64,000 nucleotides of DNA, taken from Diprion similis. Taxonomy: Eukaryota; Arthropoda; Insecta; Hymenoptera; Diprionidae. Under the pieces are notes generated by a model. It did not search any database and was not told the DNA's origin. It saw only the letters and a list, made by a program, of their open reading frames with translations. The position numbers and the translations under genes were made by a program. Location: positions 18,684,001 to 18,748,000 of the forward strand of contig NC_060110.1 in assembly GCF_021155765.1 (NCBI RefSeq), read 5' to 3'. Every line of letters starts with the position of its first letter. Position 1 is the stretch's first letter. Below are positions 1 through 64,000 of this stretch, piece by piece.

Positions 1-3000
1 TGTGGTGAAGTAGTGTTCCCTGAAAAGAATCAAAAACATGCTCGAGTACCTACTTACTGAATTACTTTATATCTATACTCGGACGGTTTAACGATCCTCG
101 GAGTGCCGAGCCATCGGATCTTTATCTTTTGGTGTCTTTGTCTCTTTGTGCTCGCGACTCTTTGGCAGTCACCCGTTCGAACAGACCTCCATGACGACGA
201 AGGGTGTAACGCGAAATCGGAGTAGAGTGACTGGGCTAAAAGCAGAGCAAAGTCTTGAAAAGACAAGAATCGATAGTCCAGCACGCGACGAGCTGAGAAT
301 TGAGTAGCACGCGAATCGACCCGTTGGCAAGTCATCCTGCAGAAAAAATAAATAGATTCCGTGCAAGTTAGAGGAAGCCGAGTCAACTTACACATGCTCA
401 ATGGCAGGTGGGGGCCGCAATGTTCTTGATCGAATGTTTTTCAGGTCGGCCAAATCAGCAACTATCAATTGTATCGACGGGTTCGGAGTTCCTGGCTGCA
501 ACAAATTGATCCTTGGGTAACACAGTTCTGACTAAAGTTGGAACAATAAGCATTACAAATAAAAGATGGCAATTCATTTCGACCAAGCTCATCAATCCAC
601 ACCTGCAGGATGCCCATGAATTGTTTCGGTTCACACGAAAAATCGAGCGTACCAAAATCATTGAGTTACCTTCGGGTAACGAAGCGACCGGATGTCAGGG
701 TACAAGGTTTTCGTCCCTTCTCCGAACCACGGGATCTTCATTTCTTGGACCAGCGAATCGTTAAACGACGCGTACAACATCAGGTGTCCGTCTTTGGACA
801 TCCATATCGCTTCTGCGCTGCGTAAAATCTCTTCTGCGCGGTAAAGAACAAAAAATTATTATGCACATAAGAAGATGAACAGAAGTTTCCAAAGCCTTCT
901 CCAGAAGTGGATAAGAAAAAAGTTCTTCTTTCATTTCCCATACTAGCGTGAAACTTTGATCGCTTGCTACAGAAGTGAAAACGATGAAAACTTCCGCAGA
1001 CACGTATCATCTGTGTTCTGTAAGCCAGGCGTGAACACAAAAGCTTCCGTCATTCACCCGCGATCTGTGTTCGACACTTTGGCATTCGACACCCCTCAAA
1101 CGGGACGGGCTTACGTATGTTTTTTAAACGTGTTACCCCGGCCTCATACCTTCGTACAACCAGTCCGGTAATCCGTTTGACAATATTCCCGGTATCGCGG
1201 AATTGGTGACACGGTAGCCCGTGTTACTGAATGGACTAGGCCGATAGTATATATCGTAATCTTGAATCATGACCAGTCCGTGACCCCTCGGCGTCCATTG
1301 AGCCAGCAGCAGATATGGATGAGCGTCTGTTTCCGGTTGAGGAGTCAGTGGTATTGTTTCTCTGAAATGGTGAAAAACGACGCGTTTTTCTAAAGACAGG
1401 GTTTACCAAACACGTCGATGCTTTTCTTTTTTTACAAGTTTGATAGATTGAATCGCTGCAGTTGTGGTTATTATGCGATAAATAATGAGTCAAGTTAATG
1501 TCCACCAGGCAAGTTTGACGAGGCGACTCACCTTGTGTTCACGTCGTAAATAATGTACTGGGCGAGGTACGAGTGCCGGAATAATTTCTTTACGTTTTGC
1601 GCCAGTAGAAGATACTTGTGGTCCGGAGACAGCGAGAATTTCGCCGGGTTCAAGCGTCTCTGGAAATTTTCGCTCGGTATTAGTGTTAGAACCCTAGTAA
1701 TCCCGGGGGTAATCCGGGACAGAAACATCACTGGACAATAAATCAACTTTGTCCACTCACGAAAGTCGAGTTCGGCATTAAACTGTGCGATGTAATGTTC
1801 GGATCTGAAGCATCCAGCAAGGAAATTCCTCCCGAAGGGTCACGGAAACAAATATGGCGACCGCTTACCCAGCTTCCATTAAATAGCAATGGCGACAAAT
1901 CTCCAGACAGGACCTGACAAAAACTCGGTTATTTAAAGAGCTCGCTACTCAGGATCAAAGGATCGAGCTACGAGCCTGACAACGCTGGTTAATTTTCAGT
2001 AAATAATTCGTACCACAGTCGCATACTGCAGTGTACCGGGTACCATAAACTTCTACTTCGCCTCCTCGGCGTCGTTACATCATAAAAGTGAATTTATTAC
2101 CATGATTTTCGAATGCAAATGGAATCTTCTTCTCCGAGGACGCTGCATGAGATTATAAGAACAAGATACTCTCTCTCTCATTTTTGAATATCAGTTGAAT
2201 AGCCGAGATAAGGTTTGTCACGAAAGGTTCCTGTACCAACTTTAATCGCATTTCACAGGAGCGTTAAAAAAACAAAGAAAAGATAGCAACCAAGAAGGAA
2301 AAGCCGTCGTCGCATGGCATTGATAAATTAAGATGAAATATACCAGATTTAACTGGAATGGGCTCGAGCAAAGTTGTTCGAATCGATTAGGCGGGATGAA
2401 ACACTTTCAGCTCCACAGATCATGACTTGGCGATACCCGCGGTAACCGTTCATCAATCAACGCACTCCGGTCGTTCTACACCGCTAATGCGAAATGCGAG
2501 TAAACGGAGTCTGAAATAGATTTGCGTATTCGAACAAAAAATAAACTTCGACCAGAAAGGTAAGAGCGGTGGCTCAGCTGGATTTCACTTCCACTCGGCG
2601 GCCATTTCCACTTTCGGGACATCGTCGTTTGACAAACTAAATCACTGCGAAGTGCGATGGTTATTTTACATGTGTACGGCAGTAGCAATTATATTTTACG
2701 CGACTTACCTCTGCCAGGCGAAGATGGGATCCGCGAACTCGAGGCCCCTCATCGGGAGGTGTGAGCAGTGCAACTGAGGTAACAATCAGAGCGAGAACCG
2801 CAATGATAACGAGCAGGGCGATTAAGATACCCCTCCAGTTCCTCTGATTCGGATTGGTCGAAACGAGCTCCTAGATTGAACAAATTGCCAATGCATTGTT
2901 CGGCTACTTCCATATCGCTCCTTATCAAAACACAGAGTTTAAGTTATATTTACGATGCTCTTTCGTTGGATCCTCCATTAAAGCAGGGATTACGTTACGC

Positions 3001-6000
3001 GCAGGAGTGTAAGAACTAAGAACAAGTGAATTCAAGACGACTCGAAGTTATCGAATGTCACACCGATAGCGTGGAAAACAGTGAATATTTTATGCAAATT
3101 CAGAAATATGTATCCTTCAAATGCAATACCATTTTATCAAAAGTAAATCGTTCAATCAACCGACAGGATAGATGGACGCCAGACCTCTGTTCGAGTTTAG
3201 AGTGTACTGAAATTTCGATGCGAAGATTCACGAGCCGTGCTCGAGGCTGTTCGAAAGCGATTAATTAACCGGCGGCTAAATCCGAATGAGATCCGCGATA
3301 ATTACTCAGGGAGGAATTAAAATACGCCACCTCCTTTGACTTGGATTATCCAGGACGAACACCTCGGCTAAGTGATTCATCAGTAACAGTATACATGTAT
3401 TTATGTATGTGTATAATGCTCTAGGACTTACTTACACTTATTACCTTTCATCGCATGCAACACATTCCTTCTACATTTGTTTTTTTGTTTTTTTTTTCAT
3501 TCTGTTTTGTCATTTCTTTTTGCTATTCTAGTATACCTACCGTGCTTCATCACCGGAGCTACTTAATGTCTAGTGAGATGATAAAATAATGCGAAAGACG
3601 TTAATGTCGTAGAAGTTGAATGTTAGAAGGGGAACATGCAAGAATTTGAATAATTTATAGCATTTGGAGCCCGCATATTTTGTAACTAAATGGTCTTTAA
3701 ACACGTATCGTGGTAAGTATTATAAATATTTTCGAGATGTCTTCACAGTGGAAGCAAAGTAAGAAGTCTCGTTCGGAACTTTTACGTGATGTTTTCGTTT
3801 CTGACGGGATTTTTTAATTTCAGGTCAAGAAGCGGATCACTATAGAATGGAATTGTAATCGACTTCATTGACGCAATTGGTGAGAAGAAAAAAAAACTTT
3901 TTACATAAGGAAAGCCGAAAAATAAGTTTATGGTTTGAACGAGAGTAGTTTTTGACTTGCCGAATCAACATATGACAACGGCGATCTATCTACGGTATCT
4001 ATATACCGTATCCTGACAAACTGGTTCACTAGTAACTTTGTCTTATAAAAAATCCTGTACAGTATTGAGATCAAATTTTATAAATCAAATTTGTTTCGTA
4101 CCACTGGAATGTTTGATTCAATTCCAGACCGGCGTATTCCGAACCGGCGAAACGGCACCAAAGCGAGTTGTAATTAAATTCGTATTCAACTAAATCAGTC
4201 TAATCTACAGGAGGGTACGTTTACTCTGGCTAACGATAACGACAAACAATAATACGATCCGTAGAGCAAAGTTTGCTCAGAAGTTTATCTCTTAAGTCTG
4301 TTTGCAAAAAACGGTCGCGAAATTAGATTTCTAAGAATAGTTCGGCAGTATAAACCATGCAACCAAATTTCCAAGTTGAGCAGAAAATGCCGGCTACTTT
4401 TTACTAGCGTTGCCGAAACCGTAGATTCCATTCTTTGGAAATAAACAACTTATTCGCTTTAAAAAATCATCATCATCGATAAGGTGACGCCTGACGCCAA
4501 AGTTCAATACATGTATGCTATAGTACTTATATCTTGAAATATATCCTGAATGCACCCACAGCATCGAGAACAGTTTCTCATTTATTTACCCCGCAGACGT
4601 GAGATTATAAAGCAATTTTACAAACCAAACGAGATAAAAGATTCCGAAAACTTTGCTGCCAGCTGAGCACGAGTCAACTTGAGTTTGTAAAAAATAAGTC
4701 AATAGAGCAATATATCAAGAAGATTTTCAAGGCAGAATGAGATTGAAAAAGAAAGAAGGAAACAAATTTAAAAAAAATAGATGTATACTGTATACGCGTA
4801 TAATTCAACAGCCAATTGAGCAGCATGATCGGCAAGTTTGAAATTTGTCTCGTCAAACAAGTTCGCGAACTCTTTTTGGCGAAAATTTTCCCGGATAATA
4901 TTGACGAGAGAAAAGAAAAAGGACAAAAAAGTAAACTTCGGCAATAAAAGTGGCGAGGAAAAACTAGAAGGGAGAGAAGGCGAAGTGAAATTTGAAGAAA
5001 AGGAAAAAGACCATGAAGACACAGTGCTGTGGGTACTTGACATTATTACCTCCTCTTCAACCCCCCTACCTAGGATACTTACGCGACTTAAGGGATGGCT
5101 AAGGCAACATCTAATCTTGGCTTAACCACCAGCAACCCTCTCGCATGTAAATATACACGCACTCACGTAGTAAAAGGCAAGAGCCTCACCCCCCAGCAAC
5201 CGACTTAAACTCCGGTGGCAGTCAGCTGCTGGTTGAATCGATAGTTGCTCGGCGCATCGAGCAAAGCATGCAGGTCAAACGCTCAACATTTATCGACGTA
5301 AAAAAGTGCACGTGATTTGCCCTGTTGCCCACATATATGTAAAACAATATCCTTGCAATATTTATCGACACAAATATACCGCGCTCCTTTACAGTCTTCG
5401 CAACTCTCAAATAAAGACGAACCAATTCGCCCGCAAGCACTTTTGTGACAGTGTCTTTTACGTTGTGAAAAAGCTGAATACATCGATCGCGTATAAAAAC
5501 GCGGGACTTTTAGGGCTGCCCGGTTTGCTGTTGAAGACCCTTTTTGCTGATAATTAGGACGGCACTAATGAAGACATTAAAAATAGCTCGGAATGATCGT
5601 TTTAAAGAATATGTTCTGGAAATAAAAACAACGTTGACACGAGGGAACCCCATTATTTAGTGATTCGCTCCATTTCCTTATACGCCTAACGCTGATATTT
5701 CCCCTTGTAATTAGCATCGTAGATTGTGAAATAAATTATGTGTATAAAATAAAAATGAAAAAGTAACGCTATAACTGACAGCGTGAAAAGCCGTGTTGCT
5801 CATATTTTGAAAAATGATTTAACTAAGCCGAGGTAACAAGTGTGAACTGAATGTCTGGTTTGCATCCGCTGTTCTCCATGAAAGCGGGATTAATTAACAA
5901 TGCACACGTCGTTCTATTATACTGTTCGGTCAATATTAACAGTGAGTGAAATTCCTCATTTCAAATAAACAGCAAATATGCCAGTATGATAATAATAATA

Positions 6001-7435
6001 ATAAAATACCGGGTGCGAGGAGGAGAACGTCAATATTATATTAAATTATACAATACAATGTAGTACGAAGGTAATCGAAATATCGATCTGAATCGATCAT
6101 ATATACCTTCGTGACAGAGTAGACCAGATACGAATGGAAAACGCGGAAATAAACGTGTTCTATTTAATATCACGTGCCGTTGTGCACAGGTGTGTTCAGC
6201 CCCTGAGTTCCGTAGCATTTTCCCGTTTTCCATTATCCAAACCAAATATGGAGAGGGTCGACCTTGTCGCAGGACTCCTGAATTCAACGCGCGTGCAAGG
6301 ATAACTCTTACAAATTGACAATCTTCGACGTATATTCCCGAGTGTAACGATTGGTGAATAAAAATGTCGTATATCGCGGAATACATTGTAAGACATCGAG
6401 GAGTGTGAATCTAGCGAAAATGTAGCTGCGGACTTCGTTTGGAAGAAAATATTATCGCGATTCGGAATGTTTATCTTGGGCTCGACCGACGCGCTTTCTC
6501 TGCCAGAGTTGTCTTATAATTAATTAGTTTTACGGCGCCCGACTTGCGAATGTGATACGGATCTTGGCCGAAATTGTATAGGTATAAGTATAATACGCAA
6601 GCGAATTCTATGAAGCTCTGGAAATGTGGTCTTGATAATTGACTTGATTAATCGCTTCTATTCCTTATTCGGCAGTAAATTTTATTTCGCCTTTAATTAG
6701 AATTCAACGAAGTAAAAGCAGACTTTCATGAGAATAAAATAGCAATAATGAACGTTATATTTACATGGGAAATCATCAATGTTTACGTTCATTCCTCCAC
6801 GAAAGTGTGGAACATTTCAAAATAACAGCATTATGTTTGCTAACAACTTCTAATAATTAATCAGCTACTAGCTATATGCTTGCAAAAATCGGCAAACATG
6901 TAAAATTGACTGCGTAAATCCTACGATTGTAATCGTATGTACTACGTTTGGAACAATTCGAGATAAGCTGTTAATGGAAGATATTAAAGCGTGTCATGTG
7001 AGTTTCTATACTGACAAGCGAAACATTAATTCATGCATTTATAACGAATCGACATGCAATGCTAATCTATTCATCTACGGTCTGGGACCAGTCGAAAAAT
7101 TGATTGTACCCAAGATTATAAGATAGGAAATATCAGACGAGCCTCATACGAATGCAGAGTAAAACAGAAATATATATATCGTCTTGATTGTGGTTTTTTT
7201 TTTCTCTCTCTCTCTATAGGTAAAAGTGTAGTTGAGCTGTATATATGTATATACTTGTTATAATTTTCTATTGGAGACATAAAACGTGCTGTAATGTATA
7301 CATAAAATTGAACTAACGTTAGGAATGGTGATAGTGTATCGTTGTGAATTGAATAATGTCTGTAGAAATGAGTTTGTTTAACACGGATTTGAAAAGTATT
7401 ACCTCGTCGTCGTAATTATTATCTGGGTCTGCCAT
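1..7435 (-). CDS. DPP10/DPP4-family type II membrane protein, N-terminal part
   Basis: Prolyl oligopeptidase family S9B, most like the non-catalytic DPP10/DPP6 type of insects. Coding exons, right to left: 7403-7435, 2709-2870, 1761-1913, 1532-1659, 1150-1361, 670-833, 392-495 and 1-19 (cut by the window edge). All junctions are GT-AG with matching phases, giving 325 codons of a usual 750-850. The first exon codes only [11 protein letters not shown], an acidic cytosolic tip; a membrane helix follows at about residues 26-46 ([16 protein letters not shown]). The beta-propeller begins after it, with the family block [20 protein letters not shown] and the loop DWLYEEE, whose glutamates hold the substrate N-terminus in active DPP4. 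The catalytic Ser-Asp-His domain lies outside the window, so activity cannot be judged. Intron 1 is about 4.5 kb, and alternative first exons are possible. Family call is firm; the paralogue is inferred. Confidence 0.88.
2871..7402. other. DPP-like intron 1, no gene seen
   Basis: This 4.5 kb intron separates the 11-codon first exon from the membrane-helix exon. The open frames in it are short, overlap on both strands and show no family motif. It holds T-rich tracts near 3479-3500, a purine-rich stretch at about 4880-5010 and a CT microsatellite near 7201-7217. I see no conserved structure. Confidence 0.6.
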
Positions 7436-9551
7436 TAGCGAGGCAAGTGTAGCTCAATTTCTCTTACAATATCCGATTAATAATATATCAATTGCACCGC
7501 GAGCTTTGGTGGTGGTTAAAGTTTACATGGGGACCGAACCACCCACGGAGTACGAGGAGCCTTGGCTACTGGGCAACCGAGTCCGTAGTGATGCTGCGAG
7601 AGCGGAGGCTGCGCGTTGCCAGAGATGCGCGCTCCCATCTCGAAAATCTCATGGTACAGGTAGGATATCTGCACCCACGAGACGTGAGGGACAAGAATAA
7701 TAACAATAAGTGATGACGACGGCGACGACTATGACAACGATGCGAAAAATCTAATATTATAGGAGCAACAATGCGGTCACAACAGCAACAACAATTGACA
7801 AAAAGCTTTACGGTGATGCAGTACCAGTTTAGAAATAATTAGGGTGCACGGAAGGTGTTGACAATTGAGCGACCCTAATCACGTTCACAAGAACGGTGAT
7901 TAGTCAGTTGTTAAATAAACAGATGGATAACCGAAGTGTGGATCAGTTGTAAAAATCTTATTTTTCACTGCACGATTGTTGATGAAAAAAAGACTTTTAG
8001 AGAGAGTCTCGGATCCGTGCGTGGCTTCCGTTACTTCGACCCGAGAACGAATGGAACAACGCACTCCGACGCTTGATGTCAGCTGGATGTGTATTAGAGT
8101 TTTCTGTGGTTTGTGTTAGTCAGAATGCTCCGAGCGGATTCGATGTATGTAGAAGTAACCGCGTAATTGTCACTCCGCATCCTGCGTCTGCGCGTGGAAC
8201 TCAATAGTCGACGCCACTGGACGATAATCAAGTCGAGTTGGACCACCATGTGCATCGCGCAAAACATCGATCTTCTCTCGTTCGCCAGTTCAAAATCACG
8301 ATTTGAAGAAAATTGTGTACACCCCATTGCGATTAAACAATTAAGTTAGTAATGTCGAAGTAACAAAATGACCGGAGAAAAATCATTATCCTGCTACTCA
8401 AGTCACCAACTGCGACGGAGTTGAAATCACAAAACATGAGTTTCTCAATGCTGCATTACAGTTTACTGTATTTTCGACAATCCTGAGGTTGCGAAATATC
8501 AAGTTTTCGCAAAAATGCATCGTTATATGTGCAAACGTTACGAACTTGAGTCTTATACGGAATTTACAAACTTCTGTAAGGATCATTGTTTGTGCGAGAA
8601 CAAATTTTAAACAATTACTAGCCGATTTATTGAAAATTGAACCACGTAGAAATGTCATGCAGCTCTAATTAATTGTTGTGCCATGTCCATAGAATAAGAG
8701 ACATGCTTGAAACTAAAAATTTTCGTCTTTTGCGAAAACACTAATCAACTGATGGTATATATTTGACAATATACTGTTCAAGCCGTTCAAACATTTCCCG
8801 CAACGCCAGAGGCGCATGTGCGCGATAAAACTGGGTAAACCGTTCAACGCATTCCCGGTTCGTGAAAACTAGAGTCCTACACGAAGAAAACGCTTCCACT
8901 CAATGACATCTGTGTACGGCAGCTGGAACTAAAAGTGAAACGCAACCGTGCTGCGTGGACAAAAAAAAATACGGAAGTGAGAACCGAAGATGACGTAATA
9001 TATTTCTTATATTTCAGTGGAGATGACCCTCTCGCTAAGGAGATAGTAGCTAAGCTGCTACTAGCAGTTTCTTTCAAGAAGAACTCTCGGTATATAATCT
9101 AACAGTAATTAAAAGCATAGGCTACGCCGGAAGTGGACTTTTCGCGCGAGTTTTCCTAGATTTGGCTCGACGTTACCAGAGAGCAGCACTGAACGACAGA
9201 TCAAAAATTTTTAAGTTGGTAGATTCATGATTCACTGATATATATGTGAATAGATGTATATATGTCTAGTGCCATGATTTTAGATATCGGGGGCTTCCCC
9301 AGAGTTCTTTAGGGGTCTTACTAATTATAGGAGATCTGCATTGTAAGCCATAACGTGGCAAATGGTGGTGAAGAGCGTCATCTTGTTTTTTTTGTCGCGT
9401 TGAGAGTTGTAAGATTTTTACACGAAAATCGAATTATTTGAAGGCGACATTCGTCAACGAATGATTGATTTATTGATTTCTTCGATTTACGCAACTCTGA
9501 TATTGGCACTGGTGCAGCAAAATGCGTAGATCAAACGGTATGTAAAGTAGC
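7436..9551. other. Divergent intergenic region, promoters and 5' UTRs of DPP-like gene and ZNFX1
   Basis: The DPP-like start codon (minus) and ZNFX1 (plus) face away from each other, so both promoters should lie here or just to the right. I could not fix a TATA box or initiator. The ZNFX1 start codon exon must end one base into a codon and lie before 9961. Several ATGs were tried (8051, 8124, 8231) and none gave a convincing donor in the right phase. Confidence 0.5.
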
Positions 9552-9772
9552 TTAAGGGCGTTCCTGGTCGACTTCGACGTTAACGTATATATCTCCAAAT
9601 ACCGAAGTCCACGTATTTCAAACGCGAAAAAGGGCCATTCTATACGCAATTTCGAACCAAAATATTCCAATACACTTTCATTCGAGGCAGAAATAATTAC
9701 GTATACTAGGAATTGCGTATAGAATGGGGTTAAGCCCTTTTTTGCTTTTGAAATACGTGTACTTCGATAGGG
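9552..9772. mobile_element. TTAA-type MITE, family 1 copy 1 (degenerate)
   Basis: It begins at TTAA (9552-9555) with a GGGCGTTCCTGGTCGA end and carries the shared internal block ACGTATATATCTCCAAATA. After that comes an inverted segment that repeats the element's own GCGTATAGAATGG and GAAATACGTG motifs. Related copies lie at 24367-24565 and 34829-34890. A TTAA target and a GGGGGTGCCCTGGTCGA end suggest a piggyBac-like non-autonomous element. The right end of this copy is lost. Confidence 0.6.
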
Positions 9773-9960
9773 TGATCATAAGATATAATATTCAAATTGA
9801 TCTATATAATTACTCCATTCTATCACTTGAATTCACATTTCTAATTCTAGCATATTGACATATCTGATCGAATGTAGTATTTGATCGTGCAAAATTTAAT
9901 ATCACACAGTTATTGTTGAACACATTTTTCACCTCAGTACATATATTAATTACTATGCAG

Positions 9961-12900
9961 ATGGTGACAACTGGCGAAATCGAAATGGATCCTCCGAACA
10001 AAAATCTAATGGTGATACAGAGGGTGGTTTTCAACGGCACTTTCACAGTAGATCGAAATATGGCACTAAACCGTAAGTCCGATTTACGTTGATTCCGCAA
10101 TCTTGAAATTCTCGGAATAAATTGAATTTTTAAGGTTTACCACCAGTTTTATGAATTATGTTTGCTAGATTAAAAAAGTAAAAATTATGAACAGGCAGGG
10201 GATTTTCAGAAGTTAGCAACCTATACAGAATGTTTCATGGCTCCGACGAGCAACGTAGGTGTTCCAGAGTACAAAAGTTCACAGTGATACAATAAGTTTC
10301 CCTGTGTGCCGTTATGCTCAGAATGTAGACTGTAGCTTTATTTTTGATAACAGCTATTTGCATTGTAGGACCAACATATACGAATATATCTAGGAAAAAT
10401 ACACTTTTTTGCACTTCTTCTACACTTAATTTATGAGTACAAAGTTTGCTGTGATAATGCAGGGAACTTTTAGATCTTGTTTCTAATGGGCAAATAAAGA
10501 TGTAAAACAAAATTTATGGAAAAAAATATTTGTAAGAGTGAACAGTCAATTTTGGACCAAATTTATTGGGCTAATTGGAGTACGAAGTAGTTCTAAAGCA
10601 ACAAAAGTTTCAAGAACCTATCCAAACATTGTACATACGTAGTAAATATAATATCAAACATGCGTAAAAAACATGTTGGGTTTGATAGCCTTCACAGTTT
10701 TCAAGTTATTCTCAACTAATGTTAACGAATTTTACATTGAGTAATGGTGAAAATACCGCAGGGAGACTTTTTTTTATCATAACTATTATAAGAATATCAA
10801 AAACAATTTCAAAAACTGAAAATAGTTAAATAAAACTGTCATGCACACTATTTTCTTTTTCAAATTTTTTACTATATAACTAAGTCTTAAACTTGATTGA
10901 AAACTTGTGATTTCATAACTTTTCATCGCGATTAATGAATGCGCTGTAGACATGGAAACATGGCTTAACGCTACTTATAGCACGCTATTCATGTAATAGC
11001 ACTCGCCATTATCAATTTGTTCACTCAAAGCACTCCTTGACATGCGACGTTGCCACGTCTAAATCACAAGGCTGGTCATGATACGTCTATTTTTATTACA
11101 GCCATCTATTTTTTACGTTTTTAATATGCTGTGTTGATGAATGCTCGTCTAAAAAATTTTGTATGATACTAAGTATTATTTTTTTCAACTTTATTTTCAC
11201 TAGCATAATTAGTTTAAAGCTATCTTAATATAAAGACGCTACAACAATTTGTTCCCACATTTGGCAGATCCCCTCAATATGAAGTATATAGTAGAAGTCC
11301 TAACCATGGGTACTCCAATAGAAGTGGTTATAACCTACAAGGAACCAATAGCTTCACACGTCCTAGGTATTTAAATAAAAACATTTTTTATTTTCATGTT
11401 TTCAGTTACACCATTGCTTAACATTATCTTAAATGTAATACAATATTTTAGATATCACCGATATAACTCGTCGTACACACCTAGTGGCAATACTTCTACT
11501 TGGGGTGGTAGAATTGAAACCACATGTAATGTGCAATACTTTAATTTTACGCAACTGGAACAACTGGATAAAATGACTAGTGACAAAGTCATAATTATGT
11601 TAATGAAACAAAGAACAGAATTTGAACAATTCTTGAACAGTACATTTACACCAGATGCTTTAGTAGTAACTCTGCGGGTCCTCAGAAATCTTTGCAGAGG
11701 TAATTTCACAGAAAATGTGACGGGGATACTAAGCCGTGCCTGTTCTGAAACGTTTTTAAAAAGCTTAGAATCGTATCTGATGTCATTGCCTTTCGAAATA
11801 GAGTCTGCTGCTAAGAAAAGTAACAAGATTTATTGGGAAGATAGAAATGGTTTCTGGAAGAATTTAATCGAAATATTCCAAACAATGCTTGATCTTCTGC
11901 CTAGCAAAGCTAGAGACGAACTTCCAGGGATTCTAAACAAAATGAACATTATTATCACAAGCATTGAAAACAACCAAGATTATGTAATTGATAAAAATAT
12001 CAAGACTGCTGCACTAGATATGTCTAATAAGTTGCAAAGCCAATTACAAACTTTCGAAATGAAAAGTGCGATCTGTGCTAAAGAGTCTGAAAAATTGGAA
12101 GAAAATCCACCCGAAGACTTCAGGTCCTTGAGCATCATACCAACAATAAAGGATTTGTTTGATAGTCATCCTTTTATTAGGATTAATAAAGTCACAGAAG
12201 CTTACAATTCAGTAGAACATTATCTTGACGTGCACTTTCGTTTACTGCGTGAAGATTTTGTACGCCCTCTTCGAAATGGCATTGAAGAATACTTGAATGA
12301 CTTCAACCAACGTCAGAATAAAAACCTTCGCATTTATAAGAGAGTCAGATTTGTAGTTCCCGAGCGCGATGATTATGGTGATGTTCATGATGGGGTTGAA
12401 ATATTTTTTGGAATTAAGAGTCACGTCAATTGGAGGGATTCCAAAAGGCTTATGTTCGGTGGACTATTATGCCTTAGCAAAGATAATTTCAATACCATAT
12501 TGTTCGCAACTATTTCCAATCGGGATGAGAGAAATCTTGCACAAGGAATACTTACAATCAAGCCATGCAATGGAACAGAGATTACTTCGGAAATTTACAA
12601 CCATGATTTTGTTATGTTGGAACCAAAACTATATTTCGAGCCATACTTTCGAGTACTAAATGCTATGCTGCATATGGATGAGACGAATTTTCCAATGAGA
12701 AATTATCTGGTAGATGCTGATACTTCGACTTTCCGACCTCGTTACATTAACTTGGCTTATCTGAGGTTCGGAGAAATTATATTCAGATACAAAGGAATCG
12801 GATTACCTGTAGCATCAGACCAAACATGGCCATCAGCTCAGAAATTAAATCTAGATGAAATGCAATACAAAGCATTCAAAAGTGCACTCACGCAAGAATT

Positions 12901-15900
12901 CGCACTTATCCAAGGACCACCAGGAACAGGCAAGACTTTTCTTGCTTTGCAAATAATTCGCACAATGTTGGAGAATCGTGAATACTGGCTGGAACATGGG
13001 CCAGTCCTAGTTGTATGCTTAACAAACCATGCTCTGGATCAAATTCTTGATGGAATATTAAAGTACACAGACTCTATCGTCCGTGTTGGTAATAGATCAA
13101 ATAATCCAAAATTAGAGGAATGCACACTCAAGAACAAACGTAACAACAGTTTCATAATCGGCAATTCAGCAAGGCGTGCGCAGTCAAATATGTATTTTGC
13201 AAAACAGCAATTTCAATATCATTTACAGAGAATTGAACGAACCTGCATTTTGATTCAGAACTTAACACGAGAGAATACTGTTGTTTTATCACACGACCTG
13301 CAGAAATATTGTGGCGACTTAGTATTACTTGAACTTGACAGTCGGGACATCTTTAAACAGCTGCTCGGACCCAGCATCTCAGAGGTTGAATATTTTGAAT
13401 CGAGGTGTAACCTAGTTGAGCCTGAACCTACTGGAAATTCGGCATATCCATGGCAAACTAAATTATTTCACAAGTTACGGTGTTCACTTTCTGACTCTGA
13501 CTTTGTACTTCCTCTGAAATGTATAGACGAACTAATACATGAGATTTATGCACAAATGCATCTCTGCAGAAATGAGATGAGTATTCTGCCGTTCGATCCA
13601 ACTACTGAATTGGAGTACGATATTGCTGAACTACGTAAACTACGAGCAAATTTAGAGGTTAGTATAATTAACTTTAGTCAATGCGGTATAGTGTTCAAGA
13701 TACAAAAAAATATTCTAGTAGCTTTGACATGGCCTGCATCGCCATAGGTATAGATAAAAATCCTCAATAAAAATATTCATATTACGTAATTTTCAAAATT
13801 CGAAACTGAACGATAAAACAAAATGTTCCATAAAGGTTGCAACATCGTTTTTCAAATATCCAACATTGTCAAGTTATATTGGAATTGACTTTGATGAAAC
13901 TGGAGTTTTTTTATCTTTGGATACTAATGTTAAATATTTATACCTGATTTCATTTCTAATTTTTTTAAATTTTAGCAAAAACTGGCTCAACATCCATTAC
14001 TGAATACAGAAGAAAATCGACGTCCTCAACATCCAAATTGGGAAAAATATTGGCAATGGATAACAATCAGTTATGAAGGCGCAATGTCCGATTTGGTTAA
14101 GCTTAAAGAACGGTCCGGATACTGGCTTCAGGAATTGAACAAAGCTAAGGAGTCTTTTGATTTAGAAATACTACGGGAACATGAAGTCATTGGAATTACT
14201 ACAACAACCGCGGCAAGACTACACGCTTCCCTACGTGCTCTTCATGCACCGATAGGTAGATATATTTTCTTTTTGTAAAATGATACAACTACTCTTCATA
14301 TTTTTACGCCAGTTTCCTGGCTGATGAAAGTAACTTCATGCACGATTCAACGAACTGCATTTCAAGCAACACTATTAAGCATTTCTTTATCCAACCAATA
14401 AGTAAATTCCCTTGTCCCATTTGATAATATTTCTAATTCATTGTGATCTAAAATCAACTTAAATAAAATTAACTTAGCGATAAATTACCTATATAAAAAT
14501 TCATATTGCAATTAATAAACTACTTAATCGAATGATTTAAGAATCATGATTTGATTCTGGAACAAAAAAGGCTCATAAAATTTTTATAGTCATCAATAAC
14601 AATTTTATCACCTATTTAGTACTGGTAGAAGAAGCAGCTGAAATTCTTGAAGCTCACGTTGTTTGCACTCTAACTAAAAGTTGCCAACACCTCATCCTGG
14701 TTGGGGATCATAAGCAACTGCGACCAAAAGCAGCTGTTCACGAATTGGGAACTAAATATAATTTGAACATATCTCTGTTCGAAAGAATGGTCAATATACA
14801 GGGAGACTATACGCAATTGACGAGTCAACATCGAATGCGACCGGAAATTGCTGGATTGATATGCCCATCTATATATGAGACACTTCACAATCATGAGTCC
14901 GTTTGCGCATACCCTTCCATCAAAGGAGTGAGCAAAAATTTATTTTTCTTACATCACGAGCACGAAGAAGTTAGCTCTGAGTATAATGACGACAGTTGGA
15001 CAAATCCACATGAAGCCAAATTTCTAGTCGCACTTACCAGACATCTGATATTACAAGGATATGATGTATCAGAAATTACAATAGTCTGTACCTATGCTGG
15101 TCAATTATTCGTATTGATAAAGGTGGGAATATTTCTTATGCAAGCACTATTACTAGATGGAACTGTTAGAAAACTATTGTGCTTTTTCCACTTTCAGGAG
15201 AGAGAGCGTTATGCAATCCTCAGAGATTTACGCATAACAACGATTGATAACTATCAGGGTGAAGAAAATAAAATAATCCTGTTATCATTAGTACGAAACA
15301 ATAAAGAAGGAAATATCGGTTTTCTCAGAGAGGAAAACAGAGTTTGCGTAGCACTGTCGCGTGCTCGAGAGGGTCTTTACATTACGGGAAATATGCATAA
15401 TCTCACAAAAAATAACCATATCTGGCCTAAGATCAAAAATGTTTTAGAAAGTGGCAATACGATTGGTGATTGTCTCGAATTACAATGTCAAATTCACCCT
15501 GCTGAATTAATAAGCGTAAGTATTCATGACAATATGTTTCAAGTAACATAAGAATGTCAAACTATTTTTAGAAATGATGAACAGAGAATTGACATACAGG
15601 TACAAGGGTCAGTGGATTTTCAAAAATCCCCGGAAGGAGGTTGCTTGAGAAAATGTGATGCAAAGTTGTCTTGCGGACATACCTGTTTGAGCGTATGTCA
15701 TGTTGTTGACCGTGAGCATATTGCAGAGCATAAGTGCCACCAGCCTTGTCTTAAAGCTTGCCCAAAAAGTCATCCTTGTCCGCTTACATGTTCTCAAACT
15801 TGTAAAGACTGCCTTGTAGTCGAAAATCGAGAACTGAAATGCGGCCACACTGTGCCTGTTCCATGTTGGGTAGATTCAGACTCATTTTTATGTCCTGTCA

Positions 15901-18900
15901 TGGTATGTTTGAAATAAAATTTACAAATAATTTCAATAGTAATAAACAGCTGTAGCACCCATGTCTTAAGCTGGACAACCACTCACTTAAAAATCGTAGT
16001 TAATTCAAATCTCATAGGCTGTTTCAAATTTTCAGGTCAATGGGACTTTACCTGACTGTAATCACACGGTTTTAAAACCGTGTCATAAATCTGTCAACGA
16101 TTACCCATGCTCGCATCCATGTGATGTGCGAGTTCCATGTGGCCACTCTTGCGAATTGAACTGCCATGTAAATAAAGACCCTGATCACCTGACGGTAGTA
16201 TATTACATTTTTTAGTAACGTGGAATGGTTCAGTTATTACAATGAATATGTCATTAACAGTAGGCTTTACTGAATGCAGTATACAATTATATAATATACA
16301 AGGTATTATTTATTACAGTACAAGTGTAAGAAGGACTGTACAAGAACTAATCTCAACTGTAGTATGAATCATGCATGCAAAAAGCAATGTAGTCAAAAGT
16401 GCGACTTGTGCGATATCAATATGAAGAAAGAACGCTCTTGTGGACATTACTTTGAATGCTTATGCAGTCAAGATGTCGAAGCAATTGTGTGCAATAAACC
16501 ATGCAAGCGTGACATGGATTGTGGCCACAAGTGTCATCTGAAATGCGGTGAAGTTTGTGGAAAATGTCAAGTAATAGTGAGTAAAACATTCAAAACCGCT
16601 TATGATACAGATAATAAAATTTACCAGCATAATTGTATTCAATTCAAAAAATTTACTAAGGTAAATGACAATACTGAAAAAATTGCAGGTCGAAAAAGCA
16701 AGCACATGTGGACATAAGATGAAATTAAAATGCTGCGAAGAGGCAACATCTTCAAAATGTAGCAATGAGTGCAAGCTTAAACTAGCCTGTGGACATCCTT
16801 GCAAAGCTAAGTGTAAAGATCCATGCACTACTGTGTGTAAGCTCATGGTGCACAGAAGTCAACGCGGATTGTGCGGTCACAATTTTTCAGTGCCTTGTTA
16901 TTTGCAAGAAACAGGTAAGTGGCCCATGAATTATAATGATGATTTACATAATTTATAAAAATACGGAATAGTGTAGAATTTTGGTTCACTTATTTTTGGC
17001 AGTCTACAGAATGAAATTCTGCTTTGAAGCTAGCAAAGTATTCAGCAATATCGCTCACAGTACAAATATATAAATACAAATACTTTCACCAATTGATTTT
17101 TCTTCCAATCAGGAAATCCGTTGGAATTATTAAAATACTGTAAAGAACCATGTGTGACAGAACTGGCTTGTGGACATATCTGCAAAGGTAATTGCGGATA
17201 CTGTAAACAAGGACGCATACATACACCTTGCGGCGAAATCTGTGGCAACATTCTCGTTTGTGGGCATAAGTAAGATATCTCCGTGCATTAAATTTTTCCT
17301 CTGTAGTATGGATGGGTGAATTTCAAATTTTTTCAGAGCTTAGTTAAATCAAACTATAATCTGCCACATTGATATAAAACATATCCAATTTCTTAACACA
17401 CTTACAATGATTGTGATGCAGTGAAAAATCAGATTACATTTGATGCAGATGAGAACAAGGAATAATATTGCTAATATAACAAATATCAATTGTTTAGATG
17501 CGAGGTTCCTTGCAGACAAGAGTGTCCACCTTGTAAGAAAGTTTGCGAAGTCAAGTGCCGCCACAATAGATGCAATAAAAAATGTGGAGAACCGTGCACA
17601 CCATGCAAGGTATGATTGAAACTGATCTCATTGTGCGCGATATTGTGAAATTGGATCTCTAACGTATTATGCCTATTTGGATGTAGATAACGTACACCTG
17701 TTTAGTTTCAATATTTTTCAGGTTTGATTATTCTTCCATATTTATAATTGTAGTTTGTTCATGACAAGAATTGATTATGAATTACTTTGTATTAGGAAAA
17801 ATGCGGTTGGGGATGTCCTCACTCCAAATGTACCAAACGGTGCTTCGAATTCTGTGATAGAGAGCCGTGCAATGAAGAGTGCCCAAAGCTATTAAAATGT
17901 GGCCATTCCTGTGTTGGTTTTTGCGGAGAGCCATGCCCACCATTATGCCGGATTTGTAATAAAGAAGAACTTATGGAGGAATTTTTCCTTGGCAATGAGG
18001 ATGAACCGAATGCAAGGTGAATAACATTAGTTGCATCAATGATCATACCTAAACCATTAAAATTACTCGTAACTGAAACAAATTTTAACAAGTACCATCT
18101 TAAAATTTAATATCTCGACAGATTCATATTATTGGAAGATTGTGGGCATTGCATAGAAAGTGAAGGGCTTATGAAATGGGTATCAGAACGCAGTGACCCA
18201 ATTCAAATAAAAACCTGCCCACGCTGCAAAACGTTTGTCAGTAAATGTATGCGAATAATGAATCAAATTAAAACGGACGTGGCAGATGTACAAGCAATCA
18301 AGAAAAAAATATTTGGCGACCAAACATGGTTGCTGAACCAACAACAGCTTTTTCTCAAAGAAATCAAACGCATGCAAGAAAATCGAATTTCACAGAGTAT
18401 GCACATGAACATATTAATAAATTATACCACTCTATCCATTAACTAGGGATTCTCACGTGGAAGTTCTCAATACCGAATGTATTATGTCAATACAATGACC
18501 ATCTGATTTATTTTTCATTTCGAATTGAGGCATAGTTGAGTGCATCACTGCCCAGAAACATGATTACTGTATCGGGCTGGTGGATTCACTTTCTGATTGG
18601 AAAAGCTGAAGTTTTTGTTGATAAGTTGATTTCAAATAGTAAAAACACAAAGTATCAGTTCGCAAGTTTACTTGCCCTCATTTGCGTTATAATCTTTCCT
18701 GATATCCTATTACATCATACAATTATGTAAAGCTAAATCTTTGTCTACGCTTCAGTGACACTTATATCAATATTGCGAAAGATAGACTACTAATTACCTA
18801 ATTAAATTTCTGTTTCTTTGAAGGAGATTCGATTCAAGGCCAAAACGTGTATGGCCAGAACTCTTTATTTTGCGAACCTAACACATCAAATTACACTTTA

Positions 18901-19969
18901 ATGAACTAATCAATAATCTTTGACAATGCGAGTAACAAAACTTTTAATTACAGATTTCCTGGATCTGAATAATTTTTTGAGAGTTTTGCACACCAAAGTG
19001 CTTCCTATGACAAAAAAAAAGCGGCGGCAGGTTTTGGATGTGCGAGCAACGGAAACTACCAAGATCACACTGAACATTTTACAGCATATAATTGAAAAAC
19101 TGGAGAATATAGATCCCACAATTACGATCTATCCATGGTTAAATAATCAGGTTGTGATGTTAGTACAATCACTTTCAATTAGGGGACAGATTTCCAATCA
19201 GGAAATCAACGACATCGAAAAAGAACTTCAGAGATTACATTACATGGTAATAAATGTATTTGATCTGTACATCAAGACAGCAGATCAAGAGATTTTTAAT
19301 ACCAAGCTTAAGAACTGAATTCTTTAACTGCTCAAATTTCATACTCTGAACCGCTGTAATTCTTCAAGTGTTTGCTATATTCAGATTATGTAATTTTAAA
19401 ATGTGATATAATTTTTCATTTCTAACCGCCATACCTAAATAATCTAACTCAGATCAATGGAAATTTTGCTGTATCAAGCCACATTTTGCGTTTCAGTTTG
19501 AACGATTTGATCATCTGTTTTACACTTTCATTTGTTACGTATGTTACAGGTTGAAATTTGTAAGATGAATCTTCAGATCGTCTTCCAGCATAGTGACACT
19601 GTGGGACATGAAATCGGATTTATAAATTTAGTGGAGAAACTTACAAGTATTCATAAATTTACTGAAGAAAGAGAATTGGATATTAAAAATCAGATACATA
19701 TACTCGCACCATTATTAGATATGAAAAAGGTCATCCTGATGGATAACGAGCGTAAGATGATTGTTAAAGCAATAGGCTACAAACAAGGTCATTGGTTCAA
19801 GTGTCCGAATGGACACATTTACACCATTGGAGATTGCGGAGGTGCGATGGAAGAAAGCAAATGTAACGAGTGTGGAGCTGCCATTGGCGGTGGATCACAT
19901 CGTTTAAGAAGCGATAACTCATTGGCTACTGATATGGATGGAGCTACACGTCCTGCTTGGCCTCTGTGA
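9961..19969 (+). CDS. ZNFX1: NFX1-type zinc finger-containing protein 1 (ZNFX1), 5' end unresolved
   Basis: SF1/UPF1-like RNA helicase that in other animals binds RNA in granules, supports small-RNA inheritance in worms and senses viral RNA in mammals. Exons: 9961-10072, 11268-11366, 11452-13657, 13976-14255, 14620-15122, 15198-15515, 15600-15902, 16036-16194, 16319-16576, 16689-16914, 17113-17269, 17498-17609, 17796-18016, 18122-18396, 18954-19246, 19550-19969. They give about 1980 residues; human ZNFX1 has 1918. Order: a polar Arg/Ser/Gly/Asn-rich N-terminus; armadillo-like part; Walker A GPPGTGKT (12914-12937); motif II VEEAA (14625-14639) in place of DEAA; GDHKQLRPK; SQHRMRPE; DNYQGEEN; ALSRARE. 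Cys/His-rich NFX1 fingers follow from 15640 to 17960, then the RZ finger GHWFKCPNGHIYTIGDCGG in the last exon. The start exon upstream of 9961 was not found. The junction 19246/19550 is the least certain. Confidence 0.93.
10073..11267. other. ZNFX1 intron, no gene seen
   Basis: AT-rich intron between the two short exons that code the polar N-terminus. No open frame with recognisable motifs and no repeat structure was seen. Confidence 0.6.
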
Positions 19970-19998
19970 TAAACCTACACATTGTTTGAATAACAACA

Positions 19999-20004
19999 AA
20001 TAAA
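19999..20004 (+). terminator. Poly(A) signal of ZNFX1
   Basis: AATAAA 30 bases after the ZNFX1 stop codon. The same signal is kept in the pseudogene copy near 30442. Confidence 0.6.
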
Positions 20005-21159
20005 CTTACGTTAACGAGTACCACTTATCCACTCATGCTTTTTAATAGTCTGTATTAATCGGTTTACTCTATTTTTTGGTAATCATCAGTTCGACAGGAA
20101 TCAGAGATTCGAAACTGAACGATTGTGAAATCCGATCGCTCTCGTTTCTCAGCGTAACTTTTCCAATTAATTTATCAAAATGTGCAAGTTCTATGATCAA
20201 ATCCAATGATATTGATGGACCATGAATCCTCTGAATACAGTCAATAATGTAAATGTTTGGTTAGAACTCTGATTACTGGACACAATATATGTTTAATTTT
20301 ATATGATTGATTAATGAAAACGTGAAGTAAATCAGAATTGTATTGCTTGAATTAGACTACACAACTAAATTGGATATTCTAAATATTTGTCATAACAATT
20401 TATACTCGAAATTGTTTAGGACCGAGTAACACGTTCAAAATATTCAATGCATTTAGAATGATAAAAACACATGATTTGTTGAACAACTACTAATTTACTC
20501 GAGTCGATCGCTTGACCTAGCTAACAAAGAGGAAACTTCTGAACTAAATTTATAAGGGTGAAGCAGGATAGTTTGCGGCTTGATAAAGAACAACAGCAAT
20601 TTGAGTGACTTATTTGCGTGTATTTAATACTTCACGAATAGTATGGTTTCGTATTTCATAATGATACTAGCCCCTGAAAACCCATGTTTCTTTGTCATAA
20701 TAAATACAACTGACAATGAAATACAATAATTGTATGTTTGTCGAATACACCTGAACTTGTTTGTCAACTTCCCTGGAATGAGTTTATGCTGCTTCCATTA
20801 CTGAATCCGAAATTTCTTGACCAACGTAATTATGTAAAGGTAGTTTCTTAAGGTAAGATTAAATGTTCTATTTTTTGGGGTTATCATTATTATTTCGATC
20901 AAAAATTCAACCTGCTTCGTTGCGGATTTTTAAAAAAGCCAATAACAATTTACGAAGAATCCTTTGAAAGTCTGGTACCAAAACTCTTACGTGAAAAGAT
21001 ATCATTACAACTATAAAATTATCGTTGGAATTTGAAGATTGACGGTTTGCAACAAATCAACAAAATTTAAAAGCAGGATACATCAATTCACTTTTTTACA
21101 CTGACATGTTTTTTCATATGCGCGTGATCCTTACACCAACTATCTTACGTTTGAAATGT
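20005..21159. other. Tail-to-tail intergenic region, ZNFX1 / esterase A
   Basis: AT-rich stretch between convergent genes, with no coding signal on either strand. It is duplicated as 30450-31590, with small indels between the copies, for example about 40 extra bases near 30885 in copy B. Confidence 0.6.
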
Positions 21160-21165
21160 TTTATT
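21160..21165 (-). terminator. Poly(A) signal of carboxylesterase A
   Basis: AATAAA on the minus strand, about 90 bases past the stop codon. It is conserved at 31596-31601 in copy B. Confidence 0.5.
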
Positions 21166-21253
21166 CGTGGATGCGTATTTGCAATACTTGTACCTTCACA
21201 GCATCGATTCCGTTCAGGAGACAATTGTAAAGGTGAAAGACGAAGTGCCATAG

Positions 21254-24090
21254 CTAGTGCAAGTTTACAGCGGCTAACAGTTGGTCCCAAAATCGAAATC
21301 GGTCAACGGAATATCCATACTTCATTCGAAGAGTTGTGTCAGAATTATCTCCTATTTGGAGGTAATTATCTAGTGAACGTGAATATGGTGACCACGCTGG
21401 AGTGCCATCCAAAGTTGTTGGTGTTCTGAAAGCATAATTCCGGATTTCCCACCATTCTTGCATAGCTACGGTCAACTGGGATTTTCTCATTTTCTTTTTT
21501 TTCATTTTTCTTATATCTAGTCGCTTGCGTTTACCCAGTAGTTGCAAAGGAGGTCCACAATTGGACCATCGTGTCCACCATTTTCCAATCGGCCTCACTA
21601 AATTCGTAGCCTGAAGGTCCAAACTGAGACTTCGGTCCCGGAAGAAGGTAGAGAAGCTCATCACCGTGTGCGACACCCATATTCACAGTATCCCCTCCGC
21701 TGAAGAAATAGGTGTAACTAACTGTACCCCGGTAGTTGAATGAGCAAAAATACTGGGGGCTCTTTGTATGAAGCGCTTTTTCCTGAACAACTTTGTGCGA
21801 AAAATATGAGAGGAAACTATCACCCAGGAATAGTGTAAAATTATTAAATATCTGAAACAAGTACCGAATGTTAGATCTAGTGATCGTGAAAATCGCGACC
21901 TTATTTGCTGGCTTTGAATACCTACTATGTTTTGATCAGCGGTCAAATTGTTAAAGTAGTATGACTTAATGGCATCAGCGAAGACCGTCAGATTGTCAAT
22001 CTGATGCTCATGTTGTAAGACGTGAGGTAGAACAATATCAATCTTGTTCACGAATTCTTTGAGCAAGTCTTGTTTGTCGAGAAATACTAATGAAAACAGA
22101 AATAAAATATTATTAAAATTGCATTCATATGTTGTCTGCACTATATTCTAGTGCTATGTTTTACAAACGCTTTCCACTTTTTTTTAAGTTGTAAGTATAC
22201 TTGCAGGCACCGAAGACAATTCCTTCGTCGCGAACAACCTCGATTATCGACGGCAGATCACGGATCATTCCGCGAGCATACAGGTTCCTTGGAGTATCCG
22301 TTATAAATGCTCCTTCTATTTCCGGTTCGATACTCGGACCCCATATGACATACGGAAATATGAACCACTTGGTGAACACAGACGTCGTATCGACAAGTTG
22401 CGACGCGTTAAAAGTTCTCAAACAGTTAACAAGGGCAGCAGAGGTATTAGTCGGGCAGCCAAGATGTTCACCAAGCGTAGCAGCAGAATTTGCACTCTCC
22501 GTTCTCGAATGTGGAAATAGGAACCCTAGCGCGTTTCCACTTTGTAGTATATATCTATGAAAAAGTCCTGTAAGAATAAAAAAAACAAACTGTATCGGTA
22601 GTTATTCGAGCAGAACGCAAAAATTGACGTATCCAATTACGTGCAGTGAAATTAAATTGTGTAGCATGACTAAGGCTGAAGAAAACTCGCGCCCAAGGAC
22701 CAGTGAGCTATATGAATGTATGTAGGTATCGCACCAATGATCAACAGATAGTGGGTCTCACCATTCGTCAAATTCGACATCGTCAAGAGATGAACGCACC
22801 CGGCCCCTGAACTTCCTCCATGAACAGTGACTCGATTCGGATCACCGCCAAAATAGCGAATGTTGTCTCGAGTCCATTCTAAAGCTCGAACTAAGTCTTT
22901 AAGACCGTAATTTCCAGGTGACACTTCATCTCCAGTACTGAGATATCCTAAAGGACCCATACGATAGCTAGGAACTACCAGAACGACATCTTTGTCAAGG
23001 ATGAATTGAGGTCCCCATCGTTTTGGATTATTCGTTCCTGTTTTGTATCCGCCGCCATAGGCAAACAGCATTACTGGTAGTAACGTGGAGTTATCACTGG
23101 TAGGAAGCTGCAGGATTGAGCAAATTAAAAATCGTTTTCAAAATACACATTCGGCAACCTAGAATATATCCTCGTTGAAGATGCATGGACTGACTACACG
23201 CAAGTCTATAACATGACAACTGTCGTCCGAAGTGTGTATTTTTCTACAAATCGACAATTTCAAAGTGCTAATAATATCAGGAATAATTATTACTTGCGGT
23301 GTATACACATTGAGATAGAGACAGTCCTCATCTCCGATGAACACTGTACCATCCAGCTGAGGACATGGGGGGGAATCGACGCTACCATCTAAAGTTCCAT
23401 TCCACGCTTCTGCCGGTACGGGTCCCTTGAATCTGTATCGAGACAACAGCGAAGGTTGTTTTTTAACTTTCACACAACACAACATCCGGTATTTCAATGG
23501 ATTGATCTCTCAAGGTAGAGATTTGAGAATAGTTGTTGGTTACGCATTGTATAAGAAATAATTACTCAGAACACTTAATCCAACCAATAAAAAAAATTAG
23601 TCCGAAAGTTGAACTTGAGAGTTACTGAATGCAGCAAATTATTAAATTCACTCTGCTTTGTTTCAGAGAAGTAGTGAAGTTTATTACAACCACCCCAAAA
23701 ATAAAAAGTGGAGTATCCAGATGATTCAGAGGTCTAGAGAATCACCTCTGATTATTTTCACACGGACGCATGGGTATGTGCGTTTTCGCATGTATGTGCT
23801 TTTTTTTCTAGTAATCAACATGAATTTTCTAATCTTGAAGCAAACCTGAGATTTCCAATCGGCGGTTGTGCGAATGGGATTCCTTTAAAGACGAAGAATA
23901 TCCGGTTGCGGCGCGTGACCATATTTACACCTTGAATTTTTCCTTGAAGTATATGGACTTCTGGGCGAGTCGAATTCTCAACAACATCCGTATTTCCAGC
24001 CGGGGCACTGTCACAAATACTTATATAACTGCTTAGTGAAAATAGTACCAAGACGTAGAGTCTGAGGCTAAAATTTGATTGTATAACCAT
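21254..24090 (-). CDS. Secreted type-B carboxylesterase A
   Basis: Alpha/beta-hydrolase esterase, 580 residues, secreted. Exons in coding order: 23846-24090, 23294-23432, 22762-23107, 22205-22567, 21926-22086, 21535-21851, 21254-21425. The start is the Met of MVIQSNFSLRLYV because upstream residues differ from copy B while this Met is shared; a hydrophobic signal peptide follows (about residues 9-25). Triad by position: Ser227 in GGSSGAG, Glu358 in RDEG, His480 in GVAHGDEL. The oxyanion region is YGGGY rather than the usual HGGGF. Exon 4 seems to end at a GC donor (T|GCAAGT, 22204-22203): the nearby GT reads out of frame, while GC restores FGALFLDKQDLLKEF. It lies tail to tail with ZNFX1. Substrate is unknown; the class includes juvenile-hormone, odorant and detoxifying esterases. 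Confidence 0.9.
22713..23465. repeat. 753-base tract identical to 33147-33899
   Basis: By eye I found no difference between the two copies across 753 bases, covering exon 3, intron 2, exon 2 and part of intron 1. The next base on each side differs (22712 against 33146; 23466 against 33900), and substitutions are common beyond. Confidence 0.85.
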
Positions 24091-24366
24091 CCTGTTGTTT
24101 GCAGTCTCACGCATCGTCGACAAATGATTCCCAAGCTGAGGGTTTGGCTCCCTATATTCAACTGCAGTGCGAATTGTTTCGTAATTCTCACGCTAGCGCG
24201 TGAACTCTGACCGTAAGTGATTTCTCATACTCAGCCAAGTGCGAATTGTGTCATTCGGGAGGCGACTTTCCGATAATCAAGGCTGTGTGTAATATGGACA
24301 AAATGCGTGCTGCCTCAGTTTTACCAATGATTACATTCATAACATTTCAAATTTTCAATCAAACCA

Positions 24367-24565
24367 TTACGGGGGTGCCCTGGTCGATTCCAAAGTTGGC
24401 GTAGACATCTCATTTGATGCTGAAATAAAAATGAGCTAGAAAGTATTTATTCGAAATTGCGTATAGAATGGAACTGTTGAGCCCCTTTTCGCATTTGAGA
24501 TACTTGGACTTCGATGTTTGGCGGTATATACGACAACGTCGAAATCGACTAGAGCACCCCCTTAA
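24367..24565. mobile_element. TTAA-type MITE, family 1 copy 2
   Basis: About 200 bp with imperfect terminal inverted repeats: GGGGGTGCCCTGGTCGATT on the left and AATCGACTAGAGCACCCCC on the right. TTAA follows on the right (24562-24565) and TTAC precedes on the left. It carries the family motif AATTGCGTATAGAATGG. Its left half also marks the right edge of duplication copy A. Confidence 0.75.
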
Positions 24566-25247
24566 CTGACATAGAAAACCGAGAAGGAAACCTAGTCAAT
24601 TATTTTATCAATCGAACAAAGCGCATTCGAGAAATAAACACGTGCCTACAGATTAATATTGCTTAAAAGCAAGATAGTAGATAGACAATAGAATGCTTAA
24701 AAAATCATTTTTGTTGACACGCAATATTGTTCTTGTACATGTTACATGTTATACCAGTGGCTCGCTAAAAAATGCCTAATATTGAACCTGGTGAAAGGAA
24801 AATGCCGATGACGCTGAAGCCAGCAGCTAAACTTAGCAGCTGGACACGGCAATGCATAGGGGCGGCACGTACGGGGATAATTTAATCTGACACGTAAAAA
24901 AGCCATAAAAACGGAATAGTAATAGCAGGAAACTTGAATAAAACGACCCACTTGCTAAAGTACGGATAATTATCGATAACAATACGGTTATACAGTAGAT
25001 AAGTTTTAATTGATTATGAAGTTATGAATTGATTCGATTGCTGGGTGGGGAAACGACCGCGGAATTTGAAACTTGGTGGAAATATTCTAGATAGGGCCCG
25101 AATATTAGTCTCACATATCTTAACCTTCAAGTTTCATTATAGTTGCCACAGAGTTTTTTGATTTAAGAGAATTTTAATTCAGCAAGTCTCTGTTCTAATC
25201 ATTTTCCACACCATTAAATTCGAGATTGTCAACAAGTCAACGCATAC
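24566..25247. other. Spacer, nothing recognised
   Basis: Unique spacer between the two duplication copies. It contains only a short minus-strand open frame (24742-24951) with no family resemblance. Confidence 0.5.
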
Positions 25248-25517
25248 GCCGCCTGAACTTCCTCGACAAACAATGACGACTCGATTGGGATCACGACTAT
25301 GACAATAATCAGACTACGTAATGTTATCATGATTCCATTATAAAACTCCAACCAGGCCTTTTAGGTCGCAATTTGCTGCTGGCAGATTGTGTCCAGTGCT
25401 AATCGCAAGATATCCTGTGGCCCCCAAATAATAACCAGAAACTGGTGGACGATGTCTTTATTAAAGATAAATTGAGTATCCCATGGTTGGTAGATAATTG
25501 TTGATTCCAATTTTAGG
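25248..25517 (-). pseudogene. Relic of a third carboxylesterase, exon 3 fragment
   Basis: On the minus strand this aligns colinearly with esterase exon 3 (22799-23048). Shared words include CCGCCTGAACTTCCTC, GACTCGAT-GGATCAC, CAATTT and AAGATATCCT. It is far more diverged than copies A and B are from each other and carries frameshifts and stops. No other esterase exons are visible around it, so it is an old fragment or the remains of a lost tandem copy. Confidence 0.7.
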
Positions 25518-27449
25518 GAATCTTACGAATATGTATATCATTGTCAGTGACAAAAAGTACTTCTAAAATAAAAACAGTTGATGTCGAGTAAGCTGAATAA
25601 CGTTCAGTAGTTTTATACTTGTCTGAAACGGGGGAGGATATTTTTTTATTTTCAAGTATTTGACTGTCGGAATCAAAAAACTCTCGAGCAAAATCAAATC
25701 ATCCACTGTCAGGCTGCCCTATTCCATTTCCACTTTAATTGTAAGGTCATTTTTAGCACTCGATAAGTATCAACTGCGGTCTTACAACAAACCCGCCATT
25801 CTATCCTATAATATCTCAATCACACTGTTGAATTGTGTAATTTAAGAGCAGTCTTCTGATAATCGAGAGTTGCCGAAAGACGGCGGAAAATTACTTTGTA
25901 TACGCACTAATGATAAAACGCATGCGATTACGGTTTAAACGATGATTTCTTCTTTCATATGTTAAATTTTTATCACTAACGGATACGAGAATCGCTTCGT
26001 TTACCACCTTATCATCGAATATAACATTTAAAAATCGAGACAGTCCTATCAGTCAATATTAATTTAAAACGATGATGCGACATGGACAGTGTAGCTACGT
26101 ATAAACTGCACGGTATCTCGAGATAATTGCCTACTCAAAGAATTAATAAACGTACACAAAAAAGGCCAGTCATCTTTGAGCTATATGCGAATCTAAATAT
26201 AAAAGTTCGCCGAACATATAATGTTAGAAAATAGACTATTTTCTGCGCAATGTGATAACCCCTAGCAATCCCTCTCTATCGGTTGGTTTTTAATCATTTA
26301 TTAGGCGGTTATAAATAAGTCTTGGTTGATTTTGACGTCCTAAATAGCCGCGATACGTAATTTCATAATTATTACTGGCTGACGATGAGCTTTTTATCTT
26401 ACGGTCGATGATAATGTGACCCAGTGTCCCAAGCCCAATTCCAAACAATAATCTACGAGACCCTGAGCCTTGCTTATTCTCTCCGCTCCTGTCATGTTTG
26501 TATTTTAGGGGTTTCGCAATGATGATGAAACTTTGTCAGCAGTAGCCATTAATCCTGAATTTGGCAAACAAAAACGAGATTAGATTATACTTAATCCGTC
26601 ATTGCTGCCAATGATAGTAATGGCAATGAAATGTTTGGCACGTGGATAGTTTCATTTTTTTTCAATACAATAGAAAACCGCTGTTCCTCAGTTTTTCGAA
26701 ACAAATGACGTGACCGCTCTCTTCGGCGGGTTTGGTAGTTTGTTGACAATTCGTGTGAATATTCGTCGAAGATGAAACAAAGTATCCAAAATATGCGGTT
26801 ATTGCATAGGAACCGCTCCATGAATTAAAACTCTTCAAATTGCGTCAATTTCTTACAATCGGCAAGAGTTTTTGCAACGAATCAGTTTATATATAGCACG
26901 ATTATGAAGCAATAATCTCTAATGCCATAGTTATGACGTACAAATAAATGCTTAGTAATAAATCTTACAACTTATTTTGTGATGTGATCACAGTGCACGC
27001 GTAATCATGTTTATAGATATGCGTCCCTTAATAACACAGCTGCGTTATTCAAAGACACGATGTGTATAAAATTGGCACAGCCCATGCGTAAACTCACAAG
27101 ATACCGCTGAAATAAAGCACGATCAACAACTGAGAAAATATTATTTATGTTAGCCAGTTTTCGGACGTAGCTTTCGAAACATCGATCGCAGTGGCTTGCG
27201 ATCATGACACTCATTTTCTCTTCCAAACTTACGCCGATATAGCTTGTGCAATAATTTATTCTAGTGTTTTGGAAATCGGTAAAATTTTTGGCGAAAACTG
27301 AAACCTGTACCTCTTGGTCGGTTTTTCCGACTAAGGCTCTACTCACATGACGCCCCGAAGCAATACCTCGAAATCCATTAGTTACAGCAATTTACTTCGA
27401 AAATTTCATCGAACATTTTGTAAGCTCGTAAAGATCAGATCGGGTCGAG
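25518..27449. other. Spacer, nothing recognised
   Basis: AT-rich sequence. The longest open frame is a 111-codon minus-strand one at 27011-27346, with no motif, no splice context and no repeat elsewhere in the window. I do not call it a gene. Confidence 0.5.
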
Positions 27450-27699
27450 CAGTGTTTTCAGTCTTCTTGAATTCGCGACCCCTTTCCAAGTAAAACAAAT
27501 CGGGCGACCACTCAGGTCCATAATAAAACTATGTCAGCGATTGCGAAAACAATTTATTCAATGTTTATTCTATTGAGAGTATACCTAAAAACTACGACCT
27601 TAGCTTTTTAATTTTACCTGACTTATGACCGCAACCCCCCACAGTAAAACTTGCAGGTGACCAGGCTGGGAGTCGCAACCAACATTTTGAAAAGCACTG
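27450..27699. mobile_element. hAT-like MITE
   Basis: A 250-bp element with ends CAGTGTTTTCA and, inverted, CAGTGCTTTTCA. Each end is followed by the kind of TCGCGACCCC / TTGCGACTCCC stretch that many hAT non-autonomous elements carry. The 8-bp flanks (GGGTCGAG and TGCTAGAG) match at 5 of 8 positions, consistent with an aged 8-bp target duplication. No transposase frame is present. Confidence 0.6.
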
Positions 27700-27982
27700 T
27701 GCTAGAGCATACGAGTTGACATGATTTTTGTGTGTTTGGTACTCTGGATTTTTTCAAACGAAGATAACATTTCCATTCAATGTATTTTAATTACCTACTT
27801 ATCTTTTTTCATTGTATTTCGTCAATCTCGGTCGGTCACTACAAAATAGTTTTCCAATTTCTTGTCGACTTTGGTACAATTAGCAAGCATAAATTATTCT
27901 ACGTGATTATCAAAATAAGTTATAAATTCTACGATGCACGCGAAGCTGGGAATTATCAGCAAGGTTGAATCAATTTAGTAAC

Positions 27983-28042
27983 GTTAGTTTGACGAAATAT
28001 TGAAACCGAATTATTAATTTGCAACTTCACAATGATGACCTT
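27983..28042. repeat. 60-bp direct repeat, left unit
   Basis: Matches 34915-34974 at 52 of 60 positions, same orientation and same length. It sits 55 bases left of duplication copy B; its partner sits just right of copy B. Confidence 0.75.
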
Positions 28043-28107
28043 AATAAATTCATATTCAATAAATTCTATACGATGCTTTAATTGAAAAATTGAAAGAATA
28101 TGAATTG

Positions 28108-30412
28108 TTTAGACGCGAAGTTCCTTGCTGACAAGAGTACACTTGTTTTCGTTTCAATATTTTACGGGATTGATTATTTTTCCATATTTATAGTTATAGT
28201 TTGTTTATAACAAGAATTGATTATTGATTGCTTTGTATTAGTAAAAATGCGGTTGGGGTCGTCCTCACTCCAAATGTACCAGAAGGTGCTTTGTATTGTG
28301 TGATAGAGCGCCGTGCAATGAAGAGTGTACAAAGGTATAAAAAAATATGGCCATACTTGTGTTGGTTTTTGCGCGGAGCCATGTTTTGTAATAAAGAAGA
28401 ACTTATAGAGGAATTTTTCCTTGGCAATGAAGATGAACCAAATGCAAGGTGAATAACGTTAGTTACACCAATGATCACATCTACCCCTCAAAATTACTCA
28501 TAACTGATACAAATTTTAACAAGTGCCATCTTGAAATTTGATATTTCGACAAACTTGTATTATTGGAAGATTGTGGGCATTGCATACAAAGTGACGGGCT
28601 TATGAAATGGGTATCAGCACGCAGTGACCCAATTCAAATGAAAACCTGCTCACGCTGCAAAACGTTTTTCAGAAAATGTATAAAAATAATGAATCAGATT
28701 AGAACTAACGTGGCATATGCACAAGCAATGAAGAAAAAAAAATTTGAAGATCAAACATGTTTGTTGAACAAGCAACAGCTTTACCTCGAGCTTTTACTGA
28801 AATAAATCAAAAGCATGCAAGAAAATCGAATTTCACAGAGTACGCACATGAACATATTAATAAATTATACCACTCTATCCATTAACTAGGAATTCTCACG
28901 CGAAAGTTCTCAACACCAAATGTATTGTGTCAATACAATGACCATCCAATTTATTTTTTAATATGAATTGATTGTGAGGCATAGTTGACTGCATCACTGT
29001 CTGGAAACATAATTACTGTATCGGGCTGACGGATTCACTTCCTGATTTCAAAAGCGGAGGTTTTTGTTGACAAGTTAATTTCCATTAGTAAAAACACAAG
29101 GTATCAATTCGCAAGTTTACTTGACCTCACTTGCGTTATAATCTTGACTGATATTCTATGGCATCATACAATTATGTAAAGCTAAATCTTTGCCTACGCT
29201 TCAGTGACACTTACATCAATATTGCGAAAGATGGACCACTAATTCATTGAATTTCTGTTTATTCGCAGAAGACCCGATTCAAGGCCAAAACGTATAGCGA
29301 TAACTCTTTATTTTGCAAACCCATCATACCAAATAACACTTTAATGAACTAATCAGTAATCGTTGGCAATGCGGATAGCAAAATTTGTAATTGCAGATTT
29401 CCTGGATCTGAATAATTTTTTGAAAATTTTGCACACGAAAGTGCTTCCTATGACAAAAAAATCGGCGGCAGGTTTTGGATGTGCGAGCAACGGAAGCTAC
29501 CAAGATCACACTGAACATTTTACAGCATATAATTGAAAAACTGGAGACTATAGATCCCACAATTACGATCTATCCACGGTTAAATAATCAGGTTGTGAGT
29601 TAGTACAATCACTTTCAATCAAGGGACAGATTTCCAATCATGAAATCAACGCCATCGAAAAAGAACTTCAGAGATTACATTATACGGTAATACATGTATT
29701 TGATTTGTATATTAAGACAACACATCGGGAAATTTTGAATATCAAGCTTCAGAACTAAATTCTTCAACTGCTAAAATCCTACACTTTGAACTTACGTAAT
29801 TTTTCATGCGTTCTCCATGTTCGGATCAATTTCGAAAAATGATATAATGTTTAATTTCTGACCGCTATACTTAAATAATCAAATTTAGATCAACACAAAT
29901 TTCCCTGTATCAAGCCACATTTTGCGTTTCAGTTTCAACGATATGATCATCTGTTTTACACTTTCATTTGTTACGTATTTTAGAGACTGAAATTTGTAAA
30001 ATGATTCTTCAGATCGTGTTCCAGCATAATGACACCGTGGATTATGGAATATAATTTATGAATTTGGTTGAGAAACTTACAAGTATTCACAAATTCACTG
30101 AAGAAAGAGAATTGGATATTAAAAATCAGATACATATACTCGCACCATTATTAGATATGAAAAAGGTCATCCTGATGGATAACGAGCGTAAGATGATTGT
30201 TAAAGCAATAGGCTACAAACAAGGCCATTGGTTCAAGTGTCCGAATGGACACATTTACACCATTGGAGATTGAGGAGGTGCGATGGAAGAAAGCAAATGT
30301 AACGAGTGTGGAGCTGCCGTTGGCGGTGGATTACATCGTTTAATTGTAAGAAGCGATAACTCATTGGCTACTGATATGGATGGAGCTACACGTCCTGCTT
30401 GGCCTCTGTGAT
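28108..30412 (+). pseudogene. ZNFX1 3'-end pseudogene
   Basis: Duplicate of ZNFX1 exons 12-16 without helicase exons. Breaks seen: most of exon 12 is deleted; the first codon of the exon-13 copy is TAA instead of GAA; an in-frame stop and a short deletion follow within that exon; the exon-14 acceptor CAG has become CAA; the exon-14 copy has a stop after LELLLK; the Lys-rich part of the exon-15 copy has lost a base; and in the RZ finger the Cys after TIGD is TGA (near 30270). The start of the last exon is also frameshifted. The RZ-finger part of that exon is nevertheless almost identical to copy A. Confidence 0.9.
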
Positions 30413-31595
30413 AAACCTACACATTGTCCGAATAACAACAAATAAACTTACGTTGACGAGTACCACTTATCCACTAACAATTTTTAATAGTCGGTATTAA
30501 TTGGTTTACTTTATTTTTTGGTAACCATCAGTTTGACAGGAATCAGAGATTCGAAACTAAACGATTGTGAAATCCGATTGCTCTCGTTTCTCAGTTTAAC
30601 TTTTTCAATTAATTTATCAAAATGTGCAAGTTCTGTGATCAAATTCGATGATATTAACGGACTTTAAATCCTCTGAATACCGTCAATAATGTGAACGTAT
30701 GGTTAGAACTCTGTATGATTGCTGGACACAATACATGTTTAGTTTTATATGATTGGTAATAAAAACGTTAAGTAAATCACAATTGTATTGCTTGTATTAG
30801 ACTAGTCAACTAAATGGGATATTTCAAATATTTGTCATGATAATTTTCACTCGAAGTTGTTTAGGACCGAGTAACACATTCAGTAATGTACAGATTTGAA
30901 TCAGAGCTTTGTGAAATATTCAATACATTTAGAATGATAGAAACACATGATTTGTTGAACAACTACTACTTTACTCGAGTCGATCGCTTGACCTAAAAAA
31001 GAGGAAACTCCTGAAGTAAAATTATGAGGGTGAAGCAGGATAGTTTGCGGCTTAATAAAGAACAACAGTAATTTGAGTTACTTATTTGCGTGTATTTAAT
31101 ACTTTACGAACAGTATGGTTTCGTATTTCATAATGCTACTAGCGCCTGAAAACCCATGTTTCTTTGTCATAATAAATACAACTGACAATGAAATACAATA
31201 ATTGTATGTTTGTCAAATACACCTGAACTTCTATTATTGAATCCGAATTTCTTGACCAACGTAATTGCGTAAAGGTAGTTTCTTAAAGTAAGATTGAATG
31301 TTCTATTTTTTGGGGTTATCATTATTATTTCGATCAAAAATTGAAACCGCTTCGTTACGGATTTTTAACGAAGCCAATGACAATTTACGAAGAATCCTTT
31401 GAAATTCTGTTACCAAAACTGTTACGTGAAAAGATATCATTACAACTATAAAATTATCATTGGAACTTGAAGATTGACGGTTTGCAACAAGTCAACAAAA
31501 TTTAGAAGCAGGATACATCGATTCACTTTTTGTACACTTACATGTTTTTTCATATGCGCGTGATCCTTACACCTACAATCTTACATTTGAAATGT
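30413..31595. other. Duplicated intergenic region, copy B
   Basis: Counterpart of 19970-21159. No coding signal. It shows scattered substitutions and several small indels relative to copy A. Confidence 0.6.
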
Positions 31596-31601
31596 TTTAT
31601 T
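31596..31601 (-). terminator. Poly(A) signal of carboxylesterase B
   Basis: AATAAA on the minus strand, about 90 bases past the stop codon, conserved with copy A. Confidence 0.5.
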
Positions 31602-31689
31602 CGTGGATGCGAATTTGCAATACTTGTACCTTCGCAGCATCGATTCTTTTCAGGAGTCAATTGTAAAGGTGAAAGACGAAGTGCCATAG

Positions 31690-34526
31690 CTAGTGCAAGT
31701 TTACAGCGGCTAACAGTTGGTCCCAAAATCTAAATCGGTCAACGGAATATCCATACTTCATTCGAAGAGTTGTGTCAGAATTATCTCCTATTTGGAGGTA
31801 ATTATCTAGTGAACGTGAATATGGTAACCACGTTGGAGTGCCATCCAAAGTTGTTGGTGTTCTGAAAGCATAATTCCGGATTTCCCACCATTCTTGCATA
31901 GCTACGGTCAACTGGGATTTTCTCATTTTATTTTTTTTTTTCATTTTTCTTATATCTAGTCGCTTGCGTTTACCCAGTAGTTGCAAAGGAGGTCCACAAT
32001 TGGACCATCGTGTCCACCATTTTCCAATCGGCCTCACTAAATGCGTAGCCTGGAGGTCCAAACTGAGACTTCGGTCCCGGAAGAAGGTAGAGAAGCTCAT
32101 CACCGTGTGCGACACCCATATTCACAGTATCCCCTCCGCTGAAGAAATAGCTGTAACTAACTGTACCCCGGTAGTTGAATAAGCCAAAATACTGGGGGCT
32201 CTTTGTATGGAGCGCTTTCTCCTGAACAGCTTTGTGCGAAAAATATGAGAAGCAACCATCACCCATGAGTGACGTGAAATTATTTAATATCTGAAACGAG
32301 TACCGAATGTTAGAGATAATAATCGTGGAAACCGCGACCTTATTTACTGACTTTGAATACTTACTATGTTTGGATCAGCGGTCAAATTGTAAAAGTAGTA
32401 TGACTTAATGGCATCAGCGAAGACCGTCAGATTGTCAATCTGATGCTCATATTGTAAGACGTGAGGTAGAACAATATCGATCTTGTTCAAAAATTCTTCG
32501 AGCAAGTCTTGTTTGTCGAGAAATACTAATGAAAACAGAAATAAAATAGTATTAAAATTGCATTCATATGTTGTCTGCACTATATTCTAGTGCTATGTTT
32601 TACAAACGCTTTCCACTTTTTTTTATGTTGTAAGTATACTTGCAGGCACCGAAGACAATTCCTTCGTCGCGAACAACCTGGATTATTGACGGCAGATCAC
32701 GGATCATTCCGCGAGCATACAGGTTCCTTGGAGTATCCGTTATAAATGCTCCTTCTATTTCCGGTTCAATACTCGGACCCCATATGATATACGGAAACAC
32801 GAACCACTTGGTGAACACAGACGTCGTATCGACAAGTTGCGACGCCTTCAAAGTTCTCAAACAGTTAACAAGGGCAGCAGAGGTATTAGTCGGGCAGCCA
32901 AGATGTTCACCAAGCGTAGCAGCAGAATTTGCACTCTCCGTTCTCGAACGTGGAAATTGAAACCCGAGCGCGTTTCCACTTTGTAATATATATCTATGAA
33001 AAAGTCCTGTAAGGATAAGAAAACCGTATCGGTAGCTGTTTGAGCCAAACGCAAAAAATGACATATTCAATCAGGTGCAGTAAAATTGAATTGTGTAGCA
33101 TGACTAAGGCTGAAGAAAACTCGCGCCCAAGGATCAGTGAGCTATGTGAATGTATGTAGGTATCGCACCAATGATCAACAGATAGTGGGTCTCACCATTC
33201 GTCAAATTCGACATCGTCAAGAGATGAACGCACCCGGCCCCTGAACTTCCTCCATGAACAGTGACTCGATTCGGATCACCGCCAAAATAGCGAATGTTGT
33301 CTCGAGTCCATTCTAAAGCTCGAACTAAGTCTTTAAGACCGTAATTTCCAGGTGACACTTCATCTCCAGTACTGAGATATCCTAAAGGACCCATACGATA
33401 GCTAGGAACTACCAGAACGACATCTTTGTCAAGGATGAATTGAGGTCCCCATCGTTTTGGATTATTCGTTCCTGTTTTGTATCCGCCGCCATAGGCAAAC
33501 AGCATTACTGGTAGTAACGTGGAGTTATCACTGGTAGGAAGCTGCAGGATTGAGCAAATTAAAAATCGTTTTCAAAATACACATTCGGCAACCTAGAATA
33601 TATCCTCGTTGAAGATGCATGGACTGACTACACGCAAGTCTATAACATGACAACTGTCGTCCGAAGTGTGTATTTTTCTACAAATCGACAATTTCAAAGT
33701 GCTAATAATATCAGGAATAATTATTACTTGCGGTGTATACACATTGAGATAGAGACAGTCCTCATCTCCGATGAACACTGTACCATCCAGCTGAGGACAT
33801 GGGGGGGAATCGACGCTACCATCTAAAGTTCCATTCCACGCTTCTGCCGGTACGGGTCCCTTGAATCTGTATCGAGACAACAGCGAAGGTTGTTTTTTAC
33901 CTTTCACATAACACAACATCCGGTATTTCAATGGATTGATTTCTCAGGGTAGAGATTTGAGAATAGTTGTTGATCAAGCATTGTATAAGAAATAATTACT
34001 CAGAACACTTAATCGAACCAATAAAAAAAAAATCAGTCCGAAAGTTGAACTTGAGAGTTACTAAATGCAGCAAGTTCTTAAATTCACGCTGCTCTATTTC
34101 AGAGAAGTAGTGAAGTTTATTACAACCACCCTAAAAATAAAAAGTGGAGTATTCAGATGATTCAGAGGTCTACAGAATCACCTCTGATTATTTTCACACG
34201 GATGCATGGGTATGTGCATTTCCGCATGTATGTGATTTTTGTTTTAGTAATCAACATGAATTTTCTAATCTTGAAGCAAACCTGAGATTTCCAATCGGCG
34301 GTTGTGCGAATGGGATTCCTTTAAAGCCGAAGAATATCCGGTTGCGGCGCGTGACCATATTTACACCTTGAACTTCTCCTTGAAGTACACGAACTACTGG
34401 GTGAGCCGAATTCTCAAAAACATCCGTATTTCCAGCCGGGGCACTGTCACAAATACTTATATGGCTGCTTAGTGAAAATAATACCAAGAAGTAGAGGCCG
34501 AGGCTAAAATGCGATTGTATAACCAT
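31690..34526 (-). CDS. Secreted type-B carboxylesterase B
   Basis: Intact paralogue of carboxylesterase A, also 580 residues. Exons in coding order: 34282-34526, 33728-33866, 33196-33541, 32644-33006, 32365-32525, 31974-32290, 31690-31861; every exon has exactly the length of its copy A partner. Signal peptide, GGSSGAG, RDEG and GVAHGDEL are all kept, so it should be an active secreted esterase. The same GC donor (T|GCAAGT) is used after exon 4. Exons 2 and 3 and intron 2 are identical to copy A; differences fall in the signal and early mature region (for example EVHILQGKIQ against VVRVLQGEVQ) and in exons 4-7. An open frame extends further upstream, but those residues are not shared with copy A, so the Met of MVIQSHFSLGLYF is taken as the start. 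Confidence 0.9.
33147..33899. repeat. 753-base tract identical to 22713-23465
   Basis: Copy B partner of the identical tract across esterase exons 2-3 and the intron between them. Confidence 0.85.
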
Positions 34527-34828
34527 CCTAATATTGTTTGCGGTTTCACGAATTGTCGATAAATGATTCCCAAGCTTGCGATTTCGCTTTCTATATTCAA
34601 CTATAGTACAAAATGTTTCGTAATTTTCAAACAAGCATGTGAACTCCGACCTCTGGTAATCCCTCATACTCAGACTAGTGCGAATTGTGTCATTCGGGAG
34701 GGATCTTTCCGATAATCAAGGCTGCCTAGGCATAGCGAAGAATGTAATTGTGCAATACGGACAAAACTCGTGCGTCCCGAGTTTCAGCAATGATTACATT
34801 TATAACTCTCCAAATTCCCCACAACCCA

Positions 34829-34890
34829 TTAGGGGGGTGCCCTGGTCGATTTGGAAGTTTACGTATATATCTCCAAATATTTAAGTCCTC
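34829..34890. mobile_element. TTAA-type MITE, family 1 copy 3 (truncated)
   Basis: Left end GGGGGGTGCCCTGGTCGATT, then ACGTATATATCTCCAAATA as in copy 1, ending abruptly after AAGTCC. It lies at the same place relative to the esterase as copy 2, so it predates the duplication. Confidence 0.7.
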
Positions 34891-34914
34891 AATCGTGAAT
34901 AAGGGTAGTAGGCT

Positions 34915-34974
34915 GTTAGTTTCACGAAATATTGAAACAACATCATTAATTTTCAACTTCATGATGATGACCTT
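34915..34974. repeat. 60-bp direct repeat, right unit
   Basis: Partner of 27983-28042 (52 of 60 identical). Together they bracket duplication copy B. Confidence 0.75.
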
Positions 34975-35127
34975 CAAGATTTGGAATTTCTAGAATATGA
35001 GATTCATTTTACTTTACTATGGTCCAATAAATTCCATCCCATCCGTGAATTGGAAAATTGCGATTTTTCCTAATCATCTACTGTTACATTAACGTTCCAA
35101 ACATCAACCTCATAAAAGTACAAGGAT

Positions 35128-35330
35128 GAAGTTAGTAACGTTGTGTTAGTAACGATGCTTGTTCACGAAAAATGACTAATTTGCATATTTATGACTTGCC
35201 GAAATTTAGTAAGCCATTACAAACAAAACATACACTAATTATGAAAGGCCAACTTCTTGAAAATTATCCGCAAATTGCTCAATAATAATTATTTCTCCTC
35301 ATGTGTCATTACGTTAACGTTACTAACTTC
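35128..35330. mobile_element. Short inverted-repeat element (MITE-like)
   Basis: About 203 bp with perfect 15-base terminal inverted repeats: GAAGTTAGTAACGTT at 35128-35142 and its exact complement at 35316-35330. The interior is AT-rich and non-coding. No clear target duplication was seen. Confidence 0.6.
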
Positions 35331-35893
35331 AGCCGCATATAAAAATACGAAGCCTACGTGCCAACGTTCACGATAAAACTCACACTGTCCTCAGAACCAA
35401 AGTGCATCAAGTCCACGCGCAAACAGCGCGGTTAAAGTCGAATAACTCAATATGAAAAATCACGCTCAAAGATTAACATAGCCCTTGTTGCTTTGATTTT
35501 GTTGCCAGGACACCCGTAAAATCAACGTTCAAATTGATATTTCAGAAAAACGTCATTACGGGAACTTATATTCTGGAAGACAATCGGCAGCAGCATCTTT
35601 GTTTGCGACTTGTGTAGAGTTCGGTTCTAAAGCTAATCCGGATGAGAGGAGTGAGTGAGAGGGTAAATGAATAAAGTCCACAATTTCGCGAGAGATCAGA
35701 GAGCGCTTGCTTCGGCATAAAAACCCTCACGGTTTAGAGGGAAAAGCCAAAGCAAGTCCTGTATTTATTTAAAATATCAGTTCAACAGGTTACATGGTAC
35801 AATGTGTTTGGCGCGTTCACCTTTAGACAACTTAGTCTTAGTTGACTGTTCATTCGATAATCTTATGTACTGCCAAATAAACACAACTTAAAT
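35331..35893. other. Spacer with possible retroelement-like promoter segment
   Basis: No coding signal. Around 35700-35760 a GCATAAAAACCCTC motif precedes a short inverted repeat (CCCTCACGGTTTAGAGGG). This resembles a promoter or LTR core, but no partner LTR or element genes are present. Confidence 0.3.
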
Positions 35894-36146
35894 GCGTGTA
35901 TTTCAATACAACTTCAAGGCATGTGCTTCAATGCAACTCCTTCTTAAGGGGGAAATGGGAAGGGTCTCATAAAAGCATGTGTTTCAATGCAGCTCAGGGA
36001 AATTGCATGTGTTTCAATGCAGCTCCGGGGAAATGCATGTGTTTCAATGCAGCTCCGGGGAAATGCATGTGTTTCAATGCAGCTCTGGGAAATTGCATGT
36101 GTTTCAATGCAGCTCATTCTTAAGGGGGAAATGGGAAAGGGTGGAC
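35894..36146. repeat. 30-bp minisatellite
   Basis: Five tandem 30-base units (35975-36124; unit begins GCATGTGTTTCAATGCAGCT) with few changes, plus two diverged units at 35894 and 35919. The array is bracketed by copies of TTCTTAAGGGGGAAATGGGA at 35941 and 36117. Because the unit length is a multiple of three, the plus strand stays open and would encode the repeating peptide MCFNAAPGKC; nothing suggests that this is translated. Confidence 0.9.
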
Positions 36147-36169
36147 CTGTTCTATAACTAACCTAACAA

Positions 36170-36430
36170 CGCGATCTTTAAATCTACGCGATATGGAAAG
36201 AACTCGACACGCGACCGAGCGCGGGAAGAACACGATAAACGCCCCCGCGGCAGAAGAGAGGAATTTAGGTGTACGTCCTACCTACTCGAGCGCTCGATTC
36301 TAAGTGAAGCGCGCGCGCGCGCGTGAAACCGGGGCTGCGCGCGCGCCCGCTAGATTCAGCTCTCGCTCAGCGCGCGACCTTGCGGCCGAGTAATCTCAAC
36401 GTCGTGAGGCATCAGCGGTCCGCGTGGTTC
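36170..36430. other. CpG-rich patch
   Basis: Locally GC- and CpG-rich within AT-rich surroundings, with an alternating CG run near 36309-36322 and repeated GCGCGC blocks. It could be an isolated promoter or part of a mobile element; no gene start was found beside it. Confidence 0.5.
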
Positions 36431-38346
36431 GAGCGCGAACAATCTTTATATAAATCTGATCTATCACGATGCAAATTATTATTCTTCGAAGCGGTCTCAA
36501 GTGCTAATAGTTGTTTTGTAATACAGAAGAAGAATTATTTATTATTTTAGTGATTTCAAAACGATTCGAGTATTGGTTGACAGTTTACAAATATTGAGCA
36601 GAAAGCGTTAGATATATCTTGCCTCCAAAATAATAATAATTTTGTAATAAACTTGATGAGGAAGAAAAGAAATCATTTACTCGAAAAATAAACTACCTTA
36701 GAATTCCGAATGAGCTTATATAATGATCTAATAAATCGGAAATTTCTATAACGATTGTGAACACCATGCCACATGAAAAAAGAATGTGAAGAAGAAACCC
36801 GTAGCTCAAACGCATGCGACACTCACTAATGATAGGAAGTTTTACTACGTGTACCCAAAGCTTTGTATCTTTTCATTCTAAATGTAGATCGATTTTTTTT
36901 CTCAACATTGAACGATTCTAATTTTACAAATGCAACGGCAAACATTCGAATCCAGCGCCATTTCGTCCATGTGTCCTGATCAAGACATTAGGCAGAAATC
37001 AAGTGTTGGAATTGTTAGCGGCGATGAAGTTTTCGCATTTTAGATTGAATTTCGATTATTTTACACCGTTCAATGTTGATATTGTCACCCAAAATATGTC
37101 AAGTATTACTTGAAGTAATCTATGAATATGTCGATATTTTTGGAAAATTTATAAGAAAATGATTTATGTGTATCGGTGGATATAATCCTTATTCGTATAC
37201 TTATCACATTATGCGCAAAAACTATATTAACCACAATCCATGCAAAAAACCACGCAATGATCTTGCAATCTATTTTTATTCGCCGTATTGTTACGTCAAA
37301 TGAACGAATACTTACAATCACACTTATCTCATTCATAAATTCATTATTTCAACATGAAAATTCAATTGGACTTTGATTTTTCTGTTAATTTAGTGTAGCT
37401 GAAATCATAGCTGAAATTGCGAAAAAATCGAGAACCGGTAAAACTGTAGAAGTGTTATTTTGTGGGTCGGTAGTACCGTCGATATTTGACTTTTTATAAG
37501 TATACCATACAGGAAGCCCATATTCAGGGACGGTATGGAACAATTAGCCCGATTTTTGACACAACTGAATAGCGTTATATTTATTACCGCGCAGTAGCAT
37601 GCTTACCATGCATATCACACGCAACGTCCTTGCCGCAACGCTTCTCGAGCGCCTCTCCCGGAGAAAATCTGCAACGCAGCACTTTGATTTGAACATACTT
37701 CGTGGAGACATATTTAACATTCGAATCACCTGACAAAACACCTGATCTAGACGAAAAGCAAAGTAAGATCTCGTTAGGATCATATTCTTATGTTCTTTCG
37801 TAGGACGCATCAATTTCATGAGAGTTTATCACATTTCTTTAGGATTTCGACGTACAGACTGCTTAACCAAAAATCTAATAGAGAGAAAAAAAACGGGGAT
37901 TTCTAATCTCCACATAAGAAATCCCGTATTCCCATTGGTAACTGCCGCTGTCTCCTGCAATGCGATTGGTGCCTGATAGTCGATCTACGCCTCCAGTCTC
38001 ATGGTAGCACTCCTCTAACATGACATTGACCATCGGTGTCGTGACCATTCGTCGTTTAACCTGTCTTTAGTAGTCTTGGAAATAGTACAGGCAATAACCA
38101 AACGTTAAATTTTTGACGGCTGCTAACGAGTGCCTCATTGGTCCATATGTCGGAATCCCGAACTGCAACTTTGGATCAATTTTCCGAAAAGATTCGGACA
38201 ACTTATTTGAAATTATGACATATTCGGACACTATCCATACGAAGAAGCAATATAATCAGAGCTTGAAGCCACATCGAGACCTGGTTTATATTATCGAGCC
38301 TTCGGCTTAGAAATATATTACATAATTTATTAGTCAGTATAAATAA
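36431..38346. other. Intergenic region and DNAJC30 promoter side
   Basis: AT-rich with no credible coding frame. Two CCAAT-type boxes in forward ATTGG orientation lie near 37935 and 38136, close to the DNAJC30-like gene, and may belong to its promoter. Confidence 0.45.
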
Positions 38347-39066
38347 ATGCCAACAATGTCATCGATGGGTTATCCGAGAGTTTGCATAAACTTATTAACA
38401 GGCAAACTTCAATTCAGCACTAGTTCATTATCGTTTAAAAATCATTACGATTCATTAGGCCTGTCTCCAAAGGCTACGCAAAATGACATCAAGAGTGCTT
38501 ACTACAAATTAACCATGATTTACCATCCAGACAAAAATAAAAGCGAGGAAGCAAAACACAAGTTTCGCAAAATCACAGACGCATATGAAATATTGGGAAG
38601 TTACAAATCGCGAAAAATGTATGACCGTGGAATCAGACCTGTTTCTGGCTCCAGACGCATGGAAGACAGAGATCCAGAAGAGGTGAAAAAAGAAGATGCC
38701 CAAACTCGGTTTTACAAGTCTAGGTTGAACAGGAGCAAAATTGTCAGTTCCGACGGTCGCACTCCGATATACAACTTTGATGAATGGGCTAAGGCACATT
38801 ATGGTGAATTATTTACTCAAACTTCTGAACGAAGAGAAAACAGTAAGCGTTTGCAAAGGGAGAAAGAGGACGAACTTCTACGATCGCAACAGACCGCAAT
38901 TGGCATGCCGATTATTCTTCTAGTTCTGTTTACCTTTGCATCTGTCTATACTTATCGGGATAGCACAAGTTATGATGTAAACCGAGTCAGCCGTGATACA
39001 AACGATACACATGCTTCTTCGTCATCAGGAATCAATGGTAATACAAATCGCCCTCCCAATATCTGA
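38347..39066 (+). CDS. DNAJC30: DnaJ homolog subfamily C member 30 (mitochondrial)
   Basis: Single-exon gene, 239 residues. A TAA stands directly before the ATG in frame, so this is the earliest possible start. A basic, Ser-rich N-terminus (residues 1-31) looks like a mitochondrial presequence. The J domain spans about 32-95, with the catalytic HPD at 60-62 (MIYHPDKNKSEEAK). The FDEWAKAHYGE block (144-154) matches the NFD..y.aHYGE segment of DNAJC30. A single membrane helix lies at about 185-203 (IGMPIILLVLFTFASV). In mammals DNAJC30 sits in the inner mitochondrial membrane, works with ATP synthase and helps replace complex I subunits. The helix and HYGE block set it apart from general J proteins. 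It converges with VPS37. Confidence 0.85.
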   Translation: MPTMSSMGYPRVCINLLTGKLQFSTSSLSFKNHYDSLGLSPKATQNDIKSAYYKLTMIYHPDKNKSEEAKHKFRKITDAYEILGSYKSRKMYDRGIRPVSGSRRMEDRDPEEVKKEDAQTRFYKSRLNRSKIVSSDGRTPIYNFDEWAKAHYGELFTQTSERRENSKRLQREKEDELLRSQQTAIGMPIILLVLFTFASVYTYRDSTSYDVNRVSRDTNDTHASSSSGINGNTNRPPNI

Positions 39067-39169
39067 ACGGCAAAAAATGCATTTTCAGCTTCAGATCAGA
39101 TCAATTGTCAGCTGTTACTGAGTATTGTACATAGTAGAAAATTATTTATAGTGTTTACGCTGCTGTTCA

Positions 39170-39175
39170 AATAAA
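39170..39175 (+). terminator. Poly(A) signal of DNAJC30
   Basis: AATAAA 104 bases after the stop codon of the J-protein gene. Confidence 0.6.
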
Positions 39176-40219
39176 AAATACTTTATTCAAATATCTGATT
39201 TGTTTTCAACATTTCATTCATTAGAACATACCTACATTTTTCAATATGTTTTTTTATTAATTTGATCTCTTATGAATGTTAAAAACAATTTAACATATGG
39301 AATAATAATAAATGATCATCTATATAAAATACACTGTTAAATATTCCACTGTGCTTCTTAGTTAGCATTACATCGCGTAAAATAAAATTGCTCAAAGTAA
39401 ATGGAGAAGTTACTTTTCATTTAAAGGAAATATAGGAATTTAAGGAATATATGCATAGGGTACCATTAATAACTAGAAAAGTTGGAAGAAATAAATAACA
39501 AAAAACCAACCAAGTAAATTGCAACAACTCTAAGTGAGCCAAAATTCATAAATATAGCTGGTAAAACTTTATAACATTAGTTTGGTCTTGTCAGTTGTTA
39601 GTATGTATTTATAGTCTGAGTCAACAATTATTGTAAAACTCAAGGATCAATTCTTTGTTCATCGTACTCTACCTTGAAATTGCTTCCCTATAAGTCTATG
39701 AGTACTCAAATAATATTGACGTAAGTATGAATCTCACGTTTATGATCTAGGCGTCAAAGCTCCTAGATTTTTCAACTATCTGAAACTTTACATAAAAATA
39801 TCATTAAACTTCGCAAATTTCATTTATTCCAAAACAGTGAACAGATTCTTGAATCCTTCAGAAATACTTCAATCGTTATAGAATACTTCGGGATTATTAA
39901 ACTGTGTAGTGCAATTTACTGTAAGTTGCTAGAATTTCAGTTTCTGAGCAAAGCATATGGTTTTTGTTCATCGTTATTAGAATATATTACGTTTACCGCC
40001 TGCTTTTGTAATTCCAGAAAATGATAAGTTATTTAGAACTGATCATTTAAATGACATCAGGAGTGCCATATACTTAAATAAATGGAATTTGATTAGTTCA
40101 AAATGAGATGCCACAAGTTTTCTGTACAATAATAAACATAAAAAAACGAAGCACTCAATTTGCAGAAGCTAGTATAAAATTTTACTATATTACAACAGTA
40201 CTGCACCTATGAATATTTG
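39176..40219. other. Tail-to-tail intergenic region
   Basis: Very AT-rich sequence between the convergent DNAJC30-like and VPS37 genes. No gene or repeat family recognised. Confidence 0.6.
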
Positions 40220-40225
40220 TTTATT
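40220..40225 (-). terminator. Poly(A) signal of VPS37
   Basis: AATAAA on the minus strand, about 80 bases past the VPS37 stop codon. Confidence 0.5.
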
Positions 40226-40303
40226 GATAATTCACCAGCAATTTGGATTAAGATTTTTCTTTTCGTGAAGAATAATTAAGAGTTAATTATACCTGGCAGT
40301 AAA

Positions 40304-41415
40304 TTAATAGGGTCGATATACGGGCGGAACTGGCATGGGCATTCCTATGACACCTGTAGGATATGGAACAGAAGGTCCCATCCCTGGAAAGTTGCCAGAG
40401 GTAGGATACCCTAAGATTCCAGAGGATGAAGGACGAGGCTTCAGCATCAACTCCTTCATTTTATCAACTTTCACTTTTCGCAAGTGCATCAACTTGCGGC
40501 GCGTCAAAAATTGCTCCAAAAATTCATCCACCTCCATTTCTTCATTCATAAACTTTCCTTGTATTTTCTGAAAACAGAGAAAAAGAAAACGATTGATCGG
40601 TATATCACTCACTACTGTTACATAACTCGCTAATAATTATATTTGTGAAATGCTCTCCAGATAACCAACCGTATTTACCTCTGACTCTTCTTCGATCTCC
40701 GCTGCAGATGCTTGAAGCAGGGCCAAAGCTGTGTCAACAGTCATCGTGCCCGACTGTTCTTCTGCAAAAGTTAAATTTGATGCCTATGAAAACCAATAAT
40801 TGAAATTGATTGGAGACTACTCCTGAAGTAGATGCAAGAACAATGCAGTGGAATATATAACTCTTAAAATACACTGCTGGTTTCTTCCTTTAATCAAATT
40901 TGGTGATTAAAAATTGTTCTTCATCATTCAACGCCCGGAGCTGATGTTACAAATTAATGCTTCTATGATGCAACTTCTAAAACGACAGGAGAAACAGTAA
41001 AAGAAGAATTCTCGGTGTCAAAGACTTGACTTACTCAGCTGATCTAGCTTTTCCATAACACTCGTACAGAGTTTGCTTCCCTTCTCGCTGAGTTCCCTTA
41101 TTGCTTGTTTGCCATCTTCTAATTTCGGTTTATTGGAAAGGTTGAACTCTGCCATGGACCTATTGCTAGCCAAAAGCATCTCCTTTTCAGTATCTTGCTC
41201 CTTGAACTGTAAATAATACCTTATATTAATTATGACATGCATTTCGAGCTGTTTTGACTAACAACAAAACAAGATTACGCAAACCTAACCTGTTTAACAT
41301 CTTTGACAATCTCCTCGAACTTGTCATCATCGTTCAACAACTCTTTCAGCTCCTCGTTGTTTAAATGGGAGAGCAATCCTAATGTTGCCACTATGTCGGG
41401 CTCCTGATTGCACAT
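40304..41415 (-). CDS. VPS37B: VPS37, ESCRT-I subunit
   Basis: Vacuolar protein sorting 37 homologue, 214 residues. It is part of ESCRT-I with TSG101 and VPS28, which sorts ubiquitinated membrane cargo into multivesicular bodies. Exons in coding order: 41290-41415, 41035-41206, 40679-40761, 40304-40567; all GT-AG, phases agree. The start MCNQEPDIVATLGLLSHLNN is preferred over an in-frame upstream Met because the Mod(r) domain begins here. The Mod(r) domain (about residues 10-150) is mostly helical and acidic (LNDDDKFEEIVKDVKQ), ending in the block FLEQFLTRRKLMHLRKVKVD. The tail is Pro/Gly/Met-rich (GMPMPVPPVYRPY), as in the VPS37B/C branch. The family call is secure; the B paralogue letter is a best guess. 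Confidence 0.88.
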
Positions 41416-44400
41416 TTTAGCAAAATAAATTAAAAAAACTATAATTTTGATCTGCAAGTCAACCTCTGTCTTCTCCTGACACAACCTCTGACAAATGACA
41501 ATGCTAGCCTGACTCTGAAGCCCTTACGCACACACACCAGCACGGGAATTTCCACGAGCAGCTGACAACCGATAGTCAAGCTGTCAAAATATGAATAGTG
41601 CGTGATTCAGGAGAGAAGATGTTCGTCAATTTTTACCTATTCCTTTTGATAGATTGGATCATAGACGCTGATGAATATTTTGGTTAAATAATATAGAAGC
41701 TAATCGCCGCCACTATCTTCAACAGAGTATAAAGACTTCTATTTTATTCACAACAAGTGTTCGAGAAATCGCCCGACCATACGTGTATTGCTGAGATCGC
41801 ATTACTGATAAAATTTGACATCTTATTTCTCTGAGGTATCTTAATTACTAGCAAGATTCTCTCAAACAACAGTTTACCAAATGTTCGAATAATTTAAGGC
41901 ATTGAAAAAATCAGAATATCATACACTTTGCTCTAAATTGTAAATTGTGCAATCGTTATTGAGTACATTTCAGATAAGACTCAAACAATGCTTTTAATAA
42001 AGCATTCGTTTTTTTGTTCTCAAATGAATACCAAGCATGGCAAAGAGCTTTCTATTATCTGTTACAGTTCAGCTGATTACTCATAATTATTTGCATAAAT
42101 TGTTAACTGTGAATGCAGAGTGCAGCATACAGTACTTCTAGTTGAACAAAAGACTGTGAGATGAGCGAAATACTGTACTTATTTGCAGCCAACTCTACCA
42201 TAAAGCTGAACAAAAAGTATTCTTTTAATTACTCAATTTTATTTTACTTTTTTTTTTTATATATTTTGTACATAGCAATTATACAAAAAAGATTTTTATT
42301 GTTATGTATACTATAGTATAATATTAGTGATTCGTTAACTCAAGTAACAGGTATTGAAAAAAAAATGGTTTAGAACCATCGAAGAAATCATATCTTTAGT
42401 AAGTTCAAAGCAGACATATCATCACATAAATGATTAAATATGATCACCAACCTATCTTGCATTCGTTTCTTTTCATTTTTTATCACATGTGTAACTGGGA
42501 ACAAAGACTGCACGTGATATAAAAATAAAATACATAGTGGACCTCGCTCAAAATGCCTAAAAATATGTATTATTAGACTGAGCGTTTTTTGTTTCCTACA
42601 ATACATTCTTTGAATTGTAATTTTCTTTTCAACTTTCGAACACATTATTTGATCACTCAATCACAAAAGCTTGTAACTAACGTAAGCAACGCAATATATT
42701 ATTATGCCATAGTTATTTATGTTACTCAAACTAATCTGATTACTTTACTAGTTACTACTTGTATTACATTCATGATATCAACTCATATAAGATAATTAAT
42801 AGTGAGTAAAAAGGTTTGGTGACCACAGTTAACACTTAAAACACGCAGTAATGTCTACCTTGTACAGAATATCTTAAAAAATACATCATAGACAGTGTTT
42901 GAAAGATTTTTAATTGTCAAGCTGTTTTGCCAATGTTTCACATTTAATGGGCATTTTGAAACTTAGTTAACTTGTTGATAAATTTTAATTGTAGTTTTTT
43001 TTTCTTTCAATTCATTAACCATGAAGATTTGGTAATCCTGTACAAATTGAAAATCAAATAAGTTCAGCTGAGCTCAAAAAAAGTTCGTGTATGTTTTTAG
43101 TAACAATTCATTAATATATTCTCAATAATTGAATATTGGTTGCAAATAAATACAGCTTATTATAAACACATTGAATCACGTTTTTTTAAAGTTTTTTTTC
43201 TATATTTTTTCTTTAAATCCCTTGTTTTCTTCTTTCCCCAAACACTCTTCAAATACACAGGCCACCAGTAGCTTTGCTTGAAGCTTGGGTCGCATAGTAC
43301 AAATGTAATGGATCCATTGTACCAAGTAGAGCGACTGCCGACCAACATTATACTAGCACAACTGTTGATATTATCATTACTACTATTACTAGATTTTTTT
43401 TTTTTTTTAAACTTAAATGCAGTCAACTGAAATGCGAGAATTTCAGGCTTGTTTATGTAGTCACAGTTCTGCAAGCCTAACTCCACCCACCAAATAATAC
43501 AAGAGATATTACATTGGCAGTAAAAGCTGTACAAAATAAACACAATAACTAAAGTTACTCAAAGAGTTGACAATTTCAGAATAATAATTGCAGAGAAACA
43601 TCACGATATAATCTAGATATTATTATATTTTAACAAATTATTAAAACCAGCGTCATTGTTTCTGTGAAATTAGATTACAGTAGTATCTGTGTACCCAGAA
43701 TTTGTTTCGTCGTAGTATTATGTGCAAGTTAGATGTAGAGAATAAACGTTGATAAGTGGAAAATGGTTGAAGAATTTTTTTTAAGGAAGCAGTCACTTTT
43801 CTATTAAAGAAGTTTTCAAGTATAAGAAAATTGCAAGAATACTTTGGAATAGGTGTGAAATAACAGCAATAGAGAGCTCAAAAATTGATGAGTTACGAAA
43901 TTCTGTGACGATCTTGTTCATTTTAATGGGGCAATGAATGTATGCATTTACACACAATTAATGTATACTATATCCTCTGAGCTTTACTGATTTAGGACTT
44001 AATAAGTCTTTTCTTTTTTATTAATTTCGGCAACACTAATTATCCACAAAAATGTATTGGCTATATGTGTACTATGAATAAACAAAATTTAAGTTTGCTT
44101 CACAAACAGCAGGTCATTGAATACTGTAGATTTTTACTAATTGACACACGACCGATCAAGCTAGTTCTATTGCAACTGAAAAGTAGTATAATATTGAGAT
44201 AAAAAGTGTTGCATGTAAAAATATTCGCAGTTATTTTACAAATGTCTAATAATGAAACACAATCGTGAGAAAGATTTTATTTTGGTAGGATGAGGACTGA
44301 TCCTATAAAACAACAATGCTTAGTTGTGATAAGTTTTAATTTACAGGATGCCAATTTACGACTCGCAATGCATATTATAAGTAGTAATAATGTAGTATTA

Positions 44401-46206
44401 TAATACAACTTCACTCGGATAAAAACACACATATTCGCCTAGCACATTTATTTCACTAAAACCCTGCCGCAACGACACTATTTTATGCAATTAATATTCA
44501 AAATTCATACACCAAATCTCGATAGTGTATTCTAAATCATTACGTTCATGAAATATGCAAATTAGATTCAGTATTTTGTTACACTACTTCTTAGTGTAAT
44601 GTACTACTTTAGATTACACTGGCAATGGTAGTTAAGGTGGCGTGTGATTGGGCGCAAATCACCATATTTAACCTACTATTTTGCAGCCTCACTTCACAAA
44701 CTCTACATAGTATCTAAATGGAACGCAACATTGGTCCTGAGTTTGCTCATTACTTCAATTTTGTGTCCTGCACTCGATCTCACAACACCCCAAGTAGCGC
44801 CTACACTTGACGTCTGCGACTGTTAAGTATAATTATTTATCTATTCACTCACCAATTTAACTTACTGACAGATTCATTTTTTATTAGGCGTCCACAGATT
44901 CAGGAGTCGCAAATATTGAGTCTATGCTTCATTAGTATTTAAATGAATGTTGATACAATAGAAAACAGTTAAAATATTTATAATCTCAAATCAAAAGCAA
45001 AGTTTAAATGCAACGAAAAAAGAATGGAACCCAGAATGGCATTCATGCAGTGTGTGTATTGTTGGTACATAGGATTTCATTTAATATGTAATGAATCGCA
45101 GTTCAATTTGGCAATGAGTATGTTACAAAATAACTTCATATTACAACTTTGGTCTTCTGGCTTTGATTCGATTTTATTCATTTATTTCTGTGATATCTTA
45201 CCATTTAATACTTCACACAATGGGATTATTATCCTCCAATTTTCTCTGATTTTGACCTAAAATTTAAATACAATCACCCCCTTTTCAAGTGTTATCCAAT
45301 ATAAAAAATTTACATTTCAAATTTATATTAACAGGTTTTTTCGATCAGACTTCTAGTTGATAAATTTAAGGCATTACTAGATTCACGAAGTTTAACCCAA
45401 TTCAGATTTGCAAAACTCAGGCACAGCTTTATTTGTCAGTAAGTACAACAAAACATTTTATCGACGCAAAGTTTAATATGATTTCTGTCTATAAAACTGA
45501 CATATTACTATGTTCAAGCTTGATTTTGATTAGCAAAATTATTGGGATGAAAAAACAGTATACGAAAAATTTATTTGATACTTTTTTTTTTTAAAACTGA
45601 ATTATTTTATGGAGAAAAACCTTGCATTCTAAAAATGTTCGAATCCAATTCTCCCTTCCAATAATTAATTTCGTTCAATTTTAATACAGACTATTGTACA
45701 AACTGATACTGATAATCAATTAACAAATGATGTACAGTGATACTTTCATCAACCATCATACTAAAGAAGGTAATACATACCATGAAGAGTACTGGACCCG
45801 TTTGAAAAGTTTGACTAAATTACTGTATCTCCATATAATTATTGCGAAATATAAAAAAATACTGCTGCAGACTTGCAAAGTATTAATCTTACTATATTCA
45901 CCCTATTATAAAATTTGCGAATTAATGAGGGAAAATTAGCAGTAGAAAAAAAGTCCACAACGAAAACAAAAGAATCAGTAGAAACGTCACTCGTTGCTTC
46001 CAGAATGAGAACATTCATCAACCATCATTGGACCATTGAAGAACTCAATGATATTGAGTATAAAATGAACAGTCCAATATTACTTATGGCATGGTACTTC
46101 CACGTTATTGATGCACGCATACGGGTATACTATGAACAATTACAGATATCAAACGCACGAGAAAACGAAAACCTACCGATCATACTATTATGCAAAAATC
46201 ATTCAT
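41416..46206. other. Intergenic region, VPS37 promoter and XPO1 downstream side
   Basis: About 4.8 kb, very AT-rich, with T-runs at 42244 and 43399. VPS37's promoter should lie in the first few hundred bases. Open frames here (43160-43543 minus, 45915-46247 plus) show no recognised motif. An extended exportin-1 3' UTR could reach into it. Confidence 0.5.
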
Positions 46207-46212
46207 TTTATT
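46207..46212 (-). terminator. Candidate poly(A) signal of exportin-1
   Basis: AATAAA on the minus strand, 341 bases past the XPO1 stop codon. Other candidates lie further left, so the true 3' end is uncertain. Confidence 0.4.
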
Positions 46213-46552
46213 ATTATTATATTTTTTTCATCATTTATTACTCTTAGACTTAATCTCGTAAAATTACTAAGAACTCCGATACACGAAATAGCGTCGGCGA
46301 GCAGGCATTCACATCTTACCCACAACAAGAACTCAATTTCATCTCGAATCCTATAACAGACAAACAAACAATCACCTCGTCTTAGCTTACCTCGTTAAAG
46401 GCATAATATTTTACACTTCTTGGCTCTGTTTAAGTATATAATATGTATCTGGGCGGTGGTGGGGGTGGCTGCAGATAAAAGGATACAGACGTATCTACGG
46501 CAGAGCACATTTCGATCAGATTTGTTGGGGTACAATAGGGGCTGCGGGTGAT

Positions 46553-49500
46553 TCAGTCCTGCATCTCCTCAGGCATCTCGTGAGGATTGAGGATACCCGG
46601 CACTGCCATTTGCTGTCGTCTCTTAACTCTCTGTGCATTTCGCAGAGCCGTTTCCCGCTCTTCCAAATACAAATCTGTGTCATCTTCACCCGTGTATTCC
46701 TGCGCACAAAGTCGAATGCCATTATAATGTGCAAAAATATCGTTCATCATCCCCGCACAAATGACTAGAGCTTGAAGGGTGTATTTTAAATACTCTAGAC
46801 CATGAAGAGTGGCTATTAATTTGTCGAAACATTCAATACTTACTCGAATTTGAACGAGGAAGTCCCTAAGATGCTCCTTAAATGCAGGTATGTCTTGATC
46901 AAGATTAAATAAGCCCTGCACCGTGATCTTTATCTGATTATCACTTAGATGTGGAAATGCGGCTCTTAATAAACTTGCTACAAATTCTTGAACGTATAAC
47001 GTATTATCTGGTACAGGACCCAGTGGCACTTGAATCCTTCCTAATTCTACTAACGTAAACATGTACGCCAGAATCGTTGCATGCATCGTCAAACCTGTGT
47101 AAAATAATTCTCAATTACTACACAGTGTACACACTGTAAGAAATATTTATTCAAGTGTTACAAATTTTTTGTACCTCAAGTAAATAGTTTGATTTTTTTT
47201 AAATTGCCTTAATGACAAAGTACTTACCAGCTGTGTGCGAAGTGTCTGTTACGACGCTAAATATGTGTTGCAGAATGTCAGTAAAGTATGTTTGATAAAA
47301 ACTCTGTGCTGCTTGGTTATGAATCTCAAGGTTTTGTATGAGCTGATAAAGTATTTGTAGTCCAGTATCTGCGACATTTCTCATTGTATGCTTGAATGCC
47401 CAAATAATGGAGTCAAGTACCAGCTTGAACTGAGCTGGAGGGATTGACAGGAATGCAGGGAAACAGTGACTGTTCACTGCCTGTGGACAACAAAATATAG
47501 AAGATTAAAGGCATTATACAAAACAATACCATCATATATGAGAAATTTAGAGAATAGTTTCTCACGTTTTTTCAAAGGGGAATTTTCATACAAAGAAATT
47601 AAAAGCTCAATTATTCAGAAGGTTAACGTTACCTGCAGTAATAGGAAGAAGTTTGTTCGGTGTTCAGGGAATTCTTCGAAGTCTTTATTAATCATTTCAA
47701 GGGTGCATTCGAAAACAGCGTCAAATATTTTCGGCACTTCGCTCGTGATGTGCGCCTCTAATTTGTTGACAATAGTAGCCATTGCGCCAAGCACTTCAGG
47801 CTCCCGAGCACAGTGCACATTTGTCTTCTGATAATCAAGCAAGACTGCGTCCAATAATGGAGGTATGAAATTTTCCAAAACCTGTTCAACAAATTCATTA
47901 AATTTTTATTACATCCAACGTCGACATGTGAAAGTTTCTCAAATTGAGTAAAGAGAGCCATACAGGTAGTGAATTGAACTGAAGGCGTACATAGAATACT
48001 CATATAAATGCAAACTATATTCACAAGTGCATCAGAGGATATAAAAATGATTAAAGTTTTTATACTGATTAGTAACTGTTGTATTCAACATACGTTTTAA
48101 AAAATAATACTAATTAAATTGCACTCTACTCTGCTGCTTAGAATACACCGATTAAAGAATCGAATTGAGTTACTCCATAAAATGCTTTCAGTGAATAAAT
48201 AATGAGGCAGGGGTGTTACAAAAAATAAAAACTCACCATTTGATGATCGTTTGATCTGCTGACCCAATCTGAGATTAATTTTAACGTTTCCTTTTTGACA
48301 ACTCTCATACTTTTGATCAAAGGCTGTTTCATTACCATTTCTCCATTTAAAGCTATTGCTGCAGTTATGTTTTCACTCATAACCTGGAACATTAAGTTCA
48401 CGTTCAAAGGATAAGAAAAATAATAATACTGAGAGCTGTAGAGACGCATGCACATATAATTTTGATCAAACATAGACTTATTATCAATTGTAAATCAATT
48501 TAATAAAATTACAAAAATGGCGATAAGTTTTATTCATCATTAACATATTCCATATTCACAATACTACTCCACAGTTAGGTCGACAAGTTTCTTTTATGCG
48601 TAATTTGTTATGAAAACAGTTCTTACCTTGTAAACATTTAACATATCTAAATATATTCTTCCTAGCTGCATGACGTAAGGATGCCCGAGCGCTTTGCAAG
48701 CTCGAACATTTGTTTTTAGGATGCTAGCAAGCTGCTTGACAGCTTCTTGATTCTTCAATATATCGACATTCTAAATAAGATACGAAGTGATAAGTATTAG
48801 TATTTCATGTAGATCGTTTCACTTTTCCTACTTCTGCAATTAGATTAATCATACACAAAGTTTTGCTAATTACCTTTGATGCTTGACTAATTATGTCATC
48901 CCAAACCTGATTAGGCAAAAGCATATATTTCTCTATGAGCTGTTCCTGTACACATGTATCAACTTGAGCACTTATCATGTAGCCAACTGCCTCGTAAAAC
49001 GTGTGCACCTGTACGAAAAAAATATTTCGACTGTGAAACATGAGTTTTAAGGGGTTTCTATTTCACATAATTAGGGAATTCAATTTTTCATTGGTGAATA
49101 CTTCATTTTCCCTTGAACCAGCTCAAGATAGGGATCTCCTGAATAATTATGATATCAGGCTTTGTTTTTGAACGAACTTAAGTCAGGAAATTTGAGAAAC
49201 AACGTTTTAGGTGATTTGACCAAATATGTAGGTGGATAAAAAGGTTATTGTTACCTGCTGAGTTTGTAGATCGCAAATAATACTGCTGATCGTGGACAGT
49301 ATTTCTTCAATGAACGGCATAGGTTCACCAACCTGAATAGTTACGAAATGCCTTCTGCACTTCAACGCTATTTTGATAAAGGTATCACAGGCCATATCTT
49401 GTACTCCGTCATGTGTTTCTGTAAGGAGTAAAATGGCATAAAAAATCCCATTAATGAGATACTGAAGTACAGTTGTGTTTACAACGGATGAGCTCTATAG

Positions 49501-52500
49501 TTACACATAAGAGGCAGAGATAACACATAAGATGAAAAATGGAACTCTCACCATGCATGAATTCGAATAGCTTATTGACAACAGTCTTCAGGAATTTCCA
49601 ATGGGCTCTCAAAAATCTTGGATATTGGCCCACAACGTACATAATGTTACTTGCAATGATTGCTTTGTTATCTTTGCCTTTCTTCTGCTCACACAATCCA
49701 AGCAAGTCCTTGATTACAGTCACCAAGAATCGCTTTTCATCTTCCTCGTGCATCGCACCTGAGATACTCCCAATTGCCCAGCATAACTATACCAGGAAAA
49801 TAATAATTACATCTATCGTGTCGTAATCCATTTCTTGTTAAGTATATTCGATTTTTAACAACAATGCCAAGTTACCAAAAGTTCAAAACAGCACATACTC
49901 ATAATTTACCCACTTTTTGGCATAATAATACATGCAATTTCAGTGCTTTCACTCTATAATAAATGCTATTAAATTCAAGCTTACGGTATTGAGATTCTTC
50001 CAAGACCACTCCGTGCCATTGACTTGGTTCTGTAATTTTTCGGTCATAACTCTCTCTGTATCAACATAGTCGAGATGGGTTAGATAAACTAAGGTCTCCC
50101 TCATGTTTTTGTAGAGATTGATCGAGTCAGTATCTTTCATGAACTCTCTGACGACTTCTCCATTTTCGTTTTCTACTACCAATACTTCTTCAGGCTTAGC
50201 CATTCGACTGATCATAATATACCGAACCTTGGTCAACACAGGGAAATAGAATAGCCTTCGGGGCGGTACGGTCAAATTATTTGTATTCGCGAATAAGGGC
50301 GACAGTGAAGTGAATGGGTTTTCTCTGTACAAATCGGCAGCAAGTCCATTCCAATATTCCAAACATATTTTGAATATTTCAACCTCTTCAACTTCGGAAA
50401 TCAGCACAAGGTAATGAAGAGCTTTTAAGAGTGTTTCATTCAATTGCTTTTTTTCAACAAGCGGTCCATGTTCTTTTAGATATGTGCACAAAAACATCGC
50501 CAGGTTTTGAATGAAATTCTGTTCCTGGTCCTGTCCTACTGCATATGCATCACGGATATTTGTTTCAAGTGAAAGCATTTGCTCCAATTGCTGCATTGTG
50601 TTAGCGAATAAAACCACAAACATCTCGTCGTAACTTGTTACTGTGACTGCAGCTATTTCAGTTAAACATTTTAATGTAACATTACGAAATATCGGCACGT
50701 TCAAAAACTGAAAACAAAATTGCTGTTTAGTTTTCCAGTTCAGCGATACTAAAAATAAACCAATTTGGTAACCAAAAAGATTAAATTTTTCTTATTTTCA
50801 TTGTAAAATAGAATGATCAAAAGGGTTTCGACTTCGACATTTTTATCTTTCAAGTAGAGTTTCATTTAACTTTGGAGTGTTACATGTCAGATAACCATAT
50901 TCAACTATTAAAAATTTGAAAATGCATAAAAATGCCATATTCCAATTGAAGCATGTTAAGGAGGGATTTTTTTTTTTCGCTAAATTTAACGCTTTTTTCC
51001 AATTTCTGGTGAAGAAACTATACAACGGATCAATGCAAAATTTGACACGTAGATTTATCTATCTTTTATCTATTCACAAAAAATTTTTAAATCATTTCCT
51101 CCTAAAAATTACGCATTTAAGCGCGTTTTTTTCGAAACCGCTTTTTGCAACTTATGTGCACGATGTCTTAAAAACTATTTTGCGATTGCCTTCAAATTTG
51201 AAAAGCATGCTCAGTCGACGGCCTTTCAACTTTTGATGAAAAAAAAAGCAATACGTTGGATATTTTTTTGTTTATAATAGAAAGAACGATGTATTTTTTT
51301 TTATCAATCGATATTTTGAGTTCAAAACATCACCGGATCCGCAATTTTTTTATTTTTTCCGCTTCAAAGAACAATATCTACATGTGTGTAAAGTAAAATG
51401 TTTTTGCGTTTTTGTTGCAGGATCAATGGGAAGACTCAAATCACGCACACCGTCAACTGGGGATCATCGTGCTTCGAGGGAGGTGGGAGGTGAATTTTTG
51501 GGAGGAAATGATTTTTAATTTTTTTGTGAATAGATAAAAGATTACTAAATCCACATGTCAAGTTTCGCATTGATCCGTTGTATAGATTCTACACCGGAAA
51601 GTTAGGAAAAAGCAATAAATTTAGCGAAAAAAAAGAAAATCCCCCCTTGAATTGCAAGTATAATATTCTAAGTTACAGTATTTTTTCAAGTGAATTCAAG
51701 TAAGATCCTTAAAGAAGGAATTTGCTTACACTTATTATGAAAAAATATAGTTTGTAACTCTTTGTACTATAATAAATTGAAAATTCTGTTAAAAAATGAA
51801 AATTTGGCTACCTTGAAAACTAGAGTGTTGATCAGCTTGGTTTCAAATATGTATCCAAGTGGAATCCAATTAAGGAATCTGAGAAGAGTTTCGAGGGTAA
51901 CAGCAACTAGAGGAACATTCTGTGAGTTGTCCATAACAAATTGACAAAGCTGGAATATTTGAGAGAACTCGCTACACATTGTATCCTTCAAGTGCTTAGC
52001 CTTTGTCTGCGTCATCTGACCACTTGAAAAGTCAAACACTTCTTCGCTGAGAAGTTTTAGAATAGCCATATTATTCTGACATAAGCTTTCGTTGGTTTTA
52101 CTGGCACCCACAATGTCACCTATGAAGGATTCCCAGTTCTTTGGCCATTCTCGTTTCAAAACCTAAACACCAGCATTACGTATTAAATAGTGATAATAAG
52201 TATTCCTGTAAATAGAAACGTTTTCTTGTTTTTTTTTTATGCATTATTACCTGTACAAGGATCATATTCAACTTGTTCAAGTAAACCTTAGAGGCCTCCA
52301 TTGTTTCTAGATCGCTACTAGTTTTGATGATTAATCCGACAATGTACTTTTTAATACCCTCACATTGATTCCTTGGTAGAACTTTCCACCGTGTCTTGAT
52401 AACCTGCTCTAAGATCTGTAGTGCGTAGTACTTTGTTTGTTGATTCTAAAGAATTAATGGAAAAATTAGATGTATTACAGTTTCATTCACATACTCCGTT

Positions 52501-53428
52501 CTTTCAAGATTCTTAACATATTTTACAATAAGCAAGCCTTCAACGTATTTTTAATTCAGAGAGAAAAATCACTGTAATAATGACTCAATAAATTTGAAAA
52601 AATACTATAAAATTAACATGATCGTACCAAAATTTCAGGGTTTTTAGGATTTTGGAAACTTTCAACTTAATTCGCTCTTCATTCAACTGTTCCAAAATTC
52701 AAATTCTATGCAAAGTTAGATTTACTGAAAAAATTTAAACGCTAAACGCCACCTTTATTCTACAGTTTACTTATTCCAAAATTTCACCTTGAGTGAGAAC
52801 TATTAATTCTGTGCAGGTGAACTTTTTTCTTCGTCTAAAATAATTTCCTACTATGTCCGAAAATATTTTAATATTATTTTTACTTTCTAGTCTGTAGAAT
52901 TTCATAATCAATTTCAGATTTTTCAAATCATCAACTTGAATATCATTTTTCTTTGTTGCAATATTATAAAAAATTCAAGAGAATTATTTTTATTTATAAT
53001 TATATATTTTTATAGATAGACCAAAACCTCAACAGAGTAAAATTTTGTGCGAATAACTTTCAGCTATGAGTTACAGAATGAGCCAAATCATTTGTGGTGA
53101 TGGTAGTCAAAGGCATGAGCATGTCTCTCCATATCAACGACAGTTGTTTGTGAAATGATTACTGGATTAAAAACACTTTTACACTTTTCGTTGAGTAGTC
53201 GACTTTTCTTCTAGAACCGGCAAGACTCACCTGTGAGTATTCTAGGATGGTGTCAACTCGGGTCCATGCATCTGGGTGTTCTTTGAGAGTGGTTAGCACT
53301 TCTTGAGCAACACGCTGTTGTTCACCGACCCCAGTATACATGCATCCGACTATATTATCCAGGAGCGTGATATCCAGCTTTTGGTTGAAGTCCAATAACT
53401 TGGACGCTTGCTCCGCGAGTGTCGCCAT
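46553..53428 (-). CDS. XPO1: Exportin-1 (CRM1)
   Basis: Nuclear export receptor for leucine-rich NES cargo, working with RanGTP at the nuclear pore. 1063 residues (human 1071). Exons in coding order: 53231-53428, 52251-52445, 51812-52162, 49985-50707, 49552-49786, 49255-49418, 48874-49008, 48627-48770, 48237-48383, 47633-47881, 47228-47480, 46844-47094, 46553-46699; all GT-AG, all phases agree. It begins [19 protein letters not shown] (importin-beta N region, CRIME domain), continues as HEAT repeats and ends [14 protein letters not shown], matching the conserved C-terminus. The NES-groove cysteine (human Cys528) is present as Cys521 in [15 protein letters not shown]. The in-frame GTG upstream of the ATG is not used. 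A 5' UTR intron is likely: an acceptor lies at 53466-53467 and a donor candidate at 55385-55386. It is head to head with RAB3GAP2. Confidence 0.97.
50958..51648. mobile_element. Foldback element in exportin-1 intron 3
   Basis: About 690 bp with long imperfect terminal inverted repeats, roughly 150-170 bases each. Left-arm words (TTTCGCTAAATTTA, CTATACAACGGATCAATGC, CTTTTATCTATTCACAAAAA, AAATCATTTCCTCC) recur in order in the complement of the right arm. The plus-strand open frame inside it (50916-51236) has no transposase motifs. It is probably a non-autonomous DNA element. Confidence 0.85.
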
Positions 53429-55386
53429 TGCGCTCACTTATTACCCTTGCTTTCACACACTCAATCTAAACAGACAAAAAATATCATTATTAGCATTATT
53501 GCTTGTAATATGTCAACAGTGATGAGCCTGCACTACGACTCTAGCAAATATTTTTATTTAGAGCTTACTGCTGATCAAATAGAGACGAACTAACACTTGC
53601 ATGTAAATAGTAGAATTAATGCGATTTTATTGCATTAAATACTGATAATTTATAATCATAAAGTTCTAAACAAAAAAATATTTCATAGGCAATCTTATTT
53701 ACATATCTATACTTAAAAACAAAGTGCCCAGCCACGGGAGTAATTTCCTCGAGTTTCTTTTTACCTAACATAATTGCTAAACGCAACTCGTGCAGAGTTA
53801 AAGGACACAAAAACTAAGGTTTCAGAATATATGTGAAATTTTGCGAATTACAGTAAATTCTGAAATATATGGCCAGATAACTAAATTTCAGCTTGATAGG
53901 ATAAGTGAAAAAAATACAATGCAAAAATTTTCAATATGTCGTTCCTAAGTTGTTTCAGTGTATACTTCAAAATTAAGGTTGCAATGTTAATTTACTATAA
54001 CGGACTGTTACTGAACCAGGTAAGAAAATACAAAATCTAGCTTCAAAGCTACTGGATTCACTTCATTTCAGAAATAATTGTCAGGTCTGTAAGAATACTG
54101 AATGTTCAGTTTATCAGTTTAGTCGAACATGCAGTATGGAACATATCCTAAGACCAGAATTTGCGATCAAATTTGATGACTTTCTGATCAATATTTGTCG
54201 TAAAATAAGATGCAATTGGCTACGTGGAAAGTTTCCGAAGTGCTTGAGAACAAAATAAGCAAAAGAAAAATCAAGAAAACTTCATCAAGTTCCAAATTAA
54301 TTAATCAATGTTTAATTAAAATTAGAGATCAGAGTTTAAGCACATGCCCGGATATGTATAATCACGTCTGTTTGTTTATTCAATGAGGACAATATATTAT
54401 TTCTTTTTACGTTAAATTTCAACGACACGACTCTCATTCTAAAAATATTGTTATTTAATGATACAAGATTCAAGGAGCTGGAAATGCGATGATTGATGCA
54501 CCAGTTTTGATCCAATTTTTGATACCTGTAGCATGAGAATTGATCTCGATAAGGAAACGTGGTCAAAGAATCACTGAAAATCTGAAATCTGAATCTCAGA
54601 GAAGAACCTTCAAAAAAGATGCATCCGTTATTCTGAATTTCATGCTATACATAATGGGATGGTGCTTGGTGTATACTTTGTCTATTCAGAAAAGAGGTGG
54701 GGAGAGGGAAGAGTCATTCGTCGTGATTAATTGGGGGATAAATAAATTTTTCGAACAAATGTTAAGAATTCAAGCAGCTCGACTCCCCCGCGGGCCGAAA
54801 AAAACGAAAAAAAAAATGCCAGGAAACGTGCCGCAGGGGAGGTCACCGCACTGCGACCGACCGAACAACCGACCTAACCTACATCTGACAATCGCAAACA
54901 AGGTTATGTGAATTTCGGATTTTGGAATATCGTGTAATATTTACACAGGAATCGAATGAGCAGAGGAAACGGTACGAACATAATGAGAACCGACGACGAC
55001 TACCAGAGTTAGGTTAAATAGTGTAAATTCGATCGCCTAGGAAGCCCGGCTGCCGTTTTTCCATTGCGTCGTTGCCCGTTGAGCGAAGATGGTTTGAGAT
55101 TGAAGGTTTTGACCTACCGTTAAAACTCTTTCATACAGCTTCCCGTCCCCGGGGTAAAAAAAAGGACGTGTTATTTTCTTTCTCTCGCCAGTCGTTACGT
55201 TTCAGAGTAATTAACCACAAGCACAAAAGGGCTAAACACACAAGTCAACGATTCCCGCGCGCTACACAACTTCTCGCTCCTCGTTCCACACACTCGCAGT
55301 TTCGCTCTTTCTCACTCATTTCTCGAGCTCTCTACTTTCTCTCTCTTCCACTAGCAGAATCAAATACACTAAGATAATATACCCAC
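53429..55386. other. Exportin-1 5' UTR and probable 5' UTR intron
   Basis: No conserved coding frame. The acceptor TTTAG at 53466-53470 (minus) and a GTGGGT donor at 55381-55386 (minus) suggest that most of this is one intron in the exportin-1 leader. Confidence 0.5.
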
Positions 55387-56013
55387 CGAGGCCGATGTAC
55401 GTCAAACCTACTTTCCCCAGGTTTCATGCGAATTTCGTGTGATTTTTTCCGCCGATAATACGAGCAAACCCGTCAACTGTGTCGTCGCGAAACCCAACCT
55501 AAAGATTTTCGAAAATAATAACAAGATGGCCGAAAATTTTACACGACAAATGCGGAGAAACAACGTTCACCATTGGTAGGCCGCACCAATTTCGACCAAT
55601 CCGCGATCGCATAAACGATAGTTTAACGTGACGTCAGTGGACGTCACATGACGTCACGGAAACACGTGTGCTCATTTTTACCTTGCCGTGTAATAAAAAT
55701 TTATAGAAGGATTCTATTTCCAAATGCATCACATCTTGAAATTGTATTCTGTCCGGCACGTGCCAAAATTTTCCCATACATTATGTAGGCTGCATCTGTA
55801 CTCTCGTTTAAGGAACTTAGAACGCGTTATTTGAAATTCCACAATATATACTAACATTCTCCGAAACATCGTGTCATATGAACTGACAACTCTACTAACA
55901 TTTCAGTCAACTTCCATTCCATCAAACTGTAGTCTGCTACAGTCTGCATATTCATGCATGTTCGAGATGAGAGTCATTTAACAACATATTTGTCATAAGG
56001 AATCAGCAGGAAA
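55387..56013. promoter_or_regulatory. Probable bidirectional promoter, XPO1 / RAB3GAP2
   Basis: Divergent housekeeping genes with no TATA box evident. It contains a YY1-like CAAGATGGC (55522-55530), CCAAT-type boxes (ATTGG near 55572; CCAAT near 55587 and 55597), a block of three CRE-type sites (55629-55656) and a CACGTG E-box (55663-55668). The motif set fits a TATA-less broad promoter; transcription start sites are inferred, not seen. Confidence 0.6.
55629..55656. promoter_or_regulatory. Triple CRE array, 10-bp phased
   Basis: ACGTCA cores at 55631, 55641 and 55651, each exactly 10 bp from the next. The outer two are full TGACGTCA palindromes and the middle one is GGACGTCAC. TGACGTCA is the CREB/ATF consensus, and 10-bp spacing puts all three on one face of the helix. 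Confidence 0.75.
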
Positions 56014-59000
56014 ATGTCGTGTCAAATCAAAGGAATTGCTAATTTGGTCAATTTAGCCAACGTCAAGGATTCCTTGTTCAGAGATGCTGCCTCCAGACGT
56101 AAGAAAATCCCATCCAAATAATGTCTCAACTGTCATCAGTAACAGTAACCACTAAGGTTATCAAATAAACAATATGTATGTACACCCACTCATATCTACA
56201 TATTTTTACTCAATCTTTCAGTCGATTATGTACCGGATAAAGAACTGCCTCTTCAAGATCTCATTATTTCTTTATCACCGGCCGGAGATGTCCTCGCAAT
56301 TGCTTGGAACAAAAACATGATCATACTGACGTGTAAGTTTATAGCAAAAACTCATTCAGCAACAGTACAAGTTCTTACTTATCACCACAACATCGTCGTC
56401 TTCATCACTTTCTTAACCAACGACAAGAGCAATATAATCGTCTCGACCTGCATCTGATTTATTGTCGATGACAGAATCACGGAATTCTTCTTTTGAAATA
56501 AACTGTACAGAATCAATGATAGTACCTAGTACATTAAAACTAACCCTCTCTTTTGACAAGCTTATATCGCAGATCTGAAATAAAGTAGCTATGATGTTTT
56601 AGAAGAAGCATATCAAACTCATTCTAGCTTACGAGCTACATGAAGAGTTTTTTTCCAACGTCATAACATGGTATAGCCAAAATAAAATAACTTTCAAGAA
56701 CCTTTTAAATGCATAGATGTTTCCATACCACGTCTGCACTAGATATAACTTTATTTTGTTTTGCATAGATGAGCGTAAATAGTATAAATTTTTAGAGTAT
56801 AGAAGATACAAAGTTATACTATATATGTTTGCAATAATAGCGTAAGAATATATAAAATCTTAGTACATGAAATGAATATTTTCAATTTACTAAGGTAAAT
56901 AACTTGCTAGAGTTCTTTATCAAGTTTAGATATATCTTCAACCATCACCTCGAGCCCGTATTATTTCTAGAATTCGAGATTAAGGTGCCGATTACTGGAC
57001 CTTGAATTTTTTGGATTTTTCACTACATCATAGTAGAAAGATTGATAATACCGAGTATTCAAAAACTGAAACAGCTTTCTTTCTCATACTCGCCCATGAT
57101 TGAAATGCCTGTATTATACCATAAACATTAAAGTTCATATCATACAAGTAAGGTACATTTAATTCTGTAAAATTGCAATTTTTCACGCATTGTTTATCAA
57201 TGCAGCAAAATGGGATTCGCATGAACCTGGAGATGTGAAAATGAAATTTCATCTCACATGGAGTGGAGATGTAACGGATGAAGAGAAGTAAGTTTTTTTG
57301 GTTTCATTCGACTAGAAATATATTCCATTACAGATTGGAGTGAGTCATGAACCTTTACTTTGTTTCAGTGAACAGATAACATGTCTGGCATGTCTACCTC
57401 TTATATCTTTAGGTAAAACCAATGCTGGTAGCGGTCCTGATTGGACCTGTGTGGCTGTTGGATTTTCCAGTGGGTTTATACGGTTCTATACGGAGGTAAA
57501 CCAGAATTATCCACGAAAAGAAACATTTGCGCTTGTTTTCTAATTTGAATAATACAAGTCAACTAAGTCACTTTTGTTCAGATTATGTACCAAATCATTC
57601 ATTGTTGTAGACTGGGGCATTGTTGGTTGATGAACAGCTTCATAATGAAGCAGTCTTGGGAATCAAATGTCAATCACATTCTCCTCCCCGGCATATTGGA
57701 GATTCCGGACTATCAGAAGAGATCCATGTACTGTATAACAGTGCAGTCTGCATAATGCAAGGGTTTCCGCTGTTTTCTACCTTGAGAGCATGCAGAAACC
57801 ACTTGGCTAGAGGTAGTAATTTTAAATGTGTGTATTATCGATATGGAAGGCATGAGTTAGGTAAATTAAATTTTCGATCTTTCAGTGCAGGCCAATTGTA
57901 ATGCTAAGCCTCCTGCGGCAAATCTTTCATATAAAAAATGGGGCTTTAAGAATCAAGGAATCACAAATGACAGTGAAGTTATTGGGACAACATCCGTAGA
58001 CACCTTTGACCATTTGATGTCCGCGTCTATTTGTGGTGGCTACAATGCGGCTTATCGCTCCAGCGCACCGCAACATAGTCTAGTAATGGCAACTGGCAAA
58101 AGACCATTTATTGGTTTTCATTACGCATTAGAAGGTGGAGCTGCTCCGGTTTTATCCGACGTCGCTATTGCTATGGCTAGCAAATTAGCAAGCGCAATTG
58201 GAACTGCTGTTCCGTAAGTAGATTTTTATAATGTGATTCTAAATAAACTCTAGTAACTATAAAAATTATAACAGAAAATGGGGAAAAAAATTAATTTAGT
58301 CATCCATTGCGTCGATACTACATGAGCCAGTGATTATCCCAGGAAAAAATTTTCAAACATATTTCAGATGGTTTCGTGGAAACAAAAAAATTCCTACATC
58401 ACCAGAAAAGGCCAAAGGAGTTATAAGTGAACCAGCAGAACCAATGATCTGCAGATTTGGTCTAAGTGATATTATGAGAGAAGGGGACTGCATTGTTGTA
58501 AGCCCTAATAAGGCTCTATCTATTGTATCAGATGCTATGGGCAGAGTTACGTTGGTTGATAACAGACGTGGTGTTGCTGTGAGAATGTGGAAAGGTATAA
58601 TTGAATTTCTTCGTCATCTTCTATCACGCAATAATCCTTCTCGAGACTAAGAGGACTTACAAAGTTTTACCGAGTAATAGACATGAGATTAATGTTAACT
58701 TTATGATTTATATTATACATATAACATTATCTCTGCATCAATCATGTTTATTTCTATTTCAAGGGTATAGGAATGCTCAATGTGGCTGGATTGAAGTTAT
58801 GGAAGAGAAAAACCATGGATCTCACAAAAGTCGTGGCAGCAGTAGTGGTAGTGGTAGTGGTAGTGGTAGTGTTCATAGTCGACGAACTGCCTTGTTTTTA
58901 ACTATCTATGCGCCAAAGAAAGGAGTAATTGATATTTGGGGAATTCGACAAGGACCCAAAATAGCAACCTTTTCTGCCAGCAAAAATGGGCGGTAGGTAA

Positions 59001-62000
59001 TACACTTGTGAGCATGTTTTATTCTCTATTCAGGAAATCGTATATAAATGTTAAGCTACTGAAACGTTTGCAGTCATAATTAGTTCTCCCTATCTCATCT
59101 TCCACAAGACTAACAGTTCGGAGTGTGTATGCGTGGTTTTTTTTGTTTTTTTTTTTTATTGCTATAATATGTAAAATCTTATTCTGTCTGTGATATATCC
59201 AAAATTACAAAAAATTGTTGCAGGCTGCTATACACAAATTATGGTCTTTTGGGTTTAAATGACATGACAATGTCATCTGCAAACCGTGCACAGTATCCTT
59301 GTGTGTTTGTTGACCCTTTGGGAGGTCTGAAAGAAGTGACTGTGCCATTTCACTTCGCTCTGAGTAGTAAAAATGGAAAAAGAGCTCGAGACTTACACCT
59401 GCTCAAGAAATTGAAAGCATTTTTAAGGGAGGAAGAGTTTGACAGTCAGAAATTAATCAAAGAAGTCACTTCTACATGTATGGAATTTAAAACGAACGAA
59501 ATTCGTCTGCAGGTTGTAGAAATGTTGATGGTTAATAAGCACATCACCCCCGAATCATTACTGGCAGCATTGAACGTGTTTATTGAAAAACTATCGCAAT
59601 TTAGTAAGTTGCTTTATGACGCACATATGAGGAAAAAAACTAATGGTATATGAATTTATAAACTATTGAAGATTTATCGTATTTCCAGAGGGCGATGAGT
59701 TGGAACCAGCTGCCAAATCCCTTTATCAAACCGCGACACGGCTCCAAAGAGTTATTGCGTTTTACAAATCTGTTCAACTACAATTCGATCAACCTCCTGA
59801 ATACAATACCATTGCTTCAGATAGCTTGCCTAGTTGTAAGCAGTTATCTGGAATTCTTTTCGCATCCGAACGAGAGATACGGCGTATTTTAAAGTTATCA
59901 AAGACGCTGAGTGAATTTGAAAAGCCAAAAAGTAGATCACAGACTAAGGTCCTATTCAAAGAAGATGGCAGAGGATTCTTGGATTTTCTATCTTGCTTTG
60001 AATTTGGTGGTTCAGGAGATTTTATTGGCATAAAGAGAGACGTACCAGAAGACAAGAAACACAATATTTGTAAGCTTTTGCTGAAGTGCTCTAGTGACTC
60101 TAGGTTCAAAGTGAGAACAATTTTATTAATTTTATGTGTTACTGCAGGTCAATTGATGTATCAGGGTTGGTTGTATTCAGATGATCCAATTACAAGTTGG
60201 CAGAATGTAGCTCAACAGAGTTGCATTCAACCAGCTATTCTAATGCAATGCGCACTTATTTATTGGTTGCATAAAAAACCCGGAGCCCCACTGGAAGTCG
60301 AATTGAAACGATTTAAACAACTTCTTCATGCAATTTGTTCTTTGATAGGTAAATCTTGCAGTTACAGCGTTCAATTTTCCTGCTATTCATTATATTAGTA
60401 AAACAGGAGTTTGAAATTTCTAAAATATTTCAGAGGTAGAAGAAATTTGTGCTGATTATAATGAGATATCTTCATGGTGGCAAGAAATGCGAAATATATT
60501 GTCAGATTCGACAAATCCATTCAATGCACTGACCGCTGCGATGGTCTGTAGAGCAGTGGCAATGAAGCTTGAAAAAAGCAAAGATACAGCATACAACAGT
60601 AAGCAGAAGGATGGAAATGGGAACAAGGATGAAGATGCAGAGAATGGTAATACTAGTGAAAAGATGGAGGAATTAGATAAAGAGCTCAACAGAACCCCAG
60701 AAGATGAGAATTCCAGTTCAACGAGTGATTGGGAAAATGTAAGCAAAGATACTTGCCAATTTAGCGCACTTATCAGCAATCTCGAAGACATAGTTATATT
60801 AAATGCCATTGTAAGGTAAGTTGTCAAATAGAAATCATTTTTGGTTTATACCCGAATTATATAAAATAACTCTTATATTTAATCAAAGATCTGCCTGACA
60901 TAGATTTATGAACAGAAAAATTTCAAACAGACATCATCCACTCAATTTTGAATAATAATTTCACACCTACAGTCAAAAGCCACCATCAGACCATACAACA
61001 GAATTTTTCAGTCTGCCATTTGAAAGTATGAATATTTCTTTGGGTTACGTTCTCTCCAGAGGTAAAGGTATGTGCATTACTTGTTCAGAATTGTTTATAA
61101 CTCGAAATGAAATTATATTTTTTAATTATTGTAACTTCTTCATTAGGTGCAGTATCAGAAATCGTTGCTAAGTGGCTCAGTTCAACAGGAATTGATCCAG
61201 CTCGTTTGATAGACACAACAGATGTGGAATTTGATCAGATGCAATTGTCAATGGATTCTTTAAAAATGGCAGGATCATTAGATGAAGCTGCAGCAATGGA
61301 AATATCGCAGCAAGAGCAAATGAAACTTCTCTCCGTTTCTGTAGAACTTGGTAGTGAAGCGAAAGCAGATTCAACTGCGCAAAGTTACATTTTAGGTGGG
61401 TAAGATATCTGATTTCACTACGTTTTTCTTTCCCACCAACTAAACTGTGTCCCAATATTTCAGAAAAATTAACTCTATTGAAGAGATCTTTCCCATACAG
61501 TCTAACGACTAGTGTTCTGCTTGCTAATCTTTGTTGGGAATTTACTATGACATGGAATAAGGATGTCACGCAACTTGATGCACTGGAAGCAGCTTTAAGC
61601 GTTCTTAGGCAAATTCCTATGAAGCACATGCGACAGGGTTTGTGATAAAATATTATTTTGTATAATCTATACCAACAAGCAAATAATATTTACATCAGAT
61701 TGTCATACATTTTGGTTAATATTTCATTCCTTTCATTCTGTTGGATTGTTTGACAGGAGTTTGCTGCCTGCTCTGGACGCTACACATGAAGAAAAGAATG
61801 GAGGCAGCAGCAAAATTGATGAACAAGTCGGGAAAGTTGCCAAAAGAAAGATATTGTTTACAGGACGTTGGTGTCTCTGATATGCAACTAATTACACTAC
61901 TACAACTCTGTGTTATGTTTTTAGATATATTTCTAGATGTAAGTATCCTATATGATTCACCACATTGCGTAAGAGTCATGAAAGTTTGAAGCCATAAATG

Positions 62001-63160
62001 ACAAAAAAAGGTCTTGAATCAAGCTCCAATTAAGTACTGCGTTTGAGAAAAGAATTTTTCTTAATCACTTTAATTCCAGGCAGAAGTGATGGAAATTGAG
62101 CACAGCTCGATTATAAAATCAGAGGAAATTTGGGAAGGTCATCCCGTAGGTCCGCAACCCTTCGCAGCTCTAGCATTTTCTCAAACTCCTGCTTGGTATG
62201 AACTCGTGATGCTACATCTGCAATTAGCTAATGTCTTGCACATGATGGCTTACTTTAATCTGAAAGTACAAAAGCCGTTGAATATTCTTTTCGACTCTGT
62301 GGTGGGTATTTATAAAAACCGGCTAGGTACAGAAACATCTGGACAACGATACTTTTACATGCACGGAATTTCTCATTTTTACAGTCGCATCCATATTTTT
62401 TCCAAGACATCACCAACAAAGCACAGCTGATGTGGTTTCGAGATGAGAAACGTGATAATGCGAGAACGGAGTTCCTTTGTCGTGTAATCACTGCTACTAT
62501 GGACTCGATTCATCAAGAAACGACTGAAGAAAACAACTTTAGCTCAACGCAAGCTATTACCTGGATGAGCAAGTGTCAAACACTAGCTTCTATATGGAAA
62601 ATAAATAACGACGAGCTGAGGATTCACCAAGTTACTCAATTATATACTAACGGATTTGACCGATTGGCTGAAGAGGTGAGAACTGAGAACTAAACTAGTC
62701 ACACAAAATTTTCAAGCTTACACGGCTGTTTATAATTACATAATTAAATATTAGGTCCTCATGGCAGTAAATGACACAGAAGGACTTGCAGCTAATTTGT
62801 TACCTATAGCTGGAAGAAGAATGATGGCTCACCTATCCAAAACGCCAGATCTTCTAGAAGAAGTATCAAGAATAAGCCCTACGCTAACTACATATCTCGA
62901 GGGCTTGGTAAGTTGAATCAATAACATACATTATGTTTATTATATTGTAACATGAAGACGTCTCATTGAAGCAAACCAAATGAACATGTTCAATTGCTCT
63001 GTTTTAGTCTAATCCAAGCACAGCATATACAAGTTGTTCAAATAGCGATACTATAGAACTTATTCAAAGGGTTTCGAGGACTTTACCTGAAGCACATCCC
63101 GATTATCACTTCGCGCAATTGATGCTTGATGCTACGTTTATTTATGAAGGTAAAACGTGA
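56014..63160 (+). CDS. RAB3GAP2: Rab3 GTPase-activating protein non-catalytic subunit
   Basis: Regulatory partner of RAB3GAP1; the complex is a GAP for Rab3 and exchange factor for Rab18. 1441 residues (human 1393). Exons: 56014-56098, 56222-56332, 57206-57287, 57369-57495, 57611-57812, 57886-58213, 58368-58594, 58764-58992, 59224-59603, 59689-60348, 60434-60815, 60973-61061, 61147-61395, 61464-61637, 61757-61938, 62080-62301, 62385-62675, 62755-62907, 63008-63160; all phases agree. The N-terminal propeller domain covers exons 1-9 (GFSSGFIRFYTE, MATGKRPFIGFHYA, GRVTLVDNRRGVAVRMWK, GVIDIWGIRQGPKIATF); the helical C-terminal domain follows. Low-complexity inserts are a Ser-Gly run in exon 8 and an acidic run in exon 11. 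The end is FIYEGKT before TGA; a 54-base intron from 63150 to 63203 could replace this tail. Confidence 0.93.
58835..58872 (+). repeat. GGTAGT microsatellite inside RAB3GAP2 exon 8
   Basis: In-frame hexamer repeat coding alternating Ser-Gly (SSSGSGSGSGS) in a loop of the propeller domain. Length changes would come in two-residue steps without frameshift. Confidence 0.85.
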
Positions 63161-63182
63161 TGAGCCAGTCTGTACTTCTGTT

Positions 63183-63188
63183 AATAAA
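63183..63188 (+). terminator. Poly(A) signal of RAB3GAP2
   Basis: AATAAA 22 bases after the TGA at 63158-63160. If used, the 3' UTR is very short and the alternative intron 63150-63203 cannot be spliced in the same transcript. Confidence 0.45.
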
Positions 63189-64000
63189 GTATTAAAACTA
63201 CAGGCGTAAGCGCAGATTCAAAAACGGTAGAAAATGTCACATTTTTTGCATGATTCTGTTGATCGTGAATTGTAAGTGATTCGTAAAATGAAATCAGTAG
63301 ATTTTCTCAAAGCTGTCTTCACAATTCAGCGAGGTACACAAATTTGAGATGTTACAGATATCATTCGATCAGTAAAACATTCCTTGAAAACTGAAAAATT
63401 ATCTAAATCTTAGTGAAGGTATGCATGACTAAAAATTTTAGCTTATATTACTAATTCGTAAAGAGTTTCAAGATCACGGAATGCATAATGAATAAAAGTT
63501 TTCACTTGTTACTATTATTTGAATTGTAATATTATGCACTTTACATACCCGTTTAGAAACAGTGGACGCAAACTGTCCAATAAATACCATACGGCAAAGC
63601 CAAAATATCACAACGGGTAATTTTTTCCGTCAATTATATTGATCAATCAACTTTTTGATTCGAATTGGAAGTAGCATTACTTACTTTATTGTTGAGCATT
63701 TTAAATGACTATTTTTAACATATTCGTCATCAATCGTTAATTACATCTAGATAGGTAATTCAATAATTGTTTTCATATAATGATGTTAAATAAAATTATA
63801 TTGATCACTAAATAACACGTTAGCTATGTGAATTTATCATGTACCACCTATTATTGTAAATATTATTGTCTTACTTGTATTTAAATAATGATGCCAGTAA
63901 CGTGTAATGTGTATGACTTTTTACAAAATACAAAAAATCTGAATATATTCCTTACTCGACTTTTCGGAAATTTTGCATAACCACCCCAATTAGCCATGCA
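63189..64000. other. Right-edge intergenic region
   Basis: AT-rich, with no coding frame or repeat family recognised. Further AATAAA words occur near 63580 and 63790. Confidence 0.55.

Follow-up and report, generated by a model that had tools for sequence, protein, structure and literature searches.

A tandem duplication of a carboxylesterase gene and a ZNFX1 3′ end in Diprion similis, with apparent gene conversion between the copies

Tandem pairs of esterase genes that undergo ectopic gene conversion are known from the Est-5 family of Drosophila pseudoobscura and the beta-esterase cluster of D. melanogaster. A review (PMC3924832) counts esterases among its case studies of gene conversion, and PMC3142176 compares Est-6 with psiEst-6. 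Here, we describe a duplicated carboxylesterase in Diprion similis, found in a window of 64 kb (positions 18684001-18748000 of contig C6) that was analysed against a genome of 269 Mb in 60 contigs. TTAGG repeats abound in this genome, in keeping with an arthropod. Judged from the sequence, the locus very probably arose by an old direct tandem duplication with later gene conversion, leaving two esterases that would both still be active and a ZNFX1 tail dead in the second copy. Literature searches, including one for ZNFX1 and insect duplication, found no account of this locus; one may still exist in print.

The duplicated block and its tandem junction

Self-comparison of the window gave a single large direct repeat, 17692-24411 against 28137-34873, with 90.0% identity over 6815 columns. 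A further 51-bp match (17473-17523 with 28088-28138) set the left edge, which falls in a ZNFX1 intron shortly 5′ of an exon; about 170 bp are missing from copy B just inside it. In a genome-wide search with the block, the two window copies were the only long matches among the 37 listed. The original prediction, which proposed a self dot plot as a check, had placed colinear copies at 17482-24410 and 28097-34890; the copies are real and those coordinates were nearly correct.

17473..24411, no strand: copy A of the block, surviving homology to B (self-comparison and edge match)
28088..34873, no strand: copy B of the block (self-comparison and edge match)
27966..28092, no strand: tandem junction, the right end of unit A (two-piece match to 34896-35060)
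34896..35060, no strand: right end of unit B, beyond which the DNA is unduplicated (match to the junction)
24367..24565, no strand: palindromic MITE-like repeat in A, bordering the segment missing in B, which has one arm at 34829-34888
25209..25499, minus strand: relic third esterase, an exon-3 homologue with a stop, in the spacer of A only

Immediately to the left of copy B lie two segments (27966-28042 and 28057-28092) that match 34896-34974 and 35025-35060 just to its right (63/79 and 29/36 bases, respectively). This match, with that of 17473 to 28088, indicates a head-to-tail tandem in which the end of the first unit is joined to the start of the second. Copy B is the downstream unit. At 10.6 kb (~17473-28092), unit A is longer than unit B (7.0 kb, ~28088-35060) by a spacer, 24411-27966.

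The spacer starts within the palindromic repeat, which is widespread in the genome and accounted for 57 of the 60 matches listed for it (40 of 352 candidates were scored). As B retains a single repeat arm, a deletion in B is a simpler explanation than an insertion in A. The duplicated unit was thus probably ~10.6 kb originally, and B would since have lost ~3.5 kb, from within the MITE-like repeat to near the unit end. The 6.9-kb block first proposed holds as homology and is probably too short as the original unit. That unit would have included the repeat and the relic esterase exon (67% identical in DNA and 49% at the protein level, with one stop), the single exon of this gene that was found. 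From this relic, the locus probably already carried at least two esterases when it was duplicated. The direct tandem duplication copied a unit whose left edge lies within a ZNFX1 intron and which takes in the 3′ exons of ZNFX1 and a complete, convergent carboxylesterase gene.

The window holds other repeats. The MITE-like palindrome also occurs at 9552-9769, a tandem array (30-bp unit, 4.9 copies, 92% matches) lies a little to the right of the duplication at 35971-36116, and an imperfect inverted repeat of ~700 bp lies at 50951-51655, where minus-strand frames appear exportin-like by eye.

Two esterases and a broken ZNFX1 tail

The genes carried by the block are as follows.

21254..24090, minus strand: esterase A, 578 aa (exon lengths and open frame; Pfam COesterase, 418 bits)
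24090-23846, 23432-23294, 23107-22762, 22567-22211, 22086-21926, 21851-21535, 21425-21254, minus strand: exons of esterase A
31690..34526, minus strand: esterase B, 578 aa (exon lengths and open frame)
34526-34282, 33866-33728, 33541-33196, 33006-32650, 32525-32365, 32290-31974, 31861-31690, minus strand: exons of esterase B
11375..19969, plus strand: ZNFX1 gene, approximate span (Pfam scan; the last exon encodes the RZ zinc finger)
17498-17609, 17796-18016, 18122-18396, 18954-19246, 19550-19969, plus strand: ZNFX1 tail exons in A, one open frame to the stop
28088..30411, plus strand: ZNFX1 tail pseudogene in B, pieces of exons a to e (lesions; match to A)

Esterases A and B share their exon lengths (245/139/346/357/161/317/172, 1737 nt in total), and have no internal stop; all of their introns, six per gene, run from GT to AG. 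We chose the start codon and the exon-4 donor, identically in both copies, the donor having been selected by reading frame and by agreement in length with paralogs. The copies differ at 59/1737 nucleotides and 40/578 residues. Copy A, to which the scan was applied, matches Pfam PF00135 (COesterase) with 418 bits against a cut-off of 27, over profile positions 3-515 of 515. This full-domain match, together with a Ser-Glu-His triad (S227, E358 and H478) whose serine lies in a GGSSG elbow of the GxSxG type, identifies a member of the carboxylesterase family, and none of the 40 residue differences falls on the triad.

A search of PDB chains with copy A matched 161 distinct chains, the best being 7mp4 (Carboxylesterase-24; E 2.3e-78), followed by several alpha-esterase-7 and related entries, 4fnm among the matches with E 1.8e-65. 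Entries 4fng and 4fnm (E3 alpha-esterase-7) are, we presume, from Lucilia. The triad Glu and His of esterase A align with 4fnm at positions that we take to be the triad residues of that enzyme. The nucleophile motif is GGSSG in the D. similis esterase, GCSAG in 7mp4 and GESAG in 4fnm. Both proteins have a hydrophobic leader, seen by eye, and are thus probably secreted; both genes would still yield secreted, active carboxylesterases. A and B differ at codons 428-430, which correspond in the alignment to residues 418-420 of 4fnm, in a helix that presumably lines the substrate pocket of Lucilia alpha-esterase-7. Upstream of the genes, DNA more than ~320 bp from the ATG can no longer be aligned between the copies. 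Given this divergence in the helix and the upstream DNA, it is plausible that A and B differ in substrate or expression.

The gene whose 3′ end lies in copy A contains the ZNFX1 domain (PF25396), an SF1 helicase (PF13086/PF13087, AAA_11/AAA_12) and the RZ zinc finger (PF20173); Pfam matches were obtained in three of the five open frames scanned, with no family for the other two. Its tail exons are 36-78% identical, exon by exon, to those of a ZNFX1 paralog on the same contig. The tail in B is without the gene's 5′ part and, beyond the ~170-bp deletion, carries length changes in exons b (+2, -16), c (+12), d (-2, -1) and e (+6), AA instead of AG at the acceptor ahead of exon c, and four in-frame stops (one each in exons b and c, two in exon e). 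The original prediction had described a whole carboxylesterase in each copy, with seven exon lengths and the triad kept, beside a ZNFX1 tail broken at many points in B, and had cast ZNFX1 as a passenger; these descriptions are borne out, one duplication having copied the 3′ end of ZNFX1 together with the complete esterase.

Two more tandem ZNFX1-like genes, the second seen in part, lie on the opposite strand ~0.4 Mb from the window, at ~19.140-19.156 Mb of the contig (C6 19140001-19160000; L017, L018). No esterase was found beside them among the 115 matches listed.

Apparent gene conversion and the age of the duplication

Identity between the copies forms a mosaic along the block. The longest identical run, of 753 bp, takes in esterase exons 2 and 3 with the whole of intron 2 between them, and extends into the adjoining ends of introns 1 and 3:

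22713..23465, no strand: gene-conversion tract in A, identical to 33147-33899 (longest-run shuffle test)
33147..33899, no strand: gene-conversion tract in B, identical to 22713-23465 (shuffle test)

A run of this length was reached in none of 5000 shuffles of the differences, in which the longest was 147 bp for the whole block and 318 bp for the esterase gene. The 300 columns on either side of the tract differ at 22/295 and 18/300 sites. Intron 2 has no difference in 186 sites and exons 2 and 3 none at 122.8 synonymous sites, and the identity of a whole intron and of synonymous sites rules out shared constraint as the cause. The other esterase introns differ by 5.8% (intron 1), 9.0% (intron 3), 1.6% (intron 4), 13.5% (intron 5, 10/74) and 0.9% (intron 6), and one ZNFX1 intron differs at 68/548 sites. 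Divergence outside the tract is also patchy: its variance/mean is 3.6, and the highest value in 2000 shuffles was 1.64, although exon constraint can contribute to this measure.

A sharp-ended tract of high identity, crossing exon and intron inside an older duplication, is the pattern of ectopic gene conversion, by which the units would have exchanged sequence, most recently over the 753 bp spanning exons 2 and 3. Outgroups did not serve to give its direction, as the candidate paralogs are only ~48-68% identical there. Part of the dead ZNFX1 exon e of B is 97-99% identical to A, so conversion probably freshened this piece too; A is the likelier donor, since the surroundings in B carry the lesions.

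The ZNFX1-tail introns differ by 12-18% between the copies. Three intron stretches of the ZNFX1 tail have Jukes-Cantor (JC) distances of 0.136, 0.137 and 0.157, and 19319-19550, also intronic, has 0.211. In the esterase, intron 5 stands at 0.149 and the 5′ flank at 0.228. Values are lower for intergenic DNA (0.080) and for esterase introns 1, 4 and 6 (0.060, 0.016 and 0.009). Because conversion lowers the others, we take the higher distances as nearer the true age, which presumes that the more diverged introns are unconverted; the lower ones (intergenic 0.080, esterase introns 0.00-0.15) fit conversion. An insect substitution rate, not specific to D. similis, is 2.9e-9 per site per generation. 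At this rate, introns and flank correspond to ~23-39 million generations, the intergenic DNA to 14 million, and the identical tract, with no change at ~391 neutral sites, to less than ~1.3 million. The duplication therefore looks old and the homogenisation recent. The original prediction had called the duplication recent, a view that the 0.14-0.23 substitutions per site in the ZNFX1-tail introns and esterase flank do not support, and the same divergence led us to reject a simple recent duplication.

We compared ten other alignments of neighbouring esterases (contigs C2, C14, C3 and C6), drawn from 40 rows among the matches listed. They are 74-96% identical, with longest identical runs of 56-403 bp, so that the window pair has the longest run of the eleven. 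In seven of the ten the longest run exceeded all 500 shuffles, which ignore exon constraint. Four loci (L022, L024, L025 and L029) hold neighbouring copies with identical runs of 239-403 bp, perhaps reflecting further conversion. A family-wide preference of conversion for the nucleophile exon was considered but not established: the Ser codon, located in five of the ten alignments, lay within the longest run in none, though in three it was close (~16-102 bp).

Selection on the esterases and alternative readings

Outside the tract, dS between the esterases is 0.061 and dN 0.045. The resulting dN/dS, which the original prediction had proposed as a check, is 0.73, with a bootstrap interval of 0.43-1.31 that includes 1; no constraint is detected at the level of residues. 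The nonsynonymous share did not differ from that in a neutral simulation, being as low in 26% of the 220 stop-free runs (from 2000). The reading frames are nevertheless intact despite 59 changes, for which chance predicts ~2.2 stops and 3.9 indels (indel rate, 14 indels per 211 noncoding changes, one indel lying at an alignment edge). The chance of this is P ~0.002 if both copies are neutral and ~0.05 if only B is, and the intact frames moderately favour two retained enzymes.

With four paralogs as outgroups, 21 of the 40 residue differences between the esterases were polarisable, 12 derived in A and nine in B, leaving 19 that were not; in ZNFX1 exons b-e, 33 of 57 were polarisable, five derived in A and 28 in B, leaving 24. 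Exon a (35 codons, 32 differences), misaligned by the deletion, was left out. The two distributions differ (Fisher P 0.002, resolved changes only): the ZNFX1 piece decays in B, and in the esterases both copies have changed to a similar extent. Outside the conversions, A and B appear to diverge almost freely, the helix that we take to line the pocket included. A cluster of changes near codons 414-437, nominally unusual in that 79 of 5000 shuffles reach it, was considered as positive selection and rejected, since the adjacent intron 5 is equally diverged (10/74) and missing conversion in this stretch is explanation enough.

Simple selective retention is not supported as a reading of how esterase B was conserved: exons 2 and 3 are apparently converted, changes elsewhere are near neutral proportion, and A is as derived as B. 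As their identity comes from apparent conversion, the serine kept in B is no evidence of long selection, and conversion alone could keep the frame of B open.

That last point leads to the reading in which esterase B is a dying copy, its open frame surviving by chance and by conversion from A. A dN/dS indistinguishable from 1 agrees with it, as does the dead ZNFX1 exon e, seemingly part-refreshed in the same way; we nonetheless consider it unlikely, given 417 unconverted codons in which neither stop nor indel has appeared (P ~0.05 if B alone were neutral) and a copy A that has changed as much as B. The skew of the ZNFX1 decay towards B and the intact frames, lengths and triad of both esterases would suit a recent duplication under strong purifying selection on both enzymes, with no conversion and a ZNFX1 tail that merely decays. 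We regard this as most improbable in view of the dN/dS and of an intron 2 and exon 2-3 synonymous sites free of differences beside introns diverged by 9.0% (intron 3) and 13.5% (intron 5). An assembly artefact is very unlikely, whether two haplotypes joined end to end or polishing with short reads that overwrote the tract in one copy with the sequence of the other. Exact identity over 753 bp is what mis-mapped polishing should produce, but elsewhere the copies are up to 20-25% apart, too much for alleles, their right flanks differ and the junction has diverged; the assembly also contains long TTAGG arrays, with contig C1 starting with one, as in long-read assemblies.

Within our preferred reading of an old duplication with later conversion, the enzyme might evolve in two compartments, with conversion repeatedly returning the exons of the catalytic core, which hold the oxyanion loop and the nucleophile, to a common sequence, and diversifying selection driving the pocket exons and promoters of A and B apart. 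We think this rather doubtful; if true, the pair would be one engine with two specificities. If the pocket helix differs while the core is identical, the pair would offer a natural test of conversion against divergence in one enzyme. In this single block, the live gene and the dead fragment of another act as mutual controls. The locus illustrates why selection on a duplicate is not proven just because its exons are intact and its triad is kept.

A tandem esterase pair that bears conversion is an ordinary outcome of a known process and not a new kind of event. Like the Est-5 family and the beta-esterase cluster, the D. similis genes are linked carboxylesterase paralogs; unlike those pairs, their duplication also took the 3′ end of an unrelated gene.
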